A DNA stretch of 64,000 nt from Nocardioides sp. cx-173 (GTDB lineage: Bacteria; Actinomycetota; Actinomycetes; Propionibacteriales; Nocardioidaceae), in the NCBI RefSeq assembly GCF_021117365.1, contig NZ_CP088262.1, positions 1,240,001-1,304,000 on the forward strand. The letters run 5' to 3'. Below, in pieces: positions 1 through 64,000 of this stretch; positions within the stretch are counted from its first letter, which is position 1; each line of letters opens with the position of its first letter. Under the pieces are notes generated by a model. The model ran no database searches, was not told the DNA's origin, and worked only from the letters and a program-made list of their open reading frames with translations. Made by a program: the position numbers and the translations under genes.

Positions 1-88
1 GGCCTTCGGCATCGCGCCGGGCCAGGCCGCCGTCATCTACGACGGCAGCCGGGTTGTCGGCTCCGCGACCATCGCGGCCACCGCATGA
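1..88 (+). CDS. mnmA: tRNA-specific 2-thiouridylase MnmA, 3' end only
   Basis: Only the last 28 codons and the stop (reading from base 2) lie in the window. They encode FGIAPGQAAVIYDG followed by VVGSATI, which matches the C-terminal beta-barrel end of MnmA/TrmU, the enzyme that makes 2-thiouridine at the wobble position of certain tRNAs. The stop overlaps the next start as ATGA, so the two genes are translationally coupled. The order mnmA, MetE-like, ligA, gatCAB is a familiar actinobacterial arrangement and supports the call. The catalytic part is off the left edge. Confidence 0.85.
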   Translation, partial: AFGIAPGQAAVIYDGSRVVGSATIAATA

Positions 89-1074
89 TCGCCACCGGCG
101 TCGGGTCGATGCCCGGCGGAGACCAGGCGTCGTACGACGAGGCGGTGCGGGTGGTCCTCGGGGAGCTGACCGACCTGCCGCACCTGCCCGAGGTGCCGGG
201 TCGCGGCGCACCCGCCGGCATGCTCGGGCGCGCCTTGGCCGTGACCGACGGTCTCGGCGTCGACCTGCAGCCGGCCGGCTGGCGGCTCACCGACGCCTCC
301 GGGGTCGACCATCGCCGCGCGCGCAGCCTGCTCGCGCAGGACCTCGACGGTCTCGAGGAGCGGGCCCAGGGGCTGACCGGGAGCTTCAAGGTGCAGGTCG
401 CCGGCCCGTGGACGCTCTCCGCGAGTGTCGAGAAGCCGCGCGGCGACAAGGTGCTCTCCGACGTGGGTGCGCGCCGCGACCTCGCCCAGTCGCTCGCCGA
501 GGGCGTGCGCAGCCACGTCCGCGACCTGCGACGGCGGTTGCCGGGCGTCGAGCGGCTGGTCGTCCAGGTCGACGAGCCGTCGCTGGCCGCCGTGCTGGGT
601 GGCCGGGTGCCCACGGCGTCGGGCTTCGGCCGACACCGCACCGTGCACCCGCCCGAGGCCTCCGAGCACCTCCAGTGGGTCCTGGAGGCCGTCGCCGCCG
701 AGGACGCCGAGCCCTGGGTGCACTCCTGCGCCCCCGAGACCCCGTGGGCGCTGCTGCGCGGCGCCGGCGCTCGCGGGCTCTCGGCCGACCTCGACACGCT
801 CTCCGCGCGCGACCACGAGGCATTGGCCGAGGCGCTGGACGCGGGGGAGACGGTCGTCCTCGGCGTCGTCTCGTCACGCGAGCCCGCCACCGCGCCCACC
901 GACACCGAGGTCACCGAGCGGGTGCTGCGCTGGCTCGACCTGGTCGGCCTGGACGTCGCCACCCTCGGCGACACGCTCGTCCTCTCGCCCACCTGCGGCC
1001 TGGCCGGCGCGACGCCCGGGTGGTCGGGGCCGGCGCTGCGCCTGCTCACCGCGAGCGCGCGCCACCTGTCCTGA
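85..1074 (+). CDS. MetE C-terminal-domain-like (cobalamin-independent methionine synthase family) protein
   Basis: A 329-residue TIM-barrel protein of the UROD/MetE-C superfamily. It begins GVGSMPGGD, typical of the short actinobacterial MetE-like proteins encoded next to mnmA and ligA. Candidate zinc ligands are His213 and Cys215 (WVHSCAPE) and Cys304 (SPTCGLAG); QVDEPSL (161-167) is the usual acidic barrel motif. It lacks the N-terminal half of true MetE, so methionine synthesis from methyl-tetrahydrofolate is not assured. It may act on another methyl donor or thiol acceptor. Start fixed by the ATGA overlap with mnmA. Confidence 0.75.
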   Translation: MIATGVGSMPGGDQASYDEAVRVVLGELTDLPHLPEVPGRGAPAGMLGRALAVTDGLGVDLQPAGWRLTDASGVDHRRARSLLAQDLDGLEERAQGLTGSFKVQVAGPWTLSASVEKPRGDKVLSDVGARRDLAQSLAEGVRSHVRDLRRRLPGVERLVVQVDEPSLAAVLGGRVPTASGFGRHRTVHPPEASEHLQWVLEAVAAEDAEPWVHSCAPETPWALLRGAGARGLSADLDTLSARDHEALAEALDAGETVVLGVVSSREPATAPTDTEVTERVLRWLDLVGLDVATLGDTLVLSPTCGLAGATPGWSGPALRLLTASARHLS

Positions 1075-1086
1075 GCCTGAGCGGCG

Positions 1087-2691
1087 TCAGCCGACGTGGA
1101 CCCCGCTCTCGGGGCCGTCCGTGGCGAGCTCCTCGTGCTTGACGTTGAGGAAGGCCCAGATGGCCACCGAGCCGATCGCGATCAGCCCTGCGCCGACCAG
1201 GAAGGCCGCCGCCGCGCCCTCGGTGAACGAGCCGAGGAAGGCCAACCGCCCCGCATCGACGGGTGGCAGGCCCCGGGCGACCAGGTCGCCGGCGAGGGCG
1301 CTCTTGGTGCCCTCGGCGTAGTGCAGCGAGACCGTGCCCAAGATGGCCAGGCCGAGCGCGCCGCCGACCTGCTGCATCGTGTTGAGCACCCCCGACCCGA
1401 TGCCGGAGTCCTCGGCGCGCAGGTGGTGCACCGCGGTGAGGGTGAGCGGCACGAACACCATGCCCATGCCGACCGACATCAGCATGATGAACGGGAAGAT
1501 CGCGGTCCAGTAGTTGACGTCGGCGCCCAGCGGGTTGTCCGGGGTCACGGCCAGGAGGGCCTCGGTGCTGGTCGGGACGTCGAGCATCGAGAAGCCCACG
1601 AGCGCGGCGACGGACATGATCGTGCCGACGCCGGCGATGTAGCGCGGGTTGATCCGGTTCACCAGGTTGGAGGAGAGCGCCGCGCCGAACACGATGCCGA
1701 CCGAGAACGGCAGGAACGCGAAGCCCGTGCGCAGGGGGCTGTAGCCCACCACGAGCTGGATGAAGAGGCTCAGGAAGTAGAACATCGCGAACATCGCCGC
1801 CGGGACCAGCGCCATCACCAGGAAGCTGGTGGCGCGGGTGCGGTTGGCGAAGACCCGGACCGGCAGCAGCGGGTGCTTCACCCGCGACTCGATGAGGGCG
1901 AAGACCGCGAGCAGCACGACCCCGGCGGCCAGTGACGCGATGGTCCACGTGTCACCCCAGCCGTGCGCCTCCTCGCCGGCGCGGCTGAAGCCGTAGACCA
2001 GGCCGAGCAGGCCCAGCGTGCCGGTGATGGCGCCGGGGACGTCGAGCTGGCCCGGGTGCGACTCGGACTCGTTGAGGAAGCGCGGCGCCAAGAACGCCGC
2101 CACGAGGCCGATCGGCACGTTGATCAGGAAGGTCCAGCGCCAGCCCTCGAGGCCCAGGACCGGGTCGAGGCCGGTGAGCCAGCCCCCGAGGATGAGACCG
2201 ACCGCGGCGCCGGCGCCGGACATGGCGGCGTAGACGGCGAACGCCCGGTTGCGGGGCGGGCCGGCCGGGAACGTCGTCGTGATCAGGGCGAGCGCCGCGG
2301 GGGAGGCGAGCGCTGCGCCGAGGCCCTGCAGTCCTCGCGACCCGAGCAGCAGCGCCTCGTTCTGGGCGAACCCGCCCAGGAGCGAGGCGACGGCGAAGAC
2401 GACCAGGCCGACCATGAAGATCCGGCGGCGACCGTAGAGGTCACCGAGCCGGCCGCCGAGGAGGAGCAGTCCTCCGAAGGCCAGGGCGTAGCCGGTGACG
2501 ATCCAGGTCAGGTTGGCCTGGTCGATGCTCAGGTCCTCGCCGATGAACGGCAGGGCGATGTTGGCGATGGAGGCGTCGAGCACCACCATCAGCTGGGCCA
2601 TCGAGATGAGCACCAGAGCCCACCCGAGGTGGAGCGTGCGCTCCTGTGTGGGCTCCGGGGTCTGCCCCCCGGCCGTCTTGACGTCGGTCAT
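1087..2691 (-). CDS. DHA2-family (EmrB/QacA) MFS drug exporter, 14 TM
   Basis: A 534-residue proton-coupled multidrug antiporter. The N-terminus carries the TM1 motif MVVLDASIANIALP, followed by the motif A loop GGRLGDLYGRRR. Length and hydrophobic segments fit the 14-TM DHA2 class. The start at 2691 overlaps the TetR stop as ATGA, so regulator and pump form one transcript with the regulator first. The cassette sits between the MetE-like gene and ligA, on the opposite strand to both, which looks like an insertion into a conserved block. Substrate cannot be read from sequence. Confidence 0.88.
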   Translation of the reverse strand: MTDVKTAGGQTPEPTQERTLHLGWALVLISMAQLMVVLDASIANIALPFIGEDLSIDQANLTWIVTGYALAFGGLLLLGGRLGDLYGRRRIFMVGLVVFAVASLLGGFAQNEALLLGSRGLQGLGAALASPAALALITTTFPAGPPRNRAFAVYAAMSGAGAAVGLILGGWLTGLDPVLGLEGWRWTFLINVPIGLVAAFLAPRFLNESESHPGQLDVPGAITGTLGLLGLVYGFSRAGEEAHGWGDTWTIASLAAGVVLLAVFALIESRVKHPLLPVRVFANRTRATSFLVMALVPAAMFAMFYFLSLFIQLVVGYSPLRTGFAFLPFSVGIVFGAALSSNLVNRINPRYIAGVGTIMSVAALVGFSMLDVPTSTEALLAVTPDNPLGADVNYWTAIFPFIMLMSVGMGMVFVPLTLTAVHHLRAEDSGIGSGVLNTMQQVGGALGLAILGTVSLHYAEGTKSALAGDLVARGLPPVDAGRLAFLGSFTEGAAAAFLVGAGLIAIGSVAIWAFLNVKHEELATDGPESGVHVG

Positions 2692-3323
2692 GAGTCTTCT
2701 TTCGTGACGGGCTGGGACTGCGCGCCGCAGGTGGCGGCGGGCAGGACGATCTGGTCGATGACACGGGTGACGAGGTCCTCGTCGGGGAGCTCCCCGAGCA
2801 GGAACAGGCGGTGCAGGACGATGCCGGGCACGGCGGTCGCGAGCAGGTCGACGTCGACGTCCGGGCCGAGCTCGCCGCGGGCCTGCGCCCGCTCGTAGAC
2901 GAGCCGGCTCGTCTCGGCCTTGGGGGCGATGAAGTCGGCGCGGAACTTCTCCGCGAACGACGCGTCCCGGCTGATCGCGGTCAGCACGCTGGCGACGACC
3001 CCGATCTGCCGGGTGTCGGTCAGCCCCCCGATGCCGCAGAACGAGGCGACCAGGTCGCCGCGCAGGCTGCCGGTGTCGGGCGCCGCGAACTCGTCCTTCT
3101 GGGCCATCAAGGCGTCGATCACGAGGCTGGCCTTGTCGTTCCACCGCCGGTAGAGCGTCGCCTTCGACGCCCGGGCCCGGGCCGCGACGGCGTCCATCGT
3201 GAGCCGGTCGTAGCCGACCTCCGCGAGCGCCGCCAGGGCGGCCTCGAGGATCTCCTGCTCCCGGTCGCCCTCCACCCGGGGTCGCTGGGCGGCCCGCTCG
3301 CTGGGGGTGTCGACGTCGGTCAT
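2688..3323 (-). CDS. TetR-family transcriptional repressor of the adjacent efflux pump
   Basis: A 211-residue TetR regulator. An N-terminal helix-turn-helix (residues about 15-60, with ALAEVGYDRLTMDAVAARA and ASKATLYRRW) is followed by a TetR_C-type ligand domain. The start at 3323 is preferred because GGAGGA lies just upstream; an in-frame ATG at 3350 falls inside the operator and has no ribosome-binding site. It overlaps the MFS gene by ATGA. Autoregulation through the palindrome at 3349-3373 is the likely mode. Confidence 0.88.
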   Translation of the reverse strand: MTDVDTPSERAAQRPRVEGDREQEILEAALAALAEVGYDRLTMDAVAARARASKATLYRRWNDKASLVIDALMAQKDEFAAPDTGSLRGDLVASFCGIGGLTDTRQIGVVASVLTAISRDASFAEKFRADFIAPKAETSRLVYERAQARGELGPDVDVDLLATAVPGIVLHRLFLLGELPDEDLVTRVIDQIVLPAATCGAQSQPVTKEDS

Positions 3324-3348
3324 GGTGTCCTCCTCCGCGCTCGCATCC

Positions 3349-3373
3349 ATGAAACGGAACTGTTCCGTTTCAT
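3349..3373. promoter_or_regulatory. TetR operator, 25-bp perfect palindrome
   Basis: Two 12-bp arms, ATGAAACGGAAC and GTTCCGTTTCAT, are exactly complementary around one central T. The site lies 26 bp upstream of the tetR start, where a repressor would cover the promoter of the tetR-MFS transcript. It is AT-richer than its surroundings. Confidence 0.85.
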
Positions 3374-3395
3374 CCCGAACACCCTAGGCACGTGA

Positions 3396-5675
<2,280 letters not shown>

Positions 5676-5779
5676 GCGCGGGCCGGTCCGTGGCCGATCC
5701 TTGCCGCGACCGGATTCGGTCAGCCGCCGTGCGGAGATTTCACCCCGAGCCCGTCCGCAGCCGTGCCACAGTGCCTCCC

Positions 5780-6208
5780 ATGATGACCACGACGCGAGCC
5801 ATCGGGGCAGCCATCGCCGCCTCCGTCCTCCTGATTCCGACCCACGCGGCGAGCGCCGCTCCCGACGACGCCGCCCGCGCCGGCAAGAACTTCCAGAAGG
5901 TGATGGGCCTCTCCGGCGCCGAGCTGCAGGCCTGCAAGACCCGGGCCGGCGCGGGCAAGTACCGCGTGTTCGCCCGCCTGGACAACCGCAAGGGCGCCGG
6001 GCCCACCGGTGGCCAGGTCAAGGTCCTCAACAAGGGCGAGGCGACCAAGCAGAAGTTCAACTCCGGCCTGGTCGGGAAGGGCAGGATCTCCAGAGTCGGC
6101 TCCGTCGTCATCGCCGACAAGCCCGGCTTCCGCCTCGAGGTCTCGGTGTTCCAGGCCGCGATGGGCAACGGCGGCACCCGCGCGCTGGCCAAGATCAAGC
6201 CCTGCTGA
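5780..6208 (+). CDS. small secreted protein of unknown function
   Basis: 142 residues. A clear Sec signal peptide (short positive start, hydrophobic AAIAASVLLI, cleavage after HAASA near residue 26) precedes a basic, lysine-rich mature domain of about 115 residues. Two cysteines, one in LQACKTR and one as the last residue, could form a disulfide. No family recognised. There is a second ATG one codon downstream. It stands alone between ligA and gatC and is followed by a hairpin terminator. Confidence 0.7.
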   Translation: MMTTTRAIGAAIAASVLLIPTHAASAAPDDAARAGKNFQKVMGLSGAELQACKTRAGAGKYRVFARLDNRKGAGPTGGQVKVLNKGEATKQKFNSGLVGKGRISRVGSVVIADKPGFRLEVSVFQAAMGNGGTRALAKIKPC

Positions 6209-6222
6209 CCCGCCACGACCCA

Positions 6223-6260
6223 AGGAGGGCCGCTCGCCCGTGGGGTGGGCGGCCCCTCCT
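6223..6260 (+). terminator. hairpin terminator after the secreted-protein gene
   Basis: AGGAGGGCCGC pairs with GCGGCCCCTCCT (one bulged C) across a 15-nt loop. There is no T-tract, which is usual for GC-rich actinobacteria. It lies between the stop at 6208 and the gatC promoter. Confidence 0.6.
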
Positions 6261-6308
6261 GCGTGGCGGCTCGCGCAAACCGCCGACGGGTGCGCGGGGG
6301 GCTCACCC

Positions 6309-6320
6309 TAGGATTGGCGC
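6309..6320 (+). promoter_or_regulatory. -10 element for a leaderless gatCAB transcript
   Basis: TAGGAT at 6309-6314 is followed by 6 nt and then the gatC ATG, and no Shine-Dalgarno is present. This is the typical spacing for transcription starting on the A of the ATG. Confidence 0.6.
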
Positions 6321-6620
6321 ATGCCTGAAATCACCAGGGAGGAGGTCGCGCACCTCGCCGACCTCGCCCGGATCGACCTCGACGACGCGGAGCTCGACCA
6401 CCTGGCCCCGCAGCTCTCGGTCATCCTCGACTCGGTCGCCTCGATCAGCGGGGTGGCCGGCGACGACGTGCCGCCCACGTCGCACCCGATGCCGCTGACC
6501 AACGTGTTCCGCGAGGACGTCGTCACGCCCAGCCTCACGGCCGAGCAGGCGCTGTCCGGCGCTCCGGCCTCCGACCAGCAGCGCTTCATGGTCCCGCGGA
6601 TCCTGGGGGACGAGCAGTGA
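6321..6620 (+). CDS. gatC: Asp-tRNA(Asn)/Glu-tRNA(Gln) amidotransferase subunit C
   Basis: 99 residues, normal GatC length. It begins [20 protein letters not shown] and contains the linker that wraps around GatA and GatB ([13 protein letters not shown]). It stabilises the GatA-GatB complex that amidates mischarged tRNA. First gene of gatCAB; its stop overlaps the gatA GTG start (GTGA). Likely leaderless. Confidence 0.95.
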
Positions 6621-8149
6621 GCACCGGAGGCGACCTGACCCGGCGCACCGCCGCCCAGCTGGCCGACGCCCTGGCTGCGGGGGAGACCACCTCGGTCGAG
6701 ATCACCCAGGCCCAGCTCGACCGCATCGGCGAGGTCGACGGTGCGGTCCACGCCTTCTTGCACGTCGACGCCGAGGGCGCGCTGGCACAGGCAGCCGAGT
6801 CCGACGCCCGCCGCGCCGCCGGCCGGCCCGCCTCGAGCCTCGACGGGGTGCCGATCGCGGTCAAGGACGTCCTGACCACCGAGGGCCTGCCCACGACCTG
6901 CGGGTCCAAGATCCTCGAGGGCTGGATCCCGCCCTACGACGCCACGGTCGTACGCCGCCTGCGCGCGGCCGGTCTGCCGATCCTGGGCAAGACCAACATG
7001 GACGAGTTCGCGATGGGCTCCTCCACCGAGCACTCCGCCTACGGGCCGACCCACAACCCGTGGGACCTCGACCGCATCCCCGGCGGCTCCGGCGGCGGGT
7101 CCGCGGCTGCCGTGGCCGCCTTCGAGGCGCCGCTCGCGCTCGGCACCGACACCGGCGGCTCGATCCGCCAGCCCGGTGCCGTGACCGGCACCGTGGGGGT
7201 CAAGCCCACCTACGGCTCGGTCTCGCGCTACGGGCTGGTCGCGCTGGCCAACTCCCTCGACCAGGTCGGCCCGGTGACCCGCACGGTCCTCGACGCCGCC
7301 CTGCTCCACGAGCTCATCGGCGGACACGACCCGATGGACTCGACGTCGATCACCCAGCCCGTGCCCGACCTCACCGACGCGGTGCGCCGCGGCGCCACGG
7401 GCGACCTCACCGGCGTCCGCGTCGGCGTGGTGAAGGAGCTCGGCGGCGAGGGCTACCAGGACGGCGTGCAGGCGCGCTTCCAGGAGGCCGTCGACCTCAT
7501 GGTCGGCGCCGGGGCCGAGGTCGTGGAGGTGTCCTGCCCGACGTTCGTCCACGCGTTGGCCACCTACTACCTGATCCTGCCGGCCGAGGCGTCCAGCAAC
7601 CTCGCGAAGTTCGACGCGATGCGCTACGGCCTGCGGGTGATGCCCGAGGGCATCGAGAGCCCGAGCGCCGAGGACGTCATGCGCGCCACCCGCGACGCGG
7701 GCTTCGGCGACGAGGTGAAGCGCCGCATCATCCTGGGCACCTACGCGCTGTCCAGCGGCTACTACGACGCCTACTACGGTCAGGCGCAGAAGGTCCGCAC
7801 CCTGATCTCGCGCGACTTCGACGCGGCCTTCGAGCAGGCCGACGTGCTGATCTCGCCGACCGCGCCGACGACGGCGTTCAAGCTGGGGGAGAAGGTCGAC
7901 GACCCGATGGCGATGTACCTCAACGACCTCGCGACGATCCCGGCCAACCTCTCCGGCGTCCCCGGCATCTCGGTGCCCGGCGGCCTCGCCGACGAGGACG
8001 GACTGCCCGTGGGCGTGCAGATCCTCGCCCCGACCATGGCCGACGACCGGGTCTACCGCGTCGGCGCCGCGCTCGAGGCGCTGCTCGCCGACAGGTGGGG
8101 CGGCCCGCTGCTCGACCGCGCACCGGCCCTGACAGGAGTGACCCGATGA
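6617..8149 (+). CDS. gatA: Asp-tRNA(Asn)/Glu-tRNA(Gln) amidotransferase subunit A (amidase)
   Basis: 510 residues. The amidase-signature subunit releases ammonia from glutamine and feeds it to GatB. The Ser-cisSer-Lys triad is visible: Lys83 (GVPIAVKDV), cis-Ser158 (PGGSGGGS) and nucleophile Ser182 ([12 protein letters not shown]). GTG start overlapping the gatC stop. Confidence 0.96.
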
Positions 8150-9651
8150 CCGAGACCCTCGTCCCGTGGGACGACGTGCTGGCGGCGTACGACCCGGCGC
8201 TCGGCCTCGAGGTCCACGTCGAGCTCAACACCGCGACCAAGATGTTCTGCGGCTGCCCGGCCGTGTTCGGCGGTGAGCCCAACACCCACGTCTGCCCGAC
8301 CTGCCTGGGGCTGCCCGGGGCGATGCCGGTGGTCAACGGCAAGGCCGTGGAGTCCGCGATCCGGATCGGGCTGGCGCTCAACTGCGAGATCGCCGAGTGG
8401 TGCCGCTTCGCCCGGAAGAACTACTTCTACCCGGACATGCCTAAGAACTTCCAGACCTCCCAGTACGACGAGCCCATCTGCTTCGAGGGATGGATGGACG
8501 TGGAAGTCCAAGGAGAGACCGGCCCCGAGATTTTTAGGGTCGAGATCGAGCGCGCCCACATGGAGGAGGACACCGGGAAGTCGCTGCACGTCGGCGGCTC
8601 GACCGGTCGCATCCACGGTGCCGACTACTCGCTGGTCGACTACAACCGCGCCGGGATCCCGCTCATCGAGATCGTCACCAAGCCGATCATGGGCGCCGGC
8701 GCGAAGGCGCCGGCCGTGGCCCGCGCCTACGTCAGCCAGCTGCGCGACCTGATCCTCGCGCTCGGTGTCTCCGAGGCGCGGATGGACCAGGGCAACCTGC
8801 GCGCCGACGTCAACCTCTCCCTGGCGCCCAAGGGCTCGGGGACCCTCGGCACCCGCACGGAGACCAAGAACGTCAACTCCTTCCGCTCCGTCGAGCGCGC
8901 GGTGCGCTACGAGATGCAGCGCCACGCCGCGGTGCTGGAGGCCGGCGGCTCGATCTTCCAGGAGACCCGTCACTGGCACGAGGACACCGGGGTCACCACC
9001 AGCGGGCGCCCGAAGTCCGACGCCGACGACTACCGCTACTTCCCCGAGCCGGACCTGGTGCCGGTCGCGCCCAGCCGGGAGTGGGTCGAGGAGCTGCGTG
9101 GCACGCTGCCCGAGAACCCGGTCGAGCGCCGGGCCCGGCTCCAGGCCGACTGGGGCTACACCGACCTGGAGATGCGCGACGTCGTCGCCTCCGGCGTGCT
9201 GGTGCCCATCGAGGAGACCGTGGCCGCCGGCGCCTCGCCGCAGGCGGCGCGCAAGTGGTGGAGCTCCGAGCTCGCCCGGCGCGCCAACGACGCCGGCGTC
9301 GACGTCGTCGACCTGGGGGTGAGCCCGGCGCAGGTCGCGGCCGTCCAGGCGCTCGTGGACGCGGGCACGGTGAACGACAAGCTCGCCCGCCAGGTCTTCG
9401 ACGGCCTGATCGCCGGCGAGGGCACCCCGGAGGAGATCGTCGCCGCCCGCGGGCTGGCCGTCGTGTCCGACGAGGGCGCGCTCGGTGCCGCGGTCGACGC
9501 CGCCATCGCCGCCAACCCCGACGTGGCCGACAAGATCCGCGACGGCAAGGTCGCCGCCGCGGGCGCCCTCATCGGGGCGGTCATGAAGGAGATGCGCGGC
9601 CAGGCCGACGCCGCCCGGGTCCGCGAGCTGGTCCTGGAGAAGCTGACCTGA
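8146..9651 (+). CDS. gatB: Asp-tRNA(Asn)/Glu-tRNA(Gln) amidotransferase subunit B
   Basis: 501 residues. The kinase-like subunit activates the mischarged aminoacyl end with ATP and transfers ammonia. [10 protein letters not shown], a cysteine cluster ([13 protein letters not shown]), [10 protein letters not shown] and [12 protein letters not shown] are GatB hallmarks; the C-terminal tRNA-binding helical/YqeY-like tail is complete. The start ATG overlaps the gatA stop (ATGA context). Ends the gatCAB operon, converging with the histidine kinase gene only 3 bp away. Confidence 0.96.
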
Positions 9652-9654
9652 CCG

Positions 9655-10785
9655 TTACGCCTCAGGGGAGCGCGGCAGCTGCACGGTGACCAGCGTCCCG
9701 GCGCCGGGGTCGCTCGCGATGGAGACCGTGCCGCGGTGCGCCGTCACGATGGACTGGACGATCGACAGTCCCAGCCCGGCGCCCGGCGACTGGGCGGTCA
9801 GCGCGTTGCTGCCGCGGTGCAGACGCTCGAAGACCCGGCCCTGGTCCTCGAGGGGGATCCCCGCCCCGGTGTCGGCCACCGACACGATCACGCTGTCGGC
9901 GAGCCCCTCGGCCGACAGCGTGATGACCCCGCCGGCCGGTGAGAACTTCACCGCGTTGCCGACCAGGTTGTCCAGCACTTGCAGCAGCCGGTGCCGGTCG
10001 CCGTGGGCCGTGAGCGCCGGCGGAGCGTCGGGGTCCGGTCCGGCAGCGGAGACCACCAGCTCGAGGCCGGCCGCACGTGCGGTCTGCGTGTGGGCGGCAC
10101 GGGCCTCGTGCAGCAGGCTGACGACGTCGACGGGAGCGAGGATGAGCCGGGTCTGGCCGAGCGAGCCCACTGCCACGTCGAGCAGGTCGGTGACGAGCTG
10201 GAGCTCGCGCTCTGCGTTGCGTTGCACCACGTCCAGCATCCGCCGCGCCTCCGGGCCGAGCTCCGCGTCGTCGAGGCCCTGCATCACCTCGACGTACCCG
10301 AGGATCGATGTCAGTGGCGTGCGCAGCTCGTGGGTCACATTGGCGAGCAGGTCGTGGCGCGCTCGCTCGGCGTCATCCTCCAGTCGCAGCCGCTCGCTGA
10401 TGTCGCGCACCGTGGCCACGGTCAGCCGGTCGGCGTGCTCGGTCTCGATCGGCGAGAGCGAGATCTCGGCGGGGAACTCGTCGCCGTCCTTGCGGACCGC
10501 GGCGAGCTTGAGCAGCCCCATCGGACGCCGCGGGTAGCCGGAGCGCTGGTGGGGGTGCCCCTCCCGGACCCGGGGCGGGATCAGCATCTCGATCTGCCGG
10601 CCCTCGAGCTCGTCCTGCTCGTAGCCGAACACCTCCCGCACCTGGGTGTTGGCGAACCGGATGCACCCGGACCCGTCGACCACCACCACCGCGTCCGGGA
10701 TGCCGTCCAGTGCCGCGCCGAACAATCGCAGGTCCGGTCCTGGAGCCACCACCGGCGCCGCGCGCTCGTCGTGGGCCTCGCTCAT
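9655..10785 (-). CDS. PAS-domain sensor histidine kinase (orphan)
   Basis: 376 residues with no transmembrane segment, so probably cytosolic. PAS domain at about 20-130 (DGIPDAVVVVDGSG), HisKA dimerisation helix with phospho-acceptor His152 (NVTHELRTPL), then HATPase_c with N (NLVGNAVKFS), G1 (DTGAGIP) and G2 (GAGLGLSI) boxes. No response regulator is adjacent, so its partner is elsewhere. The PAS core could bind heme, flavin or a small molecule. The upstream neighbour is the cobalamin riboswitch on the other strand; no functional link is evident. Confidence 0.88.
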   Translation of the reverse strand: MSEAHDERAAPVVAPGPDLRLFGAALDGIPDAVVVVDGSGCIRFANTQVREVFGYEQDELEGRQIEMLIPPRVREGHPHQRSGYPRRPMGLLKLAAVRKDGDEFPAEISLSPIETEHADRLTVATVRDISERLRLEDDAERARHDLLANVTHELRTPLTSILGYVEVMQGLDDAELGPEARRMLDVVQRNAERELQLVTDLLDVAVGSLGQTRLILAPVDVVSLLHEARAAHTQTARAAGLELVVSAAGPDPDAPPALTAHGDRHRLLQVLDNLVGNAVKFSPAGGVITLSAEGLADSVIVSVADTGAGIPLEDQGRVFERLHRGSNALTAQSPGAGLGLSIVQSIVTAHRGTVSIASDPGAGTLVTVQLPRSPEA

Positions 10786-10875
10786 GCCTAGCTTCCCCCT
10801 CCGGACCGCCAGGGTCGCACCTCGGCGTGCATTTTCTCATGGGCCCGGAGGTGACCCGTGGCCGCCCACCGTTGC

Positions 10876-11090
10876 TAGGGTGTCGCCCGTAGTACTACGC
10901 CCACGCCAGGGGAAGCCGGTCCGATTCCGGCGCTGACCCGCAACCGTAGGCATCGTGATCCCTCCGGGGACCACGGTGCGAGCCGGAGCACCTGGGGTGA
11001 CGCGTCCGATCACACGCTGTCGAGGACAAGCAGCGGTGGCGCCCCCCAGGCAACGGGCCTGGACGCCTCCGCTGCGTGCAGCGGAGAGGA
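10876..11090 (+). promoter_or_regulatory. cobalamin riboswitch with ribosome-binding-site-sequestering hairpin
   Basis: The aptamer core is recognisable: GGGAAGCCGGTCCGA, ATTCCGGCGC and GACCCGCAACCGT (B12-box region), then GAGCCGGAGCACCTG closing the aptamer near 11005. Downstream, CTCCGCTGC (11067-11075) pairs perfectly with GCAGCGGAG (11078-11086), overlapping the Shine-Dalgarno GGAGAGGA in front of the ATG at 11096. This suggests translational control: B12 binding would favour a closed ribosome-binding site and turn the uptake operon off. Confidence 0.88.
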
Positions 11091-11095
11091 ACCCC

Positions 11096-12250
11096 ATGAG
11101 AAAGCCTGCCTTCGGGCGACCCGGCCTGCTGGCCGCGGCCCTCACCCTCGTGGCCGGCACCGCGGTGTCGTGCGGATCGCCGGAGTCGGAGCCGGAGTCA
11201 CCGCCGGCCGGCGACAGCTCCGGTCCCACGGCGGCCGACACCGCGGTGGCCTGGCTGAGCGAGCACATGACCGACGGGCTGCTGGACGGTGCGTGCCCCG
11301 ACTACTGCGGCCGCAACATCGACGCCGCTTTGGCGCTCGAGGCGGCCGGCGCCGACCCGGCGGTGCTCGACGAGATGGAGAAGGGGTTCGAGCCCGTCGT
11401 GGCCGGCTACATCTCCTACAGCTACCCCGACGAGAAGGGCGGCGAGGTCACCGGTGACGTGGGCGGAGCCGCCGCCAAGTCGGCGGTCTTCGCGCAGCTG
11501 GTCGACGCCGCCCCCGGTTACGGCGGCGTCGACCTGATCGCGAGGGTCGCCGACCACGTCAGCGATGAGCCGGGACTGGAGGGCCGGCTCTTCGACCGTA
11601 CGAACGGCAAGGTCGACTACCAGTACGCCAACACGCTCGGCCAGGCGTTCGCCGCCCACGCCCTCGACGCGGCCGACCACCCGGAGGCGGAGGCGGCGAC
11701 GCAGTGGCTGGTCCAGCAGCAGTGCGAGGAGGGCTTCTTCCGGGAGAGCTTCAGCCCGGCGTCCTCACCCGACCAGGGCTGCGACAGCGACCCCGCGGCG
11801 GCCGGGAGCGTCGACACCACCGCGACCGCGCTGCTCATGCTGCACGACCAGGCCGACGACGCCGAGATCGAGGCGGTGCTCAGCGCCGGCGCGGCCTGGC
11901 TCGCCGAGGTGCAGAACGCCGACGGCTCCTGGGGCACCCAGCCGGGCGAGCCCGGCAACGCCAACAGCACGGGCGTCGCCGGTCAGGCACTGGGCGAGCT
12001 CGGCGACCGGGAGGCGGTGCAGCAGGCTGCCCGCTGGGTGGGCGGGGTGCAGGTCGACGACTCCGGCTCGCAGCCCCAGGGGCTCGCCGGTGAGGCCGGC
12101 GCCATCGCCTTCGACCGTGGCGCCTACGACGCCGCCCGGAGCAAGGGCATCGGGGCCGAGGGCCTGACCCAGTGGCAGTACGCCACGGCGCAAGGCCTCG
12201 GCGCCCTTGCGTTCGCCTCCGACACCGACGACGGAGCGACCTCGCCGTGA
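11096..12250 (+). CDS. lipoprotein with alpha/alpha-toroid (prenyltransferase-like) fold; candidate cobalamin-binding protein
   Basis: 384 residues. Signal peptide with a lipobox-like AVSC (Cys26, imperfect at -3), a Ser/Pro/Glu linker, then a run of helical repeats of the terpenoid cyclase/prenyltransferase toroid type (DTTATALLML, VQNADGSWGTQ, NSTGVAGQALGEL). First gene behind the B12 riboswitch and coupled by GTGA to the DUF4430-like gene, ahead of an ECF importer. The cobalamin-binding half of animal transcobalamin/intrinsic factor has the same alpha6-alpha6 fold. Function as an extracellular B12 or corrinoid binder is inferred from fold plus context; no binding residue is identified. Confidence 0.72.
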   Translation: MRKPAFGRPGLLAAALTLVAGTAVSCGSPESEPESPPAGDSSGPTAADTAVAWLSEHMTDGLLDGACPDYCGRNIDAALALEAAGADPAVLDEMEKGFEPVVAGYISYSYPDEKGGEVTGDVGGAAAKSAVFAQLVDAAPGYGGVDLIARVADHVSDEPGLEGRLFDRTNGKVDYQYANTLGQAFAAHALDAADHPEAEAATQWLVQQQCEEGFFRESFSPASSPDQGCDSDPAAAGSVDTTATALLMLHDQADDAEIEAVLSAGAAWLAEVQNADGSWGTQPGEPGNANSTGVAGQALGELGDREAVQQAARWVGGVQVDDSGSQPQGLAGEAGAIAFDRGAYDAARSKGIGAEGLTQWQYATAQGLGALAFASDTDDGATSP

Positions 12251-12897
12251 CCTCTGCGGCGCGGCTCCTGACCGCCGCGGCCCTGGTGGTCGCGGCGGTC
12301 GGAGGCGCGTCCGCACCCACTCAGGCGGCAGCCGCGATGGCCGCCCCCTGCTCCGGCGGTGGCGTCACCGTCGTGGTCGACTTCCACGAGCTGGGCGGCG
12401 GTGTCGATGCCGACTGTGACCAAGACGGTGCCGGCAAGCGGGCCGCCGACCTCTTCGCCTCGGTCGGCCACCCGCTCACCTACGCCGCGCGCCAGGCCGG
12501 GTTCGTCTGCCGGGTGAGCGGTCTCCCGCAGGACGACCCCTGCGTCACGACCGCTCCGGCCGATGCCTACTGGGGGCTGTGGTGGTCCGACGGCGAGTCG
12601 GGGACCTGGACCTACTCGGGGCTGGGCGCGGGTGCGCTGACGATCCCCGACGGCGGCTACGTGGCGCTGTCCTGGGACCAGCGCGGCGGCGATGCGCGAC
12701 CGCGCCTCGAGCCGGGGGCCGCCTCGTCGGGCGCGACCCCGGGCGCACCGGCCGATCGCGCCCCCGCCGACACGGCTCCGGCGACGGCTCCGGCCGGCGA
12801 CGGCCTGCCCGCCTTCGTCGCCCCGGTGCTGATCGGCACGCTGTTCGGCGCCGCCGGCGTGGCGTTCCTGCTGCGGCGCCGGTCCGGCCGGACGTGA
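12247..12897 (+). CDS. membrane-anchored DUF4430-like (transcobalamin C-domain-like) protein
   Basis: 216 residues. An N-terminal signal peptide (to about residue 30) is followed by a compact beta domain containing AYWGLWWSDGESGTWTYS and then IPDGGYVALSW, the aromatic-rich signature of DUF4430-type domains. Next come a Pro/Ala linker and a C-terminal TM helix with basic tail (LLRRRSGR), so the domain faces outwards. GTG start overlapping the previous stop. In transcobalamin the analogous beta domain closes over B12 bound on the alpha6-alpha6 barrel; here the two parts would be separate surface proteins. Inference from architecture. Confidence 0.68.
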   Translation: MTSAARLLTAAALVVAAVGGASAPTQAAAAMAAPCSGGGVTVVVDFHELGGGVDADCDQDGAGKRAADLFASVGHPLTYAARQAGFVCRVSGLPQDDPCVTTAPADAYWGLWWSDGESGTWTYSGLGAGALTIPDGGYVALSWDQRGGDARPRLEPGAASSGATPGAPADRAPADTAPATAPAGDGLPAFVAPVLIGTLFGAAGVAFLLRRRSGRT

Positions 12898-12904
12898 GCT
12901 CGCG

Positions 12905-13984
12905 ATGAGCGGGGCCCGGCTCCCGCGCGACGTGCATCCCGTGGCCTGGTGGCTGTGGGCGGTCGGCCTTGCCACGGCCGCCTCCCTGACCACCAACCCG
13001 CTCGTCCTCCTGCTGCTCGTCGGCGTCGCGACCGTGGTGGTCATGGCGCGGCGCTCGGAGCAGCCGTGGGCCCGCTCGTTCCGCCTGTACGTCTGGCTCG
13101 GCGTGGTGATCGTGGTGCTCCGCGTCGTGCTGCGCCTGCTCTTCGGCGGCACCTACCCGGGCACCGTCCTGCTGGACCTGCCGACGATCCCCCTGCCCGA
13201 CTGGGTCCTCGGGTTCACGCTCCTCGGCCCGGTCACCCGGGAGTCGCTGCTGGCCGGGCTCTACGACGGGCTGCGGCTCGCCACGATCGTGATCTGCATC
13301 GGGGCCGCCAACGCCCTGGCCAACCCCAAGCGGCTGCTGCGCTCGATGCCGCCGGCGCTGTACGAGATCGGCACTGCCCTGGTCGTGGCGGTGACCGTGC
13401 TGCCGCAGTTCGCCGACAGCGTCCGCCGGGTGCGCGCCGCCCAGTCGCTGCGCGCGGGGGAGACCGGGCGCGTGCGCCGGCTGCGCCGCACCCTGGTGCC
13501 GGTGCTGGAGGACGCCCTCGAGCGCTCGCTGGCCCTCGCCGCCGGGATGGACACCCGGGGCTATGGGCGCGCCGCGGGGCTCACGCCCGGCCAGCGGCGT
13601 ACGACGGGCGCGCTGATGCTGGCCGGCCTCGGCGGGGTGTGCGTCGGTGTCTACGCGCTGCTCGACCAGACGGCCCCGAGGCTGCTCGCGCTGCCCATGC
13701 TCGGGCTCGGCGTGGTTGTCGCCGTGGCCGGCCTGGTGAGCGCGGGACGCCGGGTCGAGCGGACCCGCTACCGGCCCGACCGCTGGCAGTGGCCGGAGCT
13801 CGCCGTCGTCGCGTCCGGCCTCGCCGCCGGCGTCGCCGGCTGGTGGGTCAGCGAGCACCAGCTGCTCATCGCCTACCCCGACCTGTCGGTGGCACCCGAG
13901 ATCAGCCTGGTCGCGCTGGTGGGGGTCCTGACCGGGGTGGTCGCCGCCGCGGCGGCCCCGCCCCCACGGGAGGTCGCGCCATGA
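12905..13984 (+). CDS. ECF transporter transmembrane (T) component
   Basis: 359 residues with about 6-8 hydrophobic helices. CbiQ/EcfT-like coupling motifs that dock on the ATPases are seen as RRVRAAQSLRAGE and MDTRGYGR (positions about 175-225). This is the shared membrane scaffold of an energy-coupling-factor vitamin importer. It overlaps the ATPase gene by ATGA. Context (B12 riboswitch, S component two genes on) suggests cobalamin or cobinamide as substrate. Confidence 0.85.
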   Translation: MSGARLPRDVHPVAWWLWAVGLATAASLTTNPLVLLLLVGVATVVVMARRSEQPWARSFRLYVWLGVVIVVLRVVLRLLFGGTYPGTVLLDLPTIPLPDWVLGFTLLGPVTRESLLAGLYDGLRLATIVICIGAANALANPKRLLRSMPPALYEIGTALVVAVTVLPQFADSVRRVRAAQSLRAGETGRVRRLRRTLVPVLEDALERSLALAAGMDTRGYGRAAGLTPGQRRTTGALMLAGLGGVCVGVYALLDQTAPRLLALPMLGLGVVVAVAGLVSAGRRVERTRYRPDRWQWPELAVVASGLAAGVAGWWVSEHQLLIAYPDLSVAPEISLVALVGVLTGVVAAAAAPPPREVAP

Positions 13985-15552
13985 TCGAGCTGCGCGGCAT
14001 CTCCTTCGCCTACGACGACCGGCGGGTCCTGGACGCGGTCGACCTCACGATCGAGGAGGGCGAGCTGGTCCTCGTCTCCGGCCCGACCGGCGTCGGCAAG
14101 TCCACGCTGCTCGGGGTGGTGACCGGGCTGGTTCCCCGGTTCACCGGCGGCACGCTCAGCGGCGACCTGCTGCTCGACGGCACCAGCATCCTGCACACGG
14201 CGCCGCGCGACCGCGCCCACGTCGTCGGGTACGTCGGTCAGGACCCGGCCGCCGGGTTCGTCACCGACACCGTCGAGGAGGAGCTCGCCTACGGGATGGA
14301 GCAGCTCGGGCTGGCGCCGGACAGCATGCGGCGGCGCGTCGAGGAGACGCTCGACCTGCTGGGCATCGCCGACCTGCGCCACCGCGACCTGCGCACGCTC
14401 TCAGGCGGCCAGCAGCAGCGGGTGGCCATCGGCTCGGTGCTCACCACCCACCCGCGCCTGCTGGTCCTCGACGAGCCGACGTCCGCGCTCGACCCCACCG
14501 CCGCCGAGGACGTGCTGGCCACGCTGACCCGCCTCGTGCACGACGTCGGGGTCTCGGTGCTGGTCGCCGAGCACCGCCTCGAGCGGGTGGTCCCGTTCGC
14601 CGACCGGATGTGCCTGCTCACCGGGGACGGCCGGGTCCAGGTCGGCCGCCCGGCCGAGCTCCTGGCGCACTCGCCCGTCGTACCCCCGATCGTGGAGCTC
14701 GGCCGGGCCGCCGGCTGGCACCCGCTCCCGCTGACGGTGCGCGAGGCCCGACGCGAGGCCCGCACCCTGGACCTCGCCCCACCGGGGCCCGACGCCGTGG
14801 TCGCCACCACGGACGCCCTGACGGCGCGCGAGCTGACCGTGACCCACGGCCGGACCGTCGCCGTCCGCGCCCTGGACCTCGGACTCGGGGCGGGGCGCGT
14901 CACCGCGCTCATGGGCCGCAACGGCTCCGGAAAGTCCTCGCTGCTGTGGGCGCTGCAGGGGACCGGCCGCCGTCAGCACGGCCGGGTCACCGCCGGCGGC
15001 ACCGACCCGGCCGGGCTCGCGCCGGCCGAGCGCCGCAACGTCGTCGGACTGCTGCCGCAGAGCTCGGCGGACCTGCTCTACCTCGAGACCGTCGACGAGG
15101 AGTGCGCGGCCGGCGGCCCCGGCACCCGCGAGATCCTGGACGGCCTGGTCCCCGGGATCCCGGGCGACAGCCACCCGCGCGACCTCTCCGAGGGCCAGCG
15201 CCTGGCGGTGGCTCTCGCCCTCGTGCTCGTCGCCCGCCCCCACGTCGTCCTGCTCGACGAGCCCACCCGCGGCCTGGACTACGCCGCGAAGCGATCGCTG
15301 GCCGGCATGCTCCGCGCGCTCGCGGACGAGGGCCACGCCGTCCTGGTCGCGACCCACGACGTGGAGTTCACCGCCCTTGCCGCCGACGACGTCGTGGTGA
15401 TGGCCGAGGGCGAGGTCGTATCCGCCGGCCCGGCGCGCCGCGTGGTCGCCGAGTCGCCCGCGTTCGCGCCGCAGGTCACCAAGGTGCTGGGCGCCCCCTG
15501 GCTGCGGGTGGACGAGGTCGTCGCCGCACTGGACACCGCGGACACGGCATGA
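13981..15552 (+). CDS. ECF transporter fused double ATPase (A plus A')
   Basis: 523 residues carrying two complete ABC ATPase domains. Domain 1 has Walker A GPTGVGKST, signature LSGGQQQR, Walker B LLVLDEPTSALD. Domain 2 (from about 270) has Walker A GRNGSGKSS, signature LSEGQRLA and Walker B VVLLDEPTRGLD. This replaces the usual separate EcfA and EcfA' genes. It energises uptake through the T and S components on either side, with overlaps at both ends. Confidence 0.92.
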   Translation: MIELRGISFAYDDRRVLDAVDLTIEEGELVLVSGPTGVGKSTLLGVVTGLVPRFTGGTLSGDLLLDGTSILHTAPRDRAHVVGYVGQDPAAGFVTDTVEEELAYGMEQLGLAPDSMRRRVEETLDLLGIADLRHRDLRTLSGGQQQRVAIGSVLTTHPRLLVLDEPTSALDPTAAEDVLATLTRLVHDVGVSVLVAEHRLERVVPFADRMCLLTGDGRVQVGRPAELLAHSPVVPPIVELGRAAGWHPLPLTVREARREARTLDLAPPGPDAVVATTDALTARELTVTHGRTVAVRALDLGLGAGRVTALMGRNGSGKSSLLWALQGTGRRQHGRVTAGGTDPAGLAPAERRNVVGLLPQSSADLLYLETVDEECAAGGPGTREILDGLVPGIPGDSHPRDLSEGQRLAVALALVLVARPHVVLLDEPTRGLDYAAKRSLAGMLRALADEGHAVLVATHDVEFTALAADDVVVMAEGEVVSAGPARRVVAESPAFAPQVTKVLGAPWLRVDEVVAALDTADTA

Positions 15553-16364
15553 GCGCGCCCGCCGTCCCCATCTCGCCGCGTTCCGTGGCCGTCCTCGGCG
15601 TGGCGTCGCTGGGCGGGCTGATGATGCTCTGCTGGCCGCTGCTGCTGCGGGTGCCGCAGGACGCGCGGGTGGATCCGCCGTTCCTGTTCCTGGCGCTGCT
15701 CCCGGTCATCGTGGCGGTCGTGCTGGCCGAGCTCAGCGAGGGCGGCATGGACGCGCGGGTGCTGGCCGTGCTCGGGGTGCTCAGCGCGGTCAACGCGATC
15801 CTGCGCACCGTCTCCGCCGGTACCGCCGGGGTGGAGTTCGTCTTCTTCCTGCTGATCCTCGGCGGGCGGGTCTTCGGGGCCGGCTTCGGGTTCGTGCTGG
15901 GGTGCACCTCGCTGTTCGCCTCCGCCCTGATGACCGCCGGCGTGGGGCCGTGGCTGCCGTTCCAGATGATCGTGTCGGCCTGGATCGGCATGGGGGCGGG
16001 GCTGCTGCCGCGACGGGTGAGCGGGCGCGCCGAGATCGCGATGCTCGCCGCGTACGGCGTGGTGGCGGCCTACGTCTTCGGGCTGCTGATGAACCTGTCC
16101 AGCTGGCCGTTCCTGCTCGGCATCCAGGTGCCCGGGCACGAGGGGTCGCTGTCCTATGTGCCGGGCGCGGCACTGCTGGACAACCTGACGACGTTCCTGA
16201 AGTACACGCTCATCACCTCGACCGGCAGCTTCGACACCGGCCGCGCGATCACCAACGCCGTCGCCATCGCGCTGCTCGGCCCGGCGATCCTGACGACGCT
16301 GCGCCGCGCCGCGAGGCGTGCCACCGTGACCGCGGACCCGGGGTCACGGGGCGCGCCCCGCTAG
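15549..16364 (+). CDS. ECF transporter substrate-binding (S) component, probably for cobalamin
   Basis: 271 residues with about six hydrophobic helices, an S-component size and pattern (GGRVFGAGFGFVLGCTSLFAS and a long final membrane segment). Last gene of the riboswitch-controlled operon, overlapping the ATPase gene by ATGA. Substrate specificity is inferred solely from the B12 riboswitch. CbrT is a described B12 S component, but sequence identity to it was not tested. Confidence 0.75.
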   Translation: MSAPAVPISPRSVAVLGVASLGGLMMLCWPLLLRVPQDARVDPPFLFLALLPVIVAVVLAELSEGGMDARVLAVLGVLSAVNAILRTVSAGTAGVEFVFFLLILGGRVFGAGFGFVLGCTSLFASALMTAGVGPWLPFQMIVSAWIGMGAGLLPRRVSGRAEIAMLAAYGVVAAYVFGLLMNLSSWPFLLGIQVPGHEGSLSYVPGAALLDNLTTFLKYTLITSTGSFDTGRAITNAVAIALLGPAILTTLRRAARRATVTADPGSRGAPR

Positions 16365-16367
16365 CGC

Positions 16368-16856
16368 TCAGGCCGGAGGCGTCCAGCCGCCCTCGTCCCG
16401 GATGGAGGCCAGGATGCGCCGGCTGATCTCGCGCAGCTGACGGGCCTGGGCGGACGTCAGCGGGTCGAGCACGAGGCGGCGGACGGTGGCGACGTGGCCG
16501 GGGGTGGCCTGGTCGACCTTCCGCGCCCCTTCCTCGGTGAGGTGGGCCAGGGTGTAGCGGCCGTCGGCGGGATCGGTCGAGCGCTGCAGCCAGCCCCGCG
16601 TCTCCAGGCGGGCGGCGGCACGGGACAGCCGGGACAGCGAGCTGTTCGCGTACCCGGCCAGGACGCTCATGCGCAGCGTGTGGTCGGGGGCACCCGCGAG
16701 GGCGTAGAGGACGCCGTACTCGAAGTGGGTGAGCTCGGCATCGCGCTGCAGCTGGGCGTCGAGAGCCGGGGGCAGCCACTCCAGGACGGTGGCCAGCGCG
16801 GCCCAGGTCTCGAGGTCCTCGCCGCTGAGCGGGGCGGTCGTGCGGTCGTCCGACAT
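16368..16856 (-). CDS. MarR-family transcriptional regulator
   Basis: 162 residues with a winged helix (HFEYGVLYALAGAP, SSLSRLSRAAARLETRGWL, then the DPADGRYTLAHLT wing). Such proteins usually repress a neighbouring oxidoreductase or pump and release on ligand binding. Divergent from the SDR gene, with a long imperfect inverted repeat between them. It converges with the ECF operon 3 bp away. Confidence 0.87.
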   Translation of the reverse strand: MSDDRTTAPLSGEDLETWAALATVLEWLPPALDAQLQRDAELTHFEYGVLYALAGAPDHTLRMSVLAGYANSSLSRLSRAAARLETRGWLQRSTDPADGRYTLAHLTEEGARKVDQATPGHVATVRRLVLDPLTSAQARQLREISRRILASIRDEGGWTPPA

Positions 16857-16876
16857 GGGCCGAGACTACGGGGTGA

Positions 16877-16928
16877 TGACTTGATCAGGAAAGTCATTCG
16901 GCTAGGGTTCACTTTCCTGAGCAAGTCA
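16877..16928. promoter_or_regulatory. MarR operator / divergent promoter: 18-bp inverted repeat
   Basis: TGACTTGATCAGGAAAGT (16877-16894) and ACTTTCCTGAGCAAGTCA (16911-16928) are complementary at 17 of 18 positions, separated by 16 nt. A possible -35 TTGATC (16881) and -10 TAGGGT (16903) lie within the repeat, so binding would block transcription of the SDR gene and probably marR itself. Confidence 0.72.
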
Positions 16929-16945
16929 ACATGAGTGGAGATGAC

Positions 16946-17737
16946 ATGGACCTTCGACTGTCGGGCCGGACCGCCCTGGTGAGCGGCTCCACCCAGGGGA
17001 TCGGCTACGCGATCGCGGAGGCCCTCCTCCGGGAGGGCGCCTCCGTCACCGTCAACGGCCGCGACCCCGAACGGGTGCGCGCGGCCGTGGCCGGGCTGAC
17101 GGCCGCGGTGCCGGGGGCGAAGGCGTCGGGGCTGGCCGCCGACCTCGCGGATCCCGAGCAGGTGAGCCGGCTGCTGGGCGACCTCGGCTCCATCGACATC
17201 CTGGTCAACAACGTCGGCCTGTTCGAGGTCGCGCCGTTCGCCGACATTCACGACGAGGCGTGGCAGCGCTACTGGGAGGTCAACGTGATGAGCGGGGTCC
17301 GTCTCACGCGGCACCTCCTGCCCCTGATGCTCGAGCGCGGGTGGGGCCGGGTCATCTTCGTGGGGACCGAGTCGGGGGTGAGCGTGCCGGGGGACATGCT
17401 GCACTACGGAGTGACCAAGGCAGGCGTGCTCGCCCTGAGCAACGGGCTCGCCAAGCTGACCCGCGGCACCGAGGTCACGGTGAACACCATCCTCGGCGGT
17501 CCCACGTACTCCGACGGGGTCGCCGACGCCGTCGCGCAGATCTCCCAGGCGCAGTCGGTGCCGGTGGACGCCCTGAAGGCGGCCGTCATCGGCGGCAACC
17601 AGACCTCGCTGCTGGAGCGCTTCATCGAGCCGTCGGAGATCGCCCACCTCGCGGCGTACCTGGCCAGCCCGGTCTCGTCCGCGACGAACGGCGCCGCTCT
17701 CCGCGCGGACGGTGGGGTGCTGACCGGGATCCTCTGA
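16946..17737 (+). CDS. short-chain dehydrogenase/reductase
   Basis: 263 residues, classical SDR. Cofactor motif SGSTQGIGYAIA, NNVG (usual NNAG), and a catalytic Tyr/Lys in HYGVTKAG. The long stretch between the active site and the C-terminus (SDGVADAVAQISQAQ) matches SDR7-like NAD(P) oxidoreductases of unknown substrate. The ATG at 16946 is preferred because GGAG lies about 6 nt upstream; ATG 16931 has no ribosome-binding site. Likely controlled by the divergent MarR. Confidence 0.82.
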   Translation: MDLRLSGRTALVSGSTQGIGYAIAEALLREGASVTVNGRDPERVRAAVAGLTAAVPGAKASGLAADLADPEQVSRLLGDLGSIDILVNNVGLFEVAPFADIHDEAWQRYWEVNVMSGVRLTRHLLPLMLERGWGRVIFVGTESGVSVPGDMLHYGVTKAGVLALSNGLAKLTRGTEVTVNTILGGPTYSDGVADAVAQISQAQSVPVDALKAAVIGGNQTSLLERFIEPSEIAHLAAYLASPVSSATNGAALRADGGVLTGIL

Positions 17738-17753
17738 GCCGGGTCGAGGGGGA

Positions 17754-18941
17754 TCAGGTGGCCTCGCTCCGACGGCGGGCCCGGTTGCCGGCGAGGAGCA
17801 GGATCAGACAGAGCGCGATGAGCACCGGCTCGATGGCGTACGCGCGGGTGAGGCCCACGCGGTCGGCCAGGCTGCCGAGGGCGTACGGCGCCGCGACGAC
17901 GAGGAGGCCGCCGAGCAGCTGCGAGCGGGAGTTGGCCTGGTCCTCGCGTCCCGGCGCGGCGGCGAGGCTGAGGGCCACCGCGAGCGGGTAGAGGTTCGCG
18001 ATGCCGAGTCCGGCCACGAACAGGCCCAGTGTCACGGCGACGGTGTCGGATGCGAGCCAGAACAGTGCGAACCCCCCGGCGGTGGCGACGAGCGAGGCGT
18101 ACAGCAGCTCGCCGCTGCGGCCCGGGCGTCCGGTCGCGACCGCGCCGACGATGCGCCCGAGCAGCAGGCCGACGTAGTGGCTGCTCATGGCGAGGACCGC
18201 GCTGCTGGTCGCCAGCCCGTTGTCCTTCAGCTGCTCGGTCCCGAAGTAGGCGAGGCAGAACTCCACGGCCATGCTCGCAGCGGCCAGGCCGGCGTACAGC
18301 CAGCAGGCCGTCGGCAGTGGCCCCGGGCGGGCGCCGTGGTGCGGGGACGCCGCAGGCAGCGGCAGGCGCCGAAAGCACAGGTAGAGCGCCGCGAGCGCGA
18401 CCGCCGGGAACGCGAACGCCGCCCGCCACCCCACGGCGGTGACTGCGAGCGCACCCAGGGCGAGCGGCGCGGCGACGGCGCAGGCCGCCGCTCCGATGTT
18501 GGCCTCGACGAGCGCGCGCTCGCGCAGCTCGGCGTGGGTGTCTGACAGGAGCGCCTGGATGGTGGTGAGCAGCATGGTCCCGCCCACCCCGAGGACCGCC
18601 CCGCCCGCCAGTGTGGGCCCCACGCCGCTGCCGAGCACGAAGAGTGCCAGCCCCGCGGTGGCCACGATCGACGAGCCCCAGAGCAGCGCGGCGCGCGGCA
18701 GCAGGCGGGCGGCCGTGGGGAACAGTAGGCCGGTCAGGACCGTGCCCGCCGACCAGGCGGCCGTGTAGGCCCCCAGCACCGTGTAGGAGAAGCGCAGGTC
18801 GTCGCGCAGCAGCGACAGTGCGGGCCCGTAGCCGTAGACCCAGAACGCGAAGCAGAGCAGGGCCGCATAGGACAGCACGGTGGGGGAGTCGCGCACGAAG
18901 GACGAGCCCTGCGCCGTGCTCCCGGGTGGTCTGCCGGCCAT
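17754..18941 (-). CDS. MFS transporter, 12 TM
   Basis: 395 residues with twelve hydrophobic segments and a long cytoplasmic loop in the middle (FRRLPLPAASPHHGARPG). An early GTG at 18959 would lie inside the operator, so the ATG at 18941 is preferred. With TAGCGT 7 nt upstream the transcript may be leaderless. It is divergent from a LacI-family regulator with a shared operator, so it probably exports or imports the LacI ligand. Substrate unknown. Confidence 0.82.
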   Translation of the reverse strand: MAGRPPGSTAQGSSFVRDSPTVLSYAALLCFAFWVYGYGPALSLLRDDLRFSYTVLGAYTAAWSAGTVLTGLLFPTAARLLPRAALLWGSSIVATAGLALFVLGSGVGPTLAGGAVLGVGGTMLLTTIQALLSDTHAELRERALVEANIGAAACAVAAPLALGALAVTAVGWRAAFAFPAVALAALYLCFRRLPLPAASPHHGARPGPLPTACWLYAGLAAASMAVEFCLAYFGTEQLKDNGLATSSAVLAMSSHYVGLLLGRIVGAVATGRPGRSGELLYASLVATAGGFALFWLASDTVAVTLGLFVAGLGIANLYPLAVALSLAAAPGREDQANSRSQLLGGLLVVAAPYALGSLADRVGLTRAYAIEPVLIALCLILLLAGNRARRRSEAT

Positions 18942-18942
18942 T

Positions 18943-18958
18943 TGTGTAACGCTACACA
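18943..18958. promoter_or_regulatory. LacI-type operator between divergent mfs and lacI genes
   Basis: TGTGTAACGCTACACA has perfect TGTGTA/TACACA arms and a near-palindromic CG centre, as LacI-family operators do. It overlaps the start-proximal promoter of the MFS gene. A -10 TAGACT (18961-18966) lies 6 nt before the lacI ATG. Confidence 0.72.
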
Positions 18959-18972
18959 CCTAGACTGCGCGC

Positions 18973-20016
18973 ATGCAATCCCCTGCACCGCGCCGCGTGA
19001 CCATGTCCGAGGTGGCGCGCCTCGCCGGGGTCTCGCCGATGACGGTCTCCTACACCTACAACCGCCCCGAGCGGGTCTCCGGCGAGAGCCGCGCCAAGGT
19101 GCTGGAGGCCGCCGCCGTGCTGGGCTACCCCGGCCCCGACCCGAGCGCCCGCTCCCTGCGGTACGGCGCGACGCGCACGCTGGGCGTCGTGATGGGCGAG
19201 CACCTCACCTACGCCTTCGACGACGGTCAGGCCGTCGCCTTCCTCGCGGGCGTGGCCGAGGTGTGCGCCGAGCGTGGCTACGGCCTGCTCATCGTCCCGA
19301 CGGGGACGGGCGAGGAGGACCCGGGCCGGGTGGTCGCCGCCGCGGTGGACGCCTACGTCGTGTGGACCACGACCGCCGACGACCCGGTCCTCGATGCGGC
19401 GTGCAGCACCCAACGGCCGGTGGTCGTGCACGGCGGCCCCGACCGTCCGGGGACGACCCTGGTCACCATCGACAACCGGGCCGCGGCCCGCGCGGTCGCG
19501 CTCGAGGTGTGGACCGGGGCGGGGCGCCCGGTCGTGCTCAGCCTCCCCGTCGACCGTCGGCGCGAGAGCTTCCTGCGCCCCGGCCTGGACCCCGATACGG
19601 TCGCCTACCCGGTGACCCGGGACCGGCTCGCCGGCTTCCGGGACGCGGCGGGCAACCTCGGTCTCCACTGGTCGCGCCTGCCGGTCGGCGTGTGCCACAC
19701 CAACGACGAGGCCGACGCTCAGGCGGTCATGGCGCGACTGCGGGAGAGCGCCTCCGACCTCGATGCCGTCGCCGCGATGAGCGACCGGCTCGCCCTGGGT
19801 GCGCTGCGATCCGGCGGGGCGCCGCTGCGGGTCAGCGGCTGGGACGACTCCGCGCTCGCGCGCGAGCACGACCTGACCACCGTCGCCCAGTCCATGCGCG
19901 CGCAGGGCGCCTCCTGCGCCGCCGCGGCGCTGGGCGATGCCCCGACGGTCGACCACCGCGACGCCTGGCACGTCGTCCGCCGGGGCTCCACCGGCGGTGG
20001 AGCCGGCACTCGCTAG
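18973..20016 (+). CDS. LacI-family transcriptional regulator
   Basis: 347 residues. N-terminal LacI helix-turn-helix (MSEVARLAGVSPMTVSYTYN) with hinge (PSARSLRYGATRTLGVVMG), then a periplasmic-binding-protein-like effector domain. The effector domain diverges from sugar-type members, so the ligand is unclear. Leaderless start likely. It sits back-to-back with the MFS gene and presumably represses it and itself. Confidence 0.87.
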   Translation: MQSPAPRRVTMSEVARLAGVSPMTVSYTYNRPERVSGESRAKVLEAAAVLGYPGPDPSARSLRYGATRTLGVVMGEHLTYAFDDGQAVAFLAGVAEVCAERGYGLLIVPTGTGEEDPGRVVAAAVDAYVVWTTTADDPVLDAACSTQRPVVVHGGPDRPGTTLVTIDNRAAARAVALEVWTGAGRPVVLSLPVDRRRESFLRPGLDPDTVAYPVTRDRLAGFRDAAGNLGLHWSRLPVGVCHTNDEADAQAVMARLRESASDLDAVAAMSDRLALGALRSGGAPLRVSGWDDSALAREHDLTTVAQSMRAQGASCAAAALGDAPTVDHRDAWHVVRRGSTGGGAGTR

Positions 20017-20033
20017 CGGCGGGACCGGGTGGC

Positions 20034-21260
20034 CTACTCGCGCTTGGTGAAGGCGACCTTCCCGCCGGGCAGGTGGGTCATCGAGTAGTTGGGGTGGTGG
20101 GCCAGGGTGTGGTGGCGTCGGCAGAGCAGGACGCCGTCCTCGACGGTGGTGTCACCGCCTTTAGACCAGGGGGTGAGGTGATGGGCCTGACACCATGCCG
20201 AGGGGCGTTCGCAGCCCTGGGCGTAGCAGCCGCCGTGCTGCACGGCCAATGCGATGCGTTGGGCCTTGGTGTGGAACCGGGCCTTGCGGCCGAGGTCGAG
20301 GACCTGGGACCGGGTGCCGAGGACGGCGGGGATGACTCCGGCCTGGCAGGCGAGCGTGCGGGCCAGGGCGGGGCTGATCCGGGTGCCGGTGTCGAGCTGG
20401 GCCGCCTTCAGCCCACCCATCAGCGTCTCGAGGGTCATGGTGACCACCACGGTGGCGTCCAGGCCGCCGGAGTCCGGGAGCCGGTCGACCGGGTAGCGCT
20501 GCACGTACTCGATCAGGGCGAGCCCCATCCCGTGCGGGGTACTGCCTTCCCCTCCGGCCTGGGGGTTGGCGATCGCGCCGAGCTGTTTGCGGAACCGGTC
20601 CGCGACGTGGGTGGGGATCTGGAATCGGCCGTAGGTGGCGCCGTGGCCGTCGTCGTGCAGCGTGAGCCGGGCCTTCTGCTCGGCCCGGCGTTCTTCGGCT
20701 TCGAGGGCCTTGGCCTCGTGGGCCTCGCCGACCTCGGGGGCGAGGACGTCGAGGATCCGTCTGCCCAGGATCCGCAACGCTCTCGCGTCGTGGTGCTCGG
20801 CCTGGCCCAGCAGGTGCGCGCGGGCCTCCGCGCGGACCTCGGGTGGCAGGTCCTCGGGCAGGGCGTCGACGGCTTCGACGATGACCTGGGCCTGGTCGGT
20901 GAGGATCACGCCTTTTGCGAGCGCGGCGGCGATGGTGTCGTGGCGCTCGAGGGCGTGGGCGAGCTTCATCGCTGTGGCGGTGGCGCGTTGGGTCTGGTGG
21001 GTGGTGTGGGCCCAGTAGACCGCGGTCGAGGTCGCGCCGGTCTCGACGCCGGCCTGGGTGGTGTCGGCGTGGGCGGCCAGGCGCAGCGTGAGCTCGTCGG
21101 CCTGGGCGCGCAGCCGGGTCGCGTCGGCCAGCGCCTGGGCGGTCTCGGTGGGGGTCATCGACCACACCGGGGTCTGGTTGAGGTCGGCGACTTGGGTGCG
21201 CAGCCGTGCCACTCCGGCGGCCACGGGGTGGCTCGCGGTGGGGGCGGCGGGGCTGCTCAT
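20034..21260 (-). CDS. DUF222 / HNH endonuclease domain protein
   Basis: 408 residues. An N-terminal helical DUF222 region ends in a C-terminal HNH nuclease motif (CERPSAWCQAHHLTPWS, then LLCRRHHTLAHH). Such genes occur in many copies in actinobacterial chromosomes and are often flanked by repeats; their role is not established (mobile or restriction-like functions are suggested). The ATG at 21260 starts MSSPAAPT; the longer frame reads through the flanking repeat. The right flank holds an inverted/direct repeat cluster. Confidence 0.82.
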   Translation of the reverse strand: MSSPAAPTASHPVAAGVARLRTQVADLNQTPVWSMTPTETAQALADATRLRAQADELTLRLAAHADTTQAGVETGATSTAVYWAHTTHQTQRATATAMKLAHALERHDTIAAALAKGVILTDQAQVIVEAVDALPEDLPPEVRAEARAHLLGQAEHHDARALRILGRRILDVLAPEVGEAHEAKALEAEERRAEQKARLTLHDDGHGATYGRFQIPTHVADRFRKQLGAIANPQAGGEGSTPHGMGLALIEYVQRYPVDRLPDSGGLDATVVVTMTLETLMGGLKAAQLDTGTRISPALARTLACQAGVIPAVLGTRSQVLDLGRKARFHTKAQRIALAVQHGGCYAQGCERPSAWCQAHHLTPWSKGGDTTVEDGVLLCRRHHTLAHHPNYSMTHLPGGKVAFTKRE

Positions 21261-21335
21261 AGGACTACTCAAGCAGGTGCCACCGACAGTGGGTGGGTTG
21301 AGAATCCCCTTTATCCACAGGGCATTCTCGCTCCT

Positions 21336-21487
21336 CGGTGGTCGAGGTGTGAAGGCGTGCAACGCCTGAGCCTCGAGACCTGGTGACCCGAGGTTGCTTG
21401 TCGGCTCACGGGGTCTCGAGGCTCGTCGCTGACGCTCCTCGCACCTCGACCACCGAAGCGCTGGCGCTCCTCGCGCCTCGACCACCG
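21336..21487. repeat. interspersed palindromic repeat cluster
   Basis: CGCTCCTCGCACCTCGACCA-CCG occurs at 21433-21455 and again with one change at 21465-21487. The motif CGGTGGTCGAGGTG (21336-21349) is its reverse complement, and GCCTCGAGACC (21370-21380) is the reverse complement of GGTCTCGAGGC (21412-21422), so the region can form a large nested hairpin. It fills the 237-bp gap between the sugar dehydrogenase stop and the HNH start and holds no gene. Confidence 0.75.
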
Positions 21488-21497
21488 GGGGTGGAGG

Positions 21498-22637
21498 TCA
21501 GGGGGCGACGAGGAGGATCTTGTCGTCGCCGTCGCGGGGGGTGCCGCGGGTGTCGCGGTTGCTGGTCATGACCCACAGGTTGCCGTCGGGGGCGACGGCG
21601 ACGGTGCGGACGCGGCCGTACTCGCCGATGAAGAAGCCCTCGGGCTCGACCGCGCGGTCGCCGTTGACGCGGACCCGCCAGAGCCGCTCGCCTCGGAGTG
21701 CGGCCATCCAGAGGTGGCCGTCGAGGTAGGCGAGGCCGGAGGGGGAGGAGTCGTCGGGGTTCCAGACCTGCTGGGGGTCGGTGAGGCCCTGACCGCCGCC
21801 CTCGCCCTCCACCTCGGGCCAGCCGTAGTTGGCGCCCGCGTCGATCCGGTTGAGCTCGTCGAACTCGTCCTGCCCGAACTCCGAGGCCCACAGGCTGCCG
21901 GCGTCGTCGAAGGCGAGGCCCTGGACGTTGCGGTGGCCCCACGACCAGACGGCGGTGCCGAACGGGTTGCCCGGCGCGGGCCGGCCGTCGGGCGTGAGGC
22001 GCAGGATCTTGCCGGCGAGGCCGTCTCGCTGCTGGGCGAGCTCCGGCTGCCCGGTCTCCCCGGTGGAGACGTAGAGGAGGCCGTCCGGGCCGAACTCCAG
22101 GCGGCCGCCGTCGTGGATGAAGCCGTTGGGGATGCCGGTGAGGATGGGCTCCGGGGTGCCGAGGCGGTCGCCGTCGAGGGTGGCGCGGACGACGCGGTTG
22201 TCGGAGTCGGTGCTGAGGTAGAGGTAGACGAGCCGGTCCTGGTCGAACTCGGGGGAGACCGCCAGCCCGAGCAGGCCGCCCTCGCCCTCCGGTGCGGCCT
22301 CATCCACGGTGCCGACCTCGGTGACCTGCCGGTCCTCTGCGGAGATCCGCAGCACCCTGCGGGTGTCGCGCTCGGTGACCAGCGCGTCGCCGTCGGGCAG
22401 GAAGTCCAGCCCCCACGGCGCCTCGAGCCCGGTGGCGACCTCCTCCACCACCTGCGGGCCGGCCGGGGCGGCGCTCGAGGGCGGCGCGGAGTCCGACGGG
22501 GACGGGGTCGAGGTGTCATCGGCGGACGGGGTGCCGGACGGGGTGCCGGTGATCGTCACCTCGCTCTCGTTGCCGCCCTGCCCGCAGCCGGCGAGCAGCA
22601 GCGCGGCAGCGGCGACGCCGGCGGTCAGCAGCCGCAC
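21498..22637 (-). CDS. PQQ-dependent soluble aldose-sugar dehydrogenase-like lipoprotein
   Basis: 379 residues. Lipoprotein signal with lipobox LLLAGC (Cys18), a Ser/Thr/Pro linker, then a six-bladed propeller of the GSDH/YliI type. Typical motifs are EAPWGLDFLPDG, HDGGRLEFGPDGLLYVSTGE and HRNVQGLAF. It would oxidise sugars at the outer face of the membrane using PQQ and calcium. GTG start one base beyond the upstream hydrolase stop, so co-transcribed with it. PQQ synthesis genes are not in the window. Confidence 0.84.
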   Translation of the reverse strand: MRLLTAGVAAAALLLAGCGQGGNESEVTITGTPSGTPSADDTSTPSPSDSAPPSSAAPAGPQVVEEVATGLEAPWGLDFLPDGDALVTERDTRRVLRISAEDRQVTEVGTVDEAAPEGEGGLLGLAVSPEFDQDRLVYLYLSTDSDNRVVRATLDGDRLGTPEPILTGIPNGFIHDGGRLEFGPDGLLYVSTGETGQPELAQQRDGLAGKILRLTPDGRPAPGNPFGTAVWSWGHRNVQGLAFDDAGSLWASEFGQDEFDELNRIDAGANYGWPEVEGEGGGQGLTDPQQVWNPDDSSPSGLAYLDGHLWMAALRGERLWRVRVNGDRAVEPEGFFIGEYGRVRTVAVAPDGNLWVMTSNRDTRGTPRDGDDKILLVAP

Positions 22638-22638
22638 C

Positions 22639-23553
22639 TCAGCCCACCCGCGCCAGGAAGTCGACCAGCAGGCGGTGGACCTGGTCGGGCTTCTCCATCT
22701 GGATGAAGTGCGACCCGCTCAGCTCGGCGTACGTCGCGTCCTTGACCCGCCCGGCCGCGGTCGCCATGTGGCGGGTGCCGGCCAGGACGTCGTAGCGCCC
22801 CGCGACGAAGGCGCACGGGACGCTCACCTTGCTGAGGGAGACCCGCCCGTGTCGCGAGGTGCTGAGGGCCAGCTGCATGTACCAGCCGATCGGCGTCGTG
22901 AGGAACTCGCTCACCGCCGTCGCGGCGAGCTCGGTGTCCGCCACCGGGAACATGAAGCCGGAGTGGGACAGCACCCGGATCGCACGAGGCCCGATCGGGA
23001 GCCGGGACGCGATCGGGGTGAGCGCCCAGTCGCTGTAGCGCAGGACGTGGGTCAGCCCCACGGTCACCGTGCGGGCGACCGCTCGGGGGAGCCGCAGGGG
23101 GCCCAGCATGGTGCCAAACGTGTCGCCCGGTACGCCGGCGACGGCGAACAGCCCCCGCACCCGCTCGGGATGGCGCACCGCCATCTCGAACATCGTGTTG
23201 ACCCCCATCGACCAGCCCATCAGCACGGCCCGGTCGACGCCGAAGTGGTCCATGACCGAGAGCCCGTCCTCGACGAAGTGCTCGATCTCGATGTGGCTGG
23301 GATCCGCGGGGCGCTCCGAGCCGCCGGTGCCGCGGTGGTTCCACGAGACGACGCGCACGCCGCAGTCGGGGCGCAGCAGTGCCGGCCAGGCGTAGGCGCT
23401 GGTGCCGAGCCCGTTGCAGAGCACGACGGTGGGGCCCTCGATGGCGCCCTCGGGGTCGTTGGTCCAGGCGCGGATCACCGTCCCGTCATCGGAGAGCACG
23501 TCATGGAACGACAGGGCCGGGCTGGTCGTCGCCCGGGCTGCGGAGGTCGGCAT
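22639..23553 (-). CDS. alpha/beta hydrolase
   Basis: 304 residues, alpha/beta-hydrolase fold. Oxyanion region LCNGLGTSAYAWPAL, nucleophile elbow GWSMG, acid in AGRYDVLAG and histidine in SGSHFIQ. The substrate is not readable. CACAAT 6 nt before the ATG suggests a leaderless transcript shared with the sugar dehydrogenase. Confidence 0.83.
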   Translation of the reverse strand: MPTSAARATTSPALSFHDVLSDDGTVIRAWTNDPEGAIEGPTVVLCNGLGTSAYAWPALLRPDCGVRVVSWNHRGTGGSERPADPSHIEIEHFVEDGLSVMDHFGVDRAVLMGWSMGVNTMFEMAVRHPERVRGLFAVAGVPGDTFGTMLGPLRLPRAVARTVTVGLTHVLRYSDWALTPIASRLPIGPRAIRVLSHSGFMFPVADTELAATAVSEFLTTPIGWYMQLALSTSRHGRVSLSKVSVPCAFVAGRYDVLAGTRHMATAAGRVKDATYAELSGSHFIQMEKPDQVHRLLVDFLARVG

Positions 23554-23589
23554 GCACCGATTGTGCCCCAGCCGGCCGGTCGGAAGGGC

Positions 23590-23808
23590 TCAACCGTGCG
23601 CCGCGTGCGGCGCGGCGACCTCCTCGCGTGGCGCCAGCAGCGCCGCGAAGAAGTCCTCGACCTCCTGGCGCTCGGCCCGACGCTGGGCGCACTCGGTCGA
23701 CGCCACGATGGCGTTGCGGCGGGCCGCCTGCTGGGAGCCGACGGCCCACCGATGGACGGCGTCGCGGGCCGATCCCACGAGGGCGGGTGGTGCGATCGCG
23801 ACGAACAT
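23590..23808 (-). CDS. small hypothetical protein (72 aa)
   Basis: 72 residues starting MFVAIAPPALVGSARDAVHR, rich in Ala/Arg and mostly helical (SQQAARRNAIVASTECAQRR). GGGAG 5 nt upstream of the ATG at 23808 supports this start; an in-frame ATG at 23952 would add a basic tail with no apparent ribosome-binding site. No family recognised. It is a plausible real gene because it fills the gap between the EamA exporter and the hydrolase on the same strand. Confidence 0.5.
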   Translation of the reverse strand: MFVAIAPPALVGSARDAVHRWAVGSQQAARRNAIVASTECAQRRAERQEVEDFFAALLAPREEVAAPHAAHG

Positions 23809-23920
23809 GGCGGCTCCCGAGCTTGCTGGCTGCGTCGGGGTCGACACTAGCGACGCGGGGCGTCGGGAGCGTCTCCTGCGTGTGACATCCAGGTGACGAG
23901 AGCGCTGCGGGACTCCCGTC

Positions 23921-24790
23921 CTAGTCCGGCACCGGCTCGGCGATGGTGGCACCGGACCGGGTGGCGCCGATGCTGGCGGCGACGACGCAGGCCATGGCGA
24001 CGAGCTGGGCCGGGGTCAGCAGCTCGTGCAGGACGACCAGGCCGGCGAGCGCGGCGGCGGCCGGCTCCAGGCTCATCAGGATGCCGAACACCGCGGGGCG
24101 CAGCGAGCGCAGCGCGACCAGCTCGCAGGTGTAGGGGATCACCGAGCTGAGCAGGCCGACGGCGGCGCCGATGAGCAGGATCCGCGGGTCGGCGAGCGCC
24201 GTGCCGCCGGCGCCGAGCGCGAACGGCAGCAGCAGCGCTGTGGCGACCACGCTGGCCAGCGTGAGCCCGTCGAAGCCGGGCCAGCGTCGCCCGGTCGAGG
24301 CGCTGAGCAGGATGTACGCCGCCCACGCGGCGCCCGCGAGCAGCGCGAACAGGACGCCGGCGATCGACAGGTCGGCCCGCTCGAAGCCCAGCAGCGCCAC
24401 GCCGGCGGCCGCGAGCAGCACCCACACCAGGTCGCGCGGTCGCCGCGACCCGATCACGGCCAGCGTGAGCGGACCGACGAACTCGATGGTCACCGCGATC
24501 CCGAGCGGGATCCGGGAGAAGGACTGGTAGATCGCCCAGTTCATGAGCCCGAGGCTGAGCCCGAAGCCGAGCACGACCAGCCAGTCCTGACGGGAGCGGC
24601 CGCGCAGCGTGGGCCGCGCGAGCAGCCAGAGGATGACCGAGCTGGCCACCAGCCGCAGCCACACGATGGCGGTCGGCGAGACCTCGTCGAAGAGGCTCTT
24701 GGCCACGCCGGCCCCGAGCTGGACCGACAGGATCCCGACCAGGACCAGCCAGATGGGCGAGACGGCCGGCGATGACTTTGCGGCGCTCAC
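23921..24790 (-). CDS. EamA/DMT-family transporter (RhtA-like)
   Basis: 289 residues with ten hydrophobic helices in two EamA halves (LGAGVAKSLFDEVSPTAIVW and the repeat RPAVFGILMSLEPAAAALAG). The pattern resembles threonine/homoserine exporter RhtA. GTG start with TAGGGT exactly 6 nt upstream (24797-24802, minus strand), a leaderless signature. Substrate inferred only from family. Confidence 0.83.
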   Translation of the reverse strand: MSAAKSSPAVSPIWLVLVGILSVQLGAGVAKSLFDEVSPTAIVWLRLVASSVILWLLARPTLRGRSRQDWLVVLGFGLSLGLMNWAIYQSFSRIPLGIAVTIEFVGPLTLAVIGSRRPRDLVWVLLAAAGVALLGFERADLSIAGVLFALLAGAAWAAYILLSASTGRRWPGFDGLTLASVVATALLLPFALGAGGTALADPRILLIGAAVGLLSSVIPYTCELVALRSLRPAVFGILMSLEPAAAALAGLVVLHELLTPAQLVAMACVVAASIGATRSGATIAEPVPD

Positions 24791-24839
24791 CAGGTCACCC
24801 TAGGAGCAGGTGTACCCGCGCGCGGACAAGGGAGCCAGG

Positions 24840-25916
24840 ATGGGCACGGTACTGATGGTCGGGACCCGCAAGGGCCTGTGGGTGGGCCGGTCGGACGACG
24901 ACCGGCAGGATTGGGAGTTCACCGGGCCCCACCACGACATGGAGGAGGTCTACTCCTGCCTCGTCGACCTGCGGGGCGAGACGCCGCGGCTCTACTCCGG
25001 CGCGTCCTCGATGTGGCTCGGCCCCCAGGTGCGCTGGTCCGACGACCTCGGCGCGACCTGGCAGGAGGGCGAGGGCGTCCGCTTCCCCGAGGGGTACGAC
25101 GCCTCGGTCGAGCGGGTCTGGCAGCTGGCCCTCGGAGTGGACCCCGGCGTCGTCTGGGCAGGCACCGAGCCCGGCGCCGTCTGGCGCTCGACGGACGGCG
25201 CGCGCACCTTCGCACTCGAGGAGGCCCTGTGGCACCACCCGCAGCGGCCGGAGTGGGGCGCCGGCTTCGGCGGCCAGGCCTTCCACACGATCCTGCCGCA
25301 CCCCACGAACCCCGACTCGGTGACGGTGGCGATCTCCACGGGCGGGGTCTACCAGACCACGGACGGCGGTGGCTCCTGGACGGCGCGCAACCAGGGCATC
25401 CGCGCGGAGTTCCTGCCCGAGGGCCAGCAGTACCCCGAGTTCGGGCAGTGCGTGCACAAGGTGACCCGCCACCCCTCGCGTCCCGAGCGGCTCTACCTGC
25501 AGAACCACGGCGGCGTCTACCGCTCCGACGACGAGGCCGGCAGCTGGGACTACATCGGCGACGGGCTGCCCTCGGACTTCGGCTTCCCCGTGGTGGTCCA
25601 CCCGCACGATCCGGACACGATCTTCGTCTTCCCGATCGGCGCCGGCGACGGCCGCTACCCGCCGGCCGCGAAGGCGCGGGTCTACCGGTCCCGCGATGCC
25701 GGCGACACGTGGGAGGAGCTCGGCAACGGGCTGCCCGACGACTTCTACGTCGGGGTCATGCGCGACGCCATGACCGCCGACGGCCACGACGCCGCCGGCC
25801 TGTACGTCGGTGCCCGCAACGGTGCGGTGTGGGGCTCGGCGGACGCGGGGGAGAGCTGGCGCCAGCTGGTCTGCAACCTGCCGGACGTGCTGGTGGTCCG
25901 CGCGGCGAGCGTCTAG
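24840..25916 (+). CDS. BNR/Asp-box beta-propeller protein
   Basis: 358 residues with five or more Asp-box repeats (VWRSTDGARTF, VYQTTDGGGSWTAR, VYRSDDEAGSWDYI, VYRSRDAGDTWEEL, VWGSADAGESWRQL). This is a sialidase/Vps10-like propeller. There is no signal peptide and the sialidase arginine triad was not identified, so a glycosidase role is not claimed. The ATG at 24840 has GGGAG upstream. Its stop shares the palindromic CTAG with the stop of the convergent GH65 gene. Confidence 0.78.
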   Translation: MGTVLMVGTRKGLWVGRSDDDRQDWEFTGPHHDMEEVYSCLVDLRGETPRLYSGASSMWLGPQVRWSDDLGATWQEGEGVRFPEGYDASVERVWQLALGVDPGVVWAGTEPGAVWRSTDGARTFALEEALWHHPQRPEWGAGFGGQAFHTILPHPTNPDSVTVAISTGGVYQTTDGGGSWTARNQGIRAEFLPEGQQYPEFGQCVHKVTRHPSRPERLYLQNHGGVYRSDDEAGSWDYIGDGLPSDFGFPVVVHPHDPDTIFVFPIGAGDGRYPPAAKARVYRSRDAGDTWEELGNGLPDDFYVGVMRDAMTADGHDAAGLYVGARNGAVWGSADAGESWRQLVCNLPDVLVVRAASV

Positions 25917-28528
25917 CGCTCGGTCAGCAGCGGGCCCATCGGCGGCGGGTCGGGCGGCAGCGGGGTCTCCTCCTGCCCGTCCTCGTGGAACACCATCGGC
26001 TCCGGCACGCCCGCGGTGATCTGGGTGCCGTCGGCGCGGTGACCGCCGACCAGCGGTCGGTAGTCCAGGTCGCCGTCGATGCGGGCGCCGTGGGCGTCCA
26101 GCTCGACCTCCAGCGGCTGGCCGGGGGTCACGACGTGGATGGCACCGCGTACGCGCAGGATCACCCGGTCCTCCGGCTCGACCGCGAGCCCGTCGGAGTC
26201 CTCGGTCACGGCCTCGCCGAGCTCGGTGTTGGCGCCCTCGACGCTCACCCGGAACCGCCCGGAGGTGACCTCGACGCGCATCCGCGAGCCGCGCCAGGTC
26301 AGGGGGAAGCGCAGCGCCTCCCAGCCGTCGGGCAGCCGCGGGTCAAAGGTGAGCTCCGCGCCGTAGGCGCGCATGCCGGCGAAGCCGAAGACCAGGGCGC
26401 TCCACACGCCGCCCGCGGAGGCGACGTGCAGGCCGTCGACGGTGTTGCCGTGCAGGTTCGCGAGGTCGACGTAGAGCGCGGCGCGGAAGTAGTTGAGCGC
26501 CTCGTCGTGGTAGCCGACCTCGGCCGCCATGATCGCCTGGGCCACCGCCGAGAGGGTCGAGTCACCGGTGGTGATGGGGTCGTAGTACTCGAAGTCGGCC
26601 CGCTTCTCCTCCCGCGTGAACCGGTCGCCGTGCAGGAACAGCGCCATCACGACGTCGGCCTGCTTGAGCACCTGGAACCGGTAGATCACCAGCGGGTGGT
26701 AGTGCAGCATCAGCGGCCGGTTCTCCGGGGGCGTGCGGGAGAGGTCCCACACCTCCCGGTCGAGGAAGAAGTCGTCCTGGGGGTGGATGCCCAGCCCCTC
26801 GTCGAAGGGGATGTGCATCCCCGCGGCGCACCGGCGCCACTCGTCGACCTCGTCCATGCTGACCCCGAGGCGGTGCACGAGCTGGGAGTACTCGACGGGG
26901 TGGTGGTCGCGCATCAGCTCCACGGTGGCGACAGCCTGCTCGAGGTTGAAGCGGGCCATCACGTTGGTGAAGAGGTTGTTGTTGACGACTGTCGTGTACT
27001 CGTCGGGGCCGGTCACGCCGTGGATGTGGAAGGAGCGCTCACCGTTGCTGCGCCAGAACCCGAGGTCGGCCCACATCCGCGCGGTCTCGACGAGGACGTC
27101 GATGCCGTCGCGCAGCAGGAAGCCGAGGTCGCCGGAGCCGGCGACGTACTGCATGAGCGCGTAGACGATGTCGGCGTCGATGTGCACCTGGGCGCTGCCG
27201 GCGGCGTAGTAGGCCGAGGCCTCCTCGCCGTTGATGGTGCGCCACGGGTAGAGCGCGCCGCTCTGGGCCATCTCCCGGGCGCGGGTCCGCGCCGCGGGGA
27301 GCATCCGGGTGCGGAAGTGCAGCAGGTTGCGGGCCAGGTGCGGCTGGGTGAAGGTCAGGAACGGCGCGACGTAGATCTCGGAGTCCCAGAAGTAGTGGCC
27401 CTCGTAGCCGGAGCCGGAGACCCCCTTGGCCGGCACGCCCTGCTGGTCGGCGCGGGCGCTGGCCTGCGCGAGCGTGAACAGGTTGAAGCGGATCGCCTGC
27501 TGCTGGGCGTCGTCCCCGGGGACCTGGACGTCGGTGTGCTGCCAGAACCGGTCGTACCACTCGCGCTGCTCGTCGGCGTAGTGGGCGACGCCGTGCCGCG
27601 CCGCGCGGTCGAGGGTGCGGTCGCAGCGGTCGGAGAGCTCGCGGACCGGCACGCCCCGCGAGGTGTGGTAGGCGACGGTCTTCTCCAGGCGCACGGTCCG
27701 CCCCTGGGTGGCGTCGACCCGGATCACCAGCTTGGTGAGGTCCTGGTGCTCGCGTACGACGGTCTCGTGCTCGTCCTCGGTCGTGAGCCGGTGGTCGGCG
27801 GCGACGGCGATCGTCATCCCCGAGTTGGCGCACCGGTAGCCGAGCATCATCCGGTCCTCGCGGGCGTAGTGCTCCTCGGGCATCAGGACCCGGCCCTCGA
27901 AGGTGGCGGTCTTGCGCGGGTCGCCCTTCTCGCCCATGGCGGCCGACGGGACGTGGTACTCGTCCTCGCCGTCCTGGCGGTTCAGCACCTGCGAGGAGAT
28001 CACCAGGGGCGCGTCGCCCTCGAGCATGGTGACCTCGAGGGTCAGGATCGCCAGGTGGCGCTGGGTCATCGAGACCATGCGGGTCGAGTCGATGCGCACG
28101 CGCTTGCCCGACGGCGTACGCCAGATCAGGCTGCGGCGCAGCATGCCGTCGCGGAAGTCGAGGACCCGCTCGTAGTGCTCGAGGTCGGCGGTGCCGATGA
28201 TGAGCGGCTCGTCGTCGACGTAGAGCTTGAGCAGCTTGGCGTCGGGGGCGTTGACGATGGTCTGACCGGTGCGGGCGAAGCCGAACGCGGCCTCGGCGTG
28301 GCGGATCGGCCAGGTCTCGTGGAAGCCGTTGACGAAGGTGCCGTGGGCGAACGCGTCGCGGCCCTCCTCGGGGTTGCCGCGCATGCCGAGGTAGCCGTTG
28401 GCCACGGTGAACAGGGTCTCGGTGACGCCGAGGTCCTCGGCGCGGTACGCGCACTCGACCAGGCGCCACGGGTCGACGGGGAACCGGCCCCGGTCCATGG
28501 GGTCCTCGGTCACGGCCTGGCCGATCAC
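25913..28528 (-). CDS. glycoside hydrolase family 65 disaccharide phosphorylase
   Basis: 871 residues. N-terminal beta-sandwich (LFTVANGYLGMRGNPEEG), (alpha/alpha)6 barrel with the catalytic glutamate in HGVTGPDEYTTVVNNN, conserved GYEGHYFWDSEIY, and phosphate-site HGNTVDGLHVASAGG. GH65 enzymes phosphorolyse maltose, trehalose, kojibiose or nigerose to glucose plus beta-glucose-1-phosphate; which one cannot be told. The next gene is a beta-phosphoglucomutase, overlapping by ATGA, which uses exactly that product. Confidence 0.93.
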   Translation of the reverse strand: MIGQAVTEDPMDRGRFPVDPWRLVECAYRAEDLGVTETLFTVANGYLGMRGNPEEGRDAFAHGTFVNGFHETWPIRHAEAAFGFARTGQTIVNAPDAKLLKLYVDDEPLIIGTADLEHYERVLDFRDGMLRRSLIWRTPSGKRVRIDSTRMVSMTQRHLAILTLEVTMLEGDAPLVISSQVLNRQDGEDEYHVPSAAMGEKGDPRKTATFEGRVLMPEEHYAREDRMMLGYRCANSGMTIAVAADHRLTTEDEHETVVREHQDLTKLVIRVDATQGRTVRLEKTVAYHTSRGVPVRELSDRCDRTLDRAARHGVAHYADEQREWYDRFWQHTDVQVPGDDAQQQAIRFNLFTLAQASARADQQGVPAKGVSGSGYEGHYFWDSEIYVAPFLTFTQPHLARNLLHFRTRMLPAARTRAREMAQSGALYPWRTINGEEASAYYAAGSAQVHIDADIVYALMQYVAGSGDLGFLLRDGIDVLVETARMWADLGFWRSNGERSFHIHGVTGPDEYTTVVNNNLFTNVMARFNLEQAVATVELMRDHHPVEYSQLVHRLGVSMDEVDEWRRCAAGMHIPFDEGLGIHPQDDFFLDREVWDLSRTPPENRPLMLHYHPLVIYRFQVLKQADVVMALFLHGDRFTREEKRADFEYYDPITTGDSTLSAVAQAIMAAEVGYHDEALNYFRAALYVDLANLHGNTVDGLHVASAGGVWSALVFGFAGMRAYGAELTFDPRLPDGWEALRFPLTWRGSRMRVEVTSGRFRVSVEGANTELGEAVTEDSDGLAVEPEDRVILRVRGAIHVVTPGQPLEVELDAHGARIDGDLDYRPLVGGHRADGTQITAGVPEPMVFHEDGQEETPLPPDPPPMGPLLTER

Positions 28529-29265
28529 GCGAGCGTCTCCGCCAGGTCCGCGACGACGACGTCGGCGCCGGCGTCGGTGAGCGCCTCGGGGCCGGCTCCG
28601 CGGTCGACGCCGACGACCAGCCCGAAGCTTCCGGCCCGGCCGGCGCGCACGCCGGACACGGCGTCCTCCAGCACCACCGAGGTCGCGGCCGTGGCGCCGA
28701 GCACCTCCGCCGCGTGCAAAAAGGTGTCGGGGGCGGGCTTGCCCCGCAGCCCGAGCTCCTTGGCGACCGCGCCGTCGACGACGCTCTGGAACCGGTCGGC
28801 CAGCCCGGCCGCCTCGAGCACCACCGGTGCGTTGGCCGAGGAGGAGACCACCGCGAGCGGCAGGCCCAGGCCGCGGAGGTGGTCCAGCAGCCGAACGGAG
28901 CCGGGGTAGGCCGTCACCCCGTCGCGCGCCAGCACCTCGTTGAACGCGTCGTTCTTGCGGTTGCCCAGGCCCTTGATCGTCCGGGCCGTGCCGGGGTCGT
29001 CGTCCTCTCCCTCGGGCAGCTCGATCCCCCGCGAGGCGAGGAAGTCGCGTACGCCGTCGTAGCGCGGCTTGCCGTCGACGTGGGCGAAGTAGTCGGCGTC
29101 GGTGTAGGGGGCGGTGTCGCCGCCGCCGCCGTAGGAGCCGAGGAACCCGTTGAACATCTCAGCCCAGGCGCGCATGTGCACCTCGGCGGTCGGGGTGACC
29201 ACGCCGTCGAGGTCGAAGAGGACCGCGTCGAAGTCGGTCCAGGGCACGGCGTGGGCGGAGGTCAT
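28525..29265 (-). CDS. beta-phosphoglucomutase-type HAD hydrolase
   Basis: 246 residues. HAD motif I FDLDGVVTPT, motif II VVSSSANAPV, motif III lysine in LRGKPAPDTF, and motif IV VLEDAVSGVRAG. The cap region (GLGNRKNDAFNEVL) matches beta-PGM enzymes that convert beta-glucose-1-phosphate to glucose-6-phosphate. First gene of the operon with the GH65 phosphorylase. TAGGCT lies 6 nt before the ATG. Confidence 0.87.
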   Translation of the reverse strand: MTSAHAVPWTDFDAVLFDLDGVVTPTAEVHMRAWAEMFNGFLGSYGGGGDTAPYTDADYFAHVDGKPRYDGVRDFLASRGIELPEGEDDDPGTARTIKGLGNRKNDAFNEVLARDGVTAYPGSVRLLDHLRGLGLPLAVVSSSANAPVVLEAAGLADRFQSVVDGAVAKELGLRGKPAPDTFLHAAEVLGATAATSVVLEDAVSGVRAGRAGSFGLVVGVDRGAGPEALTDAGADVVVADLAETLA

Positions 29266-29350
29266 GGCTCCAGCCTAGGGATGTGCCCGAGGTCACCGGC
29301 TGCTGAGATCCACAGGTCGTGTCGTGGGCCACGCCGATAGGCTCGTCAGC
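29266..29350. promoter_or_regulatory. divergent leaderless promoters for the beta-pgm/GH65 operon and ilvD
   Basis: On the minus strand TAGGCT ends 6 nt before the 29265 start. On the plus strand TAGGCT (29338-29343) ends 7 nt before the ilvD ATG. Both are -10-like elements at leaderless spacing within an 85-bp gap. No clear operator seen. Confidence 0.55.
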
Positions 29351-31036
29351 ATGAGCGACGAGTCCCCGCAGCACGACCTGAAGCCCCGCTCCCGCGCCGT
29401 CACCGACGGCCTCGAGGCGACCGCCTCGCGCGGCATGCTCCGTGCCGTCGGGATGGGAGACGACGACTGGCAGAAGCCGCAGATCGGCGTGGCGTCCAGC
29501 TGGAACGAGATCACTCCCTGCAACCTCTCGCTCGACCGGCTCGCGAAGGCCGTGAAGAACGGCGTGCACGCGGCCGGCGGCTACCCGCTGGAGTTCGGCA
29601 CGATCTCGGTCTCCGACGGCATCTCGATGGGCCACGAGGGGATGCACTTCTCGCTGGTCTCCCGCGAGGTCATCGCGGACTCGGTCGAGACGGTGATGAT
29701 GGCCGAGCGCCTCGACGGCTCGGTGCTGCTGGCGGGCTGCGACAAGTCGCTGCCGGGAATGCTCATGGCGGCCGCGCGCCTGGACCTGGCGAGCGTGTTC
29801 CTCTACGCCGGCTCGATCATGCCCGGGCAGGTCGACGGCCAGGACGTGACGATCATCGACGCCTTCGAGGCGGTCGGCGCCTGCCTGGCCGGCAAGATGA
29901 GCCGCGAGCAGGTCGACAAGATCGAGCGCGCGATCTGCCCCGGCGAGGGCGCCTGCGGTGGCATGTACACCGCGAACACCATGGCCGCCGTCGGCGAGGC
30001 GCTCGGCATGTCCCTGCCCGGCTCTGCCGCCCCGCCGGCCGTCGACCGGCGCCGCGACGGGTTCGCGCACCGCTCCGGCCAGGCCGTCGTCGAGATGCTG
30101 CGCCGCGGCATCACCGCCCGCCAGATCATGACCAAGGAGGCGTTCGAGAACGCCGTGACCGTGGTGATGGCCCTCGGTGGCTCCACCAACGCCGTGCTGC
30201 ACCTGCTCGCCATCGCGCGCGAGGCCGAGGTCGACCTCACCCTGGACGACTTCAACCGCATCGGCGACAAGGTGCCGCACCTCGGCGACCTCAAGCCGTT
30301 CGGCAAGTACGTCATGAACGACGTCGACAAGGTCGGCGGCATCCCGATGGTGATGAAGGCGCTGCTCGACGCCGGCCTCATGCACGGCGACTGCCTCACC
30401 GTCACCGGCCGCACCCTGGCCGAGAACCTCGCCGACCTCGCGCCCCCGACCGTCGACGACGACGTCATCCGCACCATCGACCGCCCGATCCACCGCACCG
30501 GCGGCATCACCATCCTCAAGGGCTCGCTGGCCCCCGAGGGCGCGGTCGTCAAGAGCGCCGGCTTCGACGAGTCGGTCTTCACCGGCACGGCCCGGGTCTT
30601 CGACGGCGAGCGCGCCGCCATGGATGCGCTCGCGGCCGGCGAGATCAAGCCCCAGGACGTCGTGGTCATCCGCTACGAGGGCCCCAAGGGCGGCCCCGGC
30701 ATGCGCGAGATGCTCGCCATCACCGGCGCCATCAAGGGCGCCGGCCTGGGCAAGGACGTGCTGCTGCTCACCGATGGCCGGTTCTCCGGCGGCACGACGG
30801 GGCTGTGCGTCGGCCACGTCGCCCCCGAGGCCGTGGACGGCGGTCCGATCGCGTTCGTGCGCGACGGGGACCCGATCACCCTCGACGTCCTCAACCGCAC
30901 CCTCGAGGTCGAGATCGACGACCTCGAGGCGCGCAAGGTCGGGTGGGAGCCGCTGCCGCCGAAGTACACCCGCGGGGTGCTCGGCAAGTACGCCAAGGTG
31001 GTCCAGTCGGCCGCCCACGGCGCCGTCACCTCGTGA
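29351..31036 (+). CDS. ilvD: dihydroxy-acid dehydratase
   Basis: 561 residues. Converts dihydroxyisovalerate and dihydroxymethylvalerate to the 2-keto acids of valine, leucine and isoleucine. Fe-S cysteines appear in [19 protein letters not shown] and [14 protein letters not shown]; the C-terminal [14 protein letters not shown] is diagnostic. The ATG at 29351 is chosen over an upstream GTG because of the -10 spacing. ilvBNC lies 5.6 kb downstream on the same strand. Confidence 0.96.
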
Positions 31037-31048
31037 CGAGGCGTTGAC

Positions 31049-31630
31049 GTGGGCAAGGTCCACGCCGCGATCACCGGTCGGGTCCGCTCGTTCATCGAGC
31101 GCCAGCCGGTGTTCTTCGTGGCGACCGCGCCGTCGGGTGACGGCGGGCACGTCAACGTCTCGCCCAAGGGGCTGGCCGACACCTTCGTGGTCGTCGACGA
31201 GCACACCGTGGCCTACCTGGACCTGACTGCCAGCGGCGCGGAGACGATCGCGCACCTGCGGCAGAACGGCCGGGTCACGGTCATGTTCTGCTCGTTCGAG
31301 GCCAAGCCCAACGTCGTCCGGCTGCACGGCCGCGGCCGCGTGGTCGGGCTGTACGACGACGACTTCGCCGCCTGGGCGTCGCGCTTCCCGGCCAACGCCG
31401 CGGCCCGCGCGGTCATCGTGGTCGACGTCGAGCGGGTCAGCGACTCGTGCGGCTACGCGCTGCCGCTGATGAGCCTGGACCAGGAGCGCGACCTGCTCAC
31501 GCCCAACATGGAGCGCCGCGGACCCGACGGTGTGCTCGCCTACCGGCGGCGCAAGAACCGCACCAGCATCGACGGGCTGCCGGCCTTCGACGACGACGAC
31601 GACCACGACGGACCCGGGTCTGACGAGTGA
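31049..31630 (+). CDS. pyridoxamine 5'-phosphate oxidase-like flavin-binding protein
   Basis: 193 residues, FMN-binding split-barrel family. HVNVSPKGL, TVAYLDLTASGAETIAHLRQN and VMFCSFEAKPNVVRLHGRG are typical of the PPOX-like group of uncharacterised oxidoreductases. GTG start 12 bp after ilvD; its acidic tail overlaps the next gene. Function beyond flavin binding unknown. Confidence 0.8.
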   Translation: MGKVHAAITGRVRSFIERQPVFFVATAPSGDGGHVNVSPKGLADTFVVVDEHTVAYLDLTASGAETIAHLRQNGRVTVMFCSFEAKPNVVRLHGRGRVVGLYDDDFAAWASRFPANAAARAVIVVDVERVSDSCGYALPLMSLDQERDLLTPNMERRGPDGVLAYRRRKNRTSIDGLPAFDDDDDHDGPGSDE

Positions 31631-32649
31631 CCTCCCGGCGGCTCGACCGCAACGCCCTGGCGCTCGCGCTGGTGCTGGTGCTGATCGCGGCGCTGATCGG
31701 GCTGGCCTGGGGCGCCGGGCGCACCGGCGGGGACCGGGAGCCGCCGGACGCGCGCGGCGAGCGGACCGGCGTACCGAGCGCGACGCCCACGCCGACGCCC
31801 ACGCCGACGCCCACGCCGGCCGCGCCTCCGACGGCGGAGACGACGCCGGTCGACCCCGCGCCGGCGACACTGCCCGGCGGCCGGACGCGGGTCTTCGGCG
31901 GCGGCCACTTCCTGGTCGCCTACTACGGGACCGCCGGGACCGGCGCCCTGGGCGTGCTGGGGGAGACGGGGCCGGACGGGGCGCTGACGCGGGTACGCCG
32001 CGCCGCGGCGCCGTTCGCGGGACCCGGGCGGCCGGTGCAGCCGGTCTACGAGCTCATCGTCACCGTGGCCGACCCCAGCCCCGGCCGCGACGGGGACTTC
32101 AGCCACGACATCGACCGGGCCTCGGTGCTGGCCTACGTCCGCGCGGCGCAGCGCGACGGCGCGCTGCTGCTGCTGGACCTCCAGCCCGGCCGCTCGGACT
32201 TCCTCGACGTCGCGAAGCGGTGGCGTTGGGCCCTGGAGTACCCCCACGTCGGCCTGGCGCTGGATCCCGAGTGGCGCATGGGCAGGCGCGAGGTGCCGGG
32301 CGGCGTCATCGGGTCGGTGCGCGCGCCGGAGGTCAACCGGGTCTCGGCCTGGCTGTCCCGGCTGACCCGGGCCGGCCGGCTGCCGGAGAAGCTGTTCGTG
32401 CTGCACCAGTTCCGCACGGCGATGGTCGAGGACATCCACCTGGTCGAGCGCCGGCCGGGGCTGGCGATGGTCCAGCACGTCGACGGGTTCGGGACGCGCT
32501 CGCAGAAGCGGGCGACGTACGGCGCGGTGGCCCGGCCCGGCCGGTTCACGATGGGCTTCAAGCTCTTCTACGACGAGGACGTCAACCGGATGGGCCCGCG
32601 CGAGGTGCACGCCCTGCGTCCGCGGGTGCGCTTCATCAGCTTCCAGTGA
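31627..32649 (+). CDS. membrane-anchored extracytoplasmic protein of unknown function
   Basis: 340 residues. One N-terminal TM helix (LALALVLVLIAALIGLAWG), then a Thr-Pro repeat linker (about residues 52-64, encoded by tandem ACGCCG/ACGCCC units), then a soluble domain of about 260 residues with alternating strands and helices (LLLLDLQPGRSDFLDVAKRW, VGLALDPEWRMG, LFVLHQFRTAMVED, VQHVDGFG). The order of acidic/His motifs at strand ends looks like a TIM-barrel hydrolase, but no family is named. GTG start overlaps the previous stop. Confidence 0.68.
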   Translation: MTSRRLDRNALALALVLVLIAALIGLAWGAGRTGGDREPPDARGERTGVPSATPTPTPTPTPTPAAPPTAETTPVDPAPATLPGGRTRVFGGGHFLVAYYGTAGTGALGVLGETGPDGALTRVRRAAAPFAGPGRPVQPVYELIVTVADPSPGRDGDFSHDIDRASVLAYVRAAQRDGALLLLDLQPGRSDFLDVAKRWRWALEYPHVGLALDPEWRMGRREVPGGVIGSVRAPEVNRVSAWLSRLTRAGRLPEKLFVLHQFRTAMVEDIHLVERRPGLAMVQHVDGFGTRSQKRATYGAVARPGRFTMGFKLFYDEDVNRMGPREVHALRPRVRFISFQ

Positions 32650-32683
32650 CCGGGGCCGCCGAGGGCGCGGCTACCCTCTGCCC

Positions 32684-33886
32684 GTGACCGACACCGACCT
32701 CGACCAGCGCGACCCCCTCGCGCCCTACCGCGACCGCTTCGTCGGCGCGGAGACCCCGCTGGTGTACTTCGACGGCAACTCGCTCGGCAGGCCGCTGCGC
32801 AGCACCGGCCCCCGGCTGGCGCAGTTCGTCACCGAGGAGTGGGGCGGGCGGCTGATCCGGGGCTGGGACGAGCGGTGGTTCCACCTGCCCGAGACGATCG
32901 GCGACGACCTCGGCCGCACGGTCCTGGGCGCGGCGCCGGGGCAGACCGTGGTCGGCGACTCCACGACGGTGCTGCTCTACAAGGCCATGCGCGCGGCCGT
33001 GGCGGTGCGCCCCGGGCGCACCGAGATCGTGGTCGACCGCGACAACTTCCCGACCGACCGCTACGTCGCCGACGGCGTCGCCCGGGAGTGCGGGCTGACC
33101 CTGCGCTGGATCGACGTCGACACCGCCGCGGGCGTCGAGGCCGAGCAGCTCGCGGCCGTCGTCGGGCCGCACACGGCGCTGGTGCTGCTCAGCCACGTCG
33201 CCTACCGCTCGGCGCACCTCGCCGACATGGCGACGCTCACCGCGATCGCGCACGACGCCGGCGCGCTGGTGCTCTGGGACCTCAGCCACTCGGTCGGCTC
33301 CGTTCCGGTGCGCCTCGACGAGTGCGGCGTCGACCTCGCCGTCGGCTGCACCTACAAGTACCTCAACGGCGGGCCCGGCGCGCCGGCGTTCGTGTACGTC
33401 GCCGAGCGGCTGCTCGACCAGGTCAGCCAGCCGGTCCAGGGGTGGATGGGCGCGAGCGACCCGTTCCTCATGGGGCCCGACTACCGCCCGGCGCCCGGCG
33501 TACGCCGGATGCTGAGCGGCACTCCGCCGGTGGTCGGCATGCTCGCGATGCAGGACATGCTCGCGCTGGTCGAGGAGGTCGGGATCGAGGCGGTGCGCGC
33601 CAAGTCGGTCGCGCTGGCCGAGCACGCGATCGCGCTCGCCGACGAGCGGCTGCCGGGCGTCACCGTCGCCTCGCCACGCGAGTCGTCGCGCCGCGGCGGC
33701 CACGTGACCCTCAACCACCCGCTGATGAAGGACGTGACCACGGCGCTGTGGGCCGAGGACGTGATCCCGGACTACCGCGACCCCCACGGCCTGCGCCTGG
33801 GGCTCTCGCCGCTGTCGACCTCCTTCGCCGAGGTCGAGGCCGGGCTGGAGCGGGTCCGGCTCACACTGGAGCGGCTGGGAGGGTGA
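32684..33886 (+). CDS. kynU: kynureninase
   Basis: 400 residues, fold-type I PLP enzyme cleaving kynurenine (or 3-hydroxykynurenine) to (hydroxy)anthranilate plus alanine. YFDGNSLGRP, WDLSHSVGSVP and the PLP lysine in GCTYKYLNGGPG (Lys225) are diagnostic. GTG start with TACCCT exactly 6 nt upstream (leaderless). No tryptophan dioxygenase or formamidase is adjacent in the window. It overlaps the carboxypeptidase gene. Confidence 0.93.
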   Translation: MTDTDLDQRDPLAPYRDRFVGAETPLVYFDGNSLGRPLRSTGPRLAQFVTEEWGGRLIRGWDERWFHLPETIGDDLGRTVLGAAPGQTVVGDSTTVLLYKAMRAAVAVRPGRTEIVVDRDNFPTDRYVADGVARECGLTLRWIDVDTAAGVEAEQLAAVVGPHTALVLLSHVAYRSAHLADMATLTAIAHDAGALVLWDLSHSVGSVPVRLDECGVDLAVGCTYKYLNGGPGAPAFVYVAERLLDQVSQPVQGWMGASDPFLMGPDYRPAPGVRRMLSGTPPVVGMLAMQDMLALVEEVGIEAVRAKSVALAEHAIALADERLPGVTVASPRESSRRGGHVTLNHPLMKDVTTALWAEDVIPDYRDPHGLRLGLSPLSTSFAEVEAGLERVRLTLERLGG

Positions 33887-34905
33887 CGGGCGTGAGGTTC
33901 CCTCGCCCGCTCGCTCCCGGCGACCGGATCGGCGTCACGGCGCCCTCCAGCGGCGTCGGCGCCGACCTGCGACCACGCCTGGACGTCGCCGTCGACCACC
34001 TGCGCCGGCGCGGCTACGAGGTCGTCGTGGGGGAGTGCATGTCCGGGGAGGGGATCACCTCGGCGCCCAAGGACGCGCGGGCCGCCGAGCTCACCGCGAT
34101 GCTCAGCGACCCGACGATCGCGGCCGTCGTGCCGCCGTGGGGCGGGGAGCTGGCCATCGACCTGCTGGACCGGCTCGACTGGGACGTCCTGGCCGCCGCC
34201 GAGCCGACCTGGCTGGTCGGCTGGAGCGACCTGTCCACGGTCATGCTCCCGCTCACGCTCCGCCTCGGCTGGGCGAGCCTGCACAGCCTCAACCTCATGG
34301 ACACGCCGTACGACCCGGCGCCGGGCCTGGCCCACTGGCTCGACGTCGCGTCCGCGACCGGTCCGGTGACGCAGACCAGCCCCGGGCTCTACCGCGAGGG
34401 GTGGGACGACTACCGCGCCGATCCCGGCGCGACGACCATGGCGCTCGACCTCGAGGGGCCATGGCGGGTGCTCGGAGGCGGCGGCGTGGACGTCGGCGGC
34501 GTCCTCGTCGGTGGTTGCCTGGAGGTGCTGAGCCCGCTCGCCGGGACGCCGTACGGCGACGTGCCGGCCTTCGGCCGCGCGCACGCCGACGAGGGGCTGC
34601 TGGTCTACCTCGAGGCCTGCGCGGCGCCGGCGCCCGACGTCGCCCGGATGCTGCACGGGCTGCGCCTGGCCGGCTGGTTCGACGACGCGTCCGGGATCCT
34701 GATCGGCCGGACCGCGGCCCCGGACGCGCCCGGCCTGACCCAGCAGGAGGCGGTGGCCGACGCGCTCGGCATGCTCGACGTGCCGATCGTGCTGGATCTC
34801 GAGATCGGCCACGTCCAGCCGTTCCTGCCGCTGGTCAACGGCGCCAGCGCGCGGGTGGTCGCCGACGACCGGCGCCGGGAGATCACCCAGACCATCGGTG
34901 GCTGA
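33883..34905 (+). CDS. LD-carboxypeptidase (peptidase S66 / MccF-like)
   Basis: 340 residues. S66 family: N-terminal LAPGDRIGVTAPSSG, nucleophile in WLVGWSDLSTVM, catalytic Glu in VYLEACAAP and His in LEIGHVQPFLP. Members trim murein tetrapeptides or inactivate peptide antibiotics such as microcin C. Nothing in context separates these. GTG at 33883 overlaps the kynU stop; a GTG at 33892 is an alternative start. Confidence 0.86.
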   Translation: MTGVRFPRPLAPGDRIGVTAPSSGVGADLRPRLDVAVDHLRRRGYEVVVGECMSGEGITSAPKDARAAELTAMLSDPTIAAVVPPWGGELAIDLLDRLDWDVLAAAEPTWLVGWSDLSTVMLPLTLRLGWASLHSLNLMDTPYDPAPGLAHWLDVASATGPVTQTSPGLYREGWDDYRADPGATTMALDLEGPWRVLGGGGVDVGGVLVGGCLEVLSPLAGTPYGDVPAFGRAHADEGLLVYLEACAAPAPDVARMLHGLRLAGWFDDASGILIGRTAAPDAPGLTQQEAVADALGMLDVPIVLDLEIGHVQPFLPLVNGASARVVADDRRREITQTIGG

Positions 34906-34925
34906 GGAGGGACGAGCCCTACCGG

Positions 34926-35267
34926 TCAGTGCACGTGGTCGCGCCAGTCCGCGGGGACACGTCCGGCGGGGCCGGGGGCCGGCTGGTCCTCGGGGTGGGA
35001 CCGCGGCGGCGCGAGCGGCTGGCCCAGGACGCCCACCTCGCGGGTGAAGTCCCAGAACCACTCCTCGCCGGGCTCGAAGCTGGCCATCACCGGATGGCCG
35101 GACTCGCGGAAGTGGGCCGTGGCGTGCTGACCGGGGGAGCTGTCGCAGCAGCCGACGTGCCCGCACTGGGCGCAGCGACGCAGGTGCACCCACCAGCCGC
35201 CCGCGTCGTCGCACTCGACGCAGCCCGTGCCGCTCGGAGGGACGGAGGGGTCGATGCCGTCGGTCAT
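34926..35267 (-). CDS. UBP-type zinc finger protein
   Basis: 113 residues. The Cys/His pattern CVECDDAGGWWVHLRRCAQC, then HVGCCDSSPGQHATAHF and ESGHPVMASFE, matches the UBP zinc finger that in eukaryotes binds the ubiquitin C-terminus. Bacterial stand-alone versions are common in actinobacteria and of unknown role. Its C-terminal EEWFWDF is conserved in those. TAGGTT 7 nt before the ATG suggests a leaderless transcript. Confidence 0.86.
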   Translation of the reverse strand: MTDGIDPSVPPSGTGCVECDDAGGWWVHLRRCAQCGHVGCCDSSPGQHATAHFRESGHPVMASFEPGEEWFWDFTREVGVLGQPLAPPRSHPEDQPAPGPAGRVPADWRDHVH

Positions 35268-35315
35268 GCATCCGAACCTACGACAAGGTCGGCGGGGTGT
35301 GGCAGGGTCCGTGGG

Positions 35316-35732
35316 GTGGACCAGCGGATCAGCTTCGTGACCTTGGCGGTGACCGACCTCGACGCCACCCGCGCCTTCTACCTCGACGGCCTCGGCTGGC
35401 AGACCTCGCTCGACGTGCCGGGGGAGGTGCTGATGATCCGCGCCGGCGAGCACCTGGTGCTCTCGCTGTGGGACCGGGCGCAGTTCGAGGCGGAGGTCGG
35501 TCCCATCGCCCGCGGCGAGGGCGTGGCGCCGTTCACCCTTGCCCACAACGTCCCCACCCGGGAGGACGTCGACTCCGTCCTCGCGACCGCTCGCGCCGCC
35601 GGCGCCGACCCCGTCCACGACGCCTTCGAGCGCGAGTGGGGCGGCTACAGCGGTTACTTCGGCGACCCCGACGGGTATCGATGGGAGATCGCCTTCAACC
35701 CCGGACCGATAGGACAGGTGGTGCTGCCGTGA
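35316..35732 (+). CDS. VOC-superfamily (glyoxalase/bleomycin-resistance-like) protein
   Basis: 138 residues with one vicinal-oxygen-chelate domain (ISFVTLAVTDLDATRAFYLDGLGW to GYFGDPDGYRWEIAFNP). Metal ligands are only partly evident, so activity is uncertain. The GTG at 35316 is the only start that includes the first strand. It overlaps the next gene (a PCD-VOC fusion) by GTGA, hinting at a joint role. Confidence 0.78.
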   Translation: MDQRISFVTLAVTDLDATRAFYLDGLGWQTSLDVPGEVLMIRAGEHLVLSLWDRAQFEAEVGPIARGEGVAPFTLAHNVPTREDVDSVLATARAAGADPVHDAFEREWGGYSGYFGDPDGYRWEIAFNPGPIGQVVLP

Positions 35733-36400
35733 GTGACCAGACGAGCGACCCGAGGAAGATCCTGGACGGGCACGAGCTCGAGACCGAGCTCCTCGCCGAC
35801 TGGCGAGTGCTGTTCTCCGCCCTGCACGGGCGCTTCGAGACCGGCGACTTCGCCACCGGCCTGCGGCTGGTGGAGGGCATCGGCGCGGCGGCCGAGGAGC
35901 TCGACCACCACCCCGACGTCGACCTGACCTACCCGCGAGTGACGGTGCGCCTGACCAGCCACGACGTCGGCGGCGTCACCAGCCGCGACGTCGAGCTCGC
36001 GCGGCGCATCAGCGACCTGGCCGGCAGCCTCGGCGCCAAGGCCGACCCGGGCGGGGTCTCGGTGCTCGAGCTCGGTCTCGACACCTGGGACGCCGACGAG
36101 ATCAAGCCGTTCTGGGTGGCACTGCTGGGCTACGAGGCGACCGGGGACGACGTCGAGCTGGTCGACCCGACCGGCACCCGGCCGACCATCTGGTTCCAGG
36201 AGACCGAGCAGCACGAGACCCCGCGGCAGCGCTGGCACCTCGACATCCGGATCCCGCCCGAGGAGGCCGACGGCCGCATCAAGGCGGCGCTCGACGCCGG
36301 CGGGACCATGGTGAGCGACGCGGTCGCGCCCCGCTTCTGGGTGCTCGCCGACCCGCAGGGCAACCAGGCCTGCATCACCACCTGGATCGGCCGCTCCTGA
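35729..36400 (+). CDS. pterin-4a-carbinolamine dehydratase / VOC fusion protein
   Basis: 223 residues. The N-terminal half (about 1-100) is PCD/DCoH-like with the active-site His pair in ELDHHPDVDLTYPRVTVRL and a TSRDVELARRI helix. The C-terminal half (about 108-220) is a VOC domain (WDADEIKPFWVALLGY, VLADPQGNQACI). PCD dehydrates 4a-hydroxytetrahydropterins; no pterin-dependent hydroxylase is nearby. The fusion suggests the VOC part acts on or binds a pterin-like ligand. GTG start overlapping the previous VOC gene. Confidence 0.82.
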   Translation: MSDQTSDPRKILDGHELETELLADWRVLFSALHGRFETGDFATGLRLVEGIGAAAEELDHHPDVDLTYPRVTVRLTSHDVGGVTSRDVELARRISDLAGSLGAKADPGGVSVLELGLDTWDADEIKPFWVALLGYEATGDDVELVDPTGTRPTIWFQETEQHETPRQRWHLDIRIPPEEADGRIKAALDAGGTMVSDAVAPRFWVLADPQGNQACITTWIGRS

Positions 36401-36420
36401 GCGCCGCCGTCCTCCACATG

Positions 36421-36438
36421 GTGGGACCGGCGTCCCAC
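36421..36438. promoter_or_regulatory. GTGGGAC/GTCCCAC palindrome upstream of the ilv promoter
   Basis: GTGGGAC, a 4-nt spacer and GTCCCAC form a perfect 7-bp inverted repeat, followed 5 nt later by a further half site TGGGAC. It lies 21 bp after the PCD-VOC stop and just upstream of the ilvB leader promoter. It could be a terminator or an operator; the extra half site favours an operator. Confidence 0.45.
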
Positions 36439-36498
36439 ACGCTGGGACGCCTGTCACACTTGGCTGACGGCACGTGACAGCGGCGATACGGTGGGCCC

Positions 36499-36540
36499 AT
36501 GCACTTCGGACTCCTCGTACGCACGGGACGCGCCCGCTGA
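36499..36540 (+). CDS. ilvB leader peptide (13 aa) of an attenuator
   Basis: ATG-CAC-TTC-GGA-CTC-CTC-GTA-CGC encodes MHFGLLVRTGRAR and then stop. Adjacent Leu-Leu-Val codons are those expected for sensing branched-chain aminoacyl-tRNA supply. TACGGT ends 6 nt before the ATG, so the leader itself is probably leaderless. The T-tailed terminator at 36563 and ilvB follow, the classical attenuation layout. Confidence 0.78.
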   Translation: MHFGLLVRTGRAR

Positions 36541-36562
36541 TCTCTGACCAGCCAGCGCGTCG

Positions 36563-36595
36563 CCCCTCGTTGCCCCGGCAACCGAGGGGTTTTTT
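36563..36595 (+). terminator. rho-independent attenuator terminator before ilvB
   Basis: CCCCTCG-TTGCC pairs with GGCAA-C-CGAGGGG (one bulge, 2-nt loop), followed by six T residues. This is the only strong T-tract terminator in the window. It sits between the leader peptide stop and the ilvB start. Confidence 0.88.
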
Positions 36596-36649
36596 GTTGG
36601 GGAAACGCCAGTGACCGTGCCAGACCAGACGTAAGGAAAAGAGCACCAG

Positions 36650-38392
36650 ATGAGCGAGCAGATGACGGGCGCACAGAGCCTGGTCAAGTCGCTGGAGGCG
36701 GCGGGCGCCGAGAACATCTTCGGCATCCCGGGGGGCGCGATCCTTCCGGCGTACGACCCGCTCATGGACTCCTCGATCCGGCACATCCTGGTGCGGCACG
36801 AGCAGGGCGCCGGCCACGCCGCGCAGGGCTACGCCTCGGCCTCCGGCAAGGTCGGCGTCTGCATGGCGACCTCCGGGCCGGGCGCGACCAACCTGGTGAC
36901 GCCGATCGCCGACGCGCACATGGACTCGGTGCCGATGGTGGCCGTGACCGGACAGGTCGGCGCCAGCGCGATCGGCACGGACGCCTTCCAGGAGGCCGAC
37001 ATCCGCGGCATCACGATGCCGATCACCAAGCACAACTTCCTGGTCACCGACCCCGCCGAGATCCCGCGCACCATCGCGGAGGCGTTCTACATCGCCTCCA
37101 CCGGCCGCCCCGGACCGGTGCTGGTCGACGTCGCCAAGTCGGCCCTGCAGGCGATGACGAGCTACGAGTGGCCGACCGAGCTGCACCTGCCCGGCTACCG
37201 CCCCGTCACCCGCCCGCACGCGAAGCAGATCCGCGAGGCCGCCCGGCTGATCCTGGAGTCGCGCCGCCCCGTGCTGTACGTCGGCGGCGGCACGATCCGC
37301 TCGGGCGCCTCGAAGGAGCTGCGCACCCTCGCCGAGCTCACCGGGATGCCGGTCGTGACCACCCTGATGGCGCGCGGCGCCTTCCCCGACAGCCACCCCC
37401 AGCACCTGGGCATGCCGGGCATGCACGGCACCGTCGCCGCGGTCGCCGGACTCCAGCGCAGCGACCTGATCATCAGCCTCGGCGCGCGCTTCGACGACCG
37501 GGTGACCGGCAACCTCGACTCCTTCGCGCCCGGCGCGAAGGTCATCCACGCCGACATCGACCCCGCGGAGATCGGCAAGAACCGCCACGCCGACGTCCCG
37601 ATCGTGGGCGACGTCCGCGAGGTCATCAGCGACCTGGTCCTGGCGCTGCAGACCGAGGCCGACGCCGGCACGACCGGCGACTACGAGGGCTGGGTGGAGT
37701 TCCTGGCCGGCGTGAAGCGGACCTACCCGCTCGGGTACGACCTCCCCGCCGACGGCGGCCTGTCCCCGCAGTACGTCATCGAGCGGCTGGGCGAGATCGC
37801 TGGCGAGGACACGATCTACGCCTCCGGCGTCGGGCAGCACCAGATGTGGGCCGCCCAGTTCGTGCAGTACGAGAAGCCGCGCACCTGGATCAACTCCGGA
37901 GGCCTGGGCACGATGGGCTTCGCGGTCCCGGGCGCCATGGGCGCCAAGGTCGGGTGCCCCGACCAGACGGTGTGGGCCATCGACGGCGACGGCTGCTTCC
38001 AGATGACCAACCAGGAGCTGGCCACCTGCGCGATCAACGACATCCCGATCAAGGTCGCGATCATCAACAACGAGTCGCTCGGCATGGTGCGGCAGTGGCA
38101 GACGCTCTTCTACAACGAGCGCTACTCCAACACCGACCTGCACAGCAAGCGGATCCCCGACTTCGTCAAGCTGGCCGAGGCCTACGGCTGCGTCGGCCTG
38201 TCGTGCGACAGCCCCGGCGACGTCGACGCCACCATCCGCAAGGCGATGGAGATCAACGACGTGCCGGTCGTCGTCGACTTCCGGGTCCACCGCGACGCCA
38301 TGGTGTGGCCGATGGTCGCCGCCGGCACCAGCAACGACGACATCAAGTACGCGCGCGACCTGGCGCCCCAGTTCGAGGAGGACGATCTCTGA
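36650..38392 (+). CDS. ilvB: acetolactate synthase large subunit
   Basis: 580 residues, TPP- and FAD-dependent. First committed step of branched-chain amino acid synthesis (2-acetolactate or 2-aceto-2-hydroxybutyrate). N-terminal [15 protein letters not shown], catalytic Glu51 in [22 protein letters not shown], and TPP motif [12 protein letters not shown] with [12 protein letters not shown]. The leader attenuator controls this operon. ilvN follows after 1 nt. Confidence 0.97.
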
Positions 38393-38393
38393 C

Positions 38394-38936
38394 ATGAGCG
38401 CCACTCACACCCTGAGCGTCCTGGTCGAGAACAAGCCCGGCGTCCTGGCCCGGATCGCCGGGCTGTTCAGCCGCCGCGGGTTCAACATCGACTCCCTCGC
38501 CGTCGGCCCGACCGAGCACGCCGAGATCTCGCGCATGACCATCGTGGTCAACGTCGAGGACTCGCCGCTGGAGCAGGTCACCAAGCAGCTCAACAAGCTG
38601 GTCGAGGTCATCAAGATCGTCGAGCTCGACCCGCAGGCCTCGGTCAACCGCGAGCTGATCCTGGTCAAGGTCGCGGCCACGGCCGAGACCCGCGGCCAGG
38701 TGCTCGACACCGTCCAGCTGTTCCGCGCCAAGGTCATCGATGTCGCCAGCGACGCCGTGACCATCCAGCTGGTCGGCAACGCCGCCAAGATCGGCGACTT
38801 CCTGCGCGTGCTCGAGCCGTTCGGCGTGCGCGAGCTCGTCCAGTCCGGCCAGGTCGCCATCGGCCGTGGCTCCCGCTCCATCTCCGAGCGCAGCCTGCGC
38901 CCGGTTGTCGTGCCTGCCCCGCCCGCCGCGGGCTGA
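38394..38936 (+). CDS. ilvN: acetolactate synthase small (regulatory) subunit
   Basis: 180 residues. N-terminal ACT domain (HTLSVLVENKPGVLARIAGL, RRGFNIDSLAVG) that binds valine for feedback inhibition, then the ALS small-subunit C-domain (NRELILVKVAA, ELVQSGQVAIGRG). Directly behind ilvB. Confidence 0.96.
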   Translation: MSATHTLSVLVENKPGVLARIAGLFSRRGFNIDSLAVGPTEHAEISRMTIVVNVEDSPLEQVTKQLNKLVEVIKIVELDPQASVNRELILVKVAATAETRGQVLDTVQLFRAKVIDVASDAVTIQLVGNAAKIGDFLRVLEPFGVRELVQSGQVAIGRGSRSISERSLRPVVVPAPPAAG

Positions 38937-40019
<1,083 letters not shown>

Positions 40020-40030
40020 CCGCCGTACGA

Positions 40031-40069
40031 ACCGCTGACCCGTCAGAAACTTTCTGACGGGTCAGCGGT
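40031..40069. terminator. bidirectional hairpin between ilvC and the ABC permease
   Basis: A 19-bp perfect inverted repeat, ACCGCTGACCCGTCAGAAA and TTTCTGACGGGTCAGCGGT, around one C. It lies between two convergent genes and would terminate both. No T-tract on either side. Confidence 0.75.
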
Positions 40070-40092
40070 CATTTCGAGCAGTTGGTGACGGG

Positions 40093-40899
40093 TCACTTCA
40101 CCTCGGAGCGCATGACCAGGGCCAGGCCGACGGCCAGGGGGAGGATCAGCCAGAGGGTGCCGGTGGTGGCGAGCTGGGCCCAGGCCTCCCCGGACATCTG
40201 CCCCTCGAAGAGCGAGCCCTGGGCGAAGTTGAAGTCGACCCAGCTCTGCAGGTCGGCGAACCACTCCTGCGTGGTGGCCAGCAGCATCGACAGGGTGGGC
40301 AGCACGAACGAGTAGACGAAGTACGCCACGATCGCGCCGGGGGAGTTGCGGATGAGCACCCCGAGCATGAAGCCGATCAGCATGCCGAGCACGTTGGCCA
40401 GGATGATGTAGGCGAACTCGGTCGCCGACACGTTCCAGACCGTGTCGGTGCCGGTGATCGCGGTCCCGACGACATTGCCGAGGGCGCCGATCGCGCCGGC
40501 GAGGAACATGGACACCACGCCGACCGCGACGGCGACGAGCAGCTTGGCGGCGATGACGCGCTCGCGGTGCGGCACGAGGGTGAACGTCGTGAGGCCCGTG
40601 CGCTGGCTCCACTCGCCGGTCACGGACAGCACGGCGACCATCGGCAGGATGACCGCGATCGGGAAGCCGATGGCGGAGGCGAAGGACTCGTAGGTGAGCT
40701 CGCTGTCGGGGGCGAACAGGATCACCGCGCCGGTGGCGAGGACGGCGGTGATCGCGATGCTGGCCATGAGCCAGAAGCCGGAGCGGGTGTCGAACATCTT
40801 GCGCAGCTCGACACCCGCGACGCGGGTGAGCGGGATCGGGGGATGGACGGGCCGGGTGGTGGCGCTGGTGTCGACCGCGTCGACGGTGATGGCGGTCAT
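40093..40899 (-). CDS. ABC-2 type transporter permease
   Basis: 268 residues with six hydrophobic segments (FWLMASIAITAVLATGAVIL, AIGFPIAVILPMVAVLSV and others) and the loop WSQRTGLTTFTLVPHRERV typical of ABC-2 exporters. It pairs with the upstream ATPase, overlapping by ATGA. The exported substrate is unknown. Confidence 0.84.
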   Translation of the reverse strand: MTAITVDAVDTSATTRPVHPPIPLTRVAGVELRKMFDTRSGFWLMASIAITAVLATGAVILFAPDSELTYESFASAIGFPIAVILPMVAVLSVTGEWSQRTGLTTFTLVPHRERVIAAKLLVAVAVGVVSMFLAGAIGALGNVVGTAITGTDTVWNVSATEFAYIILANVLGMLIGFMLGVLIRNSPGAIVAYFVYSFVLPTLSMLLATTQEWFADLQSWVDFNFAQGSLFEGQMSGEAWAQLATTGTLWLILPLAVGLALVMRSEVK

Positions 40900-41795
40900 G
40901 CCGCTGCTCCTTCTCGTTGGGTGTCTGCGGTGAGCTCGAGGAACATCTCCTCGAGCCCGGCGCCGTCGGCGGCGCGGAGCTCGGTGAGGGCGACGCCGGC
41001 CGCGAGCGCGACCTTGCCGACGACCGACGCGTGGGCGTCGGTGCGCAGCGCGCCGTCGGCGTACGGCGTGCCGCCGATCTCGGCGGCGTCCAGCGCCCCG
41101 ACCAGGCCGGCCAGGTCGTCGCTGCGCACGATCGTGCCGGCCGCCTCGAGCAGCTCGGCCTTGGTGCCCTGCGCGACGATGCGCCCGTGGCCGATGACCA
41201 CGATGTCGTCGGCGATGACCTCGATCTCGTGCAGCAGGTGCGAGGACAGCAGCACGGTGCCGCCGCGGTTGGCGTAGCCGCGCAGCAGGTCGCGCATCCA
41301 GCGGATTCCGGCCGGGTCGAGGCCGTTGGCCGGCTCGTCGAGGATCAGCACCTGGGGGTCGCCGATGAGGGCGGTGGCGATGCCCAGCCGCTGGCGCATG
41401 CCCAGCGAGTAGTTGCGCACCCGCCGCGAGGCCTCGGCGTCGGTGAGGCTGACGACGTCGAGCATCTCGTCGACCCGCGCGGCGGGCAGGCCCATCGTGC
41501 GCTGGGCGATGGTGAGGATCTCGCGGCCGGTGCGGCCGGCGTGCTGCGCCGAGGCGTCGAGCAGCACCCCCACCTCCCGGCCCGGGTTGGGCAGGTCCGC
41601 GAAGCGGCGCCCCGCGATCAGGGCGGTGCCGGAGGTCGGGGGAGTGAGCCCGACCATGACCCGCATGGAGGTGGACTTCCCGGCCCCGTTGGGGCCGAGG
41701 AACCCGGTCACGCGGCCCGGTCGGGCCTCGAACGTGACGTCGTCGACGGCGGTGAAGGAGCCGTACGTCCTGGTCAGTGAGTCGATGGTGATCAT
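40896..41795 (-). CDS. ABC transporter ATP-binding protein (ABC-2/DrrA-like)
   Basis: 299 residues. Walker A FLGPNGAGKSTS, Q-loop, signature YSLGMRQRLGIA, Walker B VLILDEPANGLDP and H-loop LLSSHLLHEIE, plus a C-terminal regulatory extension as in DrrA-like ATPases. First gene of the exporter operon. The ATG at 41795 begins MITIDSLTRTYG; the much longer open frame upstream is not conserved. Confidence 0.92.
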   Translation of the reverse strand: MITIDSLTRTYGSFTAVDDVTFEARPGRVTGFLGPNGAGKSTSMRVMVGLTPPTSGTALIAGRRFADLPNPGREVGVLLDASAQHAGRTGREILTIAQRTMGLPAARVDEMLDVVSLTDAEASRRVRNYSLGMRQRLGIATALIGDPQVLILDEPANGLDPAGIRWMRDLLRGYANRGGTVLLSSHLLHEIEVIADDIVVIGHGRIVAQGTKAELLEAAGTIVRSDDLAGLVGALDAAEIGGTPYADGALRTDAHASVVGKVALAAGVALTELRAADGAGLEEMFLELTADTQREGAAA

Positions 41796-41850
41796 GTCGA
41801 GAAGCCTCGTCCGCAGACGATCCTTCCCGCATCGGGGAACGCTCTGACCC

Positions 41851-41892
41851 GACCCCGGGCCGGACCCCGGGCCGCGACCCCGAGACGGGGTC
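41851..41892. repeat. tandem 12-bp repeat and small hairpin
   Basis: GACCCCGGGCCG occurs twice in tandem (41851-41862 and 41863-41874), followed by GACCCCG-AGA-CGGGGTC, a 7-bp hairpin whose right arm touches the stop of the downstream minus-strand lyase gene. It may terminate that gene. The 95-bp gap between the ATPase start and the lyase stop holds no gene. Confidence 0.55.
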
Positions 41893-42790
41893 AGGGGTGC
41901 GGGAAGAGTCCCGCGCGGCCGAGCTGTGCGGGGGCCTGGGGCAGGCCGAGGAGGCCGCTGACCCAGGTGCCGGTGGCGGCCAGGCAGGCGGCGTCCAGTC
42001 CGGTCTCGTGCCCGGAGCGGTGCAGCAGGTAGAGCAGGTCCTCGGTGGCGATGTTGCCGGTGGCGCCGGGGGCGAAGGGGCAGCCGCCGATGCCCCCGGC
42101 GGAGGCGTCGAGGACCGAGACCCCCGCCTCGACGGCGGCCAGCGCGTTGGCGTAGCCGGTGTTGCGGGTGTTGTGGAAGTGCGCGCGCAGAGGGAGCCGC
42201 GCGTCGAGGGCCCGCAGCCCGGAGACGATCGAGCGGACCTGCTGGGGGACCCCGACGCCGATGGTGTCCGCGATCGCCAGCTCGTCGGGCCCGCCCTCGA
42301 GCACCCCGCGGGCGACCTCGAGCACGCGCGCGGTCGGCACCTCGCCGTCGAAGGGACAGCCGAACGCCGCCGCCAGGATCACGGTGGTCGCCAGTCCGGC
42401 CGCTCTCGCGTCGTCGGCCATCGCCTGCCACGCGGCGACCTGGCCGGCGGTGTCGACCCCCTGGTTGCGCAGGGCCAGCCCGTCGCTGACGACCACGACC
42501 ACCGTCACCTCGTCGCACCCCGCGGCGATGGCGCGCTCGAGGCCGCGCCGGTTGAGCACCAGCCCGATGGAGCGCAGCCGCGGGTCGTCGCGCACCTCGG
42601 CCATCACCGCCTCGGCGTCGGCCATCTGGGGAACGCGGTCGGGGTGGGCGAAGGCGGTGACCTCGACGCGCCGCGCCCCCGCGTCGAGGCAGCGGCGCAC
42701 GAGGGCCGCCTTGTCCGCGGTGGACACCAGGCGCGACTCGTTCTGCAGCCCGTCGCGCGGGGACACCTCGACGATCTGGACCTGGCTCAT
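41891..42790 (-). CDS. hydroxymethylglutaryl-CoA lyase-family enzyme
   Basis: 299 residues, HMGL-like TIM barrel. Metal and catalytic motifs are intact: EVSPRDGLQNE, RAHFHNTRNTGYANA and GIGGCPFAPGATGNIATEDL (loop Cys). It cleaves a 3-hydroxy-3-methylglutaryl-CoA-type ester to acetyl-CoA plus a keto acid. Because it is divergent from a CaiB CoA transferase and lies in a catabolic island without leucine-degradation genes, its natural substrate may be another branched 3-hydroxyacyl-CoA. Confidence 0.88.
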   Translation of the reverse strand: MSQVQIVEVSPRDGLQNESRLVSTADKAALVRRCLDAGARRVEVTAFAHPDRVPQMADAEAVMAEVRDDPRLRSIGLVLNRRGLERAIAAGCDEVTVVVVVSDGLALRNQGVDTAGQVAAWQAMADDARAAGLATTVILAAAFGCPFDGEVPTARVLEVARGVLEGGPDELAIADTIGVGVPQQVRSIVSGLRALDARLPLRAHFHNTRNTGYANALAAVEAGVSVLDASAGGIGGCPFAPGATGNIATEDLLYLLHRSGHETGLDAACLAATGTWVSGLLGLPQAPAQLGRAGLFPHP

Positions 42791-42799
42791 CCCGAAACC

Positions 42800-42821
42800 C
42801 TATCGGATATATGATGCAGGC
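42800..42821. promoter_or_regulatory. AT-rich operator and leaderless promoter of the CoA transferase gene
   Basis: TATCGGATATATGATGC is a short AT island in GC-rich sequence. TATGAT (42810-42815) ends 6 nt before the ATG. On the minus strand the core reads ATCATATATCC, shared in near-identical form with the promoters at 49156 (ATTCTATATCC) and 57011 (ATCATATATAG). Confidence 0.6.
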
Positions 42822-44030
42822 ATGACGAACGCAGCCACCGGCCCCCTCGCGGGCGTCCGAGTCATCGAGGCCGGCCAGCTCCTGGCCGGCCCCTTCGCCG
42901 GCCAGCTGATGGGCGACATGGGGGCCGACGTGATCAAGGTCGAGCCGCCGGGCGTCGGCGACCCGATGCGCCAGTGGGGGCGCGAGAAGTCCGAGGGCAG
43001 CTCGCTGTGGTGGCCCGTCGTGGGCCGCAACAAGCGCTCGGTGACGCTGAACCTGCGCGAGGCGCCCGGCCAGCGGATCTTCGAGCGGCTGGTGGCCGAG
43101 GCCGACATCGTCGTCGAGAACTTCCGGCCCGGCACCTTCGAGAAGTGGAACCTCGGCTACGACCGGCTCCGCGAGCTCAACCCCCGGCTGGTCCTGGTCC
43201 GCGTGAGCGGCTACGGACAGACCGGCCCCTACTCCTCGCGCGCCGGCTACGGCTCGATCGGCGAGGCGATGGGCGGCCTGCGCTACATCACCGGCGAGCC
43301 GGACCGGCAGCCCTCGCGCACCGGCATCTCCATCGGCGACGCGCTGGCCGCGATGCACGCGACCATCGGCGCTCTGGCGGCGCTGCGGCACCGCGACGTC
43401 ACGGGGCAGGGCCAGGTCGTCGACAGCGCCATCTACGAGTCCGTGCTCGCGATGATGGAGAGCACCGTGACCGAGTGGGACGTCCAGGGCTACCAGCGCG
43501 AGCGCACCGGCGCGGTGCTGCCGAACGTCGCGCCCAGCAATGTCTACCCGACCGCCGACGGCCAGCTGATCCTGATCGCGGCCAACCAGGACTCGGTGTT
43601 CCGGCGGCTGGCCGCGCTCATGGACGAGCCCGAGCTCGCCGAGCCGGGCAGCCGGTACGCCGACCACTCCGGCCGCGGCGAGCGCCAGCAGGAGCTCGAC
43701 GACCACATCGCGATCTGGACCGCCAAGCACGACTCGGACGCGCTGCTCGCGCTCCTCCACGAGGGTGGCGTGCCCGCAGGCCGGATCTTCAAGGCGGCGG
43801 ACATGCTGTCCGACCCGCACTTCCAGGCACGCGACGCGATCGTGAGGGTGCCGGACGCGCGCTTCGGCGAGCTCGCCATGCAGAACGTGGTGCCCAAGCT
43901 GTCGGCGACGCCGGGCAGCATCCGCTGGACCGGCCCGGAGCTCGGCCAGCACAACGACGAGGTCTACGGAGACCTGCTGGGCCTGGCGCCCGAGGAGCGC
44001 AGTGCCCTCGCCGCGGACGGCGTGATCTGA
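42822..44030 (+). CDS. CaiB/BaiF (class III) CoA transferase
   Basis: 402 residues. N-terminal LAGPFAGQLMGDMGADVIKVE, VENFRPGTFEKWNLGYD and GYGQTGPYSSRAGYGSIGEAMGG-type segment; the covalent-intermediate aspartate is probably Asp173 (SIGDALAAMH). It moves CoA from a donor acyl-CoA to a carboxylic acid. It likely activates an acid for the lyase encoded divergently. A start at 42822 is supported by the adjacent -10; the isochorismatase gene follows by 2 nt. Confidence 0.92.
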   Translation: MTNAATGPLAGVRVIEAGQLLAGPFAGQLMGDMGADVIKVEPPGVGDPMRQWGREKSEGSSLWWPVVGRNKRSVTLNLREAPGQRIFERLVAEADIVVENFRPGTFEKWNLGYDRLRELNPRLVLVRVSGYGQTGPYSSRAGYGSIGEAMGGLRYITGEPDRQPSRTGISIGDALAAMHATIGALAALRHRDVTGQGQVVDSAIYESVLAMMESTVTEWDVQGYQRERTGAVLPNVAPSNVYPTADGQLILIAANQDSVFRRLAALMDEPELAEPGSRYADHSGRGERQQELDDHIAIWTAKHDSDALLALLHEGGVPAGRIFKAADMLSDPHFQARDAIVRVPDARFGELAMQNVVPKLSATPGSIRWTGPELGQHNDEVYGDLLGLAPEERSALAADGVI

Positions 44031-44032
44031 GG

Positions 44033-44668
44033 ATGGACCGCGAGGCCGACTACGAGTCCGTGGGCTTCCGGGGCCGCATCGGCTTCGGCACGCGCCCGGC
44101 GGTGCTGGTCGTCGACGTCGCGCGCGCCTACCTCGACGGCCCGCTGGGCGACGGGGCGGGCCGCTTCGAGGCGGCACGCGCGAGCGCCGAGCGCGTGGTC
44201 GACGCCGCCCGCCAGGCCGGCCACCCGGTGCTGTTCACGCAGGTCGTCATCGCGGCGGGCGGCGCCGACGCCGGGTGGTTCGCGGTCAAGGTGCCGGGGC
44301 TGTCGGTGTTCGAGCCCGGCTCGCCGTACGCCGCCTTCCCGAGCGCTCCTGCACCGCGCGCCGGCGAGCTGGTGGTCAGCAAGCAGTACGCCTCGTCGTT
44401 CTTCGGCACCAGCCTGGCCGCCTCGCTGACCGCGGCCCGCGTCGACACCGTGGTCGTCACCGGCTTCTCGACCAGCGGCTGCGTGCGCGCCTCGGCGCTC
44501 GACGCGCTGCAGCACGGCTTCCGCCCCGTGGTCGTGGCCGAGGCGTGCGGTGATCGCGACGTGGCGGCCCACGAGCAGAGCCTCTTCGACCTCGACGCCA
44601 AGTACGCCGACGTCCTCACCGAGTCCGAGGTCGTCGCCCATCTCACCTCTCACCCGTCTCGACCCTAG
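44033..44668 (+). CDS. isochorismatase-family amidohydrolase (maleamate/N-carbamoylsarcosine amidase-like)
   Basis: 211 residues. Full Asp-Lys-Cys triad: Asp28 (VLVVDVARAY), Lys117 (VVSKQYASSFFGT) and Cys150 (GFSTSGCVRASA). The layout FFGTSLAASL plus STSGCVRAS matches amidases such as maleamate and N-carbamoylsarcosine hydrolases rather than true isochorismatase. It would release ammonia from a small amide. An Asp/Glu-racemase-fold enzyme at the far end of the island would fit a (alkyl)maleamate to maleate route. ATG preceded by TGAGG. Confidence 0.85.
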   Translation: MDREADYESVGFRGRIGFGTRPAVLVVDVARAYLDGPLGDGAGRFEAARASAERVVDAARQAGHPVLFTQVVIAAGGADAGWFAVKVPGLSVFEPGSPYAAFPSAPAPRAGELVVSKQYASSFFGTSLAASLTAARVDTVVVTGFSTSGCVRASALDALQHGFRPVVVAEACGDRDVAAHEQSLFDLDAKYADVLTESEVVAHLTSHPSRP

Positions 44669-44677
44669 GAGCAGCAG

Positions 44678-45256
44678 ATGACCGTTCTCGACCTGGACGC
44701 CCCCGACCTGGAGTGGCGTGAGCACCAGATCGCGGGAGCCGAGAAGCCGGCCCGGATGGTGCTGCTGCACGCCGACGCCGAGCGCGGCACGCGCACGGTG
44801 ATGGTGCAGTTCCCCGACGGCTGGCGGCGCGACGCCGTGGGTCACCAGCCCGCGGGCGAGGAGATGGTGCTGCTCTCGGGTGCCCTGAGCATCAGCGGCC
44901 ACACCGCCGCCCTGGGCGACCTGCTCGTCGTCGAGCCGCGCGCGACCCGCTCCGCGACGTCGGTCGCCGACGGCACCCGCGCGCTGGTGTGGTTCTCCGG
45001 GCCCGGCGGCGGCTGGACCGACGGTCCGGCCGCGGACGCCGGCACCGCCCGGGTGGCCCCGCTCGCCGTGGGCGAGCAGCGGGCGGCTCACGACGAGCTC
45101 GTCGGGACGCTCAGCGTGCACGACGACCTGCCGGAGCAGAGCTTCGACGCCGACGTGGACGTCCTGTGGCTCGACGAGCGGAGCTGGCTCCACGCCCCGG
45201 CCGGTACGACGGTCCCCGCCCGGCCGGGCCGCGCGGTCGTCCGCCACTACGGCTGA
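44678..45256 (+). CDS. cupin-domain protein
   Basis: 192 residues with two beta-rich segments. HADAERGTRTVMVQFPDGWRR to EEMVLLSGALSISGHTAALGDLLVVEPRA reads as a cupin barrel with few metal-binding histidines. The second half (PLAVGEQRAAHDELVGTL) is less clear. Third gene behind the CoA transferase. It may be a regulator-like sensor or an enzyme; no activity is assigned. Confidence 0.68.
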   Translation: MTVLDLDAPDLEWREHQIAGAEKPARMVLLHADAERGTRTVMVQFPDGWRRDAVGHQPAGEEMVLLSGALSISGHTAALGDLLVVEPRATRSATSVADGTRALVWFSGPGGGWTDGPAADAGTARVAPLAVGEQRAAHDELVGTLSVHDDLPEQSFDADVDVLWLDERSWLHAPAGTTVPARPGRAVVRHYG

Positions 45257-45289
45257 CCGCTCCGGCTGACCGCTCCGGGGCGGCAGCCC

Positions 45290-46684
45290 TCAGGTGGCGG
45301 CGAGGGCCCTGGCGGCGTCCTCGTCGTAGGTGTGGCGGATCTTCGCGGCCATCCCGATGCAGATGAACAGGGGCGGCAGCAGGGTCAGCATGGCGAACTG
45401 CAGCGAGTCGGCCTTGTTGAGGTCGAAGGTGTCGGCCAGCATCGTCGAGACGAACCCGATCAGCAGCGGGCCGGCCGAGCCGCCGAGGGTGACCAGAAAG
45501 GTCAGCACGGCGAAGCCCATGCCGCGGCCGTTGGCCGGCAGCACGTCGGCGTTGGCGGCGGTCATGTTGGGGATCGCGGCGGCGAAGCCGATGCAGGCCA
45601 GCGCGATCATCGCGCTGCGCACCCCGACGCCGGGCAGCAGCACGGTCCCGGTCAGGCCGAGGGCCCCCACGAGCAGGAAGACGGCGGAGACGTTGATCCG
45701 CCAGCCCTTCCGGACACCGTGGTAGCGGTCCCCGAACCGCGAGCCGAGCACGATGCCGATCACGATGCCGGTGCCGCCGACCGCGCCGGACAGGGCGGAT
45801 CCGGTGGACTCGCTGACGCCCTCGACGCGGACCAGAAAGGTCGGGATCCAGTAGAAGAGGCCCGCGACCCCCAGCGACAGCATCGCCAGGGAGACGGTGA
45901 CGCCGCGCAGGGTGGGGATCCGCAGCAGGTCGGCGGTCTGGGCCCAGATCGACCGGTCGTCGACGACGTGCACGCCGCGCGCGGCGTCCCGGTCTCCGGC
46001 GCGGGTCTGGTCGAGCCGGTCGCCGAGGCCACGCAGCGGGTCCTTGACGGTGAGGACGAGGACGGCCACGAGCAGCCCGGGCACCGCGGCGACGAAGAAC
46101 ACCGTGCGCCAGTCGTAGGCGTCGGCCACGGCTCCACCGAGGATGACGCCGCAGGGCAGGCCCATGTAGTAGCCGGCGCGCTCGAAGCCGTAGGCCTTGG
46201 CCCGGCTGCGCGCCGGGTAGTAGTCGGCGAGCAGCGAGGAGGCGGGGGGGTTGTAGAGCTGACCGGCGCCGCCGATGGCGATCCGGATGATGAAGAACAT
46301 CAGGAAGCTGGTCGCCAGGCCGCTCGCCACCGAGCACAGGGCCCAGATCAGCACGACCAGCGAGATGGTCACCACGCGCGGCGCGCGGTCGGCGAGGCGA
46401 CCGGCCGGCAGCACCAGGAGGGCGCCGGCGACCGAGGCGGCCGTGGGGATCGCGCCCGCCCAGGCGTCGCTGAAGCCGAAGTGGTCCTGGATCTGGGGCA
46501 GGGCGCCCGCGATCAGGTTGACCTCGACCCGGTCGATGAAGGCGACGAGGGCGATGACCACGGCCGGCCACCACCCGAAGGGGGCGGCCTTGGCGAGGTC
46601 CACCGTGACCGGCGGCCTCCCGGCGAAGGCCTGGACCTCCACGGTGTCGGACGGGGCGACTGTCTCACGGGTGGTGTCCGACAT
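45290..46684 (-). CDS. MFS transporter (spinster/ANL-like carboxylate carrier)
   Basis: 464 residues with twelve hydrophobic helices. AFIDRVEVNLIAGALPQIQ, LPAGRLADRAPR and GAGQLYNPPASSLLADYYPA (motif region) resemble Spns/ACS-type carriers of organic anions. A loop of about 45 residues separates the halves (RGLGDRLDQTRAGDRDAARG). It is divergent from the nitrilase gene across an AT-rich site, so probably imports or exports the pathway substrate. Confidence 0.84.
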   Translation of the reverse strand: MSDTTRETVAPSDTVEVQAFAGRPPVTVDLAKAAPFGWWPAVVIALVAFIDRVEVNLIAGALPQIQDHFGFSDAWAGAIPTAASVAGALLVLPAGRLADRAPRVVTISLVVLIWALCSVASGLATSFLMFFIIRIAIGGAGQLYNPPASSLLADYYPARSRAKAYGFERAGYYMGLPCGVILGGAVADAYDWRTVFFVAAVPGLLVAVLVLTVKDPLRGLGDRLDQTRAGDRDAARGVHVVDDRSIWAQTADLLRIPTLRGVTVSLAMLSLGVAGLFYWIPTFLVRVEGVSESTGSALSGAVGGTGIVIGIVLGSRFGDRYHGVRKGWRINVSAVFLLVGALGLTGTVLLPGVGVRSAMIALACIGFAAAIPNMTAANADVLPANGRGMGFAVLTFLVTLGGSAGPLLIGFVSTMLADTFDLNKADSLQFAMLTLLPPLFICIGMAAKIRHTYDEDAARALAAT

Positions 46685-46755
46685 GCCTCATGCTCCTGTC
46701 CTCGGGATACTCTGCGGAGCGTATCGGCAATCATAGAAGATATATAGGAGTCGCC
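46685..46755. promoter_or_regulatory. divergent promoter/operator region, MFS versus nitrilase
   Basis: 71 bp containing the AT island AATCATAGAAGATATATAGG (46730-46749). Its reverse reads CTATATATCTTCTATGA, close to CTATATATGATCTATAG at 57005-57021. AGGAG at 46747-46751 is the ribosome-binding site for the nitrilase GTG start; a second AGGAG-like site serves the MFS gene. Confidence 0.55.
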
Positions 46756-48399
46756 GTGACCGTCGTTCGTGTGGCCGCCGTCCAGTTCGCCGTCTCCGAG
46801 GACGTCGAGGCCAACCTCGCGACCGCGCTGCGGATGACCGACGCCGCCGCCGCGCGGGGCGCACGGATCGTGGTCCTGCCGGAGTTCACCCATCACGTCT
46901 CCTGGTACGCCGACCGCGAGCACGCCCGGCGCCTGGCCGTGACGCTGGACGGCGCCTTCGTCACCACGCTGGGGGAGCGGGCCGCGCGGCACGGCATCTA
47001 CCTGATGGCCAACTGCGTCGTGGCCCGCGCCGACGGGCGCGCCACCGGCACGAACATCCTCTTCGCGCCGGACGGGAGCATCGCGGCCACCAGCGACAAG
47101 CAGGTGCTCATGGGCAGCGAGCGCGACCACCTCGACCCGGCGACGGAGGGCTCGCCGGTCGTCGAGACGCCGTACGGCCGGATCGGGCTCTACTCGTGCA
47201 TGGACGGCGTCATCAACGAGACCCCGCGCATGCTCGCGCTCGGCGGGGCGCAGATCCTCCTCAACAGCCTCAACTCCTTCGCCCTCGACGAGGCCTCCCT
47301 GCACGTCCCGGTCCGCGGGGTCGAGAACCGCGTCTGGGTGGTGGCCGCCAACAAGGTGGGGCCGCTGGTGCCCGAGCACAGCATCGCCATGGTGTCCGAG
47401 CGCACGGGAGTGCCCGAGTCGCTGCTGCACGGGGCCGGTGAGAGCCAGGTGGTCGCTCCCGACGGGTCCGTGGTGGCGATCGCCCCGCATGCGGGGGAGG
47501 CCATCGCGGTCGCGGACATCGAGGTGGAGCTCGCCGACGACAAGCGTCGTGCCGACGGCACCGACGTCTTCGCCTCGCGCCGCCCCGAGCTGTACGGAGC
47601 CATCGTGGCGCCGCCGGTCGGGCGCCGCGCCCCCGCCGGTGCTGAGGAGCTGGTCGCGGCGGTCGTGACCCCGTCGTCGGACGCCGAGGTCACGGCGCTG
47701 GTGCGGGAGGCCCTCGACGCCGGCGCCGCCCTGGTCGTGCTGCCCGAGCTCGCCGGGCCCGCGCCCGAGGAGCTCGCCGCGCTGCTGGCCGGGAGCGACG
47801 CCCTGGTCGTGACCAGCGTCGCCGAGGGTGAGCGGCACGTCGGGCTCGTGATCGGCGCGGACGGCGTCCGGATGCGCCAGCCCCAGCTGCACCGCAGCGA
47901 GCGGCACGCCGCCTGGGCGACGGATCTCGGCGACGGCCTGGAGATCCACGACGCGCCGTGGGGGCGGCTGGCGGTGGTCGTCGGCGACGACGCCCTCTAC
48001 CCCGAGACGTTCCGGCTGGCCGCGCTGCGGGACGCCGACGTGGTCGCCGTCCCATTCACCGTGGGCTCCGTGCACGACCTGGAGCTGCTGCTGCTCGAGC
48101 GCGCGGCGGAGAACCGGCTCAACCTCGCGGTCGCCAGCGTGCCGACCGAGCACGGCGCCGGAGGCCTGATCCCGCTCTCGGCCGACTTCACCCTCTGGAC
48201 CGCCTGGGAGCGGCCGTTCGCGGGCGTGATCAGCCGCCCGGAGCCGGTGCCGGCGGACGCCGCCGTCACCGTGGCGACCCTGCGGCCGGCGTGTGCGGTC
48301 AACCGCTTCGTCACGCGCGGCACCGACGTCGTCGACGGGCGCCCCTGGGCGCTGGCCGGGAGCCTGGTGGCCGCGGCGGACCGGACGCCCGCGCTCTGA
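46756..48399 (+). CDS. tandem carbon-nitrogen hydrolase (nitrilase superfamily), second domain degenerate
   Basis: 547 residues, about twice the usual length. Domain 1 (1-270) has the Glu-Lys-Cys triad: Glu43 (VLPEFTHH), Lys115 (TSDKQVLMG) and Cys148 (GLYSCMDGVINE). Domain 2 (295-530) keeps Glu331 (VLPELAGP), but has Gly410 where Cys148 aligns (AVVVGDDALYPE) and His/Arg where the lysine should be, so it is probably inactive and structural. It would hydrolyse an amide or nitrile. GTG start with AGGAG. Confidence 0.87.
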   Translation: MTVVRVAAVQFAVSEDVEANLATALRMTDAAAARGARIVVLPEFTHHVSWYADREHARRLAVTLDGAFVTTLGERAARHGIYLMANCVVARADGRATGTNILFAPDGSIAATSDKQVLMGSERDHLDPATEGSPVVETPYGRIGLYSCMDGVINETPRMLALGGAQILLNSLNSFALDEASLHVPVRGVENRVWVVAANKVGPLVPEHSIAMVSERTGVPESLLHGAGESQVVAPDGSVVAIAPHAGEAIAVADIEVELADDKRRADGTDVFASRRPELYGAIVAPPVGRRAPAGAEELVAAVVTPSSDAEVTALVREALDAGAALVVLPELAGPAPEELAALLAGSDALVVTSVAEGERHVGLVIGADGVRMRQPQLHRSERHAAWATDLGDGLEIHDAPWGRLAVVVGDDALYPETFRLAALRDADVVAVPFTVGSVHDLELLLLERAAENRLNLAVASVPTEHGAGGLIPLSADFTLWTAWERPFAGVISRPEPVPADAAVTVATLRPACAVNRFVTRGTDVVDGRPWALAGSLVAAADRTPAL

Positions 48400-48405
48400 G
48401 GACCC

Positions 48406-49113
48406 TCAGGCCTCGAGCGCGGCGGTGCGGGCCTCGAGGGCGGCGCGCAGCGCGTCCTCGCTGGCGTCGAGGTGGGCCACCCAGGCCTCGCGCGTCTGCG
48501 CGGCGTCGCGCGCGCGAGCGTGCTCCAGGATCGTGCGGTGCTCGCTGATCCGGTGCTCGCGGGCCTCCGGGGCGACGTCGAGCTCGCCCATGAGCAGGTG
48601 CAGGTAGCGGTCGGCGGTGTGCCACAGCAGCTCGAGGACGCGCAGGTCGGTCGCGCCCATGACGTCCTCGAGCAGGACGGCGTGGAAGTGGTGGTGGGCC
48701 GCGGTGAGGGCGGCCGGCTCGCGCTCGATGGCGACGTAGTCCTCGAGCGCGTCCTCGGCCTCGGCGATGCGCTCGTCGGTCATCTGCGCCACGGCGCGCT
48801 CGACGAGGTCGCCCTCGATGATGCGGCGCAGGCGGTAGATGTCGGTGAGGTCCTGGACGCTGAGCGAGGCGACGAGGGCGGACCGGCCCGGACGCAGGCT
48901 GACGATGCCCTCGCTCTCGAGCCGGCGCAGGGCCTCACGGACCGGGATGTGGCTGACGTCGAACTGCTCGCACAGCTCCACGATGGAGACCGCCGAGCCG
49001 GGCAGGATGTCGCCGACCAGGATGGCGCGCCGCAGCTCGTCGGTCACCCGGTCCACCAGGGACAGGTGCTCGATCGGTCGGACGGTCGACGTTGACCGCG
49101 CTCGTCGCGCCAT
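48406..49113 (-). CDS. GntR-family (FadR/VanR group) transcriptional regulator
   Basis: 235 residues. Winged helix (VDRVTDELRRAILVGDILPG, IPVREALRRLESEGIVSL), then an all-helical FCD-type ligand domain with likely metal ligands (Asp, His in LTAAHHHFHAVLLEDV and HRISEHRTILEHARA). FCD regulators sense carboxylic acids. Placed between the nitrilase and flavin-reductase genes, it is the best candidate regulator of the island. GAGGAG lies upstream of its ATG. Confidence 0.9.
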   Translation of the reverse strand: MARRARSTSTVRPIEHLSLVDRVTDELRRAILVGDILPGSAVSIVELCEQFDVSHIPVREALRRLESEGIVSLRPGRSALVASLSVQDLTDIYRLRRIIEGDLVERAVAQMTDERIAEAEDALEDYVAIEREPAALTAAHHHFHAVLLEDVMGATDLRVLELLWHTADRYLHLLMGELDVAPEAREHRISEHRTILEHARARDAAQTREAWVAHLDASEDALRAALEARTAALEA

Positions 49114-49256
49114 GGGGGGAGCTCCTCTATCCGGACACCGGACGGTGTTGCTGAGATTCTATATCCTCCTCAACCCTGCGCTCGATGAGGGCGTTCGCCG
49201 CACCTTGTCCCCGGCAGCCCGATATCGTATATTCTCTACAAATGAGAGGGGGAGCC
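49114..49256. promoter_or_regulatory. divergent promoter/operator region, gntR versus flavin-reductase operon
   Basis: Two AT islands: GAGATTCTATATCCTCC (49153-49168, gntR side) and GATATCGTATATTCTC (49221-49236). TATATT (49228-49233) is a likely -10, 8 nt before an ATG at 49242. GntR autoregulation and control of the 49257-56907 operon would act here. Confidence 0.58.
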
Positions 49257-50531
49257 ATGGTCGATGCGGCCGCGTTCCGCGACATGCTGTCGCAGTGGCC
49301 CAGTGGGGTCACGATCGTGACCACGCTGGTCGACGGCGTGCGCCACGGCATGACGGCGAGCTCGTTCTCCAGCGTCAGCCTCTCGCCTCCACTGGTCTCC
49401 ATCTGCCTGGACCGCAAGCTCTACACCCACGGCCTGATCGCCGACAGCGGCGTGTTCGGGGTCAGCGTGCTGGCCAAGGACCAGGCCGAGCTCGCCCGCC
49501 GCTTCGCCGGCATGGTCCCCGAGGTCACCGACCGGTTCGCGGGGGAGACGTGGTCGACGGCGACCACCGGGGTGCCGCTCCTGGACTCCGGGCTGGGCTG
49601 GGTCGACTGCACGGTCGTCCACCAGCACCCGGGCGGGGATCACACGATCTTCGTGGGCGAGGTGAGCGCCGCCCACACCGCGCGGCGTACGGCACCGCTG
49701 CTCTTCCACTCGCGCGGCTGGGGCCAGTTCGCCGACGTGCTGCCCGACGTCGCGGCCCTGTCCGACAGCGGCCTGGTGGCCGCTCTCGCGGCCCGCGACG
49801 GGGACGCGGCGTGGGTGGCCGAGGCCGCCGCCCGGGTGGCCGCGACCGGCATCCGGGTCCGGGTGCTCGACCTCACCACCGGCGACGCCGCTGCGGTGCC
49901 GCTCCCCGACGGGGCGAGCGGGTCCGCGCTCGTCGCGGACCCCGGGCAGGCCCGGCAGGCCCTCGACCTCGGCGTGCCGACGCTCGAGCTGGCTCTGGCC
50001 GACCCGCGTGAGGCCGCGCAGGTCGTCGAGCGGCTCGGTCCCCTCGCGCCGCGGACCTCCGTGATCGTCCCCCATGCCTTTCTGCCCCGGTGCGCCGACG
50101 ACGTCCTCGCCGCCGTGCACGTGCTCTCCGGCGCCGGTGTCCTGGAGATCTGCCTCGACGACACCGCGGGGGAGGCGACCCTGCTCGAGATCCGCGCGAC
50201 GCTGCAGGAGGCGGTCGGCGTCGCCCGGCCGGTGCCGCTGCGCGTGAGCCTGGAGGACCGGGACCGACTCGGCCTGGTCAAGGCGCTCACCGCCCTCAAG
50301 AGCGGGGTGAACCACTTCGACACCACCCTGGTCGGCCTCGACGGCGCGCTTGCCACGGAGGACCTGATCCGGCTGCTCGGAACCATCGACGTCCACACCC
50401 CGGTGGACGGCGCCGCCCTCGGTCTGCTGGCCGAGCACGTGCGGCGGCGTCTTGCCGACCGGGCGGACCTGCCGGCGCGGCGCCACGACCTCAGTCCATA
50501 CCCACCCGACCACGTAGGAGCCGCAGGATGA
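49257..50531 (+). CDS. flavin reductase fused to a degenerate HMG-CoA-lyase-like barrel
   Basis: 424 residues. Residues 1-165 form an FMN-binding split barrel of the flavin reductase partner type (RDMLSQWPSGVTIVTTLVDG, MTASSFSSVSLSPPLVSICL). Residues about 170-410 follow the HMGL fold (LEICLDDTAGEAT, VNHFDTTLVGLDGALATEDLI), but the metal-binding HxH is missing (LRVSLEDRDRLG in its place), so lyase activity is unlikely. It probably supplies reduced flavin to the acyl-CoA-dehydrogenase-fold protein next door (ATGA overlap). An in-frame ATG at 49242, possibly leaderless, is an alternative start. Confidence 0.8.
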   Translation: MVDAAAFRDMLSQWPSGVTIVTTLVDGVRHGMTASSFSSVSLSPPLVSICLDRKLYTHGLIADSGVFGVSVLAKDQAELARRFAGMVPEVTDRFAGETWSTATTGVPLLDSGLGWVDCTVVHQHPGGDHTIFVGEVSAAHTARRTAPLLFHSRGWGQFADVLPDVAALSDSGLVAALAARDGDAAWVAEAAARVAATGIRVRVLDLTTGDAAAVPLPDGASGSALVADPGQARQALDLGVPTLELALADPREAAQVVERLGPLAPRTSVIVPHAFLPRCADDVLAAVHVLSGAGVLEICLDDTAGEATLLEIRATLQEAVGVARPVPLRVSLEDRDRLGLVKALTALKSGVNHFDTTLVGLDGALATEDLIRLLGTIDVHTPVDGAALGLLAEHVRRRLADRADLPARRHDLSPYPPDHVGAAG

Positions 50532-51856
50532 CGGCACGACTGACTGCTGAGCAACTTCTCTCCGACCTCACCGAGGCCGAGCGGGAGCGTGCCGCCCGCG
50601 TGGAGTCGGTGCTGCCGACGATCCGGGCCGCGGCCATGGAGGCCGACGCGCGCGGGGAGTTCCCTCCGGGCCACGTCAAGCTGCTCGCCGACGCCGGGCT
50701 GCTCGGCCTCGTCGTGCCCGTCGAGTACGGCGGTCTCGGTGGCGGCCTGCGCGACCTCGCGGCGACGACGTACGCCCTCGGGACCGCGTGCGGCTCGACG
50801 GCGCTGGCGTTCTTCTTCCACTGCTCGGCCTCCTCGCGGGGCATGCTGCCGCTGGCGGCGATCGAGGCCGGGCTGTACGCCGACGAGGAGCGCGAGGAGG
50901 TGCGGGCCTTCGCCGAGCAGGTGCTGCATCTGATGGGCCGCGACCAGCGGTGCCTGGCCAACTTCGCGAGCGAGGCGGTCAAGGCGAGCAACGCCAACGT
51001 GCTGATCAGCACCTTGGCGACCGCGACCGAGGGCGGCTGGCTGCTCAACGGCGAGAAGTCGTTCGGGTGCCTGTCCGGCACGGCCGACTACTACCTGGTG
51101 ACCGCGCGGCGCGAGGACGTGGAGGGCCTCGACGCGCTCAGCCTCTTCCTGGTCGCCCGGGACTCCGCCGGGGTGCGTCCGCGCCAGCAGTGGAACGGCC
51201 TGGGCATGCGCGCCTCCGACAACCACGGGCTGGTGATGGAGGAGTGCTTCGTCCCCGCCGACAAGGCGCTCACCGTGCCCGGCGGCTTCGGCCGGGCCAC
51301 GCAGATGTCGCGCGGCTCGTGGGTCGGCAACCAGATCGCGATCGCCGCGATCTACGCCGGGATCGCGCGCGGCGCGTGGGAGTACGCCTTCGACCGGACC
51401 ATGTCGGCGACCTTCGCCGACACCGGCAAGCCGATCGCCTCCAGCCCGATGCACCAGGTGCTGATCGGGGACGGGGAGCAGCAGCTGGCCGAGGCGCACC
51501 TGTGGCTGCGTCGCCAGATCGAGCTCGAGGTCAGCGATCCGCCGATCCTGCCCAAGGAGGAGGTCGTGCAGAGCTGGAAGCTCGCGAAGGGCGCCATCTG
51601 CGAGCGCGCCTTCGCGGTCGCGATCGACGCCCTCAAGATGTGCGGCACCTCCGGCGCCCTGCTCGACAACGTCGTGGGACGCTCGGTGCGCGACACCGCG
51701 ATGGGGCTCGTGCAGGCGTTCCCGGCCGAGCGCGGCCGGCTGGACCTGGCGCGGCTGCTGGTCGAGGAGGAATCATGGGCCGGGCTGACCACCAGCGACT
51801 CCTTCGACAAGCCGCCGGCCGCCCAGCCGGCCCTCGCAGGACAGGGTGAGGGGTGA
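50528..51856 (+). CDS. acyl-CoA-dehydrogenase-fold flavoprotein (possible group D monooxygenase)
   Basis: 442 residues. N-terminal helical domain (LLADAGLLGLVVPVEYGGLGGG), beta domain (WLLNGEKSFGCLSGTADYYLVTA) and C-terminal four-helix domain. Next to a flavin reductase gene it may be a two-component monooxygenase of the DszC/HpaB-like group rather than a true acyl-CoA dehydrogenase. The usual catalytic glutamate of dehydrogenases was not identified with certainty. Translationally coupled on both sides. Confidence 0.78.
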   Translation: MTARLTAEQLLSDLTEAERERAARVESVLPTIRAAAMEADARGEFPPGHVKLLADAGLLGLVVPVEYGGLGGGLRDLAATTYALGTACGSTALAFFFHCSASSRGMLPLAAIEAGLYADEEREEVRAFAEQVLHLMGRDQRCLANFASEAVKASNANVLISTLATATEGGWLLNGEKSFGCLSGTADYYLVTARREDVEGLDALSLFLVARDSAGVRPRQQWNGLGMRASDNHGLVMEECFVPADKALTVPGGFGRATQMSRGSWVGNQIAIAAIYAGIARGAWEYAFDRTMSATFADTGKPIASSPMHQVLIGDGEQQLAEAHLWLRRQIELEVSDPPILPKEEVVQSWKLAKGAICERAFAVAIDALKMCGTSGALLDNVVGRSVRDTAMGLVQAFPAERGRLDLARLLVEEESWAGLTTSDSFDKPPAAQPALAGQGEG

Positions 51857-53376
51857 CGACCACGTCGTACGACGCCGGCGCCGTGCGCCTGGAGCTGCCG
51901 GAGGTCTCGCAGCTCGTGGCCGGGCGCTGGTCGGTGCCGAGCGAGCGGCTCGACCTGGTCCTGGAGGACCCGTTCCTGGGGACGCAGCTGGGCTCCGCCG
52001 TCGCGACCGGCGCCGAGGACGTCGAGCGCGCGGGCGCCGCGGCCGCCGCGGCCTACCAGTCGGGCGCGTGGGTGCGGATGTCGCCCGGCGCGCGCGCCGA
52101 CGTGCTGGACGCGATCGCCACCGAGCTCGAGGAGGAGGTGCCCCGGCTCGCGGCGCTCGAGGCGTTCGCCACAGGCGTGCCGGTCAGCCAGACGAGCATC
52201 GTCGGGGTGATCGTGCCCGGCGCCTTCCGGCTCGCCGCGCAGATGCTGCGGGGCGGCGCCCTGCTCGAGGTGCTGGATGGCCCGGCCGGGCACCCGGTCG
52301 AGGTGCACCGGCTGCCTCTCGGCCCGGCCCTGTGCCTGGTGCCCTGGAACGCCCCCGCCCCCATGGCCGCCCACAAGGTCGCGAGCTCGCTCGCGGCCGG
52401 CTGCCCCACCATCCTCAAGCCGAGCGAGTTCGCCCCGTACGCGACCACGGAGATGGCGCGCGTCGTCTCCCGCGTGCTCGCGGACGCCGGCCTGGACAGC
52501 GGCGCCGACGTCGGCACCTTCCAGCTCGTGCAGGGCGGTCCTGCCGTGGGCGGGGCGCTGGTGCGGGACCCGCGGGTGCGGGCCGTCTCCTTCACCGGCG
52601 GCCTCGAGGGCGGGCGCGCCATCGCGACCGCGTGCGCCCCCGACTTCACCGCGACCCAGCTCGAGCTCGGCGGCAACAACGCGCTGATCGTGCTGCCGGA
52701 CGCCGACCCCACCGACGCCGCCCGGGCGGCGGTCGACCTGCTGACCACCCTCAACGGCCAGTGGTGCCGCGCGCTGGGCCGGCTGATCCTGCCCGCCGAC
52801 TCCGCCGACGAGATCCTCCGGCTCGCGCTGGAGCGGCTCGCCGGCCTGCGGACCGGCGACCCGCTCGACCCGGCCACCGAGCTGGGCCCGGTCGTGCACT
52901 CGGCCCACCTGGCCCGCCTGCGTGCGGCCATCGCGGACCGGGTCGCCCTCGGCGGGACGGCGGCGGCCACCACGCCGCTGCCCGACGGCGGCCACTTCCT
53001 GGCGCCGACCCTGCTGACGGGGGTGGCCTCCGAGGACGCCCTGCACGAGGTCTTCGGCCCCGTCGCCACCGTCCACGTCTACCGCGACGTGGACGGTGAC
53101 GACGGCGCGGTCGCCCTGGCCAACGCGACGCCGTACGGCCTCGAGGGCTACGTCGTCGGCGCCGACACCGAGCGGGCGCTGAACGTCGCGCGACGGGTCC
53201 GCGCCGGCGAGGTGAAGGTCAACGGGTCGACCATCATGAGCCTGCACCTGATGACGCCGCGCCCCGCCTGGGGACTCTCCGGGCTGGGTGAGGAGGGCAC
53301 GCTGGAGACCATCCGCGTGTTCACCGGTGCCCGGGTCGTCGGCCTCGAGGGTGGCTTCGCGCTGCACTCGCGGTGA
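51853..53376 (+). CDS. aldehyde dehydrogenase
   Basis: 507 residues, NAD(P)-dependent ALDH superfamily. PWNAPAPMAAHK, KPSEFAP, FTGGLEGGR, catalytic Glu271 (LELGGNN) and Cys305 (GQWCRALGR). It oxidises an aldehyde formed earlier in the pathway. GTG start overlapping the upstream stop; GTGA overlap with the lyase gene downstream. Confidence 0.9.
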   Translation: MTTTSYDAGAVRLELPEVSQLVAGRWSVPSERLDLVLEDPFLGTQLGSAVATGAEDVERAGAAAAAAYQSGAWVRMSPGARADVLDAIATELEEEVPRLAALEAFATGVPVSQTSIVGVIVPGAFRLAAQMLRGGALLEVLDGPAGHPVEVHRLPLGPALCLVPWNAPAPMAAHKVASSLAAGCPTILKPSEFAPYATTEMARVVSRVLADAGLDSGADVGTFQLVQGGPAVGGALVRDPRVRAVSFTGGLEGGRAIATACAPDFTATQLELGGNNALIVLPDADPTDAARAAVDLLTTLNGQWCRALGRLILPADSADEILRLALERLAGLRTGDPLDPATELGPVVHSAHLARLRAAIADRVALGGTAAATTPLPDGGHFLAPTLLTGVASEDALHEVFGPVATVHVYRDVDGDDGAVALANATPYGLEGYVVGADTERALNVARRVRAGEVKVNGSTIMSLHLMTPRPAWGLSGLGEEGTLETIRVFTGARVVGLEGGFALHSR

Positions 53377-54281
53377 GCGGCGTGACCTCTGACATCGGCG
53401 CGCCCCAGCGGCTGCGCGCGCTGGTCGGCGGGCCCGACGTGGTGCACCTGCCCGGCGTGTACGACGCGGTGACGGCGCTGCTCGCGGCCCGCGCCGGAGC
53501 CGCGGCGGTCTGCCTCTCCGGTGCGGCGACCTCCGCGGTGGCGCTCGGACTGCCCGACCTCGGCCACGTCCACGGCACCGACATCGCCGGGCGGGCCGCC
53601 GAGCTCACCGCCGTCCTGGGGGGCCTCCCCGTCCTCGCCGACGCCGACACCGGCTACGGCAGCGCCCTGCAGGCGCGCCGCACCACCCGGCTGTACGCGG
53701 CCGCGGGGGTCGGCGGCCTGCACCTGGAGGACCAGGCCTCGCCCAAGCGGTGCGGCCACCTCGCCGGCAAGGCGGTCGTCGGCCTCGCCGAGGCCGCGGG
53801 CCGGGTCCGGGCCGCCGCCGAGGCGGGCACCGACCTGGTCGTCGTGGCGCGCACCGACGCGCTGTCGGTCGAGGGGCTGGACTCCGTGGTCGAGCGCGCG
53901 GTCGCCTACGCCCGCGCGGGTGCCGACGCGATCTTCGTGGAGGGCGCCGACCTGACGGCCCACACCGCGGTGGCCGCCGCCCTCGAGCGGACCGTGGGGC
54001 CGGTGCCGCTGGTGCACAACCGCTCGGAGGCAGCGGGACCGGTCGACGCCGGTCCCACCGACGCCGAGCTGCGCGCCGTCGGGGTGCGCCTGGTCATCCA
54101 CCCGGTCTCGGCGCTGCTCGCCGCGGCCGCCGCCGCCGCCGAGGTCTACGCCGCCATCGCGCGCGACGGCCACGCCGCCGCGACCTCCCGTCTGGAGTGG
54201 ACGGGGCTCACCGACCTGCTGGGGCTGCCCGACCAGCTCGAGCTCGACCAGCGGTACGCCGCTTCCCTGGAGGTGCCATGA
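53373..54281 (+). CDS. isocitrate lyase/PEP mutase-family C-C lyase (2-methylisocitrate or dialkylmalate lyase-like)
   Basis: 302 residues, TIM barrel of the ICL/PEPM family. VHLPGVYDAVTALLA, Mg-site LADADTGYG (Asp90, Asp92) and the catalytic loop PKRCGHLAG with Cys127 mark a lyase rather than a mutase. Relatives cleave 2-methylisocitrate or 2,3-dimethylmalate to pyruvate plus a short acid. In this island a branched malate derived from a maleate intermediate would be a logical substrate (inference). GTG start. Confidence 0.83.
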   Translation: MSGVTSDIGAPQRLRALVGGPDVVHLPGVYDAVTALLAARAGAAAVCLSGAATSAVALGLPDLGHVHGTDIAGRAAELTAVLGGLPVLADADTGYGSALQARRTTRLYAAAGVGGLHLEDQASPKRCGHLAGKAVVGLAEAAGRVRAAAEAGTDLVVVARTDALSVEGLDSVVERAVAYARAGADAIFVEGADLTAHTAVAAALERTVGPVPLVHNRSEAAGPVDAGPTDAELRAVGVRLVIHPVSALLAAAAAAAEVYAAIARDGHAAATSRLEWTGLTDLLGLPDQLELDQRYAASLEVP

Positions 54282-55471
54282 GCAACCCGGTCATCGTCGT
54301 GGGGGCCGGGCCGGTCGGCCTGACCGCCGCCCTCACCCTGGTCCGCCGCGGCCTGCAGGTGGTCGTCCTCGAGGCGGGGCCGGGCCTGGCGGCCGAGTCG
54401 CGCGCCTCGACGTACCACCCGCCGAGCCTGGAGATGCTCGCGGAGCTGGGCGTCCTGGACGCGCTCCTGGAGCGCGGCATCGTCTCCACCACCTTCCAGT
54501 ACCGCGACCGGGTCGACGGGCCGATCGCCGAGCTCGACCTGGGCGCGCTCGCCGCGGACACGCCGTACCCGTTCCGGGTGCAGTGCGAGCAGAGCAAGCT
54601 CACGCCGATCCTGCTCCGGGCGCTGGAGGAGAGCGGGTCCGCCACCGTGCACTTCGAGCAGGAGGTGGTCGCGGTCGAGCAGGACCGGCACGGCACGGCC
54701 GTGCGCACCGGCAGCGGGCAGGAGTGGCGCAGCGACTGGCTGGTCGCAGCGGACGGCGCCAGCTCGGTGGTCCGCAAGAGCGTCGGCGCACAGTTCGAGG
54801 GGATCACCTATCCCGAGCGGTTTCTGGTCGTCTCCACGACCGAGGACCTGTCGACGGCGCTGCCGGGCATCGCGGCCGTCAACTACGTCTTCGACCCGCA
54901 CGAGTGGCTGGTCCTGCTGCAGACCCCCGAGCACTGGCGGATCCTGTTCCCCACCGACCCGGACACGCCGGACGAGGTCGAGACCGGCGCCGTACGCGTC
55001 CAGGAGCGGCTGCGGGGGGTGGCCGACCTGGGCCGTGACTGGGACCTCCTGCATGCCTCGCTGTACCGGGTCCACCAGCGGGTCGCCGACCGGTTCCGCA
55101 TCGGCCGGGCCCTGCTCGTGGGCGACGCCGCTCACGTCAACAACCCGCTGGGCGGGATGGGCATGAACAGCGGCATCCACGATGCCTGCCTGGCCGGTGC
55201 CGCGCTGGCCGACGTCATCGCCGGCGCCGACGCGGGCGTCCTCGACGCCGTGCTGGACGCGCGGCGCGACGTCGCCCTCTCCTACGTGCGCACGGTCACC
55301 CACGACAACTGGAAGCAGCTGCGCGAGACCGACCCGGACGCGCGCCGCGCCCACCACGACGAGCTGCGAGCCTTGGCGGCCGACCCGGCCGCCAGCCGTG
55401 CCCACCTCAGGCGGACCTCCATGATCGACTCGCTCCGTCCGCGCGACCTGGTCCCGGAGCCGCCGCGGTGA
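54278..55471 (+). CDS. class A FAD-dependent monooxygenase (aromatic hydroxylase type)
   Basis: 397 residues. Rossmann GxGxxG in VVGAGPVGLTAALTL, NADPH/FAD motif VAADGASSVVRKSVG, and ribityl-binding GDAAHVNNPLGGMGMNSGIHD. Related to phenol-type hydroxylases but without the C-terminal thioredoxin-like domain. It would hydroxylate an aromatic or pyrrolic ring with NAD(P)H and O2. Coupled by ATGA to the lyase gene and by GTG overlap to the second ALDH. Confidence 0.89.
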   Translation: MSNPVIVVGAGPVGLTAALTLVRRGLQVVVLEAGPGLAAESRASTYHPPSLEMLAELGVLDALLERGIVSTTFQYRDRVDGPIAELDLGALAADTPYPFRVQCEQSKLTPILLRALEESGSATVHFEQEVVAVEQDRHGTAVRTGSGQEWRSDWLVAADGASSVVRKSVGAQFEGITYPERFLVVSTTEDLSTALPGIAAVNYVFDPHEWLVLLQTPEHWRILFPTDPDTPDEVETGAVRVQERLRGVADLGRDWDLLHASLYRVHQRVADRFRIGRALLVGDAAHVNNPLGGMGMNSGIHDACLAGAALADVIAGADAGVLDAVLDARRDVALSYVRTVTHDNWKQLRETDPDARRAHHDELRALAADPAASRAHLRRTSMIDSLRPRDLVPEPPR

Positions 55472-56907
55472 TCACCCGCGAGAACCCCGCCCGCACCGAC
55501 GAGCTGGTCGGCACCGTCTGCGTCACCACGCCCGCGCAGGTCGACCGGGCGCTCGAGCGGGCGCGCGACGCGCAGCGCGGGTGGGCGGCTCTGGCCGTGC
55601 CGGACCGGGCGGGCGCGGTGCGCGCCGCGACGGGTGCGGTCGAGCCGGTGCTCGAGGAGCTGGCCGAGTTGATGGCGCGCGAGACCGGCAAGGTGCTGGG
55701 CGACAGCCGGGGTGAGCTCGCGTTCGCGCTGACCGTGCTGCGGTGGGCGGCCGACCGCGCCGAGGCGCTGCTGGTCGACCGCGAGCTCGACGACACCCAA
55801 GGCAGGCTCCTGGTCCGGCACCGCCCGTTCGGGGTCGTCGGCGCCATCACCCCCTGGAACGCGCCGGTGGTGCTGGCCGCGCTCAAGGTCGGACCGGCCC
55901 TCGCGGCCGGCAACGCCGTAGTGGTCAAGCCGTCGCCACTGGCGCCGTTCGCCGTGCAGCGGTTTCTGGAGACCGTCGCGGCGCGGCTGCCGGCCGGGCT
56001 GCTCCAGGTCGTGCAGGGTCACGCCGAGACCGCGGCCGCCCTGGTCGGCAGCTCGCTGGTCGACCGGGTGGCCTTCACGGGCGGGGAGTCCGCCGGCCGC
56101 GCGATCGGCTCGCTGGCCGGTCGCGCCCTGACGCCGGCCCTGCTCGAGCTGGGCGGCAACGACCCCGCCGTGCTGCTCCACGACGTGGTCCTCGACGACG
56201 GCGCCGCCGACCGGCTGCTCATGGCGGCGTTCGCCACCAGCGGCCAGGTGTGCATGGCCGTCAAGCGGCTCTACGTGCACCGCTCCCGCTACGACGAGGC
56301 GGTCGAGGCCCTGCGCGCCGCCGCCGACCGGATGCTGTGCGTCGGCGACCCGCTGCACGACGGGGTCTCGATGGGCCCGGTGGTGAGCGGCCAGTCCGCC
56401 GACCGGGTCTCCGCGCTCGTCGCGCAGGCCGTGGCTGGTGGCGCAGAGGCACTGGTGCTCGGCTCGGTCGATGCACAGACCGACCTCGGCCGCGGCTACT
56501 TCGTCCGCCCGAGCCTAGTGCTCGGTGCCGGCGACGCGGACCCGCTGGTCGCGGCCGAGCAGTTCGGCCCGGCGCTTCCGGTGCTCGCCTTCGACGACGA
56601 GGAGGAGGTGCTCGCGCGCGCCAACGCCGGGGACCTGGGCCTCGGCGCGTCGGTCTGGTCGGCCGACGAGGAGCACGCCTTCGCGCTGGGCGCCCGGATG
56701 GAGGCCGGCTTCACGTTCGTGAACACGCACAACCGCACCGGCCTGACTCTGCGGGCGCCGTTCGGCGGGGTGAAGCGCTCCGGCTGGGGTCGCGAGTACG
56801 GCGACGAGGGCGTGCTGGAGTACGTCCAGCCGTGCGTCGTCCACGCTCCCGCGGCCTTCCGCGCCGGTGGCGCGCCCCTGGCGGCGGCGGCGTACCCCAC
56901 CGGCTGA
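55468..56907 (+). CDS. aldehyde dehydrogenase (second copy)
   Basis: 479 residues. PFGVVGAITPWNAPVVLAAL, KPSPLAP, Glu227 (LELGGND) and Cys262 (TSGQVCMAVKR). Distinct from the ALDH at 51853 and lacking an N-terminal extension, so the two probably act on different aldehydes. Last gene of the operon; hairpins follow. Confidence 0.9.
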   Translation: MITRENPARTDELVGTVCVTTPAQVDRALERARDAQRGWAALAVPDRAGAVRAATGAVEPVLEELAELMARETGKVLGDSRGELAFALTVLRWAADRAEALLVDRELDDTQGRLLVRHRPFGVVGAITPWNAPVVLAALKVGPALAAGNAVVVKPSPLAPFAVQRFLETVAARLPAGLLQVVQGHAETAAALVGSSLVDRVAFTGGESAGRAIGSLAGRALTPALLELGGNDPAVLLHDVVLDDGAADRLLMAAFATSGQVCMAVKRLYVHRSRYDEAVEALRAAADRMLCVGDPLHDGVSMGPVVSGQSADRVSALVAQAVAGGAEALVLGSVDAQTDLGRGYFVRPSLVLGAGDADPLVAAEQFGPALPVLAFDDEEEVLARANAGDLGLGASVWSADEEHAFALGARMEAGFTFVNTHNRTGLTLRAPFGGVKRSGWGREYGDEGVLEYVQPCVVHAPAAFRAGGAPLAAAAYPTG

Positions 56908-56966
56908 GCCGGCCGGATGACGATCGCGTAAATCGCCCCCGGCGGCAGCGCTGGGGGACGAGACTC

Positions 56967-56993
56967 GGGTCCACCCGGAGAGGCCCCGGACCC
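56967..56993 (+). terminator. hairpin(s) between the ALDH gene and the RCCR-like operon
   Basis: GGGTCC pairs with GGACCC (56967-56972 and 56988-56993); a second possible stem CCCCC/GGGGG lies at 56936-56957. No T-tract. Together they may end the first operon before the new promoter. Confidence 0.45.
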
Positions 56994-57003
56994 CCTTGCA
57001 CTG

Positions 57004-57021
57004 CCTATAGATCATATATAG
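57004..57021 (+). promoter_or_regulatory. AT-rich operator/promoter of the RCCR-PAO-like operon
   Basis: CTATAGATCATATATAG is an interrupted palindrome (CTATA/TATAG arms) in otherwise GC-rich DNA, 35 bp upstream of the ATG. It shares ATCATATATA with the site at 42805 (minus strand). It can serve as -10 and as GntR operator. AGGAG at about 57042 is the ribosome-binding site. Confidence 0.62.
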
Positions 57022-57055
57022 TCTCGGAAAGACCTCACCACAGGAGCCGCGCAAG

Positions 57056-57868
57056 ATGAGCCAGAACCTGAAGTCCGTGCAGGAGCACTTCGACGCGGCT
57101 GCGCCGATCGACGTCTCGGAGACCTTCGCGACCTGGCTGGCGCTGGTCGAGCGGCTGCGGGCGCGGCTCGCCGAGCGGTTCGAGCTCACCCGCGACCCGT
57201 CCTCGGAGGTGCTCGAGTCCTTCGGCGGCAACGGCGGACCGACCGGCCGGGTGCGCACCTACGCCGGCCCGGAGATCGACTGGCTGGTGCACTCCCACAT
57301 GGAGAACGCCGCACTCGGCTTCTGCAACGTGCACCTCACGGTGTGGCTCGGCCCCCAGGTGCGGGTGCCGCACTTCGGGATGGCGCTGGGCGCCTTCCCG
57401 CACGGCTGGGTCTACCTCGACTCCGTGCCTCGCTCGAACCTGCTGACCGACACCGACTCGTTCGACCGCTACTACGCGCCGATCAACGCCCGGTGGGAGC
57501 AGATCCGCACCGAGAACACCTTCCTCGAGCCGTTCGTCAGCCGCAGCGCCTTCGTGCGTGCGGGGCTCTCGCCCACGGCGCACTGCTACATGGCGCCGCC
57601 CGACAGTCGCACCACGGACCTGGTGGCCGAGATCGCCGAGGAGCACCTGGAGCGCTGGCTCGGCTGGGTCGACGAGGCGGAGCGGGTGCCGCTCGAGGAG
57701 CAGGCCGAGCTCGCCGCCAGCGACGAGGCGATCCGCCGCAACATCGCCGAGCGGGACCCGGCCAACGAGATGGGCGACCGGTTCTTCGGCCCCGACATGA
57801 CCACCACCCTGGTGCGTGCCCTCTGGGGCGGCGACCGGGTCCTCGCCCGCGCGCACGAGCGGGGCTGA
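57056..57868 (+). CDS. red chlorophyll catabolite reductase (RCCR)-like protein
   Basis: 270 residues. The order of motifs follows plant RCCR: PHFGMALG (105-112), a strand ending in Asp122 then VPRSNLLTD (plant: LPHRKDLVL), DRYY (137-140), PFVSRSAFVRAGLSPTA (159-175; plant: PYVSPSLFVRSAFSPTA), and an acidic ERDPANEMGDRFFGPD near the C-terminus. RCCR is a ferredoxin-dependent bilin reductase that reduces the open-chain product of pheophorbide a oxygenase. There is no plastid transit peptide. First gene of an operon with PAO-, hydrolase- and NYC1-like partners. Recalled alignment, not a search. Confidence 0.8.
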   Translation: MSQNLKSVQEHFDAAAPIDVSETFATWLALVERLRARLAERFELTRDPSSEVLESFGGNGGPTGRVRTYAGPEIDWLVHSHMENAALGFCNVHLTVWLGPQVRVPHFGMALGAFPHGWVYLDSVPRSNLLTDTDSFDRYYAPINARWEQIRTENTFLEPFVSRSAFVRAGLSPTAHCYMAPPDSRTTDLVAEIAEEHLERWLGWVDEAERVPLEEQAELAASDEAIRRNIAERDPANEMGDRFFGPDMTTTLVRALWGGDRVLARAHERG

Positions 57869-57871
57869 CCC

Positions 57872-58861
57872 GTGTCGGTCTACGTCCGCACGGCGCGCAC
57901 CGCCGTCCGCGTCCCCGGGGCACCCGCCCCCTACGACACGGTGCACGTGGTTGCGCGCTACCCGGCGCTGCCGGCCCAGGACGAGGCCCAGCGCATGAGT
58001 GGCCGGCTCGACGCCGACGCCGCCGGCGCGCCGTACCCGGTCGTGGTGATCGCCTCCGGCGTGAACCTGCCGGCGGACGGCTACCGATGGCTCGCCTGCC
58101 GCCTGGTCGAGGCCGGCTTCGTCGTGGCGGGCTACGACTGGCTGGGTGAGCTGTTCCCCGGCGAGCCGGGCCTCACCCCCGGCATCGACCTGGAGGCCGC
58201 CGGCCCCGAGCACTACGGCGAACGGCCGACCACGCCCGCGCTCGCGCCGGTGCTCGACGCCCTCGCGTCGCTCAACGGCTCCGGGCCCCTGGCCGGACTC
58301 CTGGACCTCGAGCGGGTCGGGGTGTTCGGTCACTCCGCCGGTGGCACGGTCCTGCTGCAGTCGGCGCGGGCCGAGTGGTTCCCCCAGGTGCGTGCCGTGG
58401 TCACCTACGCCGCCCACACCATGGCCGCGCAGGCGCTCGGCCACGCGCCCCGCACCCTGCTCGCCGCGCCCGTCGCGGCCCCGACCCTGCTGATCGACGG
58501 CACCGCCGACGGCGTGATCGCCGCGAGCGCGATCCGTTACGGCGAGCAGGCCGGCGCCGCGGCGCACGACCCGGTCGAGCGCACGTGGCGCGAGGCCCTG
58601 CCGGAGTCCACCGAGGCCTGGCTGGTCCGGCTCGCGGGCGGCGGCCACCTGCTGCCGGTGCACCCCGAGGACCCCTCGACCGCTCGCGGGTTCCTCGAGG
58701 AGCCCACCGACGCCGACCCCGAGCGGCTGCGCCAGGTCCTCGCGGACCTCGTCACCTCGTTCCTGGCCGCGAAGCTCCTCGGTCGCCCCGAGGACAAGCA
58801 GCGGCTGGAGCAGCTCACCGAGCAGCCGCCGTCCGAGATCGCCGACATCCACCGTCGCTAG
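57872..58861 (+). CDS. alpha/beta hydrolase, chlorophyllase/PAF-acetylhydrolase-like
   Basis: 329 residues. Oxyanion region VVIASGVNLPADGYRWLA, nucleophile elbow FGHSAGGTVL (chlorophyllases have GHSRGG), acid in LIDGTADGVIAA and histidine in AGGGHLLPV. It is an esterase that could remove a phytyl or methyl ester from a tetrapyrrole in this context. GTG start 3 nt after the RCCR-like stop. Confidence 0.77.
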   Translation: MSVYVRTARTAVRVPGAPAPYDTVHVVARYPALPAQDEAQRMSGRLDADAAGAPYPVVVIASGVNLPADGYRWLACRLVEAGFVVAGYDWLGELFPGEPGLTPGIDLEAAGPEHYGERPTTPALAPVLDALASLNGSGPLAGLLDLERVGVFGHSAGGTVLLQSARAEWFPQVRAVVTYAAHTMAAQALGHAPRTLLAAPVAAPTLLIDGTADGVIAASAIRYGEQAGAAAHDPVERTWREALPESTEAWLVRLAGGGHLLPVHPEDPSTARGFLEEPTDADPERLRQVLADLVTSFLAAKLLGRPEDKQRLEQLTEQPPSEIADIHRR

Positions 58862-58869
58862 GAGAAGCC

Positions 58870-60096
58870 GTGTTCAAGAACTTCTGGTACGCCGTCGAGT
58901 TCAGCTCCGACGTCGAGCCCGGGAAGCCCAAGAAGGTCAAGATCCTCGGCCAGCAGCTGGTGCTGTACCGCAAGACCAGCGACAACTCGGTGGTCGCGAT
59001 GTCGGACCTGTGCGTGCACCGGGGTGCGGCGCTCTCGGGCGGCGAGGTCAAGGGCGACTGCATCGTGTGCCCCTACCACGGCTGGGAGTACAAGCCGGAC
59101 GGGCAGGTGGAGAGGATCCCCGCCCACCCCGACAAGGGCATCCCGCGCAAGGCGCGGGTCGACGCCTACCCGGTTGTGGAGAAGTACTCCTTCGTGTGGG
59201 TCTACATGGGCGACCTCCCCGAGGAGGAGCGCCCGCCGATCCCGGACTGGTCCGACATCGACGACACCGAGACCTATCGCGCGGTCCGGGGGGAGTTCCT
59301 CTGGAAGTCCAACTACGAGCGGATCCTCGAGAACGGCGTCGACGTCGCCCACACGCCGTTCGTGCACGGTGGCGTCTTCGGCAACCGCGAGAAGCCCGAG
59401 GTCCCGGAGTTCGAGGTCGAGAGCTCGCCGTGGCACTGCAAGGTGTCGGTGGTCCTCAACCCGCCGCGCTCCAAGGGCCTGTGGGGCGCGATCAACCCCA
59501 ACAAGCAGGCGCTCGCCGACCGCCCGCCGGTCCCGGTCTCGACGACCTGGTGGCTGCCCAACATGATCCTGCTGCACATCCAGACCCCGATGGGCGACCT
59601 GAAGATCTTCGACGTCAACATCCCGATCGACGAGGAGACCACGCTGGTCAAGTTCGTCGCGCTGCGCACCTTCTTCAAGGGCAAGTGGGCCGACCGTGAC
59701 GCCCGCCGTCGCGTCTTCAAGGTGCTCTACGAGGACCAGGCGATCGTCGACAACGTCCGGCCCGAGCTGCTGCCCTTCGACCTCTCCGACGAGCTGCACG
59801 TGAAGAGCGACATCAACGCCGTGATCTACCGTCGCCGCCGCCGTGAGCTCATCGAGATGGGCTGGGGAGTCGAGGGCAACATGATCGCCGGCGAGGGGCC
59901 GGCCCGGGTGGAGGCCCGCGTCATCCCCTCCCCGATCCGCAAGGAGGTGCCCGAGCTCGCGAGCGCCTGGAACTTCAAGGAGGTCCGCAGCCGGGAGATC
60001 CTCTCCGGCAACGCCGACCGGGCCCAGCGCGGCGACTCGCCGCGCACCGACCCCGTGCCCGAGGGCACGGAGACCATCGAGGAGATCACCGCATGA
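58870..60096 (+). CDS. Rieske non-heme iron oxygenase, pheophorbide a oxygenase (PAO)-like
   Basis: 408 residues. Rieske ligands Cys48-x-His50 and Cys67-x2-His70 (DLCVHRGAALSGG, CIVCPYHGWEYKPDG). Mononuclear iron facial triad Asp158, His161, His166 (ENGVDVAHTPFVHGG). Single-component oxygenase alpha subunit without a beta subunit or TM helix, unlike plant PAO, which is membrane-bound with a C-terminal CxxC. It needs a ferredoxin/reductase not in this window. GTG start with AGGAG. The operon setting with RCCR- and NYC1-like genes suggests cleavage of a macrocyclic tetrapyrrole; vanillate-type demethylase is the main alternative. Confidence 0.85.
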   Translation: MFKNFWYAVEFSSDVEPGKPKKVKILGQQLVLYRKTSDNSVVAMSDLCVHRGAALSGGEVKGDCIVCPYHGWEYKPDGQVERIPAHPDKGIPRKARVDAYPVVEKYSFVWVYMGDLPEEERPPIPDWSDIDDTETYRAVRGEFLWKSNYERILENGVDVAHTPFVHGGVFGNREKPEVPEFEVESSPWHCKVSVVLNPPRSKGLWGAINPNKQALADRPPVPVSTTWWLPNMILLHIQTPMGDLKIFDVNIPIDEETTLVKFVALRTFFKGKWADRDARRRVFKVLYEDQAIVDNVRPELLPFDLSDELHVKSDINAVIYRRRRRELIEMGWGVEGNMIAGEGPARVEARVIPSPIRKEVPELASAWNFKEVRSREILSGNADRAQRGDSPRTDPVPEGTETIEEITA

Positions 60097-60863
60097 CCGC
60101 CGACATCAGCCTGCCCGCCGCCCTCTGCCAGGGGGCGCTCGACCGGGTGGTCGAGCGCGCCCACCTCACCGAGGTGACCGGCGCCGACGGCGGAGCGCTG
60201 CTCCCGCTCACCTCGAGCGCCTTCGGCGAGCCGATGTCCGTCGGTGAGGCGCGGGTGTTCCACGGCGAGAAGGTGGCCAAGGCCGTCTACGTCGGCATCG
60301 TGGTCCCGCAGATCCAGATGGACAGCCACATGGTCTTCGCCTTCACGCCCGAGGACAGCCCGGTGCCGCACTTCACCCTGGACTCCGTGCACGCCGGCGG
60401 GCACCACGCCTTCCACCTCGACCTGATCCAGCGGGTCGACGCCGGCACGCACATGGCCTACAACGACTGGGCGCACGCGCCTCTCACCGAGGCCTACGAG
60501 TCGGTCCAGGGCAACCCCGGCTACACCAAGGCCGCGCTGGAGCCCCGTCAGCTCACGGTCATGTCGTCGTGGATGCTGGCCGCCCGCTCCACGGTGGAGG
60601 CCTTCGCCGAGCTGGACGCGCCGGTGCACACCTACCTGGACCACTGGCTCTCGCTGCTGGAGGGCGAGGTGCCGGCCGAGGTCGCCGCCGACATCGCCGA
60701 CACGGACCTCGCGGCTCGTGACGCCCGCAACCGCGGCCTGCTGTTCAGCCCGCAGGTCGACAAGGTCTGGGCACAGATCTCCCGGCTGCTCGGCGACGAG
60801 CAGGCCGAGGCCGTCCGCCTGCTGCTGCTCGACAACTCGCTCCCCGTGGGGCAGCCGGCGTGA
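60093..60863 (+). CDS. second RCCR / ferredoxin-dependent bilin reductase-like protein
   Basis: 256 residues. PVPHFTLDSVHAGGHHAFHL then DLIQRVDAGTHMAYND (residues about 91-125), with PLTEAYESVQ and an ALEPRQLTVMSSWMLAA segment. These follow the same strand and helix order as the RCCR-like protein at 57056 (PHFGMAL ... LDSVPRSNL ... PFVSRSAFV), suggesting a distant paralogue. It may form a heterodimer with it or bind a second bilin. Coupled by ATGA to the Rieske gene and by GTGA to the next. Confidence 0.62.
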   Translation: MTADISLPAALCQGALDRVVERAHLTEVTGADGGALLPLTSSAFGEPMSVGEARVFHGEKVAKAVYVGIVVPQIQMDSHMVFAFTPEDSPVPHFTLDSVHAGGHHAFHLDLIQRVDAGTHMAYNDWAHAPLTEAYESVQGNPGYTKAALEPRQLTVMSSWMLAARSTVEAFAELDAPVHTYLDHWLSLLEGEVPAEVAADIADTDLAARDARNRGLLFSPQVDKVWAQISRLLGDEQAEAVRLLLLDNSLPVGQPA

Positions 60864-61837
60864 CCGCTGTCTCCGCCCCGGCGACCGGCGAGGCCGGCAC
60901 CAGCGAGTGGCAGCAGCGCATCGCGGGGGAGTGGCACGGTCGCCCCGGGCTGTTCGACGCCCAGGGCAACCACGTCGGCTTCGAGCGGGTCGACCGCGCG
61001 AGCGTCGTCGAGGACGGGGTCTCCCGCTACTGGATGAACACCGAGCTCGAGGGCTCCGGCCCGCTGCGCAACCGCTTCGAGCTGGGGGCGCACTTCGACT
61101 TCGGCATCGTCGACTCCGACGAGAACCGGGTCTACTGCGGGCCTGACTTCTACGGCACCGGGCAGCCCTACGGCCTGTTCGTCGAGGCCAACTACTACTC
61201 GCCGGGCTGGCAGGCGGACCTGCGCACCTGGAACCAGGTGCTCGCCGACGGCGAGACCCAGGTCTACTCCTCGGTCCTCCACGACGGGTGGGCGGTGTGC
61301 GCGGTCTTCAACGGCATCTACAAGCGCACCTTCGACCACGAGACGAACCCGGAGACCCAGCGCTTCGTCGAGGACTGGATCGCGCTGGAGACCCGGCGCG
61401 GCCCCCGGCCGCAGGTGCTGCCGACCAAGGAGCAGGGCGCCTGGAGCGGGACGCTGTTCGTCGACCCCGTCGACCACAGCGAGGCCGGCGAGGTGCAGGT
61501 CGTCATCGAGCACGCCCCGCAGTCGCTGCGCCAGGCGCACCAGCAGGTCACCTGGAGCGGCGCGCTGGACCGGAGCTACGGCTTCGACCGGGTCCGTGAC
61601 GGCGCCCGCACCCTCTACGAGGGCCCCGAGGTGTTCGGCAACGCGCTCTCCTACGGTCGCGCGCTCTTCACCACCCAGCACCTGGTCGGTGCCGACGCGC
61701 GGGGAGTGGAGAAGATCCGCGGGCGCGAGGTGCTCATCGACGCCGACACCCGCGAGCTCGCCGTCGTCTGGCAGCTCTTCCACGGCGAGACCGCCACGCA
61801 CTTCGTCCACGGCCTGCTCACCTGGGAGGGTGTGTGA
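60860..61837 (+). CDS. calycin/lipocalin-like protein, probably two tandem barrels (DUF3598-like)
   Basis: 325 residues. GEWHGRPGLFDAQG (about 26-39) starts one beta-barrel, and GAWSGTLFVDP (about 194-204) starts another, each with the lipocalin-type GxWxG. Aromatic strands (DFGIVDSDENRVYCGPDFYG, LFVEANYYSPGWQ) would line a ligand pocket. No signal peptide. Function unknown; a tetrapyrrole carrier or lyase-like role is an inference from the operon. Confidence 0.6.
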   Translation: MTAVSAPATGEAGTSEWQQRIAGEWHGRPGLFDAQGNHVGFERVDRASVVEDGVSRYWMNTELEGSGPLRNRFELGAHFDFGIVDSDENRVYCGPDFYGTGQPYGLFVEANYYSPGWQADLRTWNQVLADGETQVYSSVLHDGWAVCAVFNGIYKRTFDHETNPETQRFVEDWIALETRRGPRPQVLPTKEQGAWSGTLFVDPVDHSEAGEVQVVIEHAPQSLRQAHQQVTWSGALDRSYGFDRVRDGARTLYEGPEVFGNALSYGRALFTTQHLVGADARGVEKIRGREVLIDADTRELAVVWQLFHGETATHFVHGLLTWEGV

Positions 61838-62667
61838 GCGGCGGCTCCGGCCGGGTCGTCGTCGTCACCGGCGGCACCCGGGGGATCGGCCTGGGCCTGG
61901 CCCGTGAGCTGATCGCCCGCGGGTGTCGCGTCGTGGTCTGCGGACGCTCGGCGGCCGCGGTCGACGACGCCGTGGCCGGGCTGGCCGGGCTGGCCGGGGT
62001 GGGGGGTCCGCAGGTCGTCACCGGCCTCGCCACCGACGTCACCTCGCGCGTGCAGGTCCAGGCGCTGTGGGACCACGCCGTCGCCACCTTCGGCCGGGTC
62101 GACGTGTGGATCAACAACGCCGGGATGTCGGCGCCGCGCGGCCCGCTCCCGGAGCTCTCCGAGGAGACCTTCGCCGAGGTCGTCGCGACCAACCTGGTCG
62201 GCGTGGCCAACGGCTGCGCGGTGGCGCTGCCCGGCCTGCAGGCGCAGGCCGCGGGCGGGTGGCTGTGGAACATGGAGGGCTTCGGCTCCAACGGCCAGCA
62301 CCAGCCCGGCCTGGCGGCGTACGGCGCCACGAAGCGCGCGGTGACGTACCTGACCGAGTCCCTGGTCCGAGACGCCAAGGGCGGCAATGTCAAGGTCGGC
62401 TTCCTCTCGCCGGGCATCGTCGCCACCGACCTGCTCACCGCCGACTACGACGGCCAGCCCGAGGCGTTCGAGAAGGCGCGCAGGATCTTCAACATCCTCG
62501 GCGACCGCGTCGAGACCGTGACCCCGTGGCTGGCCGAGCACCTGCTGGATGCTCGCAAGAACGGCGCGCGGGTGGCGTGGCTGACCACGCCCAAGGTCAT
62601 GGGGCGCTTCCTGACCGCCGGCTTCCGCACGCGCGACATCTTCGCCGCGCCCGCCGAGGCCCGCTGA
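61834..62667 (+). CDS. NYC1/NOL (chlorophyll b reductase)-like short-chain dehydrogenase
   Basis: 277 residues. TGGTRGIG (12-19), NNAG (94-97), Ser152/Tyr163/Lys167 catalytic set. Beyond the general SDR core it carries WNMEGFGSNG, AAYGATKRAVTYLTESL, LSPGIVATDLL, FNILGDRVETVTPWLAEHL and VAWLTTPK. These parallel plant NYC1/NOL (NMDGAGS, YGSTK, ASPGMVLTDLL, FNIICELPETVARTL, INYLTPP). Those enzymes reduce the 7-formyl group of chlorophyll b. Start and stop overlap both neighbours. Confidence 0.8.
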   Translation: MSGGSGRVVVVTGGTRGIGLGLARELIARGCRVVVCGRSAAAVDDAVAGLAGLAGVGGPQVVTGLATDVTSRVQVQALWDHAVATFGRVDVWINNAGMSAPRGPLPELSEETFAEVVATNLVGVANGCAVALPGLQAQAAGGWLWNMEGFGSNGQHQPGLAAYGATKRAVTYLTESLVRDAKGGNVKVGFLSPGIVATDLLTADYDGQPEAFEKARRIFNILGDRVETVTPWLAEHLLDARKNGARVAWLTTPKVMGRFLTAGFRTRDIFAAPAEAR

Positions 62668-63347
62668 TGGCGATCGACCCCTGCACGGAGTACGGGCTGG
62701 CGCTCGCGGTGGAGGACTTCGTCCCGGTGCTGCTCGCCGGCGCCGGCAGCGTCGTGCTGGCCCTCGCCGCGGGCCGGGTCGTGCCGTCGGTCCGGCTCCC
62801 GGCCCTGCTCGCCGGTGCCCTGGTCACGCTGGGCGGCTTCGCCAAGGCGCTGTGGAAGCTGCTGGTCGCCGCGGAGCCCTGCCGCGACTACCCGTTCCTG
62901 GAGGGCCTGCTGTTCCCGTGCCTGGCGTTCGGCTTCGCCGGGATCGCGTGCGCCCTGGTCGGGGTGTGGCGCGGCCGGCCGGCCCCCTGGTGGCCGTTCC
63001 TGGTCGCCCCCGGCGTCGGCGCCCTGCTCGCGGTGCAGACCTCGGACACCTGGCCGCTGCTGGTCGTCTCCGCCATCGGCGCGGTCTTCGTCGGCATCCT
63101 CGGGATCCGGCTCTCGCACCGGGAGGGGCACTCCCTCGGCGTCGTGCTCTTCGTCGTCTACATCGTCGGCACGCTCGTGCTGCCGCCGCTGGCCTCTCGT
63201 CCCCACCAGTCCGAAGAGCTGCAGTGGGCCGAGCAGCTGACCAACTCCGTCGTCCAGCTGTGCTTCCTGCTCGGCGCCCTCGGGCTCCGCAGGCACGTGC
63301 CGGCCCAGGACACCGCCACCCCTCGTACCGTAGGAGCACCCCAGTGA
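62667..63347 (+). CDS. multi-pass membrane protein of unknown function
   Basis: 226 residues with about six to seven hydrophobic helices (VLLAGAGSVVLALAAG, LLFPCLAFGFAGIACALVG, LGVVLFVVYIVGTLVLPPLA). The N-terminal DPCTEYG and AEPCRDYPF contain cysteines at the membrane edge. No transporter family is recognised. It overlaps the NYC1-like stop as TGATG and the next gene by GTGA, so it belongs to the tetrapyrrole-like operon. Confidence 0.62.
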   Translation: MAIDPCTEYGLALAVEDFVPVLLAGAGSVVLALAAGRVVPSVRLPALLAGALVTLGGFAKALWKLLVAAEPCRDYPFLEGLLFPCLAFGFAGIACALVGVWRGRPAPWWPFLVAPGVGALLAVQTSDTWPLLVVSAIGAVFVGILGIRLSHREGHSLGVVLFVVYIVGTLVLPPLASRPHQSEELQWAEQLTNSVVQLCFLLGALGLRRHVPAQDTATPRTVGAPQ

Positions 63348-64000
63348 CCGACCGCCTCGGCTGGCGCCGCAAGTTCGGCGTGATCGCCCCGAGCACCAAC
63401 ACCATCGTCCAGCCCGAGTTCGACGCGATGCGGGTCCCGGGCGTGACCTCGCACTATGGGCGGATCCTGATCCGCGACGGCCGGATCGCCGACGACGAGG
63501 GCATGCAGAACCTACTGGTGCAGATCCGGGCCGCGATGGACGACTGCGTCGAGGGCATCATGACCATGGAGCCCGACTACATGGTCATGGGCATGAGCGC
63601 CGAGACCTTCTGGGACGGCGTCGAGGGCAACCGCCAGTTCGTCCAGCAGATCAAGGACCTCTCGGGCGGCCTGGGGGTCGCGACCGGCGCCGAGGCGTGC
63701 GAGCGGGCCCTGAACCTGTTCGGGGCGAAGCGGATCGCCGTGATCACGCCGTACACGCCGATCGGCGACGAGAACGTCGCCAAGTTCTTCACCGAGCTCG
63801 GCTTCGACGTCGCGCAGGTCAAGGGCCTCAGCTGCCCCACCGCGGTGTCCATCGCCCATGTCAGCGAGCAGACCCTGCGCGAGTCCCTCCTGGAGGTCGA
63901 CGACGCCGACGTGGACGCGATCGTCCAGTGCGGGACCAACCTGTGCATGACCGAGCTCGCCGACGAGGCCGAGCGCTGGCTCGGCAAGCCGGTCATCGCG
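63344..64000 (+). CDS. maleate isomerase / arylmalonate decarboxylase-like (Asp/Glu racemase superfamily), 3' truncated by window edge
   Basis: First 219 residues. N-terminal RRKFGVIAPSTNTIVQPEF, MGMSAETFWDG and GVATGAEACERALNLFGAKR (phosphate/oxyanion loop of the superfamily), and IVQCGTNLCMTEL with Cys196 and Cys201. The first catalytic cysteine of two-Cys racemases/isomerases is replaced in MGMSAETF, as in the arylmalonate decarboxylase group, so either a one-base decarboxylase or a maleate-type isomerase is possible. GTG start; AGGAG at about 63332. Confidence 0.78.
   Translation, partial: MTDRLGWRRKFGVIAPSTNTIVQPEFDAMRVPGVTSHYGRILIRDGRIADDEGMQNLLVQIRAAMDDCVEGIMTMEPDYMVMGMSAETFWDGVEGNRQFVQQIKDLSGGLGVATGAEACERALNLFGAKRIAVITPYTPIGDENVAKFFTELGFDVAQVKGLSCPTAVSIAHVSEQTLRESLLEVDDADVDAIVQCGTNLCMTELADEAERWLGKPVIA

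What the first reader, a model, noticed from the sequence alone, without database searches (positions are those of the whole stretch)
57056..62667. Bacterial operon resembling the plant chlorophyll-breakdown (PAO/phyllobilin) pathway
Six tightly overlapping genes include homologue-like versions of four plant enzymes: RCCR (57056), chlorophyllase-like esterase (57872), Rieske oxygenase of PAO type (58870) and NYC1/NOL chlorophyll b reductase (61834). There is also a second bilin-reductase-like protein (60093) and a calycin (60860). Seen: the catalytic motifs and gene order. Known: in plants these act in the order NYC1, esterase, PAO, RCCR on chlorophyll. Inferred: a soil/plant-litter actinobacterium may degrade chlorophyll, pheophorbide or another tetrapyrrole. 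I know of no described bacterial operon of this composition.
Basis: partly seen in the sequence, partly recalled or inferred. Interest (0 to 1): 0.96.

Follow-up and report, generated by a model that had tools for sequence, protein, structure and literature searches.

The report
Bacterial regulon for tetrapyrrole pigment breakdown
Soil bacteria carry a conserved, apparently jointly controlled set of genes, including three relatives of the plant enzyme that finishes off chlorophyll, that looks like a pathway for eating chlorophyll-like or bile-like pigments.

Summary

The six genes belong to a larger island that recurs in Nocardioides, Actinomadura, Nocardia, Streptomyces, Nonomuraea, Actinocorallia, small-genome actinobacteria and a deltaproteobacterium. 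A palindrome, rare in the genome, precedes the RCCR operon, a GntR regulator with monooxygenase genes, ring-hydrolase/CoA-transferase genes and, in related Nocardioidaceae, the third RCCR, a transporter locus and a linked reductase.

Best reading: a regulon for aerobic catabolism of a linear or opened tetrapyrrole down to central metabolites. Chlorophyll-derived material is the likeliest substrate; this is unproven. My searches of an open-access library (capped listings) showed no description of it.

The parts
57056..57868 (+). R1: RCCR-family protein (270 aa)
   Evidence: Pfam PF06405 E 5.8e-13, 49.1 vs cut-off 24.9 bits; family profile vs PDB: RCCR 6.7e-22, GtPEBB 2.9e-9, HY2 6.3e-6; Asp234 in 38 of 38 aligned R1/R3 rows, position 110 is Ala in 31, Val in 6, Glu in 1
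57872..58861 (+). EST: alpha/beta hydrolase with GHSAG (PETase/dienelactone-hydrolase-like)
   Evidence: PF12740 26 bits, below cut-off 28; PDB best PET hydrolase E 5e-4; GxSxG at 153
58870..60096 (+). Rieske non-haem iron oxygenase, VanA_C/SxtT/NdmA-like, not PaO family
   Evidence: PF00355 2.1e-25, PF19112 7.8e-22; PDB SxtDIOX 1.9e-42; motifs
60093..60863 (+). R2: divergent bilin-reductase-fold protein (256 aa)
60860..61837 (+). CALY: two-domain calycin, DUF3598/BFA1-like
61834..62667 (+). SDR: classical short-chain dehydrogenase (YGATK)
   Evidence: PF00106 4.3e-40; PDB generic SDRs; YxxxK at 163
62667..63347 (+). MEM: conserved membrane-protein-like ORF of the operon
   Evidence: in 18 of 38 neighbourhood rows; no Pfam match above cut-off
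63344..64000 (+). RACE: Asp/Glu-racemase-superfamily (EutA/arylmalonate decarboxylase-like); runs past the window end to position 64090
   Evidence: PF17645 1.3e-13; operon copy 69-88% identical in 21 other Nocardioidaceae, Actinomadura, Nocardia, Streptomyces, Nonomuraea and Actinocorallia-type rows, 53% in a small-genome row, 45% in the deltaproteobacterial row
57010..57023 (.). operator-like palindrome GATCATATATAGTC upstream of R1
   Evidence: one of 5 sites with up to 3 mismatches in the 4.45-Mb genome (backward control pattern: 2); also one of the sites from which the consensus was chosen
49155..49168 (.). operator-like palindrome GATTCTATATCCTC between GntR and FlavRed
48406..49113 (-). 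GntR/FCD regulator, candidate controller (binding inferred)
   Evidence: PF00392, PF07729; in 8 of 38 rows
46771..48399 (+). NITR: carbon-nitrogen hydrolase (542 aa)
   Evidence: PF00795 5.5e-42 over residues 2-257; in 24 of 38 rows
49257..50531 (+). FlavRed: flavin reductase with a C-terminal part that has a weak HMGL-like match
   Evidence: PF01613 3.6e-46, PF00682 5.5e-5 (below cut-off)
50600..51856 (+). FMO: acyl-CoA-dehydrogenase-fold flavin enzyme, possible flavin-dependent monooxygenase
   Evidence: PF02770, PF02771, PF08028; weak matches to HsaA, DszC and p-hydroxyphenylacetate-hydroxylase models as well as to acyl-CoA dehydrogenases; in 23 of 38 rows
51853..53376 (+). ALDHa: aldehyde dehydrogenase (by similarity to ALDHb)
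   Evidence: not scanned with Pfam
53373..54281 (+). PEP mutase/methylisocitrate-lyase-like lyase
   Evidence: PF13714 2.2e-37; PrpB model 3.2e-65, below cut-off; in 8 of 38 rows
54278..55471 (+). FAD monooxygenase
   Evidence: PF01494 3.3e-60
55468..56907 (+). ALDHb: aldehyde dehydrogenase
   Evidence: PF00171 1.3e-124
44033..44668 (+). isochorismatase-family amidohydrolase, possible island member
   Evidence: PF00857 6.7e-35; in 5 of 38 rows
41891..42790 (-). HMG-CoA-lyase-like protein, possible island member
   Evidence: PF00682 6e-38
42822..44030 (+). family III CoA-transferase, possible island member
   Evidence: PF02515 1.7e-129

Best explanation
This is the centre of a regulon, probably GntR-controlled, that lets soil and aquatic bacteria use a tetrapyrrole pigment as food. 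Proposed order (inferred): surface proteins and a LIV-type ABC transporter take up the pigment or its bilin. The esterases (57872 and a MES-like hydrolase beside the third RCCR) remove ester groups, and the SDR and, in Nocardioidaceae, the linked 365-aa reductase reduce side chains. The Rieske oxygenase opens the macrocycle or oxidises the bilin. Three RCCR-fold reductases (57056, 60093 and the third, outside the window) reduce methine bridges or pyrroles. The calycin holds the pigment. Flavin monooxygenases and aldehyde dehydrogenases cut the chain to one-ring lactams or imides; nitrilase, hydantoinase-type and isochorismatase-type hydrolases open those rings; and isomerase, CoA-transferase, PrpD, CitE and PrpB-like enzymes take the alkyl-maleate pieces to central metabolism. 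Shown: families, folds, residues, neighbourhood, co-occurrence, shared palindrome. Inferred: every substrate and step. Chlorophyll-derived material is the most likely substrate (about 0.45 on its own).
For: RCCR family and fold. Bilin-reductase catalytic pair: GtPEBB Asp-99/Asp-219 are essential (PMC6755814, passages); the equivalents Asp97 and Asp223 are invariant in 27 of 27 R2 rows, and the second Asp in 38 of 38 R1/R3 rows. Conserved neighbourhood: of 29 non-cyanobacterial R1 rows, all 29 hold the Rieske gene, 28 R2, 26 CALY, 25 EST, 25 RACE, 24 NITR. Phylogenetic profile: R1 in 15 of 394 class genomes; CALY in 12 of 394, all within those 15 (hypergeometric 2e-20). Palindrome: 5 sites in the whole genome, 3 in the island; in nine genomes 15 of 52 sites lie within 50 kb of R1, expected 1.2. 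It lies at the promoters of the hydantoinase/PrpD/CoA-transferase operon in the own genome and three relatives, and of the sortase/surface-protein/transporter locus in three relatives. A 365-aa reductase is in 6 of 394 class genomes at E<=1e-15, all R1-positive, with a site or, by eye, a half-site upstream in the six copies looked at. Maleimides and hematinic acid are known chlorophyll and haem breakdown products (PMC7318184, passages).
Against: No activity data. R1 has Ala, and R3 Val, where RCCR has Glu154 and bilin reductases have Asp, so the canonical RCC reaction is not assured. No plant-type or bacterial-type ferredoxin motif was found among 592 neighbourhood proteins under 420 aa, although FDBRs, and RCCR by recall, need ferredoxin. 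No PAO family member, and no Rieske reductase recognised in the operon. SDR, esterase, Rieske and ALDH are common in aromatic catabolic operons, so their presence is weak evidence. The palindrome was not found at this threshold in 13 of 13 operon loci outside Nocardioidaceae that were scanned; in G754, which has R1, none of 7 sites is near R1. The 365-aa reductase is absent at E<=1e-20 from all 16 R1-carrying genomes outside Nocardioidaceae. One 99%-complete R1 genome (G055) had no CALY hit. Binding of the palindrome by the GntR protein is inferred only.
Confidence: 0.7

Rival explanations
1. The regulon degrades haem-derived bilins (biliverdin, bilirubin, urobilins, phycobilins) and not chlorophyll. 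Heme oxygenase or the environment supplies the bilin, and the RCCR-fold enzymes act as ordinary bilin reductases on the way to monopyrroles.
For: R2 keeps the full bilin-reductase aspartate pair. Heme oxygenase PF01126 occurs in 22 of 29 R-carrying genomes, 4 of the 29 being cyanobacteria. R1 has relatives in phycobilin-making Nostoc/Anabaena.
Against: In 21 of the 22 genomes with a hit it lies on another contig or at least 195 kb from the RCCR gene (own hit at 3.52 Mb, cluster at 1.30 Mb); G759 could not be compared. 7 of 29 have no hit at all, two of them only 70-76% complete. Two ester hydrolases have no obvious job on a haem bilin.
Confidence: 0.3
2. The RCCR fold has been turned to a different, non-tetrapyrrole ring compound (for example another pyrrole or lactam natural product), and this is an ordinary aromatic catabolic island.
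For: Most other genes (Rieske, flavin monooxygenases, ALDH, SDR, ring hydrolases, CoA-transferases) are typical of any aromatic or N-heterocycle pathway. R1 lacks the first catalytic acid. No ferredoxin motif nearby.
Against: Three RCCR/FDBR-fold paralogues lie in one island, two of them above Pfam's RCCR cut-off. All characterised RCCR and FDBR enzymes that I know act on open tetrapyrroles (recalled; the superfamily is discussed in PMC10151467, passages and one section). R2's aspartate pair is invariant.
Confidence: 0.2
3. The operon makes or modifies a pigment or signal and does not degrade one.
For: RCCR/FDBR enzymes also work in bilin biosynthesis (PMC10151467). Cyanobacteria carry R1-type genes.
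Against: The palindrome-linked and neighbouring genes are hydrolases, CoA-transferases, PrpD and an uptake-type transporter, as in catabolism. No biosynthetic tetrapyrrole family was among the Pfam matches of the island genes that I scanned; not all were scanned.
Confidence: 0.07

Closest known systems
Plant PAO/phyllobilin pathway (NYC1/NOL, PPH or chlorophyllase, PAO, RCCR, MES16)
   Same: RCCR-family reductase beside a Rieske oxygenase, an alpha/beta hydrolase and an SDR. The island also has a hydrolase whose nearest solved structures are plant MES/hydroxynitrile-lyase enzymes, the list including 5hk8 'probable pheophorbidase' at E 7e-7.
   Different: Rieske enzyme outside PaO PF08417. Three RCCR-fold proteins instead of one. 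R1 lacks Glu154. Adds a transporter, ring hydrolases and CoA steps. An operon system with its own candidate regulator.
Cyanobacterial RCCR homologues (Npun_R3277/R3279 and the Anabaena gene)
   Same: Same family, R1-type. Described as RCCR-like in Thomas et al. 2009 (PMC2716323, passages). Beside a CN-hydrolase-type gene and, in four of five loci, an aldehyde dehydrogenase.
   Different: No Rieske or R2 gene in the stretches held of the five cyanobacterial loci (three of them are cut by a contig end). Thomas et al. discuss plants and cyanobacteria in the passages read, not actinobacteria.
Bacterial pre-PcyA clusters (Rockwell et al. 2023, PMC10151467)
   Same: Bilin-reductase-superfamily genes in gene clusters of non-photosynthetic bacteria.
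   Different: Those clusters typically hold a heme oxygenase, V4R proteins, an Fe-S protein and bilin-binding globins. No heme oxygenase hit was seen near this island. Those proteins are FDBRs; R1 and R3 score as RCCR.
BciA/DVR-type 8-vinyl reductases
   Same: The 365-aa reductase resembles this family by recall only. tblastn finds an unnamed NAD(P)H-binding relative (29%, E 2e-23) on a Rhodobacter replicon.
   Different: No curated BciA/DVR model matched. Membership is not established.

Membership tests
RCC_reductase (PF06405), for 57056 | score above the curated family cut-off | tested here: met
   49.1 vs 24.9 bits; third copy 62.1 bits
RCC_reductase (PF06405), for 57056 | nearest solved relative is RCCR rather than an FDBR | tested here: met
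   profile search: RCCR 6.7e-22, GtPEBB 2.9e-9, HY2 6.3e-6, PebA 0.012
RCC_reductase (PF06405), for 57056 | acid at the Glu154 position (catalytic role recalled, no call) | tested here: not met
   Ala110 in 57056; Ala 31, Val 6, Glu 1 of 38 rows
RCC_reductase (PF06405), for 57056 | Asp at the Asp291 position (role recalled) | tested here: met
   Asp234, 38 of 38 rows; mapped by the alignment
RCC_reductase (PF06405), for 57056 | ferredoxin-dependent reduction of red chlorophyll catabolite | not testable with these tools
   needs enzyme assay
Ferredoxin-dependent bilin reductase (FDBR), for 60093 | FDBR/RCCR alpha-beta-alpha fold | tested here: met
Ferredoxin-dependent bilin reductase (FDBR), for 60093 | Asp-99/Asp-219 pair (GtPEBB numbering) | tested here: met
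   Asp97 and Asp223, 27 of 27 rows; mapped by two profile alignments in series, not by superposition
Ferredoxin-dependent bilin reductase (FDBR), for 60093 | match to PF05996 | tested here: not met
   no Pfam family at E<=1
Pheophorbide a oxygenase (PAO), for 58870 | PaO domain PF08417 | tested here: not met
   not listed at E<=1; no PF08417 hit in the own genome
Pheophorbide a oxygenase (PAO), for 58870 | Rieske CxH/CxxH and mononuclear iron motif | tested here: met
   Cys48, Cys67, NGVDVAHTPFVH at 155; common to Rieske oxygenases
Pheophorbide a oxygenase (PAO), for 58870 | C-terminal CxxC (recalled) | tested here: not met
   only four Cys, the last at 190
Chlorophyllase, for 57872 | match to a chlorophyllase-type model above cut-off | tested here: not met
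   PF12740 (now named PETase; once a chlorophyllase family, recalled) 26 vs 28 bits; no other such model listed
NYC1/NOL chlorophyll b reductase, for 61834 | groups with NYC1/NOL among SDRs | not testable with these tools
   no plant NYC1/NOL sequence or model was available; only generic SDR matches
DUF3598/BFA1 calycin, for 60860 | two-domain calycin fold over most of the length | tested here: met
pre-PcyA bilin cluster | heme oxygenase in the cluster | tested here: not met
   PF01126 hit at 3.52 Mb, far from the island
pre-PcyA bilin cluster | V4R proteins and bilin-binding globins | not tested
   no such family was among the Pfam matches of the own island genes scanned, but no dedicated search was made
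BciA/DVR 8-vinyl reductase, for the linked 365-aa reductase | match to a family model or to an authentic member | tested here: inconclusive
   no curated model matched; resemblance recalled only

The most novel reading that the evidence does not exclude
This is the first gene-level view of a dedicated bacterial pathway that takes chlorophyll-type tetrapyrroles from the (opened) macrocycle all the way to central metabolites, under one regulator. It uses three RCCR-superfamily reductases and a non-PAO Rieske oxygenase, and it is spread across soil actinobacteria, a small-genome actinobacterial lineage and a deltaproteobacterium. The plant RCCR may descend from this bacterial family.
Probability: 0.45. 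Interest if true: 0.95.

Novelty: new variant of a known kind. Interest (0 to 1): 0.84.

Why it matters
Chlorophyll is made and degraded on a 10^12-kg yearly scale (PMC7318184, passage). The described plant pathway ends in bilins (phyllobilins), with some one- and two-ring products also reported (PMC7318184). The listings that I saw from an open-access library showed no bacterial pathway that finishes the job (listings capped, titles and abstract starts only). If this regulon does it, the environmental fate of chlorophyll, phyllobilins or haem bilins becomes a tractable genetic question. R2 and the calycin, rare in the genomes sampled, would serve as marker genes, and the family bears on the question raised by Thomas et al. 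2009 (PMC2716323, passages) of where land plants got RCCR.

Tried and rejected
PAO membership of the Rieske enzyme: rejected. Haem entry through a clustered heme oxygenase: no hit in the island. The ABM-family protein beside the third RCCR as an IsdG-type heme oxygenase: only three weak PDB matches, the best a chain called Oxygenase at E 0.21, and no NCBIfam model; left open. Staygreen Mg-dechelatase PF12638: 0 of 29 genomes, but the control genomes also gave nothing, so no conclusion. R1 on plasmids and phages: no match. PHROGs: no match for R1, R2, R3 or CALY. R2 profile against PDB sequences: no relative, best E 0.22; only the fold showed it. PF06405 missed the Nonomuraea genome G759 (28 of 29 positive) although tblastn finds R1 there (L048). 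Tree with Arabidopsis RCCR: it falls with R1/R3/cyanobacterial sequences and apart from two FDBRs, but with weak support (87/0) and a very long branch, so the origin of plant RCCR is left open. The BciA/DVR identity of the linked reductase could not be shown.

Palindrome caveats: the consensus was chosen by eye, from sites upstream of R1 (own, G319, L035), of R3 (G319) and of a transporter gene (G092), then made palindromic. Four of these are among the 52 sites counted; taking away five still gives 9e-8. The 50-kb limit around R1 was set after seeing the positions. G311 and G319 are close relatives, so their sites are not independent. The tool's control, the pattern read backwards, gives 14 sites in the same nine genomes against 52. 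G754 (0 of 7 near R1) and most distal sites do not fit. In 13 of 13 operon loci outside Nocardioidaceae that were scanned no site was found at 11 of 14.

A hand-made gene caller was used; starts are approximate. Neighbourhood labels are best BLASTP hits above 60 bits to own genes. The 38 rows include more than one stretch of G032, G004, G241 and G361.

Full report
WHAT IS THERE. Three of five junctions overlap by 4 nt and the first two are gaps of 3 and 8 nt. The run continues through a membrane-protein-like ORF (62667-63347) and an EutA/arylmalonate-decarboxylase-like gene that leaves the window (63344 to 64090). The window lies in a 4.45-Mb single-contig genome at 1240001-1304000. By R1 the nearest named relatives are Nocardioides (72-75%).

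CATALYTIC RESIDUES. [quoted passage not shown] Through the alignments, R2 carries both (Asp97, Asp223, invariant in 27 of 27). R1/R3 carry the second (38 of 38) but have Ala or Val at the first in 37 of 38 rows. The one exception, with Glu, is a Nostoc protein. Arabidopsis RCCR has Glu at that place in the printed alignment; that this is the catalytic Glu154, and that Asp291 matters, is recalled. A missing acid need not mean no activity: pre-1 bilin reductases lack the corresponding residues, and the one tested appears to make a small amount of product (PMC10151467, passages and one section).

THE OTHER FOUR. 58870 is a Rieske oxygenase with a VanA_C domain, nearest solved relatives SxtDIOX, SxtT and NdmA, not PaO. 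57872 is an alpha/beta hydrolase just under the PF12740 cut-off, nearest solved relatives PET hydrolases. 61834 is a classical SDR. 60860 is a DUF3598/BFA1-type calycin; lower matches include haem-binding nitrobindin and a phycobiliprotein lyase, which is suggestive only.

CONSERVATION. R1 occurs in 15 of 394 sampled genomes of the class. A scan of named genomes gave 22 confirmed loci out of 43 candidate stretches: Nocardioides, Actinomadura, Nocardia, Streptomyces, Nonomuraea, Actinocorallia, Anabaena, Nostoc, Goleter and a deltaproteobacterial MAG. I compared 38 neighbourhood stretches. Of 34 with an R1-type gene, 5 are cyanobacterial and have no Rieske or R2. All other 29 have the Rieske gene, 28 R2, 26 CALY, 25 EST, 25 RACE, 24 NITR and 23 SDR. 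Two of the 29 come from one genome (G032). R2 was in 3 of 396 genomes of the phylum sample, the own one included; all three carry PF06405. CALY was in 12 of 394, all among the 15 R1 genomes (2e-20 by the hypergeometric test). The three R1 genomes without a CALY hit are two incomplete ones (G050, G067) and one 99% complete (G055). The CALY profile was built from R1-linked loci, which favours finding those.

THE ISLAND. Upstream on the same strand: nitrilase, flavin reductase, acyl-CoA-dehydrogenase-fold flavin enzyme, two ALDHs, PrpB-like lyase and FAD monooxygenase, with a GntR/FCD regulator divergent from the flavin reductase. Downstream, outside the window: a sortase, large proteins without Pfam match, a neocarzinostatin-family protein and a branched-chain-amino-acid-type ABC transporter, then R3 with an oxidoreductase, divergent from an ABM protein, a MES-like hydrolase, a MaoC hydratase, an LLM enzyme, a CoA-transferase and a PrpD. 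Then come CitE and a hydantoinase-PrpD-cyclase-CoA-transferase operon. This is a toolbox suited to opening lactam or imide rings and disposing of alkylated maleates. Such ring products (maleimides, hematinic acid) are known from chlorophyll and haem breakdown (PMC7318184, passages). The link is inference.

SHARED PALINDROME. While looking at promoters I noticed an AT-rich palindrome. In the 56-kb own region it gives 3 hits at 11 of 14 or better, against a mean of 0.0 in 5 Markov shuffles. All are intergenic: before R1 (57010), between GntR and flavin reductase (49155), and before the CoA-transferase/hydantoinase operon. In the entire genome there are only 5 sites with up to 3 mismatches, 3 of them these; the backward control pattern has 2. 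Over nine genomes 15 of 52 sites fall within 50 kb of R1 against 1.2 expected (5e-13, or 9e-8 after taking away five sites); the backward control has 14 sites in all. In relatives they fall at the R3/ABM promoter (G319) and just before R3 (G311), at sortase/surface-protein promoters (G380, G092 and two in G755), and at the CoA-transferase operon (G755, G752, G753). In G754 none of the 7 sites is near R1, and in the 13 operon loci scanned outside Nocardioidaceae none was found, so the regulatory link is supported for Nocardioidaceae only.

A PARTNER FROM THE PALINDROME. Two distal sites, in G380 and G092, precede the same 365-aa NAD(P)-binding reductase. It is in 9 of 39 chosen genomes at E<=1e-20: the nine Nocardioidaceae with the R1 operon, none of 14 genus-mates without it, and none of 16 R1-carrying genomes of other groups. 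In the class sample it is in 6 of 394 at E<=1e-15 (five strong, one weak at 31%), all R1-positive. Six copies were looked at: two have a site within 3 mismatches, the other four a half-site by eye directly upstream. By recall it looks like BciA/DVR 8-vinyl reductase, a family of chlorophyll biosynthesis (PMC3931815 and others, search listing only). No curated model confirmed it, and its plasmid relatives carry only general names such as NAD(P)H-binding protein or SDR family oxidoreductase.

WHICH PIGMENT. For chlorophyll: the company of an SDR, two ester hydrolases (one nearest to plant MES-type enzymes) and a Rieske oxygenase; RCCR being nearer than FDBR for R1; and the lack of a heme oxygenase hit in 7 of 29 R-carrying genomes, with none close to the RCCR gene in 21 of the other 22 (G759 not comparable). 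Against: each of these enzyme classes is common, PAO and chlorophyllase are not there by family, and R2 has a bilin-reductase active site. I put chlorophyll-derived material at about 0.45, haem-type bilins at 0.3 and something else at 0.2-0.25.

KNOWN OR NEW. RCCR homologues in Nostoc and Anabaena were described in 2009 (PMC2716323, passages), and bilin-reductase clusters in heterotrophs in 2023 (PMC10151467, passages and one section). Eight searches of 5.39 million open-access papers on bacterial chlorophyll, tetrapyrrole, bilin or RCCR degradation listed nothing that describes this operon. The listings were capped (for example 25 of 41, 20 of 70, 20 of 1,283) and I saw titles and abstract starts. 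Subscription papers and preprints are not covered. I therefore file R1 and R3 as bacterial members of the RCCR family by Pfam, R2 as a divergent relative, and the system as a new variant that works like the front part of the plant pathway but is not a member of it, since PAO was tested and not met.

LIMITS. No biochemical evidence exists here. Gene starts come from a simple caller. Residue equivalences are from alignments, not superposition. Genome samples are limited to what the tools hold.

Noticed in passing
L022:282-9928 (own genome, next to the window): Between the operon and the third RCCR lie a sortase, large proteins without Pfam match, a neocarzinostatin-family protein and a LIV-type ABC transporter; the sortase-side promoter carries the palindrome in G380, G092 and G755. 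Possibly a surface capture and import system for a hydrophobic pigment.
   Followed up: partly
L074:6517-7614 and G000:C1:1368634-1369728 (L077): 365-aa NAD(P)-binding reductase with a site or half-site upstream, found strongly only in R1-positive Nocardioidaceae; resembles BciA/DVR by recall.
   Followed up: partly
L032, L033, L034, L064, L065: Small-genome actinobacteria (the two at least 93% complete have 1.4 and 1.7 Mb; stretches 53-61% GC) carry several RCCR-family matches each (4 at E<=0.001 in G004 and G032, 2 and 3 of them over the PF06405 cut-off), a striking investment; the four searched had no heme oxygenase hit.
   Followed up: partly
L050, L054, L055, L056: Cyanobacterial RCCR genes sit beside a CN-hydrolase-type gene and an aldehyde dehydrogenase; a DUF3598-type protein and a hydantoinase-like gene follow in L055/L056. 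This may be a reduced version of the same pathway.
   Followed up: partly
window 46771-48399: The nitrilase protein is about twice the length of its Pfam domain; one carbon-nitrogen-hydrolase-type model has its best stretch in the second half (385-463), so it may be a tandem.
   Followed up: no
window 49257-50531: The flavin reductase carries an extra C-terminal part with a weak HMG-CoA-lyase-like match, apparently a fusion.
   Followed up: no
L070:5190-6989: A GAF-domain histidine kinase (Pfam) lies behind the flavocytochrome-like gene that is divergent from the CoA-transferase operon; proteins that look alike by eye lie at the same place in L068 and L071.
   Followed up: no
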